From the NCBI GenBank assembly GCA_036674765.1, contig JARVKI010000142.1, forward strand, positions 1-64,000: a DNA stretch of 64,000 bases, in the 5' to 3' direction. The translations under genes were made by a program, and so were the position numbers. Below are positions 1 through 64,000 of the stretch, piece by piece. This stretch comes from Seiridium cupressi. Taxonomy: Eukaryota > Ascomycota > Sordariomycetes > Amphisphaeriales > Sporocadaceae. The notes beneath the pieces were generated by a model. That model was not told the origin of the DNA. It did no database searches and saw only the letters and a program-made list of their open reading frames with translations. The stretch's first letter is position 1. Every line of letters begins with the position of its first letter.

Positions 1-73
<73 letters not shown>
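1..73. repeat. Poly-C homopolymer at the contig edge
   Basis: The first 73 bases are uninterrupted C and then pass abruptly into ordinary mixed sequence. Fungal telomeres are normally CCCTAA-type repeats, so this is not a telomere. An artefact is the simplest reading, for example poly-G reads from two-colour sequencing assembled on the reverse strand. I see no gene in bases 74-478. Confidence 0.9.
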
Positions 74-76
<3 letters not shown>

Positions 77-478
77 CTCAAGTCCTATGACTCTTGATTT
101 CTTTTGACCTAGGAGAATCTTCATTCAGGTTAGAGACTCGCCAGCCTTGACAACTCCATGGATGCCTATATGCAGATTCGCATGCAATCTCGTAGGCGTT
201 TGTCCTACAGTTGCCATTACCCGAACGTGATCTGACATGCCAGATCGGTGCATCGTCATCATGCCGAAGCCGAAGCCGCCAACCGAGTCTCGTCACCTCT
301 GAAGCACTGTCTCCGTGTAGGCCGAAAACGCGTATACTTGGGACTGGCACCATAGATATAAAGCCAGGGATCAAATCTACGTAGTACTCAGTAACCCAGA
401 GCGCGCATCTCATGTTTTTCTGGTCGCATGTTATCCCCCCCAATAAAGTGCGCAGCAGTAGCCATACACTCTACAGCC

Positions 479-2180
479 ATGTCCCCAAGCAAGTCGACCA
501 GCCCCTATCCCGTGGCCAACGCTACAGCTTCTTACTGGCGAAGTGAGCCTCACGCTTTAGATGAACATCGCAGCACCCCTCAACTCCCAGAGAGATCCGA
601 TGTCGTTATTGTTGGTGCTGGGTTCTGCGGGGCAACAGCAGCATATTGCTTACTCAAAGAGTCTAGTCCGTCTCGGCCCAGTGTCACAGTGCTGGAAGCG
701 AGAGAAGCCTGTTCAGGGGCGACCGGCAGGAATGGTTTGTACCTAAGTTTCTCGTTGCGTTAATATATCACTAATCTTCTTTCAGGGGGGCATTTACGAC
801 CGGATGTTTTTCTCGACCTAGTAGAGCGCAGTGAGACCGACGGTCTTGATGTCGCAAATGAGATTGCTCTCTTTGAAGTCGCCAATGCCGACGCCGTCGC
901 AAAGCTTGTGGAAGACGAAAGCATAGAGTGTGAGCTACGCAAGTGCACCACCGGCTACGCGTTTCTGGACGAGCAAGAAGCCCGGCGGCTGAAGCTTCAG
1001 TACGATGGAATGCTCGGCAAGTGCCCTACAATGAAGAACGTTGCCTACCATGGCCCTTCTGAAGCTGAACAGCTCACGTCCGTCAGAGGCGCAAAGGCCG
1101 CGTTTACGTTCCCGGCTGCTACTCTTTGGTAAGTATTACCTTGCTGTTCAACATGGAGAGCATATGTGCTGATCCTTCGAAGGCCATACAAGTTGGTGAT
1201 GGGCTTACTTGAGAGAGCTGTCCAGAAAGGCCTCAACTTACAAACAAACACCCCAGTTCTAGAAGTGTCCGAGTCGGCCGACCAGGAGGGATATTGGAAC
1301 CTTTCGACGCCGCGAGGAGACACGAAAGCGAGGCAGGTTATATTTGCCACCAACGCATACACGGGTAGTATCCTGCCTCAATACAAAGACGACATCGTAC
1401 CAGTTCGTGGTCTCATGGGGAGAGTGGTACCGATGCCAAAACCGAGCTTTTCCACACAAATCTTGCATTCCTCCGCAACAAAATACCTAGGCTTCGAATA
1501 CGACTATCATGCAATTCAACCAGACGGGAGTTTAGTCGTAGGGGGAGCTTTCGTGCCGCATAGAAAGCACCCCTCCCGATACAATGTCAGCGATGACTCG
1601 ACTCTCTACGAGGGTACTGATGACCTATTTGAGGGCTGGGCACAGAAGTGCTTCCGGGGCTGGGAAGACGTAGAGACTAAAGTCGAAAATACTGTACGCA
1701 ACTTCCAAGACTTGTTACGTTCCCTTTACAGCTCATTTCAGGAGCTATCCAGTCCTGATTGAGCGTTTCTGCTCTGGGAACATGCCATTCGACCCCCTAT
1801 CACTCACCACATACTCGAAGAAAAAAATGGGCTAACTTTAGTTGTTGTAGTGGACCGGTATAATGGGCGTGAGTATCTCTCGAAAGTGATCTAGAGAGAT
1901 CAAATGATACTGACGAAAAGAATAGACCACACCAGACAAATTACCGCATATCGGCAGAGTTCCCGAGAAGCCCGGGCAGTTCATTTGTGCTGCGTTCAAC
2001 GGCCACGGAATGCCAAACGTGTTCCTCTCTGCCAAAGGCATAGTCCAAATGATGCAGACAGGCTGCTCATTGTCCGATACAGGGGTGCCGTCTTGTTACG
2101 AGACGAGCCCGTCGAGATTGCAGAATTGGGGAAACAAGGAGGAAGTTGATGGGCTAGGAATTTCAGCAGACCAGATATGA
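479..2180 (+). CDS. FAD-dependent oxidoreductase (DAO family)
   Basis: This is a predicted 460-residue flavoenzyme of the DAO superfamily, which oxidises amines or D-amino acids; the substrate is unknown. Five exons fit: 479-734, 786-1128, 1183-1693, an 18-base micro-exon 1851-1868, and 1926-2180. The N-terminus carries the dinucleotide-binding Rossmann motif VVIVGAGFCG near residue 44, preceded by the SPYPVAN...SYW stretch common in fungal members. ATG..GRNGGHLRP across the first splice is the usual FAD-contacting loop. The C-terminal WTGIMG, PHIGRVPEKPGQF and FNGHGMP motifs fix the last introns, because this conserved block is only joined if the micro-exon is used. An in-frame ATG at 428 would add 17 residues; 479 matches the family start better. 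The frame stays open for 61 codons beyond the TGA (see findings). Family certain, substrate unknown. Confidence 0.85.
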
Positions 2181-3849
2181 AGAGACCTTGGATACGACGC
2201 TGGCGCGCAATCAATTCGCCGGTTGCATTTATCAAACACAGATCTACATGCAGCCCTAGAGCTCAGTTTGGAAGAGTTCATCCAAGGATCCAAAATGCGC
2301 GATCTATCTGCTACATATATAATCTCATGGTTTGCGGTCGGATCCACGACCCGCTATGACCCGTAAGTCTTAGAGAACCGGTGACCCATGTCACAAGAGA
2401 AGTGACCGCCACTAGTGCCATTTGACCTTGACACCTCTGAATACGAGAAATTCAGCGCACAACAATCTCGTAACGACGAGGTTGATTTGTGACTAGGGTA
2501 AATATGGTCCACTGGCCCACACCGACTCCCGATTCAGAATGAAGGTGAACCGGGAAGTGCTCAAATAGGGAAGCGCGCATATCCTGAGGCCCGAACGCCA
2601 CGAGAGCCAGTTGCCGAAAGACTTTTCTTGACTTTCAGAAAGTCGCCCGTTTACGCAAAAAGGATTATGGGTTGAAGTGATGGAGAAGGAGCAGAGATTG
2701 AAAGCAGTGAAGGGGGCGCTGAACATATGCTGAGCTCGACCGACGCGTACCACTAGCAAAGGCAGTCATGCCGAATCACCCTACCGGGCCGAACCAGCCT
2801 TGAAACCTGGGACATATATAGCAACAATAACGGCAATCTCAACCGCAAGGCGGAATGTGGCACGCATCCCTGCTCATTGCCGCATCCCCTGGAGAGCAGG
2901 AAACACGTATGGACAGACCTGTATATTCTGCAATGACATGGAGGCAAGTCTCGGAGCGAGAGGCCTGCTGAGAGATTTTCCCGTTGTCCTTGGCTTATGC
3001 AAGCAAAAGCGAGCTACACTTGTGCCTGTGGTTTCACTGGATGGAAATGTCGGATGGGAAGGTTGCCTTCAGAGAACTCCAGTTAGGAAGAACATCATTA
3101 TCTCGCAGGGCAGGATTACGCGTCTGGGCGAACGTGGAGGTGCTGTAGAGATGACCGCACGCACCTGGCCAACGATAGGCACAAAAGCGCACCTCACTTT
3201 CCTCCCAGGAAGTTAACAAAATGATATGCGATGATATATGATGTTTTTAGAGAAACAACAGAATGATGCAAAGCGGTTCATTGTTTCCAATAACCCCCCG
3301 ATATATTCCCAGCCGTGCTACGTTGTTGGCGGTAATGTCAGAGAGTCTGAGATGCCGAACTCCTCCACCCAGCACTTGTCTAGGTCGGCGAATTCGTAGT
3401 AGTGCCGACATCCACAACGCAAAGAGCGTTATGTTATGGGATTGTTGAAATTAGGATGGTTTGGTGGCTACACCGCATCTCGTAGATTGGTTAGAGAATA
3501 TGTAGAACGGTGGCTGGTCCGAAACCTTGGAAGATCCCTGCCCAAAACCTCGTGTCCCGCGCCTGCGTGAAGCGCGACGCCCAAGGCGTTTAACCGTTCT
3601 TGTAAGAACTTGCCGTTCAGCGCCATTGGCACTACATTAGACTCTGGGCGGCTCCGCGCGCTAGGTTTAAGTGGCGCCGGGAGTAGGCGCGCTCTAGGGC
3701 GCGTTTCAACAGTCTACTGAACGAAATGAGAGGAGCATAGTTGCGCCCGCAATGCTTCATGGTATGATACAGTCCCAGAAACCTGAGTCCATCGTCTGTC
3801 AACTCTTTCGCAACTCGTGTGCCCATTGCTAGCTGGTCTTCCAATCATC
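2181..3849. other. Gene-poor stretch
   Basis: I recognise no gene here. Short open frames occur on both strands, for example 2800-3216 (+), but none has splice-extended family motifs. The part near 3550-3720 is GC-rich with several GGCGC-like words but no array or clear repeat. Confidence 0.5.
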
Positions 3850-4457
3850 ATGGACAATATCCTTTCTGCGCCAGAGCACCTAGTGCGAGCGACATTAATC
3901 GCGTTGTGCAATGACCGGACACAGCTGAAGAAGGCCATCGACTATCTGGATAAGATGGGACACAGCGCCGCACGGCCTGCTCCACCTCTTGCCACCGACA
4001 ACAAGCTGAAACGCAAGGCGGCAGAGGCAGTTAAGATATGCGTGCAGTGTCAAGAGCCTTACCACGAGAGTGACAATGGCGGCAAACATCCGTGTAAATA
4101 TCACAATGGTAATGTTTCCCCCGCGCCGATCTTCTCTGACGTCACTTCTCACGCAGGTAAGGTAAACTTGAGTGCGATTATGATTCGTCGGTCTGGGGAG
4201 ACTGGGATACGAACTGTTTCGGTGAGCAGGATTGCGAGGAGAACAGAGAGGAGTATCCGGATGGGTTCAAGTGGTCGTGTTGTGATAAGAACGGGACGCA
4301 CCCCGGCTGCACCAGAGGACAACACCGGGATATGGGCGTAACTCGTGGCAGATACCCAGCAGAGGGCCTTTACGAGAAGGCCCCGGATCAGTGGTCCAGC
4401 AGCAGCGATGATAATCCCGATGCAGACAACGGCAAAGATGCCCAGAGTGAAATCTAG
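3850..4457 (+). CDS. Small Cys/His-rich fungal protein
   Basis: The 184-residue product has two exons, 3850-4108 and 4162-4457, joined in phase 1. The N-terminus (MDNILSAPEHLVRATLIALC) is helical. From about residue 72 comes a metal-binding-like module: CVQCQEPY, then CKYHNG, then a W-D-x-N-C segment, an EEYPDGFKWSCC segment and finally GTHPGCTRGQH. This Cys/His spacing is shared by many uncharacterised proteins of filamentous fungi and resembles a zinc-binding fold. The tail is acidic and Ser-rich (QWSSSSDDNPDADNGKDAQ). The intron is set by frame: only the AG at 4160-4161 restores the KLECDYDSSVWGDWD continuation. The family is recognised by pattern; its function is unknown. Confidence 0.8.
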
Positions 4458-5183
4458 TCGAGGAGTTGATGGAAGCGTGGTTCTGACTCTGGAGTCAGCA
4501 ATGTTCCAACTGTGTACGTGGTCAGTCGTCCACTCATTTAAATCATGACGCCCACGAATAATCCTGCACGTATAACCATAACTGTGAATGAGAATGTTGT
4601 TCTTATTGATGTATTATCACGTGGCGGTGGTTATTGTCCCTGTACACGCAGCCGCGACTCCAGCCGCGAGCCGGGGCAGCGCCGCTTAAAATACAATACG
4701 AGCTCAGCTGACAAACTAGCACACCGGACCAATCAGAACGCCGGGCGCCACCGTATCCCCTGCGGCAACCTTCCTGATTTGCTTACATACGCACACAATA
4801 TGTCTGGGGTCGGCAAGACACGAGAAGCGAATAAATACGGATTCCATATTCGAGTACGCCGTCGGCGTAGATCGCAGTAACGATGAACTGGGCCCACAAC
4901 GGAACTCCACGATGTGGTGGTGCCCGGACACTTGGGACCGGGGGCACTACGCAGCTTTCGGAATAACGTCACTTTTTCACTTCGTGATGGGGATTCTCAG
5001 AATAGCATCTCGTTCTGGTAGAATGTTATAACCCGCTGGGGTATGACTCCGGAGTTCAGGGTGCCATGCCATATGGCCTCCGCGTTTATAAATCATTGAG
5101 TCCGCCATCGGCGACGACATGCTAGCGCAATGCAGCCGGTGCAATGACATCGCGGACGACAGCACACTATTCGAATAGCCAGA
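4458..5183. other. Intergenic, nothing recognised
   Basis: No supported gene or RNA. Overlapping short frames on the minus strand (about 4716-4972) have no family resemblance. It serves as the upstream region of the hydrolase gene. Confidence 0.5.
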
Positions 5184-6296
5184 ATGATCACCATAGGAGA
5201 GCTATACCGGCCGACTTGGCCGCCGGCGAGCTACCCAACCTTTGTCAAACAGTACGAGGCCCGTTCCCATCTGCCCATCCGGTAAGTTCTGTCCAAAAGT
5301 TTAGGTCTTGACGGCCGGCCATGGCGCCTTCGTAGTCAACCACTGACAGCCTCAAGGGTCTTTTTGCCTCAGTCGTACGATATGAGCTCGGGAGGGATCT
5401 TGCCTGTACTTTTTACAGTGCATGGAGGTGGTTTCTCCATAGGGAGCGCAGCGGATGACGACCGTTGGAATCGCCTGATGGCTGATACACAAGGGCTCAT
5501 GGTCATTGGGCTAAATCACTCCAAAGCGCCACTTGCGCCATACCCGACAGCCATATATGATATAGAAGCAGTCATTCTCGCCGTAATGAGTGATATGACA
5601 CTGCCCATAGACCGCACGCGGACCGCAATAGGCGGTTCATTTTCCGGTGCGACACTCGCCTTCGCCGTGGTGCAACTACCGAGTATAAGGCAGCAAGTGG
5701 GATTCCAAGCTGCGGTTAGCAGTTGTGGGCTGCTTGAGCTTGGTATTTCCACGTCTGCCAAGGCAGATACACGTCCTTACAAACCAAGTCTCAGTTCCGC
5801 ACGCTCGGCGACGACAGACAGTCTCACGAGTGCTCTCCCATCGATCCAATGGAGCTATACTTCAGCGGGAACAGACATGACAGATCCTCTGTATGCGCCC
5901 TTCTATGCTCCCGCCAGTGCTCTGCCTCCTCATGTCTGCCTGGTGGCAGCTGAGCTCGACATTCTGGCGCACGACTCCTGGCGCATGGCGTGCCGGCTAG
6001 CGAGCCGACGAGTACCTGGCATGCATGAGCGGGTTGGTAGATCAGGCGCTGGGGCTGTGGGCAAGTTAGAGCTGTCTGACGAGAGATTCGTGTTTGAAGA
6101 CACCACGACTCGGCCAAACGGCGCGAAAACGAGCGTCAAGTGGTTGCTTGTCCCAGATGTTATACATGGGTTTGATCTGAAGATGCCAGACGCATTAATA
6201 GGCGACGACGAAACCCGGGAGGACGCCAGGGAGAAGACGAGACAGCTTGTCGCCTCCCTCGGGCAATGGCTGCGAGACACGGTTTGGGCGAGCTGA
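5184..6296 (+). CDS. Alpha/beta-hydrolase (HSL/carboxylesterase-like)
   Basis: The 345-residue predicted esterase or lipase-type hydrolase has two exons, 5184-5281 and 5357-6296, in phase 2. Translation begins MITIGELYRPTWP. The oxyanion-hole motif HGGGF follows VLFTV in the first third. The candidate acid residue lies in AAELDILAHDS and the candidate histidine in VPDVIHGFDLK, both well placed for a catalytic triad. The nucleophile elbow is odd: where relatives have GGFSAGG or GDSAGG the sequence reads GGSFSGA, so no strict GxSxG can be formed. No signal peptide is seen, so it is probably cytosolic. It could be an altered esterase or a non-catalytic relative; the fold is confident, the activity is not. 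Confidence 0.82.
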
Positions 6297-9200
6297 ACAG
6301 AGCTGAATGAGAAGACGCCACGCGATGTTGATTGCTACGTTGTGCCACAGCTTGGCATATGTTGGAGTTGTGGCGTTTGGAACAATGCTGCCTGTGCTGC
6401 ACTCTCGAAGTTAGAAGCCAGGTTCGCCGCCGATGTAGAAGATAGAAGACGACGTGCCATGCGCCGGACGCACTGGACTCGCTTGTAATCAGTTGGATTG
6501 TAGTTGAAACGAAGGATTCCCCGTGTGGCTTATTGCAGCTTTGTGGTTGGCCGTCGGTGACAATCCGACCTCACGGGAGACAGCCCCCACGTGGTGGCAT
6601 GCCGTTGATTGCAACGTCAGCGATCTGGACTCAAGTCTGGACAAGGTGTTAAGACGGATCTGTACAAAGCGGACTCCGTCTTTTTGTCGCCCCATCCGAT
6701 GTTGGTTAAGCTACCTGCTACGTACCGCGAAAGACCAGCCCAAAAAGTGGTGTCCAGGTGTCTAGCTTGCCTGACTGCAATCCTAGAGCCCCACACGGCG
6801 AGATGCAGTCCCCAGGGAGCCCTCGTCGTTGTCAGGAACCATGCTCCTCACAGGGACCGAGGCAAGCCACGGCACAGGGGCTGTTGAGTGTGACAATGCG
6901 CGAAGTATGAAATCATGAAATTATGTGACCAAGGCCCGAGAACGTGTGTTTCCAAGTAACGACGTCACCAAGGTTAGTTTTCCCCGTGGTTGCGTATAGG
7001 ACGCTGAGCTCATGCGCTGTGCTACCGAAGTCGAGGGCCATCGTCAAAGCCTGGGTCATGATGAAATCATCGTTCTAGAACAGCTTGGACTTGGCCAATA
7101 TACCCCCCGCCGGCTCATGTCCCGATCATCGAGCATTCGCTTATAGTAGTGCGCATGGATATGTGCTTCCCCCGACGACATCACACACAACCTACGGCGG
7201 AGAGAAAGAAGGTACTGCCTGGTAGTTCGCAGGTTCGGATTGGATACTAGATCTGGTTCCAGATATTTGGAAAGGCGACCCTAGCGCTTTTTAGAGCGTG
7301 GAAACAAGGATAATATTAGGGTTACTATTACCGTTTGTCCGACATATCCCAGAGATCATCGCTCTCAAGGTATGGTTGCAGCAGAATGCTGATCCCAAAG
7401 CAAGCGAGCTCAAGAACTATCGCATGGTCATTTGCTGTTGCGAATATGCTTACTCTGATGCTACCCCAATTGTGGTTCATCGCACCACATGGCAAGCGGG
7501 GGCCAGAGCCAGCTCCGGGACCAGGTATTGCAAGGTACATTACGTTACTCAATGTAGCAAAACTGGCCTTTAGCATGGAACCATTACTGTCGCTTAGGGC
7601 TTAGTACACCAGATTTTGGCTCCAACGAGCATTTGGACTCGGATGAACACATGCAGCCCATGAAACGCACATGCGATGGCACAGTGATTTGTCGCTGATG
7701 CATCCATTGAGCCCTGAAGATAATGCACTACGTCCAAGGATCTGCTGCCAGGCACGTTGGGTGCAGCCGATATCAAACCCAAGTGTTCCTAGCCTGGTCA
7801 TATACTACCGACGGATGCCGGCCACCTCGAGCACCAATGTGCCGGTGTGATATGAGCAGCAAGACCATAACATCCACAGAGCTTCCACATGACGTCGAGG
7901 GATCTAGTACGATGGAGAAAGCCACGAGCTTTGTTCATGATCGGCTACAATTCCAGAACTTGTGTGAGGCTTTTAAATCAGTGCGGCAGGTGGGCGAGTG
8001 GGTGTGGTTTTGGTGGTAGCGGAGTAGACAGTAGGATCTCGAGGAGGCGCCAGGGGTGCGATCCTTCAGGACTGATCGTCGCGAGCTTCCTTCTCTTTCG
8101 CTAAATTATGCTCGAAGGGGCTTGGAAGAGCGAGCCTTACTACCACTGCGTATGCAGAGTCGCAGTGTCCCTGTCGCAGCGGCATATCGAACGGATGCGA
8201 CCTTGATTTCCAAAGAAGCATTGAGCGCGAGGAGGGAGATGCGGGGGGGCTTTACTGAAGATATACCAGCGAGACACTAAGCGCTCTTACTATGTGGCGT
8301 GGCCCTGGTCACCTGACGGTCTCGATGTTGTGCTGTGTTAGTAATGTGTTCTATTGTATCGTATGGCGGGCTGTTATCAAGCACACTACTGGTCACGGTA
8401 CATGGTGTTGATCTGCCGGGTAGTGTGAAGGGGCTATGAAGATGGGAGATGGGGTTGCTACTTTATCGGTCCCAACTCGCACTGCCGCGGCGCTAGCCCG
8501 ACCAGGCTTAGGGCATTCTAAGTTTAGGGACCCCAACTTTTCACCTCACGGGTAACGGCCCATTCGGTAACCGAGCTGTGACCTCAGCCTCGATTTTCGG
8601 GTCAAGCGCAGCTCCCAAGTCCCCAGCGATCTTCACATTGCCGAGCGCTATGTTGGGCTCTGCCGTGCGCCAAGTCAGCAGCCAGCGAGAGAGGCGTAGG
8701 TGCGTAGGTGCGCATACACTCTCTCTTGACGGTTTGCTGCTGCCTCCGGTCGGGAGCGACTGTCTTACTCGAACGGCATGCCATGGTAAGGGGGAGTCAT
8801 CACCATGCATTGTCCCTGTCTACCGCGGCAGCGTTGCGTCTACAGCGGAGCAGTCGCTGGTGGCCCTTGACCGTTGGGCCGGCCTCCTAGAGGCTTACTA
8901 CACACCACCAACGTGCCTCTGCATGCGGAGCTGGAGTACCCTTCGAGTACCCTGTGCGCCAGGGCCGCGCCTGTCTTCCCGTCGTACTAAACCACCGGCC
9001 TGCTGAGTACAATGTCGTTAATTAGTCCCCGTTTGGTCTTGGACGAGGCACCCCGGCAGCAAATCCACACTCGCGTCAGCCTGCAGAGCCGTGCTGCGCC
9101 CAATAGGACCCTCAGCTTCCCTCGAATTGGTGTGATGTCAATGGGAATAGTAGGCTGATCCTGCGTGCATACATGAACACCACTCCCTGGTGCAGACCGT

Positions 9201-9549
9201 CTGTCAGACCAGCCTAATAGTCGTGATCTTATCCGCTTACATTCCCTACCGTGTTTGACCTCTGCATGTCTTCCTTGCATACTTCTTTTTTCTCTCCTCC
9301 CCCCCTCCTTCCTTTTGCTTACCATATTGATCGATACTGTCTGGATTATTCTCGATTGGCTGCCCTCATGATTTGCGAAACCTCCCGTACTAGAGTCTAG
9401 TACACAAAAGTTCTCTATTTACACGTCAAGTGTCAACATCAGCTATTTCTGAGGTGAGACGCAGCCGTATTGCGTCCGAGAGCGGCACCTGCCCGCTACG
9501 CTGCTATTTCACTCCTTTATTGCATGAGTTCTGAAACCCTACCAGGATA
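6297..9549. other. Long gene-poor stretch upstream of the NRPS-like gene
   Basis: No gene is recognised in about 3.2 kb. Open frames of 60-140 codons occur on both strands, for example 8578-9006 (+), but they overlap each other, lack family motifs and are not extended by plausible splicing. The last part is probably the promoter and 5' leader of the NRPS-like gene. Confidence 0.5.
9282..9317 (+). promoter_or_regulatory. Pyrimidine-rich tract upstream of the NRPS-like gene
   Basis: An almost pure C/T tract lies about 230-270 bases before the start codon at 9550. Such CT tracts commonly lie just upstream of transcription start points in filamentous fungi. The role here is inferred only from position and composition. 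Confidence 0.3.
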
Positions 9550-12500
9550 ATGTCTTCAAATTTTCTATCATTACCGCCTATCGACACCACTCTGAGTCTA
9601 TTTGATCAAGATGTGGTACTCCAAACCTCGAGGAGGAGACCGCTGCCACCCATCGATACTGCTATGCGACCACCGAGTGAGGATATACCGGACGAGGTCA
9701 TAGCTTCGGCCGCGGAAGCTGTGGCCGAGGCGCTCGGCATCTCTCTGAACGACGTACCCGAGACATGCGCCGCGGCACTGAAACCGAAGCCTGTAGGCCA
9801 CGCCGCCCGAAGGACGAGCTCATTCTACCTTCCTCCGACTGATCGAACATGGACTTCGCCGCCCGCGCAAGGTTCGGTTGAAAGACGTTTGAGCATGGCG
9901 GTGGCGGAGACTTTGGGTCTTGATAGCAACACAATACCCCGAGATGAGTCCTTCGTCGACCTCGGAGGCGATAAGAGAGCAGCGATAGCTCTGCGAGCCA
10001 AGTGCATGAAGGCGGGCTTGTCGGTCCAAACCAGGGATATCATGACCTCCAAGACGATAGCCGAGTTGGAAACCCATGTGACTCCATTCAGCCCGTCGCC
10101 GCTCACAGGCAAAACCGCCGACTTGTTGCCCACCACTTTGGTGAGCCCTCTTCAGCTGAGCTCACCCTTAGCGACGATCAATGCGCCACGACAAGGTCCA
10201 CTAGCCCAACCGCGCCGTTCCGTCTCGAGTCCTGATACGCCGGTCGCTCCCAAGGTACACTTGAAGCCGAAAGCGTCGAGGAGGTATCACAATCAGGTCG
10301 AGCAAGTCCTCTCACTCAACGGGGAGGTTGCGAAAGCCTCTGTGCTGAAGCCTAAAGCAGGGCTGTTTGAGGGGCAGATCACAGCTTTTCTGACCCTTTC
10401 CAGCTGCGTTGTCGAAGGGCTAAACCCCAATGACATCAAACTATTGAATGCTTACTATACCATCCCGCTGCCCTCGATACGGAAGGCAGTTGAGGCGAAA
10501 GTGCCGCCCACAGTTGTGCCAAAGGTATGGGTGGTTCTCGAACAGATGCCCTTGGACGATACTGGGAGGATACATCGGCGGAAATTGCAAACTTGGATCC
10601 AGAACGCAAACGAAGAACTCTATCAGAAGATCATGTCTATCGAGTCGCAGGAACCTGTTGCCGCTCCTGCCAGCGACAACGAGAAGCGCCTTCAGAAAGC
10701 CGTTGGGAAGGTCCTGAACATGGAACCAAATAACGTTGCCATGAATCTATCATTCCCAAGCCTCGGGGGAGACGAGACTACGGCCATGCAGCTAGTGGTA
10801 CGGTGCAAATCGCAGGGGCTGTCTTTCAAAGTCGAGGACGTGCTTCAGGCCATGTCTTTGGGTCAGCTCGCCACTATGGCTACTCCGGGCGAAGTAATTG
10901 CCGGAAGGACAACCGAGGAGACGGCTGAAGGCTTTGATCTGTCTCCAATGCAGCGACTTTACTTTCATACTCCCATGGGTGAGAAGTGTCCCCAGAAATC
11001 GGATAGGAAAGGCTCCTACCGGTTCAATCAAAGCATTCTGCTTCGCTTCAAGAGGTCCATGGGCGTGGAAGACGTGCGCGCAGCAGTCGAAGCCGTTGTT
11101 GGGCACCACTCGATGCTGAGAACACGCTTCCGTATGAAGTTGGGATCGTGGTCTCAGTATACACTGACCGATGTTTCCACATCCTACCATTTTGGACATC
11201 ACACGGTGGGCACGAACTGCGAGGTCGGCACAGTCATCCAACAGGCCCAAGCCAGCATTGACATCGAGAATGGGCCGTTATTTGCGGCCCATCATTTTCA
11301 CACCCATGATGGTCATCAAATGCTGTACCTTGTTGCTCATCACCTCGTCACCGATCTCAAGTCTTGGAGGGTGATTGTCAATGACTTGGAGGAACTGCTC
11401 ATCAATGGCAGCTTGGTGTCCGGTCGCCGAATCTCTTTCCCTGAGTGGAACCAGCATCAACGAAACCGTGTAGAGAGTACCGAGCTAGCAGCTCGACTAC
11501 CATTCAACACCAGTGCTGCAGATGTCGACTATTGGGGCATCAATAATGCCGCCAACAAGTATGGTAATACCATGACGCTGGGCTTTACGCTAGGATCTGA
11601 GATCACGTCGATGCTGGAGGTTAGCAACCGCGCGCTTCGGACGGATTCATCCGACATCTTCATGGCTGCACTGCTTCTTTCGTTTTCACAAACGTTCCGC
11701 GACCGCCCAACTCCTGCAATCTGGAACCAGGAGCACGAGCGAGCAGTACTGGATACGGAAATCGACCTGTCTGAGACAGTGGGATGGTTCACATCCTTGT
11801 GTCCGCTTGCGCTGAAGATATGCCCAAACGATGAAGTCTTCAACGTCCTCTGTAGGGTGAAGGATGCGCGGCGATCCGTGGCTGGACGAGGCGTCCCGTT
11901 TTTCGCCGCCAACATGCTTAATGCAGACACGGCAGGCTCATTTGCGTCGTCCCTGTGTCCTATGGAGATCATCTTTACATATGCTGGTTTCATGCAGAGT
12001 CTGGACAGCCAAGAGAGCCTGCTTGAGCAGCTGCCAGTCCCAGGCCGATCACTGGCTTCCACCACCTCGGACATCGGCCCTGACGTGGGGAGAATCTCGT
12101 TGTTCGAGGTGTCTGCCGCCATCGATCACGGAAGTGCCAAATTCAAGTTTCTCTACAATCGGGAGACCCGCCACCAGGATCTCATTCAAACTTGGGTTCG
12201 CAGTTATGAGGTATTACTTCGTGATGCGATTCAGCGCCTCCGATTCCAAGCCCCAGAGCTCTCAATGTCAGACATTCCCCTGATGGACATGACATACGAT
12301 GGTCTGACGAAGCTGAATCGAGAGGTTCTGCCTAACCTGGGCATTGATCTTTCCAACATCGAAAGCATCTACCCCGTCACGGCAAACCAGCAGAGCCTGC
12401 TGATCAGCGAACCTCTGAACCCGGGAAGCTCACGCTCGCAGACCGTGTACGAGCTGAATACCTTGGGGAAGTTCGTTGATATTGGTCGTCTCTGCGCAGC

Positions 12501-15500
12501 CTGGCAACAGGTCGTCCAGAAGCACCCCGCTCTCCGAACCGTCTTCTTGGAAAGCGTGTCCCGATTCGGCCTTTTCGATCAGATTGTGCTTCGGAGACAT
12601 TCGCCCAACATGCTCTTCATCGAGAACGACCATCCCGATACCGCGCTGTATACGATGGAGAAGCTCACCCCCATCAACCTCATGAAAGGCACTCCTTGGC
12701 ATCGATTGGTAGTTTGTCAGGCTCCAGGCAAGACGCTCCTTCTGTTGGAAGTCAGTCAAGCGCTGTGCGATGTAAGTCGTCGGTATTTTGTTCCTGGTGT
12801 GACATTAACTAAATGGTGAAACTAGGCTGCTAGCATCACTATTCTCTTTAGCGAGCTCGAAGAGGTGTACTTCAACCACTCCCTACCGAGTGCGACGGAT
12901 GTTCACTACCCAGAATACCTTCGGTGCTTGAAGACGACCCCGGTCAGCACCGAATTCTGGCGCGAACTGCTTCAGGGTGTCCAGCCATGCCACTTCCCTA
13001 GCTTGGTTTCAAAATCTCTTGACACAAGGGACTACGAGCACACCTTTGTCAACCTCAACGTTGCCCATGAACAGCTCGAAGCGTTTGCTCGAAGGTACAA
13101 AATAGAGATAGCCGCAGTTCTCCGAGTTGCCTGGGCGCTAGTACTTAGAGCATATATTGGGTCTGAGTCTGCATGCTTTGGGTATCAAACTTCCGGCCGG
13201 GATATTCCAGTGGAGGGACTCGCAGACGCTGTGGGCTGCTTCTCGACGGAGATGATTTGCCGACTCGACGTCCATTCCTCGCAGTTCCTTGCGCAGCTGC
13301 TGCTCGATTCGGAGGAAATTCATCAAGATGCTCTCCACCATCAACATGTTTCGGTCAACAATATCCATCACGCCTTGGAAACTAAAGGGCGCCGTCTGTT
13401 CAACACGTGCTTGTCATTCGGTTATGAGAACATCTCTGAGGATCTTCCGGCCGATGTCAAGTTCCGACACGTTAGGAACATGCGAGCCTCTGAGTATGAC
13501 ATCAGCGTGGATGTCGCATTCAAAAATGGCAACGTGGTCATAGATCTAGGTCATCGTATTCTCACGTCCGACCAGGCGGCGCATGTCGGGCACGCCTTTG
13601 GTAGAGCGATTTCGACTATCATGGAAATTACCGGCGGACAAGTCAAAGAAGTCGACCTCTTTAGTGAACACGACCATCAGCAAATTCTAGTGTGGAACAG
13701 CCAGCCCAAGGCGCTGCCACCCAGGGAACACGTGCACGAGCTGGTCGCCAAGCATGCCATTGAACATCCTGATATCCAAGCCGTTTGTGCATGGGATGGT
13801 AGCTTCACGTACGCTGAGCTCGACAAACTATCTATGATTCTAGCTGGCGCCTTGAGTCAAGCTGGAGTCAAACATCAAACGCCTGTTCCCATCATCATGG
13901 ACAAGAGTCGCTGGGTTGTGCCGGCCATGCTGGCAGTCCTAAACATTGGCGCCTGTATCGTTCCGGTCGATGCTTCGTTGCCTTCTATATTCTCTTGGGT
14001 CATCAAGAGCGTTGGGGCCAAGGTCACACTAGCATCTGAGAGTGTCAGAGTCCATCTCAAGGATGTTAGCTGCGATATCGTCTTCATCGATGACGAGACC
14101 ATCGCCTCTCTGCCGGAAGAGCCCACGCTAGTATCCTCTACCAAGACTGATAGCGACGATATTGCCTGCATTTTATTCAACTGTGACGTAGTCCAGACTC
14201 GCAGGGGCATCACATACAGCCATTCGGCGCTGACTACGGCATGTGTTGGCCAAGGCCCAGCACTGCGAATCAACCCATCTAGTAGGGTCATGCACTACTC
14301 GTCGTACAGTAGTGATATTGCACTGGCCGAGGTTTTCACGACGCTCATCAATGGAGCTTGTATCTGCATCGGAAAATCTCCGGGAGCTGCCGAATTCACC
14401 GCCACAGCTCAAAAGATGAACGTCAACTGGACCTACCTCACCCCGACGCTGTCCCGCAGGCTCACACCGGAGAACATGCCTGATATGGCCATTGTCTGTT
14501 TCCGAACTCACCAGCTGGACGACGATGTTTACAGCCAATGGGCCGGGAAAGCGAGAGTAATCCTGGCGTATGGATCCGCCGAAGCCTGCGTTTTGGGCCT
14601 GTCAGCTTCCGAAGTCAAGGATGCCTACGCCGTCCGGGGAATCGGTAGCCCTTACTGCGGCAACTTTTGGGTGGTCAATCCTGCCGACAGCAACAAGTTG
14701 ATGCCTATCGGAGCTGTTGGAGAGTTGGTCATCTCATCACCTACGCTTGCCATCGGCCATTGCCTAGACACCGGGCCTATCCAACTGACCAACAGAGCTG
14801 GTGCTGTCAACGGCTCCAGTCCCGAGAGCACTGGTCGGTTGTTGAAGACGGGCCATTATGTTCGCTATGTTGAAAACGGCCAGCTTGAGCTGGTCTCTCC
14901 CCAGTCTGAGAAGGTTGACATGGGCGGTGACATAGTCCAGACGGCTGAGATTGAACGCAAGCTGCGACGTTGTCTCGGTCGAAACATTGATGTTGCTGTT
15001 ACCAAGGTTGCTTTCAACTATACGGATAGTGATTCGGCCCCAATCATCGCTGCATTTATCGAGCTGGATGATGAATTGTTTCACGGAGAGGATCTCTCGA
15101 CACTCAGCCCTCAGACAAAGGAACGACTGTATCTGGCCAAGCAAATGGCCGGTTTGTCCCTGCGAAGCGCCCTTCCGGATACGTTCGTCCCCGTCCGCCA
15201 ATTGCCATTGACCCCTTCCTTTGAAGTGAGTCATCGCGATCTACAGAAGATGATCAGGGGCCTCTCAAAGACCCAACTGCTGGGCCTAGCTCAGGTGCCA
15301 AACCCGCAAGAAGTTCACGCAGCCGGTCTGGAGCCTCTGCCCTTGACACAGACCGAAGAGCGTATGAGAAGCCTCTGGCAAGACGTGCTTGGGCTGTACA
15401 CTTCTTCCATAAGGCCCACGGACGGATTCATGAGCCTCGGAGGGGACGTGGATCTAGCCCACGACCTAGTGGTGGCCTGCCGGGAACAGCATGTTTCGAT

Positions 15501-17688
15501 TTCCATTTTGGACGTGGTCCGGGACATGTCCCTGAGTGAATTGTGCCGAGGCATCACAATGCCGGACACGCCCGTCTACCACGCGCAACAAAGCCGGTAC
15601 ATGCAACCCAGTCCCTCAAACGCCTTTGTCGACGATGCCATCGTGCCCCAAATTGGGGACCGAGATAGCATTGAGGATATTGCCGAAGCCTCGGCAACGC
15701 AGACAATGTTCCTGGAAGGTATGCTTAAGAGCCCGCCGGGAAATGTCAACTACTTCATGATCAACGTCAATGGACCTCTCGACTGGGGAAAGCTCGAAAA
15801 CGCCTGCTATCTGCTGACGATGGCGCACCCCATCTTGAGGACGGCCTTCGTCTCGCACAGCCGTCAACTATTCCAAACGGTCATTCGGACTTACCATCCA
15901 GAATTCCAGCGTTACCAGTCCAACAGCTGGCGACTCAGCGGGTTGGCAACGAAGGTCGTCAAGAGGGATCAACTGATGCCCATTGATTTCCGACAGCCAG
16001 CGACCAAGTTCTGGTACCTTGACGCTTACAAACAGTCAGTCCTCATCATGCGACTTTCGCGCGCGCAATACAATGATCTCACCCTGCCAACACTCATCTC
16101 GGACCTTTCCAAGTTCTACGAGCAGGCCGATCTGCCCAGTCCCCGCCCCGGGTTCTGCGACGTCGTAAGGGCCAGCCAGGGATCGGCCGTGAGCGGTGCC
16201 GTAGACTACTGGAAGACATTACTCGACGGATCTTCGATGACCGAAGTTGTGGCCAAGGCTGGCCCCGAGATTCCAACTTCAAAAGCTGACTCGAAAACTG
16301 TCTACCAAGTGATCCCCACAGGATCTTTGAACAACCTAGGGATACCCTTCGAGACAATCCTGAAGGGTGCTTGGTCTATCGTCCTGTCGAACCTTTCCGA
16401 TTCAGAAGACGTGGTATTTGGCGAGTCAAGGACAGGAACATTTCCAGGCTTGAGTGAGGCTGTCGGTCCCATTGGTAAGCATCGCCGCTCCCGTTCTTCT
16501 TCGACCTTGTAATTGACTCTGGACCAGGCAATATAATTCCGGTACGCACAAAAATACCGACAGTTCCGACATCGCCCTTGGAGTTCTTACGGAGCGTTCA
16601 GGTAAGCCTCTCTCGTTCAAGCGTCCTGCATCTTGTCTAACTCTTCTTAGAACCAACACATTGCGAGCACGAGCATAGAGCATGAGAACATGCAATGGTC
16701 TGAAATCGTCAAGAAATGCACGAAGTGGCCGGTCTGGAAGAAGTTCTCGACTGTGGTACAACACCAGCACCAGGGCGAGCGCGACGCCCTGAGCAGCTTC
16801 ACCATCGGCAGCGCAACCTGCAGACTCAACTGCATCGAGTCCAACCACCAGAACACGGACGTATTCGTGAGGTCCATCACATCGGGCGCTTCACATGTCA
16901 ACATCTCACTCACTTTCTCCGAGAAGAAGATCCACCCCTTCTTCGTGCAAGAAGTGCTGACTATGCTTTGCTCCACCATCCCGCTGCTCACTTCGGCGTT
17001 TATCATGGAGCCCATCTCGCTCAAAGGCCTACACGACAACTCTGCCACACCAAAGATCCCGCTGCCTGCAGTCAAGCGCGAGGTTCAGATCGCAGCCCCA
17101 GTGGTCTCCGTCTCGCCAGACCACGCGAGCGCCATACACGCAGTCATCTCCACCGGCTGGGACAGCATCCTGGGCGCCCTTGGCATGGCCGAAGATATGC
17201 GCTCTGTTCCTTTTTGCGAATTCACATCCTCCCTGGTCCCCGCGGCCGAACTTGCACGGTACTACACCGACAGCATGCCGCGACTAAACTTGCCCGGTCT
17301 GGCGCATGCCACCTTCTCCCTGGAAGACATTCTGGAGAACCCTACCATGATGAAACAGTACGAGATGATTATCTCGAGACAGCAACTGCCGCAGCTAAAG
17401 CGGAGCCAGAGCTTTGTGCACACTGTGAGACGGCGCCTCACCGTAGCTGCCGGGCCGCAGTCGCCTGCTCCTGCCCAGTCCCCAAAGAAGGTTCCAGGGA
17501 GCAGTGAGGGCAGTTCTATGGATTCGATGACCACTGGTAGTAGTCAGAGCGACGAGGAGCATTATGACGAGGTCCCGCCCATGATGCCAGTGCCACATAG
17601 GAGGAAGGCTCCGGTCAAGACCTTTGAGGTCAAGAAGAGGTCCTCGATGTTTCTTGGGAAGATGAAGCTGGGCTCAGTTGGTGCTTGA
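9550..17688 (+). CDS. NRPS-derived protein with inactivated carrier, A, C and E domains
   Basis: The product has 2,660 residues in four exons (9550-12771, 12826-16474, 16528-16601, 16651-17688). Approximate order: N-terminal region with a T-like helix (1-110), T1 (112-180), C-terminal A subdomain only (260-360), T2 (375-445), E (455-890), C (935-1360), A (1365-1880), T3 (1905-1975), C (2010-2450), T4 (2465-2545), tail (2546-2660). The carrier serine of LGGDS is replaced in all: K142, E409, V1949 and, by alignment, L2510. The A3 loop reads FNCDVVQTRRG, and the A7 and A10 residues are changed. C motifs read SQALCDA and SRAQYNDL. The E domain keeps HHLVTDLKSW but the EGHGRE motif reads QEHERA. 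The frame has no stop or frameshift, so this appears to be a maintained pseudoenzyme. A peptide product is unlikely unless the T domains act without the cofactor. A transporter and a monooxygenase follow on the same strand. Confidence 0.9.
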
Positions 17689-18314
17689 TCATGACTTTCA
17701 TTTGTTGAAGTCGAATTTTTCATTTTGTGTCCTAGTAAAACAGGAGAAGCTCAGCTAGCTGTTGTTGGCCTTTCCACAACGCTGTCTGTACCATAGAAGA
17801 TACCCGGAATGTGATGATGATTTACTGTTTAGACAACTCCATATGACCCCTACTGCTAACGCACCTGGTGTCCACTAACTGCATATGGGAACGAGGCAAT
17901 CCCAAAAGAAGAGCAAAAACCTCCCGACGTAGTGTTGCTTCGGTTGTCGGGTGCTTGCTCCCGCGGATGGCATGACTAGTACTGGCTTTGCAACTACCGG
18001 TGATAAGGGAACTATATCTTGTGGCCCATCTTTAGTCAATACCATCTCCGCATCCCCCACATTCTGATTGTCCTCTCGCTTCTCTCTGCCCCGGACCCGA
18101 GGGATCGTCACCCCCACTGGGATGGCAACTCATCCAATAATGACGGCAAAGCATAATCGCTGCCGCTCAGACGCATCTCTCCCTGCCGAGTGAGATATAA
18201 CCCGGTTTGAGCCTCCTTTATGGCGCACAGTATCGGTTATTTTTGACGCTGCCTCGCCCTCTGACCTTTCAAGGGATAGAGACGAAGACTATCGTCGTCA
18301 GCCTCGTGGAAAAA
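17689..18314. other. NRPS-like / MFS intergenic spacer
   Basis: The 626-base spacer holds the NRPS-like 3' region and the MFS promoter. No other gene is seen. Confidence 0.5.
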
Positions 18315-20505
18315 ATGAGCGACCTCAACGGGATTGGGCACGACAAGGCCCACGTGCACGGCATCGAGCACAAAAATGGCGGGGGTGATGATATCGCTGC
18401 GAATTTACACACGCAATTCGCCAGCTCGACACCGGGGCATCATCGCGATATGACGAAGAAGCTCTTGAGAAAGGTCGATATTCACCTGCTCCCACTACTG
18501 ATCTTGATGTAAGTCGGCTAGTTGGTCTCCTGCACTTTCCGGTGAGAGGGGGTCATCCGGCGATGATCATCGGTGTGCCACCCACTGTACAAAATGCTGA
18601 TCAGTTATATCAAAAGGTATTTGCTGAACTTTTTGGATCGAAAGTGAGTTTTATTCATGGGTTGTGTTTGCCATCATGATGTGCTTGACTGATCGCGCTT
18701 AGCAACTTGTCACAAGCGAGGTTGGGCACATTGGAAGCTGATCTTGGTAGGAATCCCCGGCGGTTCTCCTACGATCAACACTAACCGCGCGAAGGGATGC
18801 ATGGAACGGACTTCAATCTGGCAACGAGCATTCTGTTTGTCGGGTATTTATTAATGCAGCTGCCATCAAACTTGCTCATCACGCGCCTACGTCCTTCTTG
18901 GTACCTGGGCACGGCTATGACGATCTGGTAAGCAGTATAAAGAGATATGCTGGCAGTGCTGACAGCGACTGACTGGCGAAGGGGAACCATATCAGCATCA
19001 CAAGCCGCAGTTCACTCATTCGGCGCCCTTATCGCGTGCCGCTTCTTCTTGGGCTTTGCTGAAGCCCCTTTCTTTCCCGGTGCCGTCCTTCTCATGTCTT
19101 CGTGGTACACTCGCAATGAGTTGGCACACCGGATCGCCTGGTTCTATGCAGGCTCATCACTTGCCAATGCCTTCGGTGGTCTCCTTGGGGCCGGTGTGCT
19201 GGGAAACCTGAGCGGTGCTCACGGGATTGCTGGATGGTAACCCACCAAAACCATGCCAAGGGAGGCTCTGGCTGACACCTACTTAGGAGATGGCTCTTCA
19301 TCATCGAAGGCGTAATCACCATTGGTGTAGCAACGACGTCAATCTTCGTGCTTCCGGATTACCCCGCAACGACGAAATGGTTGTCTGACGAGGAAAAAGC
19401 CTACGCACAGTGGAGGCTGGTCGATGACATTGGGGAGGCGGACAACGGCGGTGCATCATCAATCAAAGACGGAGTCAAGTTGGCACTGAAGGATCCTCGG
19501 CTATATCTGTTTACCGTGCTCCAGCATACCAGTCTGCTGTCGCAGTCTTTCCAATATTTCTTTCCGACCATTGTCAAGACTCTCGGCTACGGAAACATCG
19601 AGACACTTCTAATCACTGCCCCGGTCTGGATAGGCACATTTCTAGTCTCACTGGTGGTCACTTACACATCTGGGAAATACCGCGACCGAAGCATACACAT
19701 AATCTGTCTGATGCTCGTGTCTGTTGTCGGTAACATCATCGTCGTATCGTCGCTCAACACTGGTGAGTTGTACTCAAAATTGATATATGCTATACCAACT
19801 AATGGCCCATGTCGTAGGAGTTCGGTTCTTTGCAACGTTCCTGATGCCCATGGGTGCGGTTTCGGCCTACCAGATTATTTTAGCCGTAAGCAGCTCCCAG
19901 GGTTATGTCATGCCCCTGTAGAGCCTGTTTCGGGAGCTTGCCAGTCCCTGGTTAAGCGTTTCTGCTATTGGAACATCGTTTCTACGCCGCAATAACTCGC
20001 CAAGCAAATTCGAATAAGTAATCGCTGACCAAAGGTGTTGTAGTGGGTCTCAAACAGCTTTCCTCGACCGTTGGTCAAGAGGTCCGCGTGCATTTCCATC
20101 GCCAACATGATTGGGAATTGCTCCAACATTTATGGATCATATAGTAAGCATCTCTCTTTAGCAGTCTCTGCTCACCCCAAACAATCGAAGTCATTGTCTT
20201 CAGAATGCGGCCATTGAACTGACTCTTCCAGTGTACCCATCCTCTGACGGGCCTAGGTATCTCCCTGGCGGCAGTGCGACAGCTGCAGTTGCTCTACTCG
20301 TAGGTTCCCACCCCCTTAAGCGCAAACAAAGCCATAACACCAACCAATTCAGGTCGCCATAACAGCTATGGTCGTACGTCTGGTATTGCAGAGAGACAAT
20401 AAAAAGCTTGCCGCTCGCGAGAATCTTGACACGGAGACCAGCCTTGGTGTGCCGAGAGAGGCAGGGCTGCAAAACGGGGCTTCTGGATTTAGATATGTCT
20501 TATAA
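18315..20505 (+). CDS. MFS transporter, anion:cation symporter (Dal5/TNA1-like)
   Basis: The 509-residue membrane transporter has ten exons: 18315-18508, 18605-18643, 18703-18746, 18795-18927, 18982-19236, 19287-19762, 19818-19885, 20044-20143, 20232-20299 and 20353-20505. All join in frame. A cytosolic N-terminus leads to the family motif IKRYLLNFLDRNNLSQARLG, then FNLATSILFVGYLLMQLPSN, RFFLGFAEAPFFPG and WLFIIEGVITI, typical of allantoate/nicotinate permease relatives that import small organic anions with protons. About 12 helices fit. The N-terminus is rich in His, Asp and Gly. The gene starts 626 bases after the NRPS-like gene on the same strand and is followed by a monooxygenase, so a joint role is possible but inferred only from position. 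The substrate cannot be read from sequence. Confidence 0.88.
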
Positions 20506-20935
20506 TCCATCACTCGTGCCAGACAACATCAGGGACATTAGCCAATAGGGGTACGACTAATAACTCTGCTGCTTCTTCCAGCTGGGCCGCAGTGGTAGGA
20601 AGTTAGTAGTATGCATGGGTGGTTCGTTTCGGGAACTGAGCATTTGCGATGCATGGGCACTTTGCCGTTCTATATTTCTCCAGCATGCTTACAAATGCAT
20701 AACCTTCAGACAGGCAGTCCTGTGGAGATGGATATAGTAGCTGTGTGTGTGATGCGCAATCAGAGGCGTAGATGATGGTATCATTTATAATCACGTGCTA
20801 GCGATGGTGAAATAGCGTACTTGGATTGCGACTTCGTCCTCCGTGTCTTCCCCGCTGTGAGGGCCATGAATGAACTTGTCAACGGCCTAGGACAATCAAT
20901 GTAAAATCTCGAGGGCGTCAAGAAAGCTGAGGACG

Positions 20936-22669
20936 ATGGCGTCGAAATATGAGATCAAATCTGTTGCCATTGTAGGTGGAGGTGCGGGTGGTAAGTTCCT
21001 GGTTTTCCGAGAATAGTCGCATCCTTGTTCCATGGGGCTAACAAGCCGCTATAAAGGCGCCGTCACAGCCGCAGCCTTCAAGGCCGAACACTATTTTCAA
21101 AAGATATCTATTTTCGAGCGACGAGAAAAGGCCGGCGGGACATGGTAACTCTTCGCTCATAACGTGAACTCAAGGACGAATCACTCTAAAACGCTAGTAG
21201 GATCTACGATGCAGACCCGCAGCCCCCTCTGGCGGTCCATCCGGGCGCACTGCCCACGCAGCTCGATCCGCCGCTGAGCCTGCCCGATCATCTTCCTGCC
21301 ATCCTACCTCCTTCACAGCAGGAGAGGTATGCCAAGACACCTGTATATGATTCGTTAACGTAAGTTGGTTTACTGCTCAGCGCAACGCCCCACTGACACA
21401 AACTAGGACAAATGTGCCGGACATCGCCATGAGTTTCTCGGACGAAAGGTTCGCCTACGGGCCATTTGCGCCACATTACGTTCCTCGCCAGTATGTCGAG
21501 AACTACTTTTCAACACACGGTGTCGATAAGCTCTTGGTCCTCAACACAACAGTGGAGGATGTCTCTAAACTGCCATCAAAGTCAAGCGAGGATGCAGAGA
21601 AATGGAAGCTCACACTCCGAAAGTACGATTCTGCTCGACACGTCGATATCTGGTGGGAAGAGGTCTTCGATGCTGTAATCTTGGCCAACGGACATTATTC
21701 AATCCCCTATGTACGCCCAACGTCAACATATCTGATTCCGCCCAATTGCAGGCTAATCCGTCCGTCTTATAGGTCCCACACGTGACTGGGCTCGAGAATT
21801 ACATCGAAAAGTTCCCGGGTCGCGTGGTGCACTCCAAGTACTATAGGTCGCCCCTCGTTTATTCTGATCAGAAAGTCTTGGTTATCGGCAACTCGGCTTC
21901 GGGGCACGATTTGTCTCTGGAGCTTATATCCACCGCTCAACTTCCGGTTTACCAGTCTAGACGATCGAAATCCCGATGGGATGGCAAAGAGCCTCCACCG
22001 GGCATCGCGTGGAGGCCAATCATCACAGAATATCGACTCGACGGTCGCATTATATTCGAAGATGGCACGTACTTGGACGACATTGACAAAGTCATTTACG
22101 CCACTGGGTACAAAGCATCGTTTCCCTTCTGGAACAGTAAAGCCAACGGCCGCCCATTGTGGGACTTCAAGGCAGAGAAGTTGATCAACAACTACTGGCA
22201 TACATTTTTCCAAGATTTTAAAACCCTGGCTGTCGTGGGCATGCCGCGAGCGCTAAGCTTTCGAAGCTGGGAGTATCAAGCCACTGCGCTAGCCCGCGTG
22301 TTTTCCAATAGAAACTCGGTCCCGTTGCCAGGAATAGAAGAACAAAAGAAATGGGAACATGAAAGAGCAGAGAGAAGCCGGAGGGAACAGAAGAAGTTCC
22401 ATTCCGTTGACTGGGAACACGGGGAAACGAAGGAGTGGCTTGACGGCTTCTTCCAAATCGCAGGTCTAGGGACAATCCAGGGCGACGGGAGGATTCCGCC
22501 GGTTTTAAGCAGGGATCTTATATGGGCTCTGGAACACATAAAGAAATACCCAGAGCCAGAATCGGACGATAACGGAGAGGAACGGAACGTGGCTGCTGAG
22601 GCCGTGGTAATTGACTCTGATTGGGTAGTTATTCCAAAGAAGCGAAAAGACCTGCTTGCGTTTATATAA
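20936..22669 (+). CDS. Flavin-containing monooxygenase (FMO/BVMO-like)
   Basis: The 500-residue NADPH/FAD monooxygenase has five exons: 20936-20990, 21057-21144, 21201-21359, 21407-21710 and 21773-22669. Visible motifs in order are the FAD-binding GGGAGG split by intron 1, then GGTW near the end of exon 2. Later come the FMO signature FPGRVVHSKYY (FxGxxxHxxxY), the second nucleotide-binding site VIGNSASGHDLSL and VIYATGYKASFPF. This is the complete set for an N- or S-oxygenating FMO. The C-terminal part is Glu/Lys-rich and longer than in minimal members. No signal peptide or strong membrane anchor is seen. In fungi such enzymes often tailor secondary metabolites; placement after the NRPS-like and MFS genes on the same strand fits that, but the substrate is unknown. 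Confidence 0.9.
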
Positions 22670-23462
22670 TTGGGACGCGCCGAATTCAAGACTTGGATTC
22701 TTACATAGATCCACGCTTACTATCTCCTCTAATTATTATAGTATAAGCAATACAGGGCTCCACATAGTGGACGTGCTGCCTTCGTAGTTGCGGCGGTCAG
22801 CAGATGTATCTACGGCGCTGAGAGCCTTCCATCCAAGTTCGAAGTTGGGAAATCTATTACCCTGGTGTTGCATCGGGCCGTCCTGCATTCTGTTGCGGGA
22901 GTAGCAGTCTGCAGCAGCTGGACTAGACCGATCTGGAGGTTCTCTCATACCGGTGATATTGCTATCTGTGCTTCGTCGCCCCCATTCCTCATTTGTACTA
23001 GAATATTCAACCCATTGACAGTACTCTATTCCCCCCTTTCTCTCAAATTCCTACTGCCCACTCCTTATCGCTTTTCTTCCCAACCGTTGTTTTTCAAATT
23101 CTCATACCATACTTCTTGCCACCATGATAAGCCATAGCAATGAACGTCAAGACGAACCTACATGCAGTTAAAGGTTCCCAAGTTCATCTAGCTAGTACGT
23201 TGCATGGTACACATGAGGGCCATGGATTAAGGACGCCTTTTGAAATGGGCTATCGCTCCTGCTCGAGATATTCTTCACACCGGTTCCCGTCTCTAGTTGA
23301 ATGAGTTCTGTCCGTACGCATTGAGATCCGCTGGCCGGAAAGGTGGGGAGCGTCCTTTGTTTAACAAGAACAAAGCCTGGATATAACAGACCTTACCAGC
23401 TCCTCGTGCAATCAACGGATCACTCAGGTTGATATGATACTGGATTGCTTGTTCATTGATCT
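22670..23462. other. Intergenic, nothing recognised
   Basis: No supported gene. A CT-rich patch around 23025-23110 may belong to the promoter of the following small gene. Confidence 0.45.
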
Positions 23463-24200
23463 ATGGCAATGGAAATGACAAGGACAACAAGGTTGGCCGC
23501 AGACGCTGTCGAGAGTCAGTTGCCAGACCGAAGAGCATCGCCTGCTCTGGGCCGCCGACACGCAACAAAGAGGCAAGCCGTGGAGCCTCCGAAACTGTCA
23601 GTCGTCAAAACGCAGGATGTACAGAAGGCTAAATTCTCCTATGGCAAGCCGCTGGATGGCGTCGAGCTAAGTATCGCGGAAGCATCTGCAGAAGCTAGGC
23701 GCGAAGCGCCAGTCGACTGGCTAGCTGCGACCGAGAAAGATCTTGAGCAGGACATTGATACTTCAAAGAAAGAGCTCGAGCTCATAAAGTCGCTATTGGA
23801 AGACATTGACCAGAAGTTGCAGACTGAGAGGAAGCCTAGCAGGAAGCTACGCGATCACAAAATACTTATGAGTGCGTGCAGAGAGCACTCGGATTCGATG
23901 ATACAGGTTCGTCAGACACCGTAAGAGTGTGAGTATCAGTGCTCAGTTTTGGAACAGGTTCGTAGAGAACGCCTCAGACAAGTCAAGTTCTGGCTTGGTA
24001 GTCGAGATATGGGGAGGAGTGTGCCAGCCGAAGCTCCTGCTGAATGGCTGGCTGTTGATATAGAATGGAGGCGCTGGCTCAGCGAACAAGCTGCTGCACG
24101 GTCCAGCGTCTCGCCAATCGAGGACGCGGATGATGTAGCTTGGAGAATATTGGGACCTCTACCTCAAATTCTTGCTGCTTATACCGAACTTGAATCGTAA
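23463..24200 (+). CDS. Hypothetical charged coiled-coil protein
   Basis: A 228-residue product from two exons, 23463-23906 and 23958-24200, phase 0. I do not recognise a family. The N-terminal 60 residues are basic and disordered-looking. Residues about 85-145 are strongly helical with a heptad-like Leu/Glu/Lys pattern (EKDLEQDIDTSKKELELIKS), suggesting a coiled coil. The sequence then continues across the splice as SMIQVRRERLRQVKFWLGSRDM. A short internal repeat is visible: REAPVDWLA in exon 1 and AEAPAEWLA in exon 2, each followed by an acidic helical stretch. The intron is needed because the frame stops 7 codons after 23906 otherwise. No signal peptide or membrane span. Coding status is supported mainly by the in-frame splice and the charged-residue pattern. 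Confidence 0.55.
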
Positions 24201-26992
24201 GAGAGCGGCTTCTGGAAACGATCAGGCTCAAGACATGTATTCTCATTGGCATCGATACATGCTCCTCTAGTTTCTGCAATGTTGTACACCATGTCCAGGC
24301 GGCATTCGAGTGATTTGGTCGGATTCGAGATGAATATCAAGTCAAGCATCCCTCGATAGTGTGGTGGTGAAGAGCTGTCCACGTCGTTGAACGAGGCACC
24401 GCGGGATAGGTGGGCTATTGCGGGCCTTACGACAAAGTTTACATAATGAATCCATGAACCCGGAAGACCTAGTTAGAATGTTATCTACATAGATGGAGAC
24501 ATCATCAAGTTCCACATTTCGAGTCCCACAGCTGATAAGACTGGAGAAGGAAAGTATTACAGTTACCGATGACAGCAAAACCCTTGAATCAGGAACGAGT
24601 TCCCGAAGGATTGAATCCACCGAACTACCCTTGACCACCATCTGGGGCCGCATTACGACTGTGTAGCCCACGGGAGGTGTGGAGCGTCTCATCTCGGGGC
24701 CAGGCGGGGCCGTTCGTAATGATTGCCGGTTCTTTCTCTGAGGTCCTGAGGGCACGTGTGTACAAGTAGAAGCCCAGTAGCTGAACTCCTGTGGCCAGCC
24801 ACCGTAAGGCTGCTTACGAACCGTAGATCGAGTTCAATCTCGCCATCTAGGTGCAGCACAGCCAGTCACAAAATGAAGAGGGTGGACCTAGAGGTCGGGA
24901 GACGTGTCTGGCTGGCCCAGCTCGAAAAGCAAGAGGCTGAGTCCCTGTGCATTGGCAGGGTACAATCTGTCATCCGATCCGACGTGGTCCTGTCGCAGTA
25001 TAGAACTGTTCTGGAAGACGCACGGTCGGCACGCCCAGGATGGACCTCCCCAAATGGGGCCTGTTCTTATCTCCAGATCCCAGCGTCCAGTCTCGAGTTG
25101 CGGGTTAGGAAAGATTGAGCTACAAGAGGTAAAGACCTTCATAGGTTCTTGTTTGCTGGTGGCGTGCGAAAGAGACGGCAATCGCCGGCCAAGCCGGACA
25201 ATCTACCGATAAGGGTAATGTTCCAGCACATTTCCATGCGAGCGTATGCAGTCAGCAGCGGCACATGGTGGTGCCAAGAAGGAGGGTCTGAGCGGACACC
25301 GCCGGAAGAGGGACGCCGGAGGATACTTGTGGGTTGTACACCATTAGACTTCAGCCCCGCTCCGAGTTTAAATTCCACTACTGCCCGGGGCAGTATGCGA
25401 GAAGTTCATATACCGGTACGTAGGCCTGAAATCCCCTCATGTCAGAGGTGTATGATGGACTAGCGGTTGGGATCGGTTTATTCGTCTCAGATGCTCTGCA
25501 GGCGCAAGAGCCGTGGTGTTTGGTTCCACGCCGATGGTCTGCCCCAGATGAACGGCCCAAGTCGCCAGGCGTCCAGGGCATCTTCTCCACCTTCTTGGTT
25601 GATGTCATTACGTTTGCCAATGGTGCCACAAGACCTTGGGTCTGCTTGGCATGGAGGATCTCAGCCAATGCGAAGAGGATGCCCGCAGCATTATGCGATT
25701 CGATCCCGTTGCGACGCCTCCGATCGACCATTCACAGGCACGTGCCCACTGTCGTACGAGTGCTGTTTGGAGAGACCCCGAGGGCTCAGTGCAAGATCAA
25801 GGTCGGCGCCCAGTCTACCCAGTACTGGATGTACATACTGGAGGTACCTGGTTTTGCTGGGCTCTCGTGGATGGAGGAGCGCGCGACCTTTGCCTTCCTG
25901 ATCTGGGGATTGTTGCTGCCAGCTCTGCCGCGTACAGCAGTGACTCGACGCCTGCATCAAGATCCAAGACATGATCGGATGTGTCGGCCCACCGACGCTC
26001 AATAACTGCAGCACAGCCGTGATCACTACATACCCTGCTGCGCGAGAATTGAAATACTATCGCCCAATTCAACCACAGAACATGTACCAGACAGGCTTTA
26101 TCCAAGCCCGGTGTAATCTCACGCTACAATGGATGCTCCCCATAAACACTAGTGGCAGGCTGCACTGTCCCCACCGAGCGCCCCCCGGCTGGCTGCGGGT
26201 TGGTCTTTGGTCGAAGCCAATTTGGATTACTGTGAGCAATGACAGTAGGAGAAACACGACGGCTGATACGTCGACCGTGCCTAAACCAGGCGCTGATAGA
26301 AACGTCGCCGTGCTACAGTGTAACCAAGCTAGCCCTAGAAGCACGACGCTGGTGTCCACATGGACGGGGATTGCCCGGTGCCGCGGACCACCTCTGCTTT
26401 ACCCGAGCCTCTGACGTACAAGGGATTGCGGAGAATACTTGCAAGTCCTATTGAGCTCGGGGCACGGGTAATGTAGCACATAGGTCGCCCATGGTGCTGC
26501 TTTGCCTGCTTTCGCCTGCTCTTCCTGTCGCAAAGATACGAGCAACGCCGTGCTGGCGGGCAACCGCGAAAAACGAGATGCAATACCAAGAGGCTCGGCA
26601 GTGCCAATGTCCGGCCAAAGTGGCTTGGCCTGGCAGAACTGCACCAAGTGAAGGAGGAGGCGAAGGCTCGAGGAAGTCCAAGTGGGCTTGCATCCCCACC
26701 CTCTTCATCCTAGACTAGCTCATACGTTGGGAGTCGTAACGAATGATCTGCATGGGGTATTGCTGTGCGTACAGTACAGTAGGTAGTCTGGTAAGCTGTT
26801 TAAATATTGTCCGGGGCGTCTCTGCGAAATTGGTTCCTCTCGACATGCGCGGCCCGTCATCTTGTAAGAAGCCCCCACACGCCTGTGCAGCTGATATATA
26901 CCCGTTCCTCGACCCTCATCTTTCTGTCGCTCAGCCCGGATCACTCTTGACCTCTATATCCTCTACCTGTGCTCTGCCAGGCCCTTCCCAAC
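24201..26992. other. Gene-poor, stop-poor stretch with no recognised gene
   Basis: Many open frames of 90-190 codons overlap on both strands, for example 25439-26005 (+) and 25378-25731 (-). None shows a family motif, and no splicing I tried joined them into a recognisable protein. GC-rich composition may simply lower stop frequency. The right end holds the promoter of the amino-acid permease. Confidence 0.45.
26891..26903 (+). promoter_or_regulatory. TATA-like box of the permease gene
   Basis: The sequence CTGATATATACCC lies about 100 bases before the ATG at 26993 and is followed by CT-rich leader sequence. Position and composition suit a core promoter; this is inference only. Confidence 0.35.
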
Positions 26993-29180
26993 ATGGCGAA
27001 CGAGGCCGTTTACAACGGCTCCTCCCTGGAGAAAGATGCCGGGCCTCCTGGCTACTCAGCACCCGCTCAACCGCACAGCCATCAGGATGGCGCCGTGCGT
27101 TCTGACAACTGGTTCACCCGCAATGGATTGAACCTCGAGTCGTTCAAGAAGCGAGATTACGGGAAGGGCATCGTCGAGCTTGACCGGTCCATGAAGCCCA
27201 GACACTTGCACATGATCGCTATCGGTGGATCGATTGGGGCCGGATTTTTCGTCGGTTCCGGTGGCGCTTTAAGCAAAGGCGGCCCCGGCTCTCTGCTGAT
27301 TGACTTCCTGATTATTGGTATTATGATGTTCAACGTCGGTAGGTGACCCCATTGGATAGCGCCCGGCTACGCGCAGAGGCTGACTTTGACTGCTAGTGTA
27401 CGCTCTTGGTGAACTTGCTGTCATGTATCCCGTGAGTGCTATATTTTATCTATGAGGCTCCCGGGCCCATTTATGGAATTCCTGTCGGATATATTAACAC
27501 AGTTTGTTGTAGGTCTCTGGTGGTTTCTACACCTACGCTGTCCGTTTCATTGACCCCAGCTGGGGCTTCGCCATGGGCTGGAATTATGTCATGCAATGTA
27601 AGCAACTATCTCGGCGTGCCAGGTTATACCATTCCAGGTACCGAATATCACTGACCGAACCTCAGGGGCTGTCGTGCTGCCGCTTGAACTGACTGTCTGC
27701 GGTCTGACCATTGGCTATTGGGATACAGAAGGCAAGATCAGTGTCGCCGTTTGGATAACAGTGTTCTTCGTCTTAATCCTCATCACCAACCTTTTTGGAA
27801 CCCTGGGATATGCAGAAGAAGAGTTCTGGTCCGCAATAATCAAGTTATCGGCGACTGTTATCTTCATCATCATCGCATTTGTTATGGTCTTGGGAGGTAA
27901 GCGTGAACTTGCGTCTTGACATGAAGAGGCCACATGTACTGAAATCCCGTAGGTGGTCCCTCCAACGGCCGGTATGATGAATACTGGGGGGCTCGGCTAT
28001 GGTACGAGCCAGGTGCCTTCAACAACGGCTTCCTGGGCTTCTGCTCAGTTTTCGTCACAGTACGTCCACAGATGTTTAATTGCGCATCTACAAAGTGGCC
28101 TACTAACCCAATCTCCAGGCGGCATTCGCTTTCAGCGGGACTGAACTGGTTGGACTTGCGGCCGCAGAGTCAAGGAACCCAGTCCAGGCATTGCCGGGTG
28201 CTATCAAGCAGGTCTTCTGGCGTATCACCCTGTAGGTCATACTTCCCCCCCCTCCCACCTTTACCTTGCAGACAAAGAAGAAGAAAAAAGACATCTTTTT
28301 CATCGCATACTAACTTATTCCTAGCTTCTACATCTTGGGTCTTCTTTTTGTGGGCTTGTTGATCCCTTACAACGACGACAATCTGCTCGGCTCCAACGCG
28401 TACATCAACGTCAACGCTTCTCCATTCGTGCTAGTTGGTAAATATGCTGGCCTCCATGGATTCGACAGTTTCATGAATGTGGTGATCCTTGTCTCGGTCC
28501 TTTCTATTGGTGTTTCAGCCGTCTACGGGGGCAGCCGTACCCTGACAGCACTTGCCCAACAGGGATATGCTCCGAAGATCTTCTCATACGTCGACAAATC
28601 CGGAAGACCCCTCTTCTCCGTCAGCATCATCCTGCTATTTGGTGTTCTAGCTTATGTCAACTTGAGCACTAGCGGTACCACTGTCTTCACCTGGCTGCAG
28701 GCCTTGTCTGGACTTGCTGCCTTGTTCACCTGGGGCTCGATCTGCCTAGCTCATATCCGTTTCCGAACGGCCTGGAAATATCATGGCCACACCTTGGATG
28801 AGATACCTTTCCAGGCCATCGGTGGTGTCTACGGCTCATGGCTCGGACTCGTCCTAATTGTGCTTGTGCTCATTGCCCAATTCTATGTCGCGGTCCAGCC
28901 GCTCGATGTACAGGCCTTTTTCGAATCTTACCTTGCTCTACCCGTTGTTCTCTTCTTTTGGATTATCGGATACCTCTGGAAACGTCAGGGTAAGTCTACG
29001 GCGAGCATCGTGCTGAATAAAATATCTCATTTGCTGATACGTATTACAGGATGGTTGCGCACCCACCAAATGGACGTTGATACTGGTCGTCGCGAGCTTG
29101 ACTGGGATGAGATCAATGCTTACCGGGCCCAAATTGCGGCGATGCCAGCCTGGAAACGCTTCTACCACATCTTGTTCTAG
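26993..29180 (+). CDS. Amino-acid permease (YAT/APC family)
   Basis: The 570-residue plasma-membrane amino-acid/H+ symporter has eight exons: 26993-27338, 27397-27431, 27513-27597, 27666-27896, 27953-28059, 28119-28231, 28325-28989 and 29050-29180. The first helix region carries the hallmark LKPRH-like entry ([20 protein letters not shown]), followed by [20 protein letters not shown]. Later come [37 protein letters not shown] and [14 protein letters not shown]. About 12 helices fit. The C-terminus (WKRFYHILF) is the aromatic tail used by fungal permeases for ER exit and sorting. Family assignment is very secure; which amino acids it carries is not readable. It lies between the coiled-coil gene and the terpenoid locus and may be unrelated to either. 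Confidence 0.93.
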
Positions 29181-29855
29181 AGTTTCAGCACGACTAAGAC
29201 ACGTAACGGGAATCCTGGCTGCGCGGTACTTCAATCAATAATTTCTCCATAGACGACCCCTAGAAGGCGATGATCAACGTAATAAGAATGCACGACGGCC
29301 AGCGGTTGCAGCCATGAGTACCCCTTTTGTGTTTGATAGACGTGGCAAAGGATCCGATCACATTGAGTGCCTTCTTTACGAATACTCCTGGCCTTTCAAA
29401 TAAGTCTCCAGCAACCTGACTGGCTGAATATGTCTTGTGTACGGCGGGTGATACACACTCGAGGGTAGCGGATGAACGAGCTGTGCATGGATATATATGA
29501 TTTGTCATGAAATAGATAAAAGCAAAATTGATTTACATCAAAAATAAAGAAGAGGCGTTCGAGAACGTGTTACTCGCACAGTCCAGGACAGTGCGATCTT
29601 GCTGACATAACATATTGTTCGTTGCGTTGCTTGAGAGCAATGTAACATCCCCAAACCGGTGTTCGGCACGCACCTCAAACGAATCACATAGTTATCACAC
29701 CGCGAAAGTTCTCTTCCACGGTGGTTTGGAATTTAATGAAAACAATGAATGATCGGCATCTCATCGTTCATGCGGACTGCCTGAGCCCTTCGTCAATTGC
29801 GGGCTCGCGTAAGGAACATTTTCACAACTATCTGAGAGATGATACCGAGGTGCGA

Positions 29856-31031
29856 TTAGCTCCTCTGCCGCAAACTCGTCATTTGCCCCAACTCGTCGGT
29901 GTATATCTCATCAAGGCCAAGTTCGCACAGTTTGTAGCGCTCCATAGCCTTGTGCATCGAGACGAATCCCATGGCGTGTTCAAGCCATGCCTTTGCGTAA
30001 GGTTCCTTGTCCTTCAAAACAAGTTGAATGCGTCGATGGGCAGCCACATTTTCGTTTATCATATCTCTGAAGACTGCGTACACATTCCTGCCCTCGTAGA
30101 AGGCTCGGTTGTGTACGTAGTTATGTTTCTCTCCAGCTCTCTCTTCCTTGTAGAACCTAGCGAAGAGTGTATTAGTACCAACACAAGGAAGGACTGTGGT
30201 GGGAATCCCGGAGGGGGAAAGCGGTGGGGGGCCTACGACAGTATATCGTTCGTGAACGATATGTATTTGTTCATGTCAGCAATTGCCTCCATGTAGCAAG
30301 ATACGTCAGGGTAAAGCTCTTTCGGAAATGTGAGCAAAACATAGGCTTCAGAGATGCCGTCCTTATCTCGTAGATAGTAGGGCCAGCTGTCGCCGCCAAG
30401 AGTTCGAGTCATTTTGGGCAACTCAAAGCCCTCGAGCACGTTGGCATTGATGAAGTTAAGTGCGGAGGTCACGATAAAATTGGCCACGATGGGAGAGTAG
30501 AACTTGTAGCTTAGCCGCAAGTAATCAGCCCATGCTCGGGCAAGGATGGAGGGCTGTAGGACACCGCTTTGGAATTTATAAATAAAGCCTTGCCATTCCT
30601 CTGGATTCTTGTTAGCTTCGTCGTCGACAAGAACCGCCAGCCAGGTGAAGATGCCGGTATAGATTCGCACATCGAGTGGATGGTTGGGGTAGCATAACTA
30701 CGGCAGGGATATGTCAGCATTGTCAGATTGAAAAGGTGTACTAGGAACGTACATGAGCGTAGTACACCCCGACTTTGAAAGAATAGTAGGATCGTGTTCC
30801 TTCCGGGTATGGTATTCCAACGTAGGCGGCCTGTTCGTGCATGCCTCTCAATAGACCTTCAAGATCGTCTCCTGATGTGGCTCCCTCATACCCCAGCTCC
30901 TTGTCGAGCTGCTTGATCAGGGGCTTCAGCATGCGCCCAATGTCCTCTGGAGTATTGGGCGTGGGGTCTATCAGATCGACCTCGACAGGGGAATCGAATA
31001 CAACCAAGGGCCCGAGTTGCGTTACCACCAT
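29856..31031 (-). CDS. Sesquiterpene cyclase homologue (trichodiene-synthase family)
   Basis: The 346-residue class I terpene cyclase homologue has exons, on the minus strand, 31031-30753, 30697-30237 and 30156-29856. The metal-binding aspartate-rich motif reads LVDDEANKN, a DDxxN variant of DDxxD. The NSE-type motif NDILSFYKEERAGE is split by intron 2 and is only intact if the GTAGGC donor is used. A C-terminal block (FVSMHKAMERYKLCELGLDE) agrees with the family. It would cyclise farnesyl diphosphate by ionisation to a sesquiterpene. It is slightly shorter than the usual 370-390 residues. Sequence resembles longiborneol-synthase-type members more than trichodiene synthase itself, but the product cannot be predicted. 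The P450 1 kb upstream on the same strand suggests a two-step pathway. Confidence 0.87.
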
Positions 31032-32066
31032 GTTGGGCCAAGCAGGTCAAATCGATCCAAACCGTTAATGACAAGGAACTGAACTATTCTGTGAGCGCCC
31101 CGACTTCAATAGGCAAAACGAACAGCAGGGAGACCAAGTGGTGACGGTCGTCCTATTTGTATTCGTGACTTAATACCACGACGCTAGCTCCAACCGACTA
31201 CTGCAGTTACAGGACCCGTTCCAGAGAAAACAGACATTGGGGTTTCATTCATTACTAAATCTCTACTTAACACCAAGCCTCTTATCGCCGCAGTGGCTAA
31301 AGTGGTCGTCGCCATCATTGGTAGCTAGCGCCCGTGATGCAACGACGCATCCTCGGGTTCCCATCTCTGCCGTAGGCAACCCGGCCGCAGTATCGGAGGA
31401 CTTGGGACCTACGCGAAAGGGGTTGCCGCTCATGCACAAGCCGAACTAGCAAGGACCACTGCGCCAGACTGCAATCCCAAAGCCTGACGGCGGGCCATAG
31501 CGTTCACAGAAGAAGCCACAGACAGACAGTGAGGTTTTGCCTCATACTGTCAAAGCATTGTTGCGGATCGGCATCCTTGTATAACAAGGGCCGTACCGCG
31601 GCCAAGCTACTCCTTTTGGTTCTTGGCGTGATCATGAATCCTAGTGTGCTCTGGCATACTCGCTTCCGATCTGACCATCAGCCATCGTGTATCCAACATG
31701 GGTCATCAGAGACCCACTCTCGGATCACCATACATGGAAGGGGGGGAAGTGCCCCCTAAGTCGGAGTCGAGAGCGAGGGATATCAACTAGGGCGGAATCG
31801 GCATGTCGACGTTGGGTCTTTTCTTTTTGCTTATTTGGCTAGACTTGGGTGAGACTGAATGAGGAGAATCACAACCAAGTTTCAGATTCGTGCTTGCAAC
31901 TGTAAGCATACACATATCGCGGCAAGGTCGGGAAAACTTTTTTTTCTTTCCCTCCACAAATAAGCAACCATTGAAGGTTCTCATCTTCTTATCTAGGCTA
32001 GAAACATCCATTTATATCGCTAGGCGTAGTGCAATAGATCACTAGCCGCGAACATGGTAGTCTGAA

Positions 32067-33780
32067 CTATGTTGACGTAGCGGGTGTGAGACGGCAAACC
32101 AGTGGCTTACGATCCCAAATCACGTACACGTTCTGATCCCTCCATCCAGGCCCGACATCTGAATCAATGTCAAAGTTGTATAACAGCTTGCCAAGCAGGA
32201 GCCTCATCTCGTGCCAAGCCATGTTCATGCCCAAACAGTTTCTGGGACCAATGGAGAAGGGCTGATGTGCCTCACGATTGTCGTCCTTGTACTCTGGGTC
32301 GCCAAGCCAGCGCTCGGGCACGAAGTCATCGGGATTTCTGTATGCATAGCCTCCTATTAGCATTACGTATTATTTACCTCTTTGCGTATTCATTCAGGAC
32401 GAACTTGCCTGAAATTTGCTGGGGAACGATAGGTAGCAGTTTGGTGAACAGATACTCGGGTACCTCCCGGCAGCCACTTGCCCAAAACCATATTGCCGCC
32501 GTCTGCGATTTCGCGAGGTATGGCAGAAGGAATCGAGGGATATACTCTCAGACCTTCTTTGAGACCTAGTTGAGGCATGTAAGTGGGAGACGCGAGAAGA
32601 AAATGTAGGATTCGTGATTTGCTTACATGCGTTCAAATATTCCAGTCCTGCGAGACCCTCGAACGTGATATCCTCATTGCTCTGGAAGCGACGGCGGACT
32701 TCTTCCGTCAATATCCTCTTCTTGTCTGGATTTGCGAGTAGATAATACGTCAAACCAGTGAGGAGCGAGGCTGTAGGGGTCCCTGTTTAGCTGTGTCAAG
32801 GTCTAATGCGAGCGATACAACACATACCTGTTGTCTCCGTGCCAGCGGTCATGAACAGTTCCGCGTTGTTGTACATTTCTTCCATAGTCAGAGTATTGGA
32901 CTGTTCGACAAGATTCCAGAGGTCAGGTTTGTCTGATCCTTCCTCGAGACGCTTTTCGACGCGAGTGACTGTATGGTTGAAGTGATCCAAGCGCATGGCC
33001 GTGATAGACTTGGGCTCTATGAGAGCAAACGTCTTCCTGAGGATAGGGTAGAACTCGATCATTTGAATCATCGGGAGGACCTTGAGACCCAGTTGAGCAT
33101 GAGACGTAAGATGGTGATTTGTGCAAGCTCACCTTGACGGTGTTGAATACCGTCGCGACCCATGACGAGTATGCCCCCTTCTCAAGTAACCCCAAGGAGT
33201 CTCCAAAGGCCAACTCGGCCATGATATCGAATGTTGTGAAGTTGAGCAACTCGGTCACGTTGACGGTACCAGCGTTGCGCCCGTTCCTAACCATGAGATC
33301 GGCATACTTTATGAACATGGGTTCTTGGGCCTTCAAAGCCTTCTCGGAAAAGGCGGGCGAGAAAACACGCCGTATCGCTGCGTGACGCTCCTGGTTATTC
33401 TCCGTGATGAGGTTAGGAGTACCATTTGCCGATGGTGCATGGAACCGGACTTCTTTCCCGTTTTCCTTTTTGCCCTTCTGCACACCAGCGATGTCCTTCC
33501 AGGCTCGGCCGTCAGCGTAACTAACATCATTGGGAGCAAACCTCACGACTGGCCCGTATTTTCGGTGAAGCCTGGTCATGTGGCGGACCTGGCCACCCCG
33601 AAGGCATGCTACCCAGTAAGGAATCCGACTGATAGCTGACACCTTTGGGCCCGGATAGTCGCGCAGCGGGTGCAAGTAGAGAGCGTACAACGGATAGGAT
33701 ACGAACAACAGGGCCACCAAAGCCAGAACGGCCTTTGCAGTCGTGACGCCGGCGCCGGCACCATCGTGAATGTCGACCAT
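32067..33780 (-). CDS. Cytochrome P450 monooxygenase (CYP65-like)
   Basis: The 494-residue microsomal P450 has exons, on the minus strand, 33780-33133, 33080-32828, 32782-32627, 32565-32409 and 32337-32067. An N-terminal membrane anchor (VLALVALLFVSYPLYALYL) is followed by HPLRDYPGPK. The I-helix oxygen-binding motif is AGTETT, split after exon 2. The K-helix ExxR is EGLR, the PERW motif is FVPERW and the heme loop is FSIGPRNCLG with the cysteine ligand. Intron 4 uses a GC donor (AG|GCAAGT), the only choice that joins ANFR to NPDDFVPERW. Overall it resembles the CYP65 group that includes sesquiterpene hydroxylases. It probably oxidises the product of the neighbouring cyclase; this is inferred from position. 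Confidence 0.92.
32338..32408 (-). other. Non-canonical GC-AG intron in the P450 gene
   Basis: The 71-base intron begins GCAAGT after an AG exon end and finishes with CAG. This is the standard context for the rare GC-AG class. No GT donor nearby restores the frame into FVPERW. Confidence 0.75.
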
Positions 33781-35465
33781 GGTGATTGTTAGATAGGCCG
33801 AGGCGCAAGTGTGCTGACGTGCCGCATACGCATGGCTAATTTCTTATAAAGTAAAGAACGACGGTGCGACCGTCTGGCGTGCTGCTAGCTATGTGGTGAC
33901 ACGGGCACATAGATTGCACTGCAGGGGCGTAGGGTTCTATCCAGTCACTGTCGGAGGTCGAATACTCTATGGACAACCTTGTTGTGTGATTTAATTTACA
34001 CTGCATGCACTGTGCCGCGAAACCATAGACGTGCATATTGTTTCGACATCAGCACCCTAGTTTGGGGAAAGTAGCGCGACAGCCGAGCACAGTTGATCAA
34101 CGGTCGAAACGCCTGGTGTCAAAGATGTCAACCGGCCTCCTGGACAGAAGCTGGTCCCACATACCATGTTATTACTATGGCAGAATATTGATCAGCTAGC
34201 AGCTAATTGTCAACCCGCTGGATTGGCTACCTGTCGTCCGGGATTACCCCTGGCCGCAGCCGAAGGATGTTAGCCCCCGTATAATAGCGGAGCTTTGCCC
34301 TGTAGCTGAGATGCTACATACATATGTAATGTAGCCAGGTCACATCGCCTGCAGATACTAAATCCCGACTCTGAAGTGGATGGGCAGCATTTTCCCTCGA
34401 TGAAGGTCGCTCGGCTGCAGAATCCCGACTCCCATGTTCTCGGGCCAAGTCAGTCTGGAGAATAAAATCGCGACTTTCGGCAGCTGATCACCATCTGAAC
34501 CACCTACATACATACATGTAGCAGGTAGGTACTCCCCGGCGGGTCCTGTGCTAGAGACGCCGACTCAACAACTAGTCTACATACATTAGTCCCAATCTTT
34601 ACGCACTTGCTAACCTAGTGTAGTCGGAACACCACCCGCGGAATCTCCACAGACGGTAGACCCATAGTTTCTATGTAGACAGCTTCACGTCCCACTATAT
34701 CCGTAGTCTGTCACCTCTGGCCTGACCCAGGCTAATTGGCGATCTCCAAATTAACTCCTGTTTGTCCTGGCCGTCTCCAGATCAGTCTCGGGCCATTCTC
34801 TTTCAGTCCCCTCAAACTTTAGCCTGTGCCCCTGTCATCCAGAACCATGGTTCAGTGTGAGGTGCATATACATACCCCATGCAGATGCTGGGGGAAGGGC
34901 GGCTTAGCATACAGCCTATCCATGCCAGTTCCTGTCCTGTAGCGCCGAAGTGTGGTCGTGATTGCGGTATAGTCGAAGAGCACTATCCCCCTAGCCGTGG
35001 AGCAGAATTTTTCGCGTAATACTTTCGCCTCGCCAGGGGTTTGTTTCACTGGGTGAATTCAGGGAAAGGATGATCTCGCAGGGGAGATTTCGACCTTCAT
35101 CTGCAGGGCCGTGGTGCCGTGTTCCCCCAAACATGCATTAATGCAGATTTTCAACTCTATCGGTCACATTGAGACCCTGTATGGGCCGTCAGCCCCCGCC
35201 CTTTGCAGTACTAATCGACTGTAGCATCAATTCCGGACGATGGCCTGGTATCTCCCGATCTCTCGACTGCTGCTCCGCACGACCGTTATGGTCTGTTCTC
35301 GTCCCAGTGAATCTCTCAAGATACAAAATCTGACTCCTCCCCCCCACCACACCATCCGAACCCACCTTGGGGGTAGCTTTGTTAGACTATTCGTCGCTCA
35401 CTCTCCTTTAGCTTTGTTATACTACTGAAAAGCCTTAATACATTTCACGGTGGAGTCCAGTCACG
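33781..35465. promoter_or_regulatory. Divergent intergenic region between the P450 and Pth11-like genes
   Basis: The two genes point away from each other across 1.7 kb, so this is probably a two-way regulatory region. I see no gene in it. It contains two copies of AATCCCGACT (34361-34370, 34421-34430), a variant AATCGCGACT (34466-34475), and several short CTACATA words between 34310 and 34590. No known regulator site is assigned. Confidence 0.45.
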
Positions 35466-36902
35466 ATGTGGTCGCCGGAGCCGGGAACGCAGGCTGTCTT
35501 GACAGTGCTGATGATAGTCTTCTTGATCCTCAACTTTGTCGGGGTAGGCCTGCGTGTTTTTGTGAGAGTGGTTATCAAGGGTTCTTTCGGCTACGATGAC
35601 TGGGCTATGATTGCCGGTTTGGTAAGTGTTGCTCAGTGGACCTCTCACCGAGGACTCTCCTCGAGGATTCTCCTTCTGACAGTGGATAGTCTGGTTTCTG
35701 CGGCATGTGTGGGACTTTGTTCGCAACCATGATCTATGGCTTTGGTGCAACCGTGATGAGACCTGATATAGATGCGATAAAGGCTGCTCAGGTGAGTGGT
35801 GAAAGCATGAAAGATTACCTCTCTGCAACACGAGCTAAACGCCAGATGTGCAACTGAACAGTCACTTGTCGCTTTCCAACTTGTCTACGTCGTCGCGGCG
35901 TATTTGACCAAAATCAGCGTGGCATTGGTCTTGTTTCGAATTGCAAGCGCCGAAACCGTCATTCGAAGAATCCTTCTTGTTTCAATCGGCGTCGTTACAA
36001 TTTTTGCGGTGGCAACGTTCCTTGGGCTCGCCTTGCAATGCCGACCCCTTTCATTGGCGTGGGGTGTCGGCACTGGCACCTGTGTTGAAGCAAAGGTCAT
36101 CACCAACATCGCGTATGCATTCTCTGCTTGTGATATTGCCAGCGGCTGGTTATATGCAGTAGGTCGCTTGATTCTTTTTGAGTCTGTTCACACGCAGAGA
36201 CACCTGACTCATTGGATAATAGTTACTGCCGGTAGCCATGTTGTGGAACGTCAAGCTCAGTCCCCGAATCAAGATATCCATTATGATCCTGCTTGGTTTG
36301 AGTGTCTCGTAAGTTCTGTTGTCTCTCAAGATGCCAGTGATGGATTTGCACTAATACATCTGCCATTACAGGAGCAGCATAGCAACACTGGTACGACTCA
36401 AGTATGTAGTGGACCTAGGGGCTGTTGGCTCTGGCGACCCTGGTATGCCAATGAGAATGCTGGACTCTATTATCTGGTAAGTTACCATAATACGTAGAAT
36501 CCGGCACGTTCCTGCTGGCTCTGTCTACCAGCAACGTTGGCTGTGATTACTACGCATGGCAAGTCCAGTACTGATGATGCGCTTACTAGGTCTACCCTCG
36601 AAATTGCCTTGGCCATTTTTGCCGCATCGTTAGCCGCTCTACGACCACTATTCAAATTTATCACTGGAAAAGGCGAATCGACCGGTGGAGGCAAAACCTA
36701 TGAACTCTCAAACAGGCAGCGCTCGCGTGACAGGATGAATCCTGCGATCCGTCTTGATAATACAAAAGATTGTCATTCGGATACTGGCAGCCAAGAGTTC
36801 ATTTTGCATCAAGGATATGAAACCCCGGCGAACAAAGTTGCACCTGGTGCTATCCGGAAACATACGAGGGTGGAGGTCACTCGTTTCCCGCAGGATCATT
36901 AA
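35466..36902 (+). CDS. Pth11/SAT4-like integral membrane protein (fungal rhodopsin-type domain)
   Basis: The 352-residue seven-helix membrane protein has six exons: 35466-35621, 35690-35791, 35862-36158, 36223-36308, 36372-36476 and 36590-36902. It lacks a CFEM domain. Recognised pieces in order are LRVFVRVVIKGSFGYDDWAM (entry of the domain), YLTKISVALVLFRIA, LALQCRPLSLAW, WLYALLPVAMLWNVKLSPR and MLDSIIWSTLEIALAI, then LRPLFKF. The hydrophilic C-terminal tail is about 85 residues. Fungi have large families of these, linked to surface sensing or found as uncharacterised neighbours in secondary-metabolite clusters such as that of satratoxin. Here it is divergent from the P450. Role unknown. Confidence 0.88.
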
Positions 36903-37217
36903 ACTTCGTACGTTTCTCACTGATGAGGCTGCCGTTGGTAGAGCAATCCGGGACACGCTTCAAGACCCCTCGTCGAAGGCCCAGACATTCTTGTTTGGGC
37001 TTGGGACTAAGCTTAATACTACAAAGATCGAAGTTTGTTTCGATGGATTTGTGTAGACAAAACGTCTAGAAGTGATCATAATGTATTTGTACATCTTCAT
37101 CTGCCTGTCCAATGCAACACCAACGCTCATTCTGACGGTATGCTTCGTAGCAAGCAATTTGAGAGGTCCCGGAAACTCACCTTATCACTGGATCCTTCAG
37201 CGCCAGTATTCTAAGAT

Positions 37218-37326
37218 CTATCTTTGCAGATAGATACCGTCTCCACGTCGCTCATCAATAACGATCTGCAGTATAACAAGCCCGGCCACCGTAATCGCCG
37301 TGATCCAGACCGAATAGATAAAGCAC
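37218..37326 (-). pseudogene. Possible terminal exon of a membrane protein, otherwise unrecognised
   Basis: A good acceptor (TTCTAGCAG) precedes a short frame with the hydrophobic stretch SVWITAITVAGLVILQIVI followed by DERR and a stop, like a last transmembrane helix with its cytosolic end. I could not find matching upstream exons on the minus strand, so it may be a remnant or chance. Confidence 0.2.
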
Positions 37327-38092
37327 CTGCTAGAAACACACAACGCTATTAAAATGTAAACATTTCATAGGCAAATGAATTGGTCTTCTTCTTTCTTTCC
37401 GTTTGTATCTTCTTCCCGCTACGAAGAGTTCACGAAAAACCCCAGCCCGCTACGACCGCAAGACTTTCCAATAGTAGAATAGCAAGGTCGTTGAGACAGC
37501 CAGCCGAGATTGAGATCCCAATCCCAGAAGAGGAATGCGCATGTCTGTTTGGCAAGCTCTCGACATACGAATAGTGACTAGGCGTGAATGCGTTATAATT
37601 AGTTTCACTTGGTAGGAAACCCATTCGCTGTAGAAGAGAGTCAAGGAGCAAGGAAACGTTATGCTTAGGGCATATTGCTTGGCCCAATACATCGGCAATC
37701 GGGTTGCCAGGTCCGTTCTACATGCTATGCACGAAACACCATGAGAATAAACTGCAAATACTTGGGAACGGGGTTGCATTCGAGGGAACACGCGACCGGC
37801 GCTTGCGTATGAGTAAAATTATGTGGAGAGGAGTGTGCCTTTCGTCAATTGTGCCGCAATTGTGCTTTAGATAGTCGCTAATAGCCCGGTTCGCAAAATA
37901 CACTCTGCCACCTGAATCCCAGGGACATGGAACGGCGAAAAGATGTGAATAGGTATACCAGGGCCACGGGGATCTACATCCGTCGTCTTGAACGTTTTGG
38001 TAATAGGGACAATGACTCTTTTGGTGCGAATCCGTGTGATCAACAGGGATTATGAACCACCATAGGTTAGATCATTCAAATAAAGGGGGAGG

Positions 38093-38115
38093 AAAAAAAA
38101 AAAAAAAAAAAAAAA
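38093..38115 (+). repeat. Poly-A run of 23
   Basis: A run of 23 consecutive A. It could be replication slippage or the tail of an old retroposed copy; no recognisable body precedes it. Confidence 0.8.
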
Positions 38116-39849
38116 GTCAGATGGGTGGTACGTGAACACCGATGCACACATATTATACAGCCAATAAACTTAATACAGCGGGCCCGTGGTCCGTATCCTC
38201 CTGACCCTGGTGCCTCCACCCAATCTCTCCTATACGACCAAAGACAGCGAGGGTCTGATGGATAGTACATTTGGCAAATGTTTGTGCCAGAATGCCTTGC
38301 ACGAAGATTAGGTTTCAGTGCCATCTATAACACAGATCAGCCCGAAATGAGTAGTGCCGTTTCTCTACTCCATGGGCATGTTCCCCCAAGACATGGAAAA
38401 TACCCCACTCCTCAATAATTAGATTCGCGAGAGCGATAACTTCGGGCTGTTTGAAGCCGGTTAACTGTCTTGATGCCGTTACCCGCTTCAAAGCGAACAT
38501 CGAGCAAGAAGTGATTCTAGCTTGACAAACGTTTAATCTTAAATTTGAGATCATACAGACAATAGATATCCGCACTGCTCTAACTTGGGTATGCTGCAGT
38601 TCGCGTAATCCTCGCGAATACAAAATCGGCGGCTTTGACGTATAGTCTCTTGCTGACCAAGGGCAATTGTTGATTTGAAACGGTCTCCATATAGCAGCTA
38701 TCGATTTCGCCTGCTGAGGTCACGGAAAGTCCTACGGACACATGGTGTCACGGAGCAGACCAACCGCATTTGAAAGGAGAGGGAGGTTCTGATGCGATCT
38801 ATATCGTCCGGTCCTCGTTGTCAATCAACAGCGAAAAGAGATCGTCGAGCTTTTGAAGGCGTTTCCCCTGTTCGTGGGCCAGAGCAAAGACGTGCTTCCA
38901 TCGCCATGTAGAACTGTTATTTTCTCGCCAGAGATTACCAGAACTGAATAAGCTCTGTTCATGAGTTGGATTACCGCCCGCCTAGTGGCCTACGCTACAT
39001 GTATCTTTCGTGTGACTGGCCGTCACGTATGGATGATTAGACCGGTAGGATCTCTGAACTGTTATTCGGCACCTTTGCTGGCGATACGTTATTGGGTCAC
39101 CTTTAAAAGTCATCCCATCCACAGGCATCACCCGGTTGTTGCTAACATCGTTAACGTTGAATTATCGTTGTCTGACAAATGTTACGCTAATTCTTGGATA
39201 CGAGCCCGTTGGCCATACCCACTCCATCTCAAATTCCAGGCCTAGGAGCCTTGCCTCTCACCATCTTTCAAGTCTTGCGTCCGTATTGCTCACGCTCTGA
39301 TTGTTTATCTTCCCTAGCTATTGATCCATTGTCGCTAACGAGGCTACTTTCGCTACTCCCGGGCTAATTTTCGGTGTCGATTTTAGCGCTGCTCGTCGTA
39401 TGAATACAGCAGGTCTCAACCCGTGATTTGTCTGGGATCTTCGAGCAACTTGAACTTCTGTAGGGAAGCAGGGTGACGGCGTCTAGCCGACCGCACCACA
39501 TCCTAGTCTCCCACCAATGACTGTGATAGTCAGCACATTTAGGAATGTCGTCACCCAGATTACGGAAGAAAACTTTGATCTGGGGGATATCTGTAACGGT
39601 AAGATGGGTTGGCAGGATACGTAAGGCGGCATTGCTCGAGCACACTTGGAAATCAATGGTTCGGATATGTGACAGATCTAGTGTCCGGTGTCCAGTGTCC
39701 AGTGGCCTGGCATATCGAAAAGACGACGTTACTAACGCGGGTTTAGGATTCGCGGGCGCTATCAGTAGCACCTGCTATAGTCAGCCGACGCTGCTTACTA
39801 GGATTGCGCCTTGCTCTTAAGTCTAGCGACATACATGGCTGATTGAAAC

Positions 39850-39879
39850 CAACTGACCAACTGACCAATTGACCAATTA
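39850..39879 (+). repeat. Short tandem repeat, about 9-10 bases per unit
   Basis: Three successive near-copies of ACTGACCA / ATTGACCA units are visible. A small minisatellite in non-coding DNA. Confidence 0.7.
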
Positions 39880-40507
39880 GCTTGGAGTTATTCTGATTGG
39901 GGAGCAGCGGATCATACCATATTTATAAAACTTTCTTCCCTGCCAAATTGTAAAGATCTGCAAACGAACACGTAAATGTACACATCAACACGCTGACAAT
40001 AATGGGATAGTGTTGCTTTGGCGCGGTACCAAAGCCGAAATGAGAGGGAAAGGAATCGAGGGCAGTCAGGAATTATTGTGCTGCCAGGAACACGGATTGG
40101 CAGAGTAAGCGCAGTAAGCCTAGAGACGGCGCCCAGGGCGAGTTGGAAGTGGGCCGGTATCGCGCACACCCCGAATGCCAGGGGCTAGGGGACAGGCGCT
40201 ACGATGTACCAGCGGCCTGGAGCAGGCGCACGGACTGCCAAGTGCGCCTGGGGGGGCCCTGATGGAGCCGGTAGCAGGCCGCAGCGATCGCGGGGCGAAA
40301 GACTCAAAATTTATTGCGCTCGATTCATCCCACCAGACCAGCCCACTTCCCGTCCTCTGCCCTGCGATCGAGGTAGCGTCGACACAGTCATACCAATAAG
40401 TGAGTCAGATACTTCAACCATAAAGACGGCACTCGATCTCTCTGTTTCCCCCGTCCTCGACCTTCCCACCCGCCAACTGCCTCGACACCTCCACATCACC
40501 GCGCAAC

Positions 40508-42832
40508 ATGGACGGACTTAAGCAGACTTTCAAGCGGTGCAAGGCCGAAAACAGGGTATGCCATTACCTCGCTCTCCCCCTCCACGACGTGACGCATGAC
40601 CGGTTGATTGGTCTGTCATGTTCCGTGAGGTATACAAAACCACAGAGATATTGTGGCTAACTGCTGGTCTTTAGTCGGCACTGGTGACCTATGTCACCGC
40701 CGGTTTCCCCAAGCCCGAGGACACACCAGCCATTATGCTGGCAATGCAGAAGGGTGGTGCTGGTATGTTGTTCCTGTTCTCGCTTCATACCGAGAAAATT
40801 TGCTTACACGGTTCATACAGACGTCATAGAACTCGGTGTTCCCTTTACAGACCCCATCGCCGACGGTCCGACCATCCAAACCTCCAATACCGTGGCCCTG
40901 CAGAATGGCGTCACCGTAGGGTCCGTCCTCCAAATGGTTCGCGATGCCAGGAAACAAGGATGCACAGTCCCGGTACTGCTGATGGGCTACTACAACCCGT
41001 TACTGTCGTACGGCGAGGAGGCTCTTCTCAAGGACTGCAAGGAGGCCGGCGTCAATGGTTTCATCGTTTGCGATCTGCCGCCAGAGGAGGCTGTTTCTTT
41101 CCGCAAGTTCTGCAGCAGCGGCGGCCTCAGTTACGTCCCTCTGATTGCACCTGCCACCAGTGATGCTCGCATGAAGCTTCTCTGTGCCCTGGCGGACAGC
41201 TTCATCTACGTTGTCTCGAGACAAGGTGTTACTGGTGCGTTGGGCTCCCTCAACGCCAACCTCCCCGCACTTGTGGCGAGAGTGAAGGGTTATAGTGGAG
41301 ACAAGCCGGCAGCAGTTGGCTTTGGTGTCTCCACACGGGATCACTTCAAGAGCGTAGCTGAGGTTGCCGACGGTGTTGTAATTGGATCGCAGATCGTCAC
41401 CACTTTGCAGAAGGCCGGGGCAGGAAATGGCCCCAAGGCCGTCGAGGAGTACTGCGCCTACGTCAGCGGACGCTCGACGACTGCTCAGGAAGAAAACACG
41501 CGCGAGGTCGGCATCGTCGAGGCTATCAACGGTGCCAAGGAGCCCGAGGCGACTCCAACCGTCAATGGTGTCATTGCCGAGCACGACGAGAGTGACCTTA
41601 TTGCCAAGCTTGGCGCCCTACGCCATGGCGTCATTCCCGACCGCTTTGGCGAGTTTGGTGGACAATACGTCCCCGAATCCCTCATGGACTGCCTGTCACA
41701 GCTCGAGGAAGGCTTCAACGCCATCAAAGACGACCCCAAGTTCTGGGAAGAGTACCGCACTTACTACCCCTGGATCGGGCGCCCGGGACACCTACACCTG
41801 GCCGAGCGCTTGACCGAGTATGCAGGAGGTGCCAACATCTGGCTGAAGCGTGAGGATTTGAACCACACTGGATCGCACAAGATCAACAATGCACTGGGAC
41901 AGATTCTGCTGGCTAGAAGATTGGGCAAGACCAAGATCATTGCCGAGACTGGTGCCGGACAACACGGTGTAGCTACCGCAACTGTCTGTGCCAAGTTTGG
42001 AATGGAATGCACTGTTTATATGGGTGCCGAGGACGTTCGCCGCCAAGCCCTGAATGTCTTCCGTATGCGCCTACTGGGGGCAAAGGTCGTCGCTGTCGAG
42101 GCTGGATCCAAAACCCTTCGCGACGCCGTCAACGAGGCCATGCGTGCATGGGTTGTTGATCTTGACAGCACACACTACATTATTGGATCTGCTATCGGCC
42201 CTCACCCCTTTCCTACCATCGTCCGCACATTCCAGTCAGTTATCGGAAACGAGACCAAGGAGCAGATGCTGGCCAAGCGTGGTAAGCTGCCTGATGCCGT
42301 CGTTGCTTGCGTAGGCGGTGGATCAAATGCCGTTGGCATGTTCTACCCCTTCAGCAATGACCCAAGTGTGAAGCTCTTGGGTGTCGAGGCGGGCGGTGAT
42401 GGTATCGAGACATCAAGGCACAGTGCTACTCTGTCCGGAGGCTCCAAGGGTGTGTTGCACGGTGTGCGCACCTACGTCCTCCAGAACGAGCACGGCCAGA
42501 TCTCGGACACACATTCCGTATCTGCCGGGCTCGACTACCCTGGTGTCGGTCCGGAGCTGGCGTCCTGGAAGGATGCCGAGCGCGCCAAGTTCATTGCTGC
42601 CACAGATGCAGAGGCATTCCTGGGCTTCAAGTTGATGTCGCAACTTGAGGGTATTATTCCTGCTCTGGAAAGTGCCCACGGTATCTACGGTGCTATTGAA
42701 TTGGCCAAGACCATGAAGAAGGATGAAGATGTGGTCATTTGCTTGAGTGGACGTGGTGACAAGGACGTACAGAGCGTGGCAGACGAGCTGCCAACGATTG
42801 GACCCAAGATCGGCTGGGACTTGCGCTTTTAA
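40508..42832 (+). CDS. TRP5: Bifunctional tryptophan synthase
   Basis: The 715-residue enzyme catalyses the last step of tryptophan synthesis: the alpha part releases indole from indole-3-glycerol phosphate and the beta part joins it to serine. Exons are 40508-40555, 40675-40762 and 40821-42832. The alpha domain (about 1-265) shows [28 protein letters not shown] and the VCDLPPEE loop. A linker of about 50 residues leads to the beta domain, starting [15 protein letters not shown], with the pyridoxal-phosphate lysine in [20 protein letters not shown], the [12 protein letters not shown] phosphate loop and LSGRGDKDV. The length agrees with the fused fungal enzyme. Conserved housekeeping gene; no anomalies. 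Confidence 0.98.
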
Positions 42833-43147
42833 GCCGAGGGCTGCTTTTTTGGACTATGGGGCAATGATTTTTCGTGTTCTGTTTGGAGTTTACGGAAAAT
42901 GAGTGGCAATTTTGACCTCTGGTGCACTTGATGCGCACTTTGTCTTGTATAGTGTGATAGAAAAATATAGACCAACAAGATACCGGTATACAACTCGATC
43001 TAGCCTTGATACACGTCGCTTGTGCCCGGGGCCGACGGCCACCCGCACCTGGTCCCAGGGCACGCAGCTTGTCATTTTACAAGTTGTGATACACGCCCAT
43101 ATCGAGGCATCGAATGATTCTAGGTCGCAAACTTCAGAAAGTGCCCG

Positions 43148-43888
43148 TTATAGCTCCTTTCTCTTAAGCTCGCCCTCGCTCTTGATCTCGTCTAGCACCT
43201 CCTGAGCCGCGTTCCTGGCTTCCTCAGCTCTGCTCACAGGCTCTTCGGCCATGAATCTCTCGCTTACGACCTCCTCCCCAATCACGAACTCGTCACCCCG
43301 CTCCAGCATGGCATCAATCTCAGCGATATCCTCCGGGCTCGGGGTGACCTCGGCCCCCTCCACCACAAACCCCTTTGGTGGCAGCCCAAGGGCCTCACGC
43401 TCTCTCGCCCACTTCTCCTGCACGGGGCCACTCTGCATGACCTTCCATCGGAGCCTCCAGCCAGCAGGGCCCAGCTCTTTTACGCGCCTCTGCTTGGTGC
43501 CCAGCAGGTACTCGTCAATGCCGCCGAGGCGGTCAATGGTTTTGAGCACGTGCGCAGTGAGCCGGGTGCGGATGAACATGTTCAGGCTCGGCGACCAGAG
43601 CCGCTTCGTGTGTCGGTTCGGCCGCCATTGCGTCGGCTGCTTGATCATGCGCGGCTCCGACACGGTGTTGCCGAACCGGATCTTGGACGTCCCGTACAGG
43701 CCCGAGTTGCGCTGCTTGTACCACCGGAAGGGTCCGTAGGGATAGTCGGGGACGCGCTCGAGGGGCACTTTCAGGTGCGTTGGCGTCTGGCGGGCTAAGG
43801 AGGAGGTTGTGCTGAAGGCGCGGCAGGTCGCCGAGGTTTGCGTGAGCAGACACCGGGCTGGTGCTGCTGTCGGCCGGAGGGTGGCCAT
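43148..43888 (-). CDS. MRPL24: Mitochondrial large-subunit ribosomal protein bL28m
   Basis: The 246-residue, single-exon protein of the mitochondrial ribosome large subunit. The N-terminus (MATLRPTAAPARCLLTQ...) is rich in Arg, Ala, Ser and Thr without acids, as in a mitochondrial presequence. The core contains GLYGTSKIRFGNTVSEP and RPNRHTKRLWSPSL followed by a RTRLTAHVLKTIDRLGG segment, the usual bL28 signature. The C-terminal extension is acidic (VTPSPEDIAEIDAMLERGD...) and is typical of fungal members. I chose the ATG at 43886-43888 because the presequence starts there; upstream frame residues look non-coding. Its 3' end faces that of tryptophan synthase 316 bases away. Confidence 0.93.
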   Translation of the reverse strand: MATLRPTAAPARCLLTQTSATCRAFSTTSSLARQTPTHLKVPLERVPDYPYGPFRWYKQRNSGLYGTSKIRFGNTVSEPRMIKQPTQWRPNRHTKRLWSPSLNMFIRTRLTAHVLKTIDRLGGIDEYLLGTKQRRVKELGPAGWRLRWKVMQSGPVQEKWAREREALGLPPKGFVVEGAEVTPSPEDIAEIDAMLERGDEFVIGEEVVSERFMAEEPVSRAEEARNAAQEVLDEIKSEGELKRKEL

Positions 43889-44403
43889 CTTGGCGCCGGA
43901 TTCGTTTCGCGGGTCGAGCTGGGCTATGCCTTGGTCATGGAGCTTGGGGATTTGGTGGTTGTCGTCCGCTCGATACACAATTGGCGCCAGATAGAATGTG
44001 CATCTGAAGCCTGAGGCCGTGAAGCTTTGCAGCTCTCAAGGATTTCTGGGGTCGCAGCTGGCGATGGAAATTTCGACCGGGGTTTTCCCGCTAGGCCCGT
44101 CCTTGATCGACAGGGGGGATATCGTAGGTCGACATTCCCGAATCTCTCGGTGAACGCAAAGATCATATGGTACAAGACCTGACACAATCTCGCTGTTGCT
44201 CGGCATTTGAAATTTGGCATCCCTCTGGCGTGCTACTGAAGCACTGGTTGCGCCTGTTTGACCACCCTCACTTCATGCCATGAACTCACCAGTCAGGTGA
44301 CATCGAGATACATACATTGAGCTTCCTGCAAGTAAACAACAAAACATGTCAATTACCCACACTGGGCATAGAAAGGGAAGGACAGAAAGACGGACCATAC
44401 CAA

Positions 44404-45533
44404 ATGACAATGTTTCCACCAATCGACAGTTCAGTTCTCGGAAACAACCCTGGCTTCGAGAGGCTTTACAACTCACTCACAAGCACCATCCTTAATGCCG
44501 ATGGCTCCACCAAGAATGACCCTGCCGTCATGCAGCGAGATGCTCATCGCGATGTGAGTTAGATACTTGCGCGAGACACGGGAGCTTTGAGCCTTGACCA
44601 TACATGCAGGAGCTTAAAGAATATCGAATGAAGGAAACTAGAAAGCATCTTCTCAAGAATACCCTCGCGACGATGCCGTCGCCTTCATCCCAGCCCCCAA
44701 CCAAGCAACATCAACGAACTAAATCCCAGCTATCCAACATGTCGTCCCAAAAGGCGGTTCCGTTACCACCGGAGCTTGTGGAATTGCTCCTCCTCCTTCC
44801 ATCCTTTCTAGAACAGGGGCAGACAATGAGAACGACCGGCCTGGAGCTGCTCCTCTCAAGCCCTCCATTTTCCGACTTTCCATCTTTGCTTCCTCAACTC
44901 TCGTCCGCCGTATCGTCCCATCTCATGTCGCAAGCCCGCGGCCTGGCCAGAGTCCAACATCCTACTACTAATCCCTCATTCATTCATCGCGCCATCCCGC
45001 ACATCCTTCCCACGACACAGTCACTGCTATCAACCCTGTCAAGCAATCGCGCTACCCTTACTTCTTACCGACTGAATACTGCTTCGAGTCTCGTCAAGCA
45101 TTTGAACCAGCACACTGAAGCCCTTCTCCGGCTTCTTCGCTCTCTGGAAGCAAAGCACGGACCCGCCGCGCAGTTCAGCACACTTCAAGTCTCGGAAGCA
45201 AGCCTGGAAGCAAAGCTGTGGGCTGCTTCTCTCAATCTTTTCCTCCGGGAGACCCGAGCTCATGTGTATCCACCAGAGTCGCAATATGCACTCAAAAATT
45301 ACCGGAACCACTTGCGTGATGCGCAAATGCAGCTGTCCAACAAGCTCAGGACCCGCGAACAGGAGCTAGGAGAGTACGGCGTGTTCATCAGTCTCGAAGA
45401 GGGCGGCTTGGGCATCGGTAGGGCAGATGAAGCGAGGGAACACAAGTTCAGGGAGATGGCGAGGATATGGAGAGAGATGGAAAACAGGTTGAGGGAGATC
45501 AACGGTGATCTCAAGCGACTCGACAGTCAGTAG
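44404..45533 (+). CDS. Conserved-looking helical protein, function unknown
   Basis: A 357-residue product from exons 44404-44553 and 44610-45533 (phase 0). I do not recognise a named family. It is mainly helical: a short N-terminal part ends MQRDAHRDELKEYRMKETRK across the splice. A Ser/Pro/Gln-rich linker follows, then a leucine-rich block (LPPELVELLLLLPSFLEQG), then long helices. The C-terminus reads FREMARIWREMENRLREING, which has coiled-coil character. A second ATG in frame at 44410 would remove two residues. No signal peptide or membrane span. The gene lies head to head with bL28m, 516 bases apart, so they may share a promoter. Regular codon use and a clean splice support coding. Confidence 0.75.
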
Positions 45534-46973
45534 TTGAAACAACCCATCCCAGTTGTGATATCAGACCAGCAACTGTCAGAGCTCTTTTCGGCTCCGATCT
45601 CACTGGCTCATGAGAATGGACGTGTGAACAAGACTTGTGGAGGAGCCATATAACCTCATCGCTTTCGTCCTACTCATAGGATACGGGACAGATTTCACAG
45701 TCGCGAAAGTCTACCTAGTGGTTTTCGAGTGCCAGCGACTTCTACTTCTTTATAATGCTACCTTTATTGGGTCATTTCTAGGTCGAGATCATAAAGTCGC
45801 ACTCAACATCGAAACAATCTCGTTACAATAATTAGAACCTACCGACTAGCCCGACCACTTCTTTCACGACATAGGAGAATATTGTAGAGTAGTCTATGAA
45901 GTAGTCATGAAACAAGTGTCTGATAACGGTAGTGTTGAGATATCTACCCTGTAGTCGCTGTGCTTGCTCGTATTCATCAATTTTGACAGTGACTTCCAAG
46001 TTCTATCTTCAAGTTGTGATGCACACTGACTCTTGGCTGAATGTTATTGTAAGCGGGACGGCAAGATGGGAGTCAGATGCCTGTACAATGGTTGTTAATA
46101 TTTGTAAAACAAGCGCAAGTTATGAAGAAGCCGGCTCATGAGCGAATGACAGCACCAAGAGGGTACGAGATCCTTGTTTCTGGCCTCTTGATTTGTCCCA
46201 CAGGCTATTTGGTACCCGTATAGTTGATAAAGTCGGTTGGATCGTTTCTTGGCACAACTTCCGTCAGTGCCCTTTCGCTGCTTGCGGGTGAGATGAGGTA
46301 TCTGCCGGGGACCCGCGTAGGACAACTTGGTGAAGAGACTTTTTTGGCCGTATAATGGGAGTTTGTATTTGAATAAACCAAGTTTGGACTGCTTCCATAA
46401 GGTATGTACTGACTTTTTGAGCTTCAGGGAGGAATACCCTTTCCTTGATCCCAGAACCTCAGTGCTCCGAGAATGCAAACGTTTTTTTTTTCTTTTATGG
46501 ATTTCAGGTTGACGCTTCTGCCTTTCCCCAGGTACAGATAGATATATGAAGATCTCCGAGGTGTCTCTCGATGGTTTTGGAGCTCTGCGAGAACAATGGA
46601 AGCATGTATTTAAACCCGGATAATTGACTATGGGATCAAATGCATAATAAAATGTTCAATCGTTGTTATCAGCGATCGGCCAAAACTGCTCTTTATCATC
46701 AAGGTACCCGGTTGGTTTTAATGACAGAATCGCCAGTACCCCTTCTCCTCATTCGGCGTGGGCATGATATCCGCCAAAGCTTATCCGAGTTGGAGAAGCC
46801 CCAAGCGGCACCATGACGCAATCCAGCAAGCGTAATCTTGTTGAATCCGGTAAGTGAGCGCTTGGGAGAGATGAGGAGGACATGTTTTAAGCAGATCTAT
46901 CACATTTGGACCTGAAAAGCGTGACTCTCACGCACACAGCACTCTTATTCCTATACACTGCATATATGCCACT
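45534..46973. other. Intergenic, nothing recognised
   Basis: A 1.4-kb AT-richer stretch with no recognised gene. An ATG at 46814 followed 37 bases later by a perfect donor (GTAAGTGAG) could be an alternative first exon of the next gene. Confidence 0.45.
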
Positions 46974-47668
46974 ATGTCTACCAACAATGAGAGCCCCCAA
47001 AAAGCCCGGCAGATCTTGTTCAACGAGGGTCTCCGTGGTATGTATGAAACCTGCTGTGTCCTTGATTTTCTTCCAGAAACAAAAAGAAAGCTAACGTTAT
47101 ATATAGTAAGCATTATTATGAATTCCCTTTTGGTTTAAATATTCGAGAAATAGCGGAGTTCGCCTTTTCTCCCCCCCCTCCCCCTTGGTGTTCGATTGTT
47201 ACAAGAAATCTGCTGGAACGAAAGGGTTTATACCGGGGCTTTCTATAAATTCGTGAGAATATTGAGGAACTGACATGTTTCTATTACCAGATACGCCAAG
47301 AAGTGACCGGTGCGGAGCACGTAAAGCGCTCATGGGCCAATGTGTCGGACTTCTCGCGGCCCATGCAAGAGCTTGCCACAGAGGCGGGCTGGGGTCTGAT
47401 CTGGGGACGGGACGGATTAGACCGGCGAACGCGCTCTCTTATCAACATCGCCATGTTGACGGCCATGGGTAAGAGCACAGAGCTGGCCGTCCATGTCAGG
47501 GGTGCCTTTCAAAATGGATGTACCGAGAAGGAGATTCAGGAGGCGCTGCTACAGGCCAGTGTATATGCAGGATTGCCTTCGGGCTTGGAAGGGTTCAGAG
47601 TGGCGCAGAAGGTTGTGGACGAAGAGAACGAGAAGACGAACAGTAGAGAGGCTGTCAATGCGGAATGA
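46974..47668 (+). CDS. Carboxymuconolactone-decarboxylase-like protein
   Basis: A small AhpD/CMD-fold protein, about 156 residues. The N-terminus (46974-47037) gives SPQKARQILFNEGLR; the main exon (47291-47668) gives IRQEVTGAEHVKRS..., then FSRPMQELATEAGWGLIWGR, RTRSLINIAMLTAMGK, VHVRGAFQNGCTEKEIQEAL and YAGLPSGLEGFRVA, all classic for the family. Members decarboxylate 4-carboxymuconolactone in aromatic catabolism or serve as thiol peroxidase-like helpers; the redox CxxC of AhpD is absent, so decarboxylase-like is favoured. To keep frame between the two exons a 29-base exon (47077-47105) is needed, adding ten residues not expected from the family. Either this is genuine, or the first exon lies elsewhere. 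Main exon certain, 5' end uncertain. Confidence 0.78.
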
Positions 47669-47839
47669 AGAAGACAGTGATTGTATGAGTTTAGCTTTGG
47701 CTAAAAGTATTCTTTATGTGGCTCTGGTTACATTTCGTTCTACCCAGCCCTGGTACTTAATCTCCGAAATTGATCTCACAGTCTGTGTTAAGTAACTTAT
47801 ATTGAGCCTAGTTCGATAAGAGTGAATGTACTTCTAATA

Positions 47840-50165
47840 TCAAAGCTCACCCATGACATTCTGTCCAACTTGATCCACGACAAGGGCGGGCGAACCTTGC
47901 TTTTCGTCGTCCTCGAGAACGTCAATGACAAAAAAGTCCTCTACGATCACTTTCCCCTTCTCAACCTTCTCCAGCACCTCCGGGAGACAAGTGCCCGGCT
48001 TCAGCACATTACATCTCGGGGCCGGCATCTCGGGAACTACGTTCTTGACATCCCATGTAGACTTGGGCCCCGTGGTCGCAAACTCATCTGTGACCTGAGC
48101 GATCCCCTCGGCAATGTCCAGGCCGAATGTCGCGCGGTTGAAGATGGCCCAAGCCGCCGCGGGTTGGTAGCTCGGCACCTCGTGTCCTGACTGGAACACA
48201 CGCGTGAAGCTGAAGTTTCCGAATTGACGGGTGAGTCCGCTGAAGCCATCCGCGCTGAGAAGGGGTGTATAGCCGGCTTCGGCAAAGTCGGACTGTCGGC
48301 TGTATGGAATGGCGAGGGAGGCCTTTTCGCCGCCCACCCAGTTGCAGGCGTAGTCACGGTCGCCGTACATCATATGGACCTGGTTCATCTGTCAGTTCAA
48401 ATGACAGGAGTGAGGTGGGAGAGGAACTGCAATACCTTCACCCCGGTATCGAGCAGATATCCGATGGCTTCTAAAAAGCCTCCGTGCACAATGTCGAAGC
48501 TTCCTTGGAAACCATTTCCAACGGCTCCAGAATGCTCACTATAGTTGACAGGGACGCCAAGGGCCGAGAGAACGGATTCCTGAGTCAAGTAGCCATACAC
48601 TAGGGTTCCAATCAGTTAGCAGATCTCCTCGAAAAGCCTCGAGGAACTCACTAGTGGGCGCTGGAAATGGATCCTCATGCGGGTGAGCAATGTCATACCA
48701 GCCGTGGCCGGCGGCATTGTAGAACTTAATCGCCCCGAAGCCACAGGTCGAGTTATATATGGATCCGCACACCTCCTTCCAGTCCTTCCCGCTATTCTTA
48801 GACTTATAACCATCACGCTCTTTCAGTGCTTCCTGGCAATCAATGACCTGATCCAGGCAACCACCAGGGCGATGCCAAAGTTCCGCCATCTCTTCGTACA
48901 AGGAGTCATTGAAGACTTTGATGCCATAAGTCTTTCTCGAATATTAGTATGAATCCCAACCTGAGCAATCGACCTTGACCGCTCGCCGCGGTTTGGGGTT
49001 ACTCACGTTATTGTATGGGAAAGTGATATACGATTCTCCTTGGATGGCCATGTCAATGAGCCCATTGACGATCCCCAGTGTATCAAGATGGATATACTGA
49101 GCACCTTGTTCTGAAGAGCTCCCGTTCGCAATCTTCTCATTCTGCTGCTGAAAGAACCTGAAGACACCCGGGCCGTAGTGCCCACCGTAGCTCTCGGCCC
49201 ACAAGCTGATACGGTCGTCGTGGGGCTTGTAGTATGGAAACTCAAAGAACCACGTCTGCGCAAAGTGCCAGAGTGCGTGGGCAGCGAAATCAGTTGTGTT
49301 GGCCGTGCGGCTCACGTCCTGGCTGGAGAAGGTGCCCACGCGGTCGGTCAGGTTAGTCTCTGGCAGGTCAGAGAAATTGGCGGGGAAGGTCTCAAAATCG
49401 ACTTCATTGTCCTCATATCGCAACTGCATAGTACCGTTTGTCGGCGTATCGTAGGAGAATCCTACTTGAGCTGGCTGGTCGAGATAGAGCATGTTGACTT
49501 CGTTGTTCCAGCTCCATGGGTTCAAGTCAGTAGACTTCGAGTCCGATGTTATGAAACAAGGCCCGTTTTCTTCGAGTAATCTAGATTGGTCAGACAATTG
49601 GTTCAACGTAACATCCGGTGTAATAAGCATGAAACCTCAGAATGCTAGTAGTCTGGGCTGTTGGTATAGATAGAAACAATACTATGGGGCACAGCGCGAA
49701 CGGGAAAAAGGTCGCTCACCCCATCATGGACGAGCCACCAGGGCCACCATTGAGCCAGATCGCCAGCGGCGCATTGAGAGGGTCTGTTCTAGCCTCGAAG
49801 AACCAGAAGAATCTTGAGTATATTAGCCTAGTGGTCGTATCTTGACTTTTGTTTGAGGCATCATACGTGTTGATCGGATAGTCTTGAACCTCACCACTGC
49901 CGTCGTCCAACAGGCCAGCAGGAAGGTGGACATAGCCAGAGTACGACTTGACACCCGGTGTAGTTTCGCATATCCCAGGCTGTAGAGTACGAATCATTAC
50001 CGGCTTGTCTAATTCTGCTGATTTGGAGGAGCTTACTTCTTTATAGGAGATGGTCACGTTCTCGTGAAACTTTGACTGCAGAACCTTGACTCCTTCAGGC
50101 TTGGGAGGGAACTGGGCGGCTCCAAGGCTCAGCAGCCCGCTCCACATCAACTGCTTCAAAAACAT
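47840..50165 (-). CDS. Secreted serine carboxypeptidase (S10)
   Basis: The 649-residue acid carboxypeptidase releases C-terminal amino acids outside the cell or in the vacuole. Exons, minus strand: 50165-49867, 49812-49720, 49580-49007, 48931-48652, 48599-48436 and 48379-47840. The signal peptide is [18 protein letters not shown]. Substrate-binding NGGPGGSSM and ENGPC are present. The catalytic serine is in [12 protein letters not shown], the aspartate in [15 protein letters not shown] and the histidine in [11 protein letters not shown], so the triad is complete. Several NxT/NxS sites indicate glycosylation. Length fits the larger fungal S10 enzymes, which have a C-terminal extension. Intron 1 is 54 bases, a multiple of three without stop, so retention would keep the frame. 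Confidence 0.95.
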
Positions 50166-50660
50166 TGTACGATGTCTCCAGCGCGCAGGAAAAGATCATA
50201 CTCGAATGAACTAGACGAAACATGAATTGACCTTTATGTAGGTCAGCCTTCGGAGTCGTCGCGTCCCCTCAAACGTTATAGCGCGGCACAGCACCGAGAG
50301 CGACCTGCTTGATTCGTTGTAGTGCATTTTCGGGGGGCGGACAACCGTTGGGACTTGCAGGGGCTATACCGTGACAGCCGTTGGCCGTATTCCGAACTCC
50401 GTGCCCTCGGACCTGCAAGCATTTGACCATAGTATAAAAATGTAGGCCATGGTTTCTTGCTGCCTAGACATCGCGCTTCTACGCGTAGGTTCATCACGAA
50501 TCGATGGTGCTCATTCGTATGCCTGAGGATAGGCTGCATCAAATCAAGTTTGGCGCCGGCATCGACAACAGCGCCGATAAATTATGCGACACACCCGATC
50601 AGCACTATCTAAGGCAGATGGATTTGTGACTTTAATAATTCCGGGATGCCCTTTTTTCGA

Positions 50661-52764
50661 CTACTTGGGTTTTCGCCTACTGATATCAGCTACTATATCC
50701 TTGAACTGCGGTCCAAGGGCCTCCAAGACGACACCAACATCTGGAGGCTCAGGAGTGGCTTCAGACTTTAGCTCGGCAATAGAATTCAAATCCCAAGTGT
50801 CCTTACTCGCAAGCGCACCAGTTTTTCCTCGCGATTTGACGTCCTTGACATCCTTTCCATGTCTAAGTGGACCTGAAGGCGTCGCAGGCGTAATCAGCGT
50901 TTCGTCCAAAAGCCATTGCCATCGAGCATGATACACGCCTGGCCCTTTGATCCTGCCCAACTTCGCTGTATCTTTGCTATTCTCTGCTTTCTCCTTTATG
51001 CCTTCTACAATGCCCTGAAGACGTTTGCCAGACTGCTCATCGAGGGCTGAGGTATAAGTGTCGTACCTATCCAAGGCAAGGATAACCTCCTGTTGGTTGT
51101 TCGCGTCCAACTTTGAGAAGACTGATCTGAGGGCGTCACTCATCGAGCCTGCTCCTTCTAGAGGATCAGAAGCATCGGCAACATCCTCAGACTTGTTTTG
51201 CGACAGATCTCGTTCATCTTGCTTGAACGATTCCAGGATATTGCCCTTGATCCAATCGCGGAACCTCTCTCGGACCTCGGGGCACCCTTTCGCGAAGTCG
51301 TGGAGATATTCGAATGCCCACTTGCGGTGACGCCGAAGCAGAAACACATAATCCTCAATTGATGGAGGGACGAGTTTACTAGACCTGTCCCTTTTCGGTT
51401 TGTTTACCTCCAATAAATCGTCTATGAACTTTTGAACGTTGACGACGTATTTTCGAAGGTCGACATTGTCGTGCAGGACCCTGATTATGGGATCGAAAGC
51501 CGCCACCAGTTCTTTGATCAGTGTAGTGACATAATCAGGACTTTGACGACACATGACCTGCGTAATCTTGTCCCTATCTTGAACAGAGAGCTGTGCGGAG
51601 AAGTACTCGAACAGCATAGCGTGTTGCTGCTCGGTCAGCTCGGCAGCCGCCTTCCCATCACTGGCTCTCAGGATTGTCGTCACGATGGACTCCTGTTGTT
51701 GAATGCTCTCCTTCCGGGCTGATACACGTTGATCTTTCGGAGCATTAAGGTGCGTGTCGACAGTTGATATCAGGCCCAACTTCTCGACATCCTTCTTATT
51801 CCGAATATTATCGGCTGTCTTTTTGAAGTCACCAGCATCCCAACCAAGGACCATGGCAATTATTCTGAGCTTGCATTAGTTTTGGAATAAACAGGGGAGA
51901 TGAGCCTATGTACCTCTGCAACAAGTTCTGCCCGTCAGAAGCATTTTGAGTGATGCCCATCCAGTTGGTGAGGCCGCCAATACTGACTTTTGCCAGAAAG
52001 ATCCTCATGATACCAGAAATCATCGTGGCCGCGTTGCCCACGCGGAGAGTTTGGCAGACCATGGAATAAGGGATCAACTTGTGAGTGCTCTCAATCAGTT
52101 TGAGCAGGTATTGGCCCTCGGGCGATAGCACGTAGACCTTGTGGAGGATGGTGGCCGCATGGATGATGGCATAATCAACGGCATCTCGCACTGCGGCAGA
52201 GTGGCTCTCGAAATCATCCGATTTGATGGCATACTCGAACAAATCGTCTACAAGATGTCCATAGACGCCTTGGTAGATGACATAGTCCCAGGCCTTCTCG
52301 AGACCAGTCGCCGTTCCGGGCTCGGAGTTGAAGCCCTGGTCCGAATCCGCCTTCCTAGAGACCCCTCCAAGCATTCCACGGGTGATGGACTCATGGAATG
52401 CTGATGCTGCGGTAGCAAGAGTTTTCCTGGTCCCCAGAGAGCCCTTTTCATAGCTTTCCGAAAGGTCAACGTCCGCAAACCTTTTCATGATGCCCTTAAA
52501 CTTGACGCTCCAGAAATCCTGGTTGAGGTCTTTGATGCCCGGCATCGGCAGAACCAGTCTGGTCAAGAGAAGCTGCAACAACGGGGACGATGACTTTTCG
52601 GCATCCCCTTGGACGTCCTTGGCGCCCGTGAAAGGGAAGCCATACTCGTCGATTGCTTTCGGCTCCTTGAAGCTTTCCACTTCTGCATAGGTCTCGTGGT
52701 GGGTGAGGATGCCGAACAGGGCTCGGAGCTGCGGGGCCGTCAGCCGCAGCGGTTCAGAGGACAT
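50661..52764 (-). CDS. PXB/DUF3818-domain protein (PX-associated)
   Basis: The 684-residue cytosolic protein has exons, minus strand, 52764-51914 and 51864-50661. The N-terminal segment LTAPQLRALFGILTHHETYA with YGFPFTG and PLLQLLLTRLVLPMPGIKDL matches the PX-associated PXB domain. The second half (RASDGKAAAELTEQQHAMLF..., LITPATPSGPLRHGKDVKD, PDVGVVLEALGPQFKDIVAD) matches the DUF3818 region found with it in fungal homologues of yeast YPR097W. I cannot see a PX domain itself; no basic phosphoinositide-binding signature is evident between the two. Relatives are linked to endosomal membranes. Family likely from memory of motifs; lack of PX needs a profile search. Confidence 0.75.
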
Positions 52765-53659
52765 GACAGCCGAGGTGCTGTGGGTTTTTATTCATGAACG
52801 GACGGTAAGGATGGGCTATATCATGGTCCAAGTCAGAATGCACCCAGCGAGTTACGATTCAGTATCTCGAGTGCAAAATGAGCGGGGGCCATCGTGGGCT
52901 CCATGAGGTGCCCCCCACCTGATTCAGTGCCGTCTTTTTTTATTGTTGAATCAATGATGCGGCTCTGTCTGACGTCATAGCGACAAAGGCCGGTATGAGC
53001 GTCATTAAAGCGCAAGCGATATATTGATGTCTTTCAGCCTACTCCTGAGCCCCGGAACAGAAATTTCACTGGCTAAAGTGACCTCAGATTCAAACAAAGT
53101 TCCGCATCGTCTCGATATGACCATTCTGGCATCCGCGCTGGGACTCTGGCCTGTGCGCTATTATCCCCCAGGCCGATGCCCCTCCTCCGTTGGTCTGTCG
53201 GTCTGAAGAACAAGATATCTTTTCAGTGTGGACTGGAAGAATGACCATTTACAAGCTTCAAGTGCTTGATCCCTAATCTTTCTAGGTGCTGTCCCGTAGA
53301 TGAGACTTTACTCAATTGGCTGCTTCATACGTTTTAGGCTGTTGGATGAAAGCAAGTACATAATGTTGCATTCATAGTGCTCTACAGTGTACCTACCTGC
53401 TAAACTGCACTGCGCTACAATATCCTACAGCGCCAAGTTACGCGCAACGACGATTAGCCCGAGCCCTGCATTTTAAGTCACATTGGGAGTCTTTAGGGCA
53501 ATGTTTATCTAATGCCCACCCAAAGTAATCCATAATTGCGATTCGATTCGCTCGAAAGCCAATTGTTCGCCGAGCTCCACAATGCAGCACATCAGCTGCC
53601 GTCCTTCGACCACCCTGTCCTGCAAAAAAAAAAAAAACAGACAAGGAGGAAGTGCATAA

Positions 53660-55470
53660 TCAATCCCGCTTCCTGCCAACTCCTTCCACCCGGCGCAAAC
53701 CAAACAGGCATGTCAAACACCCAGCCAGCATCCAGGCCAACATGGTCCAGAAGACTGCACGATACCCCTCCATGAGGGCACTGGGCGACGCCTTGTTGGT
53801 CTCATGGGAGGCATTGGTCACAGATGTAGATATGACAGAGGTCAAGGTCAACCCGATCGCAGTGCCGAGCTGCGCGCAGGTGTTGAAAACAGCTCCGCTC
53901 AGTGCTTGCATATGTTTTGGGAAAACACCAGAAACGACGAGCAAGCCGACGGTAAAGAGCATGTCGCAGCTGAGGGGAGCGAGAATCTACGACGAACCGA
54001 TGATGAGTGACATATCTCTAGACTATAGGTGCAGGGAGAGCTTTCCCGGAAGGGACGAGCAATAGAGGTTTATGTGGTGAGCTTACTTACCTGTGCGAAG
54101 AAAGAATCATACCAGTACGGCCACTGGGGCCAAATGAGCGCCATCAAAAGTGGCGCTACGGCGCTCATGGCCGAGGAGATCAACATTGCCCACATGACCG
54201 GCACACGATTGACGAAGATGCCAGTCGTCAGATTGGTTACGGCGCCAGCAATTAAGGAGGGGAGAATTCTGAGGGAGGCCCCCAGCGCTGAGAGCTCTTG
54301 GACTTCTTGGAAACTGGGGCGCTGTTAGTGATGATAGGATGGAAGGTGGATTGAAGGCTCACAACAAGCTGCTGTATAGTTCCATGCAATTCGTGGTGGC
54401 AGTGGTGAAGAGAGCCATGATACATATGCTGGTAAATGCAGAGCTGCTCCAAAGCGAGTTCGGGATAAGTGCTGGGCGATTGTGTTTTACCTGGTAGCGC
54501 ATCCAGCTAACAAATGCTGGAACCAAGGCTGCACTGATGACCAGCAAGACTATATTCGATGCCTGGCGGATGTTATGGATGTTGCTTGACAACGTCCTAA
54601 CGATTTTAATTTTTGTGCAGCATAACGCACAGCTGTAGACACTTACGACAACACATATGACAACATCGCCAAGCCTGTGCTCGCGAGAACTGCGCCGATC
54701 CAGTCGATCTGGGACGCGAGTTGTTTCCAAACCGACGGGTTCGATGGCAGCCGCTTATCTCCTGGCAAAGCCCATATACCAATGAAAGCCAGGACGAAAC
54801 TGATTGCCCCTGCGAGATAGAATGCCGGTCGCCATCCGGTTCTGTCGACAAGTATGCCGCCCAAGACCAGGCCAAGGGAGAATCCGATGGTAGAGGCGAA
54901 CCCGAGGCAAGCAAACCCCAGATTTCGTGGTCGTCCCTCCTCCATGTTCATCGAAATGATGGATATAGACGACGGGACAAAGATGGCATTGGCGACACCT
55001 TGCAGGGCGCGGAACACGATAAGCTCGCCTCCGGTTCGGACCAAACCAAACGCCAGAGCAAACGTAGCACTGAGGAAAGCTCCCACCAGGTTCACGCGCT
55101 TGGTACCTACGACGTCTGCAATTGTTCCGGCCGTCAGTAGACATGATCCCGCAGTGAGATAAAAGACCGAGGTCGGCCAAAGGAGGAGACCTTCCTCCAG
55201 CTGTAATGATGTAGCTATGGCGGGCAGACCGACGACAATGGCGCCATTACAGAAGCTACCGAAGAGCGTCAGGCCCATAAGCTGAGTAATAACAACGATG
55301 GCTCGGGTTCTGGAGAGGCTGGTTGTCGGTGTAGTGTTGGCCATGGATGCGACGGGCGATGCTTCTGCTGGCCGTTCATGGCTCATTCGAGATGGAGCAA
55401 CGGCGTAGGATCTCGCATCTATCGTGACGGGCTCGAGCGTCTGCAATTCGGTGAGTGTGTGCGAGGCCAT
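53660..55470 (-). CDS. MFS drug-type exporter (DHA2-like)
   Basis: The 535-residue multidrug-type H+ antiporter has exons, minus strand, 55470-54647, 54596-54363, 54313-54091 and 53986-53660. A hydrophilic N-terminus of about 55 residues precedes the first helix (AIVVITQLMGLTLFGSF). Motif A reads GTIADVVGTKR, VFRALQGVANAIFVPSSISI follows, and the antiporter-type motif C reads GFSLGLVLGGILVD. Then come DWIGAVLASTGLAMLSYVLS and the second half with YNSFF-like and SGAVFNTCAQLGTAIGLTL pieces. Around 13-14 helices fit, placing it in the DHA2 branch, which exports toxins and drugs. No secondary-metabolite gene adjoins it. Substrate unknown. Exon joins are all in frame. Confidence 0.88.
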
Positions 55471-56821
55471 CTTGGGAGGGAAACATGAATGCTGTCGGAT
55501 TAGACAGCAGTTAGGATCAATTGGGCAAGAATCACTATGGCTTGGAAAAAGTTCGAGTTGAGATATTGTTTACCGAAGAGCATCTTGTGGATCAGTCGGC
55601 TCCAGGGTGGAAGCTATCAGATAGCACTAACTTAGTGCAGATCATACAACCGACAGGGCAACAGGGTATCAAGTACTAGCGTCAAAGGTTCCGACAAGGA
55701 TTGTCACACGGACTGGTCGAGCATCTTTCCCTTGATGATTGCCAGATGCTAACAGCCAGCAAACCGGCATGCTATAAATAGGGGAAAGACAGGGTTTGAG
55801 GCCTCATAATGAGTTCTATGTGGGTTTGGTTGGGTGTCTGAGGACTATGAGCTACATAGTGGAGGCTGCGAAATCGAAAACTATACCAGTACCTCCGTCA
55901 CTGACAATTTATACCTTGAGGCATTCCATAAGTCACGTCAGGTTATAGTGTCGATATACCGACTCTCCAATGTCTCAAATCAAGTAACATAAACCCTGAC
56001 AATATGTAACTAATCATCCGTCGGCTGCTCTTGTTTGCTCCGGTCGAGATCCGCACTGAACACCACATGGCAGTCGCCGCAATGAAGCCAAACACAAAAC
56101 CAAGCCAAGTCACTCTCATTGGACAGGAGAACTTGCTAGACAAGCGCAGACATTTTCGCGATCACTGTCAACACCAATTTTCCTAGGTAGGATAGTTTGC
56201 TCTCGTGGAAGATGGGCAGGGGTGCCTATGGCTGATAGGACTGTTGGGTGAAAAGTGTCGCTTCGCATTCAGTTATGTGAGCCACTAATCTAGCAGGCTG
56301 AGATGTACCATGATAATGGGGCTGGGTGTCGTGGGATCGTTGGCGGTAGTTCCGATCGGGGAAGTGTAGGAAATTGTGAATTGATTCGGAAGGCCGTCTC
56401 ACGCCCTCGAATGCTGCGCACACTTTCCCAGTTCATTGTGTGATAACATGGTTTGACATGCAGCACAAGGTCTGACAGATTGATTTCTCCCATTACCTTT
56501 CCAGTTATGTGTTCTTCTGAGATATAGTCCGATTCGTCCAAGATGAACGTGGCAACCCGAATCAGTGGCTGGCCCCCAAAATCGAGTCGGCTGCGAGACT
56601 TCTAGGTACGTTTCGGCATCGCACCAATAGAAGACCAGGGGTCAGCTCGGAGTGGCTGAAATCAATCCCTCTCGATCTGATTCGCTCTCTTGGCTGGAAG
56701 GATTTTGAAAACATGCATTAGCTATAAGGCTGTGACTCCCCTGATCCAGTAGCAAACTCATAGCTCTTCCCCATGCTCCTCTAGTTATTCGAGACCGACC
56801 GTTCCTATTTGGTGGCATATC
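55471..56821. other. Intergenic between two divergent genes
   Basis: No gene is recognised in 1.35 kb. It should hold the promoters of the exporter (left) and the surface protein (right). One strong TATA-type word is present at 55773-55780. Confidence 0.5.
55773..55780. promoter_or_regulatory. TATAAATA box-like word
   Basis: TATAAATA, nearly palindromic in effect, lies 303 bases upstream of the exporter start on the other strand. It could drive an unseen transcript to the right or the exporter to the left; position only. Confidence 0.25.
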
Positions 56822-57703
56822 ATGATCTTCAGGAGGAACGCTGCGGTGGTGGCTGCAATCATAGCCCAAGCATGCGCGGACGCCAGTAATGGCCTTGACA
56901 ATCCGCCTGCCAACGGAGAAGCCGGGGATTACTCAGACGATCCAGTTTACTATGTTGGCAATCAGGTGGAAATCAAGTGGCACATGAACTTCACAAATGC
57001 CCTGCTGAAGCTGGTGCAGACGCCTAGCGACCACGAGAGCACCAGTTCGTACATAATTGCTTGTAGGTAGTCGAGATACACCAACCTCGTGATGGTGATC
57101 TGACAAGACGTAGCTCCGACCAACAACACTTCCTACGAACGGACGGTTTCATACTTGGACTTGGACGAAACGTACACCGCTTTCTACTTCTCTGTATATC
57201 GAGCCGGTGCCAGTGACGCTTCCTTCATCTCGCATTATGTCAATATATTGCCCGCGCGTTCTACTTCGAGCACTTATTCCAGTGCATCTTCGAGCCAGGG
57301 ATCACCCACCACATTTTCGACCACCGAGAAGTCATCAACAGCCATTACCAGTAGTCGTGGTACCACCTCCGTATCCGCCGCGTCGACACCAAGCTCTGTC
57401 GCTCCTACGGAGAATTCTCAAGCCATGTCTGGGGCGAGTACCGCTGGGATCGCTATAGGATCAACCATGGGGACCTTCTTGTTAGTGGGGTTGATCGGTT
57501 GGTGTGGCTGGCAGGCCTACAAGAGGAGGAGCAGAACACAAGAGATGACAGTCATGGGCGATGTGCAGCATTCTCCATGTCCGGGAAATGGAAGAAACAA
57601 CCAAGATATACCAGACCATGACGTTTATCAGGAGACGTTCCATGGCATAAATGAATTTCCCGACAATCAACTGGTGGAGTTGGACCATAGTGGGAGGCAA
57701 TGA
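56822..57703 (+). CDS. Single-pass Ser/Thr-rich surface protein
   Basis: The 276-residue product has exons 56822-57062 and 57114-57703 (phase 1). A signal peptide (IFRRNAAVVAAIIAQACA) leads to an extracellular part with GDYSDDPVYYVGNQVEIKWH and several Asn glycosylation sites, similar to fungal immunoglobulin-like beta-sandwich modules. A Ser/Thr-rich stalk follows (about residues 150-210), likely O-mannosylated. One transmembrane helix reads STAGIAIGSTMGTFLLVGLI, followed by WCGWQAYKRRSR and a cytosolic tail of about 60 residues. This layout is that of fungal cell-wall sensors or Mid2-like proteins, common in filamentous ascomycetes. A signalling role is inferred from topology. No Cys-rich WSC domain is present. 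Confidence 0.83.
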
Positions 57704-58483
57704 TTTCAATCTGCGCATGGCCATGCGAGCCTCTTGCACATCTTCGTTCGTTCCCGACCAGGAGCGCGAGGCTGCGTCGCTGTGCACAACCCCGATTTGA
57801 GTTCTTCGCAAAAAAATAAAAATAAAAATAAATCTCGCAATCGATATGGTTGGATTTGCCGCATTGGGAGGCGGACTGGTCCGAAAACTTGATGCCGTGC
57901 TCTGGAATTTGTGACCTACGCTTGCACTCCAGTGTCGCCTTAAGCCCTGAACCCGTTGCGCGGCGTTCTGTAAAATGCCGTTGATAGTTTCGTTTCCACT
58001 TCTCTCGAAATTGAACATTTCATGTGCATGGAACAATTCTAGAAAACTAACATACTTTGGGCGCGCCGTGGTTTGTGCTCCCCACGTTATTGTACGGAAC
58101 AAGTCATTTCTTCCAGAAACTTGGTCCTGTGATCTGGGGAGAGCATTATAGCGCAACTAAACAACGAGAGATGAGAGGATGGCCAACGAGGAACTGCCAG
58201 GGCTGGATATGGTTATTATTCCCCTGGTTGGGACCATTGTCCGTAATGTCTCAACCAAAGTTGAATTCGGCATGTCCGATATGGCCTTAGAACACCTGGC
58301 CACTGTACTGATAGGTGAATAAATATAGAAAGCAGGCCGTTCGTAAATACTCCCTCTTCGATGACCACCTAGCAAGAACTTCTCTTATAAAGTCCAAACG
58401 TTAGAAATCATCATACAAAACACAACACTTGCGAAATCACTTCCAACTTGCTAACCAAGATCCGATCCTTCCTACGAGGTATC

Positions 58484-59509
58484 ATGTTCGCCCGTCATCA
58501 TCTCACTGCGTTCCTCTGCCTGATTGGCATCGCTGCTGCTATTCCCAAAGGTGGAGGTGCTGGCAGTGGTCGTGGTGGTGGTTATTCAAGCAGTGGCCGT
58601 TCTGGAACTGGCAACAGTGGCATCTTTGGCAAAACTGGAGGTTAGGGTAAGCCAGTACTGGAAGCCAAACCCCATCTCATGATTCACGTCATTTATCTTT
58701 ACACTGGGCACCTCCAGTTCCAGAAAACGCTTATTAAGTTGCTTGTCGTGTGCATACACTGACTGATTTATATAGGTGCATCGTATGACGGGGGAGATGG
58801 GGGCGGCTCGAGAAGCCGAGCACCATTATATGCAGGTGAGTTACCTGTCTTTTTCTTCTCCTCCATCTCTATTCTGTTGCCTGTTTGGCTCATCATGTGA
58901 CCATGCCACTCAATGGGGAATATTCGTGGCGATAGAAGAAATGCGAGCATGAGTGATAATCCCTATCGACCAATAGGTGCAGGCTTCCTCCTCGGCGCCG
59001 GCGCCGGGGCACACACTGGGCACGGCATCGGCAGTCATGGTTCAAATAACACCATCATCACGAATGACCCCTTGGACTGCGAAGTCGCTAAAAGACTCGA
59101 ATTGAAGCCCAAAGTTGACTGCCAGTACACGTGGGAGCACTGGTTCGGAGACAACCATTTGTACTACGTGATACGGATCGACGCGTCGGGCCAGAACAGT
59201 ATCGGCTGGTTCCAGGGGATCTACGACAACATCCAGGGCGAGTGTGGCGCCGCGCCCCATTGCGACAAGGGAAGCGGCCGGCACTGCTTCGACAATATGC
59301 TTTGGAGACCGCGGGACATCAATGGCTCGACGATCTATGGCCTCGAGGCGGCCTACAAGATCATTGACTGGGTCGTCGGACATGATCAGACTACTTGCAT
59401 TACCACGGCTATCCAGGAGGCCAGCTGTGGGATTGAGCTGGATTTCGTCAATGGCAAGTGCTACAAGAAGAAGGGCTCGTTCCAGGTGCCATACCACATT
59501 GAAGAATAA
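58484..59509 (+). CDS. Secreted glycine-rich, cysteine-rich protein
   Basis: The 249-residue product has exons 58484-58640, 58776-58835 and 58977-59509. A clear signal peptide (MFARHHLTAFLCLIGIAAA) is followed by a Gly/Ser-rich low-complexity region (residues about 22-90: GGGAGSGRGGGYSSS...), then a Gly/Ala segment AGFLLGAGAGAHTGHGIGSH. A C-terminal domain of about 140 residues holds eight cysteines (DCEV, DCQY, ECGAAPHC, HCF, TCIT, SCGI, KCYK), enough for four disulfides. The domain core reads WEHWFGDNHLYYVIRID...GWFQGIYDNI. I do not recognise the fold. The first donor is GTTAGG, slightly unusual, but the alternative GTAAGC lies after a stop. A secreted or wall-associated role, possibly an effector, is inferred. 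Confidence 0.78.
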
Positions 59510-59715
59510 TTGGGCAGAAGTGTGGTTTCTGCAGTTTGATGCAAGTCACTATGGCAGTGCACCACTTCAAAGTAGAGCATCATGTACTAGGATGTCATCA
59601 ATTGACGATTAATAACTATCTGTGGTATCATAAATGAGCGGCACATAAACCAGATGTCTCGGTACCTTCGAATCAAGGGATAACCCTCTAATTCACAGCC
59701 ACGTGGACAAACCCC

Positions 59716-62590
59716 TTAGCTGAAAGAGCCCATTCTAGGGCCGAAGTATTCGCCGTCGTTTAGGGTGAGGCGCGTGCAAGCATCGTCCTCGCATCCCTCG
59801 TAAACGACATCATTACCCCACCATGAAAGCTCGACCTGCAGCCACTGCACGGTGAAGAAGATGATGATACCTGCAATGGCGATGGCAGAGCTCCAGGAGG
59901 CAGAGAGGACAAAGTTGTACTTGGACCAGAAGCTCAAGTAGCGGTTCTTGAGGTAGACCCAGGAGAACCAGGCAATCGGGACGGCGGGCCAGATGTAGGA
60001 CATGTTGTAAGGAGCCCATGTAAGAGCGCCGTAGAACATGGCCACGGGGTGGATCTGGCGCAGCCACGCAGCCTTCCTCCACCTCCTCTGAGCAAAGTAG
60101 AAAGCGATTGGGATGACGAAACCAAGCGGGAATCCGACAAGCAGCGCAGTGTACAGACCGCCCGAGCCGAAGACTTTGACGGGGCCGACAGTCCCCCAGA
60201 GAACCGATGCGGTGAAGAAGGTGTTGATGCCAGGACAGGTGAAACGGTTGGGCGCGTCGACGGTGCAGACACCAGGAATCTGGTTCATCTGGAAGTTGAG
60301 AACACCGACGCAGACGAAAGTCGAAACGAGGGTGCCAATCATCTGTGCCATAAAGGTCTGGCGAGGCGGGATCTTCACGTAGTGGGCCAGCTTCAAGTCG
60401 TTGGAGAACCATACTGCGTGCGCACACGTGACGTAACCGAAACTCTTGAAGTAGTTCATGGCCAGCGCATTGCCCTGCACCCAGGAGCCTCCGATAAACT
60501 CGGCAAGCACGTTCAGCGTGACCTCGATACCAGTCATGGCCTTGATAATACCGACGGGGATGACGAATAGCGCGCATAGGACGAGACCGTAGAAAACGAC
60601 ACCGACGGACGTGTACGTCTCCCAGCCGGCAATACCGGCGCAGCCGAAAGCGATGGCCACGGCGATGACAAGACTGTACCACCACTCTGGGACTTCGGCA
60701 TACTTGGACATCAATCGGTTGTGCACGTCAGAATATACGCCGACGTTGCTGTCCTTGTTCTTGCGGAAGCTGTTGAAGAGGTTGCGGAAACCCATGACAA
60801 TCTCATAGCGGTGGTAGAGGTAGGCGTAGCTCACAGTGGCGGTATAAATTCCAAAAAAGAACATGTAGACCGTCAGGTTACCAGCAGACAAAAACGGCGG
60901 CGAGTAATCGGCGTATTTAGCGGCATCGAACAGCGCCCGGTCATCAACTGCTCGCGAGACATTGTACAAGGCTCCAGTGTTGTCGAAGACTCGGTTGGAG
61001 TTGATGGGCAGGTAAGCCGTGTTCCACGAGTTTTGGTACCACATGGCGGCGATGACAATGGCGGCAACGCAGGCGCCGATAAACTTGTTCAGGGTGGAGA
61101 AGAACGGAATCATCAGTGGGTCGGTGTTATCGAAAAGGAGGATGTTCCAGTCGAAGGTTGGCCAGGGGTTGATTCCGAGACCATTGTTAAAACCTGTGAT
61201 GGTGGAGAGGTTGAGATTCTCAGGCGCAATCCATGACATCCACGAGAATATGCTGAGGGCTGTGAAAATATACTGCGGGAACCAGAAGTACACAAACATG
61301 GCGGCGAAGGTGACGCCGAAAAACCTACCACCACAGTCAGCAATTTAGTCCTCTCGAATGGCGCCAAGGCCATGACCCTGGCTGGCATCACTCACTTGAT
61401 CCTCGACATGGTGAACACTCTGCCGAAGGGGGACTCGACCGGGCCGGTCTTGTCGTTGTGGAAAGCAGAGTTCAAGGCGATGGTCACCAGACTAGCAGGC
61501 CACACGCAGTACGAAGGGTAGACGAGGAACCTGCGGATCATTCCGGCCATACCGTAGCCGATGAAGTTGGTGGCGAGTGCAATCAGGATCTGGTACGAGA
61601 ACTGGCCAGCATAGCTCTGGTTGAAATAGGACGGTAGGTATTGCACCCAGATGATGTTGTTCGTGTAGGGATCTGTACTCGAGAGTTAGCTCGCCCGTTG
61701 GATGGACTACCTTGGAAAACGTGGCTCACAGTTCCAGCTGACGTTGGCCATGATGGTGATCAACATGTGCTCCTTCTTGCTGAACTTGCCGGGATTCAAG
61801 CTATGGCGGATACCCCATAGTGTGAAGCCCCAATCAGGCAGGACCTTCTCGCAGAATTTACCAATAGGATAAGCCAGCAACTGGGCAACGTTGGCCTGCA
61901 CAGTGATGGCTGGCTGACGAATGGAAAAGAGCTGGTTGATGAAGGCCAGTAGGATAGCAAAACCACATCCGATGACCCACTTGAAGAGACAAGTTAGTAC
62001 TGCGATGCTCCTGACGCCCACATGATGAGATGACACTCACAGCACGGATCGTGCCACAGGGAATGTTGACATCGTCGTGGTTGTCTACCACGGCCCTGAC
62101 CTCGGCATACGGACTGTTGACGGTAATGAGGGCAGCCTCCAGCTTTATTTCCTCGATCAGGACGGCGTGCTTCTCGGGATTCTCGAAGATGGCATCATTG
62201 CCTAGGCCACTTTAGCAAGAGCACAGGCGCCGACAAGTAACATAAACATACCGAGGAAGGCCCGGATCCTCTCGATAATGCTGAACGGGAAGTTGGGGTC
62301 ATTCTCATGGATGAGAAGCACCTTCTCCATCATCGATCGGACCTCGTCGAGCGTGAGCCTGTTAGCTACGTCCTTGGCCTCCTTGAGATCCTGCTCGGTG
62401 ACATTGAGGTCGCTGGGATATGACGGTTAGCAAAAAAGACCCGCTGTCCAGTCACGATGAGGGCTACACACGTTTCAACCTGGGCGTCAATGGGGAGCTC
62501 GACGTCGCTGCTCCTGTAGCCCTCGGAGGTGCGCTTCTCGAGCACGCCCTCGGTCGGACCGACGTTCTTCTGCTCGATTTCGCTCGACAT
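59716..62590 (-). CDS. Oligopeptide transporter (OPT family)
   Basis: The 858-residue proton-coupled oligopeptide transporter has exons, minus strand, 62590-62472, 62412-62252, 62201-62041, 61979-61730, 61672-61396 and 61324-59716. The cytosolic N-terminus contains ENDPNFPFSIIERIRAFLG. The family motifs SIRQPAITVQANVAQLLAYP, NPGKFSKKEHMLITIMANV, FNQSYAGQFSYQILIALATN and PVESPFGRVFTMSRIKFF follow. The second half shows AEFIGGSWVQGNALAMNYFK, KIPPRQTFMAQMIGTLVS and WAPYNMSYIWPAVPIAW. About 14-16 helices fit. Length is normal for fungal OPT small-peptide or glutathione transporters. Pool for uptake of tetra- to hexapeptides; exact substrate unknown. The neighbouring secreted protein on the other strand converges with it, 206 bases apart. 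Confidence 0.95.
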
Positions 62591-64000
62591 GATGGCGGTC
62601 GAGAATGAGTGAACGAGGGGTGGTGGGAGGGAGGAGGTTGTCGCGACCATGCGGATGCGACCAGCAATTAATACAGGAAGCGTTGCCGGGTCCAGGCGAA
62701 CGGGCTATCGCAACCGCACCCTCGCTCGCATGCTTGCGCGCGTCTTGACCGGGGCGTGATCCTAGCTAGGAAGAGCAAAGTACACGCTATCTCAGCGCCC
62801 TCAGACGGCCGAGCCCGTGTGGCTGGGCGAGGGCCGGCTGCAATTGGTAAAGAGATAGGCCCCGGCGCGCACTCTGTCGTAGGCGAGCGTAGGGTCTCAC
62901 GGCGCCGAGTTAAGATTGTAGGGTCTTTGATGGGTACAGGGTTATGGGTCGGCCAGGTGTGGTGTGCTAGGGTGCGAAGGGCCTGCGGGAGGGGACCACC
63001 GGCTCGATCCCAGCTTCGCTACTGCAGGCCTGGTAATGCCAAGGGTCTCGGCAATGGAGATACGCAAGTTACCTTCCGCTTTGAGGTGACTGGCGGCGAT
63101 ATCGCGGATCGCGGCGCGCTCTGTTGGAGTCGCCGCCGTTTTGGAGCCCCATTGCCTGCGATACTGTGCTCACTGGCATGCGGTTGCCGTCACTGGCAGG
63201 ATGTTGCTGGAACGGGCATGAGCAGACAGTCTTTAGAAGCCCCAATGGCGAGCAAGCTGAGCTGGGCTGGGCCAAGAGTTAATTCACTGCGAAAGAAATG
63301 AAACAGCCAGTGGCCAGTCACGTTCATTGCTGGCGCCACAAGCTTCCTGTCGACATCTTACCCACCCTGATCAAGCGCCTCGGCGGCACAGGATTAGGAA
63401 AGCAATCCCCGGTCTCGAAAGAGAGTTTATCAGGCCAAGAGTACGTACATATATACAGTATCTGACTTATATAATAATACACGTAGGTATTCCATTAATC
63501 ACTGTTATCTGCTTGGCTGGGGCCCAACCTCGAATCAAAGTCATCGATCGCACACTCGAACCACCGCCGAATTTCCATCAATTCATGCTACCCCGGGCAA
63601 AAGGGGCAAGCCTAGAAGCACATCTCGGCCTTCCACGCATCTGAAGGGTGGCAGACTGCGTCGAAATGTCCACTTATGTCAACCGACGGAGTACGGAGCA
63701 CCATGCCCAAATACATCGATACTCAGATGCAACACTACCACATGGCTTGCGCCTCGGCGTGGTCGAGGTTGAATTCCCCTCCCAGGATGGCCTGAAGGCT
63801 ACTATAATAAGTATCGTCGCCGAGTAAGTCGACCGCTTGTACTGTGCGACGGGAAAAGCAGTCAGCTGCTTGGACGTGCACCATACAAATCACCTGCATC
63901 CCCCGCATAGCTGCATCTGCCAAGGGCCGGATTACGACGCGACTTGGAACATGCGTTGTGCCTGGATGCGACAGCAGCTTCATTTCAGCACAGCAAGTCC
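62591..64000. other. Right-edge stretch, no secure gene
   Basis: The OPT promoter lies at the left. The GC-rich part 62942-63169 holds a short minus-strand frame with a helix-turn-helix-like stretch (see findings). A minus-strand frame from the window edge to 63735 could be the end of a gene that continues outside; it has no recognisable family. Confidence 0.4.

What the first reader, a model, noticed from the sequence alone, without database searches (positions are those of the whole stretch)
9550..17688. Intact NRPS-like gene in which all four carrier domains have lost the cofactor serine
Four T domains are visible and none can be phosphopantetheinylated at the normal place: LGGDK (K142, codon 9973), LGGDE (E409, codon 10774), LGGDV (V1949, codon 15448) and FTSSLVPAAEL (L2510 by alignment, codon 17233). 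Random decay would also bring stops or frameshifts over 2,660 codons, yet none is present. This points to a maintained protein that no longer makes peptide by thiotemplate chemistry: an NRPS pseudoenzyme, perhaps a scaffold, inhibitor or sensor.
Basis: partly seen in the sequence, partly recalled or inferred. Interest (0 to 1): 0.9.

Follow-up and report, generated by a model that had tools for sequence, protein, structure and literature searches.

The report
Intact NRPS gene with dead active sites
A fungus keeps a 2,660-amino-acid gene descended from a peptide-building assembly line whose attachment and catalytic sites are nearly all gone although the reading frame is unbroken, so the protein has probably been kept for some job other than making peptides.

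Summary
The window lies in a 45 Mb genome, by its introns and size fungal. The gene is real: four exons with three short introns splice to 2,660 codons without a stop. Layout: T1 – A C-terminal fragment – T2 – E – C – A – T3 – C – weak T4 – tail. T1-T3 keep 18 of 18 residues at six near-invariant carrier columns but have Lys, Glu and Val in place of Ser; all 34 other carrier domains held from this genome (75 more not held) keep Ser. The fourth loss is likely but unproven, because T4 is barely recognisable. Neutral decay without a stop hardly gives this (best joint probability about 2e-8 for four Ser losses, 5e-7 for three). A decaying NRPS on contig C190 shows the opposite: stops, Ser kept. 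Constraint is uneven, normal in E and very relaxed in A. Best reading: a maintained NRPS-derived pseudoenzyme, probably a scaffold or decoy. No orthologue or expression data could be obtained; conservation and partners are untested.

The parts
9550..12771 (+). exon 1 (aa 1-1074)
   Evidence: open frame; donor GTAAGT at 12772
12826..16474 (+). exon 2 (aa 1075-2290 plus one base)
   Evidence: intron 1 ends in CTAG at 12825; donor GTAAGC at 16475
16528..16601 (+). exon 3; the splice makes GPIGNIIPVR, which reads like a normal condensation-domain motif
16651..17688 (+). exon 4 with stop codon (aa 2316-2660)
9550..9873 (+). proline-rich N-terminal extension with LPPIDT, LPPIDT and LPPTD and a stray carrier helix-1 fragment (aa 57-70)
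9877..10077 (+). T1 carrier domain, LGGDK in place of LGGDS (K142 at 9973)
10282..10599 (+). C-terminal subdomain of an otherwise missing adenylation domain; A10 Lys is Arg340 (TGRIHRRKL)
10678..10881 (+). T2 carrier domain, LGGDE (E409 at 10774)
10912..12279 (+). epimerization (E) domain: HHLVTDLKSWR and VGWFTS kept; EGHGR replaced by QEHER (Q727)
12352..13713 (+). condensation domain C2 (split by intron 1): SHxxxDG is SQALCDA (His to Gln1070)
13726..15273 (+). adenylation domain: P-loop TSGSTGxPKG is NCDVVQTRRG; A7 Asp to His1751; A8 GRKDxQVK to SPQSEKVD; A10 Lys to Glu1874
15352..15546 (+). T3 carrier domain, LGGDV (V1949 at 15448)
15631..17025 (+). condensation domain C3 (split by introns 2 and 3): SHALYDG-type motif is SRAQYND (His to Arg2153)
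17113..17385 (+). T4, weak carrier remnant FTSSLVPAAEL; Leu2510 at the Ser place by one anchoring, Ser2509 by another
17386..17685 (+). basic, Ser/Pro-rich C-terminal tail (disorder judged from composition) with R/K-R/K-x-S/T sites

Best explanation
The gene encodes a maintained, full-length pseudo-NRPS. It is homologous, in the same domain order, to the A-T-E-C-A-T-C part of large NRPS genes such as those on C7 and C47 of the same genome (shown). The core of the first A domain is missing, and Ser and the catalytic residues of the A and C domains are replaced while the folds and the reading frame are kept (shown by sequence). It therefore cannot load, activate or condense amino acids by the normal route (inferred from the motifs). 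Its folded T, E, C and A modules probably serve as a non-catalytic interaction scaffold or decoy for a partner, for instance a real NRPS or cluster enzyme, with flexible ends that carry possible kinase sites (mechanism inferred, not shown). The 0.65 given here is for a maintained non-catalytic protein-interaction role in the wide sense; about 0.35 of it is for scaffold or decoy of an assembly line specifically. With the sensor rival, 'maintained non-catalytic protein' stands at about 0.75.
For: Spliced ORF of 2,660 codons without a stop. T1-T3 keep L, F, G, G, D, A at 18 of 18 cells, but 0 of 3 Ser and 0 of 3 hydrophobic residues at the next position; all 23 in-genome NRPS carriers aligned have Ser followed by I, L or V. 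A domain: 25 of 53 comparable invariant columns lost, 17 of 25 inside the core motifs against 8 of 28 outside (Fisher p = 0.006; motif bounds set by hand); the 13 paralogous A domains keep 92-100% in leave-one-out. C2 keeps 13 of 16 and loses the catalytic His; C3 keeps 11 of 17 and loses the His. E keeps 33 of 37 (89%), within the range of nine relatives (76-95%). Branch lengths are uneven: E 1.19 (others 0.40-1.99), C2 1.71 (0.60-2.02), A about 5.4 (0.56-1.68). Neutral model: 95% ceiling of 0.0115 substitutions per site for stop-free drift; joint chance of the Ser losses with no stop at most about 2e-8 for four and 5e-7 for three over the distances tried. On C190 a decaying NRPS has 7 stops in five domain stretches of 1,079 codons, and the two carriers among them keep Ser. 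The A-T3 model folds as an A-T pair (pLDDT 74; TM 0.83 to GrsA PheA by target length, 0.70 by query), though paralogues in the alignment drive that.
Against: No orthologue, no dN/dS, no expression or protein evidence. The neutral model treats 'neutral throughout' only; a gene that lost its function while still under weak, declining selection, or one very recently freed from it, is not excluded. The codon-usage test was not discriminating (0.73 in frame, 0.62 antisense). The control on C190 is imperfect: its single stops in the two C stretches could lie in introns (those in its carriers lie among aligned residues), and its E domain has lost the His pair. Nothing in the data points to a particular partner.
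Confidence: 0.65

Rival explanations
1. Pseudogene: the gene lost function and is drifting; it happens to have no stop yet.
For: Loss of so many motifs is what a non-functional NRPS would eventually show; the A domain evolves very fast.
Against: Neutral drift large enough to lose the Ser codons would have brought stops: 13 expected at 0.05 substitutions per site, 26 at 0.1. The E domain is as conserved as in its relatives. T1-T3 lost Ser and the next residue but kept the near-invariant residues around them. The decaying NRPS on C190 looks different.
Confidence: 0.15
2. Partly active enzyme: the E domain, which keeps HHxxxD and VGWFT, epimerises or otherwise acts on a substrate carried by another protein.
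For: E is the best conserved domain; the His pair and Asp are intact. Loss of the EGHGR Glu is not unique: 8 of 10 other E domains in the alignment have EGHGR, C44 has YNHGR and the decaying C190 one KGDGR.
Against: The Glu of EGHGRE, part of the active site with the His of HHxxxDG (PMC7551626, passage seen), is Gln, and both Gly are Glu; T1-T3 cannot hold a substrate.
Confidence: 0.1
3. Amino-acid or nucleotide sensor: the dead A domain still binds a ligand and signals through the tails.
For: An invariant Asp (1571, the FDxS-type Asp by recall) and Y, G and E of the YGxxE motif (1656-1660) remain; pseudoenzymes of other families sense ligands (general knowledge).
Against: P-loop, A7 Asp, A8 and A10 Lys are all lost; no binding data.
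Confidence: 0.1

Closest known systems
Multimodular fungal NRPSs with E domains (the C7:466-489k and C47:214-238k genes of the same genome)
   Same: Same domain order A-T-E-C-A-T-C; listed matches 22-37% identical
   Different: The A, T and C domains of those genes that I aligned keep Ser, P-loop and C-domain His (the A10 Lys too wherever shown), with small departures such as SHSILDA; this gene has none of these sites, lacks the first A core and has extra ends
Ferrichrome synthetases with a degenerate A domain (S. pombe Sib1 A2, O. olearius Fso1 A3)
   Same: An A domain missing core motifs kept inside an NRPS gene (PMC2644324, passages seen)
   Different: There one A domain is degenerate in a synthetase that the paper treats as making ferrichrome; here the A, T1-T3 and both C sites are lost
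Pseudoenzymes in general
   Same: Conserved catalytic motifs lost (definition in the start of the abstract of PMC10211241, seen in the listing)
   Different: I found no NRPS example: 'nonribosomal peptide synthetase' with 'pseudoenzyme' gave 0 papers and the hyphenated spelling 1, on another subject by its title; one search listed none by title

Membership tests
Functional NRPS | carrier domain with phosphopantetheine Ser (GGxS) | tested here: not met
   K, E, V at T1-T3; T4 uncertain
Functional NRPS | A domain with P-loop, TGD, A8 and A10 Lys | tested here: not met
Functional NRPS | C domain with (S/H)HxxxDG | tested here: not met
   SQALCDA and SRAQYND
Functional E domain | HHxxxDG-like motif and EGHGR Glu | tested here: inconclusive
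   first kept, second lost; role of both in PMC7551626 passage
NRPS by descent | homologous A, T, E, C domains in NRPS order | tested here: met
   Pfam and paralogue matches; NCBIfam AA-adenyl-dom found but far under its cut-off, 162 against 317 bits
Pseudoenzyme | catalytic motifs lost, open frame intact | tested here: met
Pseudoenzyme | kept by purifying selection across species | not testable with these tools
   protein database off, no fungal genomes to compare; indirect support only
Pseudogene | stops, frameshifts, uniform decay | tested here: not met
   none in 2,660 codons; uneven constraint

The most novel reading that the evidence does not exclude
A multidomain NRPS has been turned as a whole into a conserved non-catalytic regulator: selection removed the phosphopantetheine Ser from carriers that otherwise stay canonical, so that the protein can dock with, and block or organise, the partners of a real assembly line without being loaded itself.
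Probability: 0.25. Interest if true: 0.85.

Novelty: new variant of a known kind. Interest (0 to 1): 0.62.

Why it matters
Pseudokinases and pseudoproteases are well known (general knowledge), but I found no report of a whole NRPS kept as a pseudoenzyme (held open-access library only, judged from listings). If real, genome-mining tools that count it as a peptide synthetase are wrong about its cluster, and it would show a new fate for duplicated megasynthases that can be tested by gene removal and partner pull-down.

Tried and rejected
Prokaryote genome scan with exon 2: 13 stretches matched a pattern, none a relative. Recent duplication with measurable dS: no listed match elsewhere in the genome is above 37% identity (capped lists), so dS would be saturated and dN/dS was not computed. 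Codon usage as a selection test: not discriminating. T4 by structure: single-sequence model too poor to use. Hidden first A core upstream: no A-domain family at 1-9549 on either strand, and only weak matches there to the held paralogue frames (best E 0.006). Second NRPS on the same contig: none among the listed condensation or carrier hits. RNA families in the window: none. Basic-directed kinase sites in the linkers are mildly enriched (4 in 305 residues, mean 0.8 in shuffles, 34 of 5,000 reach it), not proof of phosphorylation. NCBIfam added nothing specific. Paper searches listed no fully dead NRPS by title or abstract start; most listed papers were not opened.

Rows dropped before counts: for the invariant-column counts I used at most the 14 best paralogue matches per domain and left out C190_26514 (E), C44_202177_3 and C190_20424 (C2), C62_119306 (A), and C44_202177_4, C3_447201 and C81_45003 (C3) as partial, near the decaying gene or distant. 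C190_26514 lacks the His pair in its E domain, so it would have lowered the E baseline. The motif bounds in the Fisher test were drawn by hand after seeing the alignment, from recalled core motifs. The trees used the quick method on the same rows as the E, C2 and A counts. My notebook says 26 of 53 A columns lost; the count is 25.
Full report
What is there. The gene at 9550-17688 has four exons. The raw translation shows stops, but they lie in three introns with GT..AG borders at 12772-12825, 16475-16527 and 16602-16650. The middle splice makes the text GPIGNIIPVR, which reads like a normal condensation-domain motif.

Domains. Pfam finds two PP-binding stretches and Condensation in exon 1, and Condensation, AMP-binding and a third PP-binding in exon 2. 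Comparison with in-genome relatives gives T1 – C-terminal fragment of an A domain – T2 – E – C – A – T3 – C – weak T4 – tail. The first 'C' is an epimerization domain (HHLVTDLKSWR, VGWFTS; the best solved matches are PvdL, bacitracin, tyrocidine and gramicidin S synthetase chains, several of which hold E domains by recall). The same A-T-E-C-A-T-C order occurs in the large C7 and C47 NRPS genes; the listed in-genome matches are 22-37% identical.

The carrier domains. A profile of 23 NRPS carriers from the same genome finds T1, T2 and T3 at 45.7, 60.0 and 39.7 bits (the 23 themselves score 79.6-106.1, being its training set). In eight near-invariant columns, L, F, G, G, D and A are kept at 18 of 18 cells, a late Ala at 1 of 3, and Ser at 0 of 3, replaced by K, E and V. 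The next residue, I, L or V in all 23 relatives, is R, T or D. All 34 other carriers that I held keep Ser; 75 of the 112 genome hits were not held and not examined. T4 is doubtful: -1.7 bits, only helix 3/4 matched; hhalign score 21.0 against a maximum of 19.5 in 40 shuffles; AlphaFold single-sequence pLDDT 35 with four helices in order. L2510 is the Ser place if the Phe is the anchor; Ser2509 is if the helix-1 Trp is.

The catalytic domains. The A domain has NCDVVQTRRG for TSGSTGxPKG, TGH for TGD, SPQSEKVD for GRKDxQVK and SFE for the A10 xGK. Of 54 columns invariant in 13 relatives it keeps 28, loses 25 and gaps 1; losses sit in core motifs (17 of 25) more than elsewhere (8 of 28; p = 0.006). 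C2 has SQALCDA and C3 SRAQYND in place of (S/H)HxxxDG. C2 keeps 13 of 16 invariant columns, and C3 11 of 18 with one gap. The E domain keeps 33 of 37, but EGHGR is QEHER. The Glu of EGHGRE and the His of HHxxxDG are described as the epimerase active site in PMC7551626 (passage seen). Against a strict rule, 2 of 10 other E domains in the alignment, C44 (YNHGR) and the decaying C190 (KGDGR), lack it too.

Is it maintained? (1) About 3.3% of random substitutions in this CDS make a stop, so stop-free drift is limited to 0.0115 per site at 95%. The joint chance of losing four Ser with no stop peaks near 2e-8 over the distances tried; with the three certain losses it peaks near 5e-7. The losses in the A and C domains are not counted in these figures. 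(2) Constraint is uneven: branch lengths are ordinary for E (1.19) and C2 (1.71, in the upper part of its range) and extreme for A (3.68 plus 1.76 on one edge). A pseudogene should decay evenly. (3) C190 gives a natural contrast: a decaying NRPS with 1, 3, 1, 0 and 2 stops in five domain stretches, whose two carriers still read SGDS and GGDS. The single stops in its C stretches could lie in introns; those in its carriers lie among aligned residues. (4) The A-T3 segment models as an A-T pair (pLDDT 74; part of the P-loop and stretches of the C-terminal half below 50) and matches GrsA PheA (TM 0.83 by target length, 0.70 by query), with the caveat that paralogues in the alignment drive the fold. 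Codon usage did not discriminate.

Context. Around the gene lie an FAD oxidoreductase (about 599-1630), an alpha/beta hydrolase (about 5364-6296), an MFS transporter (about 18797-19995), an FMO-like enzyme (about 21782-22669), an amino acid permease (about 27.6-29.2 kb), a weak TRI5-like match below its cut-off (minus strand, about 30236-30697) and a P450 (minus strand, about 32.2-33.8 kb). This looks like a secondary-metabolite neighbourhood (inference); the only NRPS found in the window is this one.

How it may work. Shown: loss of loading and catalytic sites with an intact frame. Inferred: no thiotemplate chemistry, since nothing can be adenylated, tethered at T1-T3 or condensed in the normal way. 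Inferred and uncertain: the folded modules serve as docking surfaces. The extra proline-rich N-terminus with LPPIDT, LPPIDT, LPPTD and the basic Ser-rich tail are what a scaffold or regulated adaptor might carry, but no partner is known.

Literature. Degenerate single A domains in ferrichrome synthetases are known (PMC2644324, passages), as are degenerate or incomplete modules in a fungal NRPS survey (PMC2823734, passages). A large survey filtered suspected dead domains away (PMC10212144, passages). No paper listed joins NRPS and pseudoenzyme in a relevant way, judged by title and abstract start; one search found none and two on other subjects. Subscription papers were not searched.

Verdict. 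A real and unusual gene; three of four Ser losses certain, and the protein stripped of nearly every known catalytic site. Maintained non-catalytic protein is the best reading (0.65, or about 0.75 with the sensor rival); the exact job is open.

Noticed in passing
G000 contig C190:20550-26532 (L009, L023): A decaying NRPS: 7 stops in five domain stretches, carriers at 0.36-0.47 GC (repeat-induced mutation is a guess), carriers keep Ser, its E domain has lost the His pair.
   Followed up: partly
window 9571-9588, 9643-9660, 9829-9843: LPPIDT twice and LPPTD once in the N-terminal extension: a repeated short motif, possibly a docking motif.
   Followed up: partly
window 9718-9759 (aa 57-70): A stray copy of carrier helix 1 (AVAEALGISLNDVP against AVAETLGLDSNTIP of T1; 0 of 500 shuffles score as high).
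   Followed up: partly
window 30236-30697 (minus strand): Weak TRI5-like terpene-cyclase match (23.3 bits, below its cut-off of 25.2), with a P450 on the same strand nearby.
   Followed up: no
L022 (C44:206-211k): The E domain of another NRPS has YNHGRE in place of EGHGRE and may be impaired.
   Followed up: no
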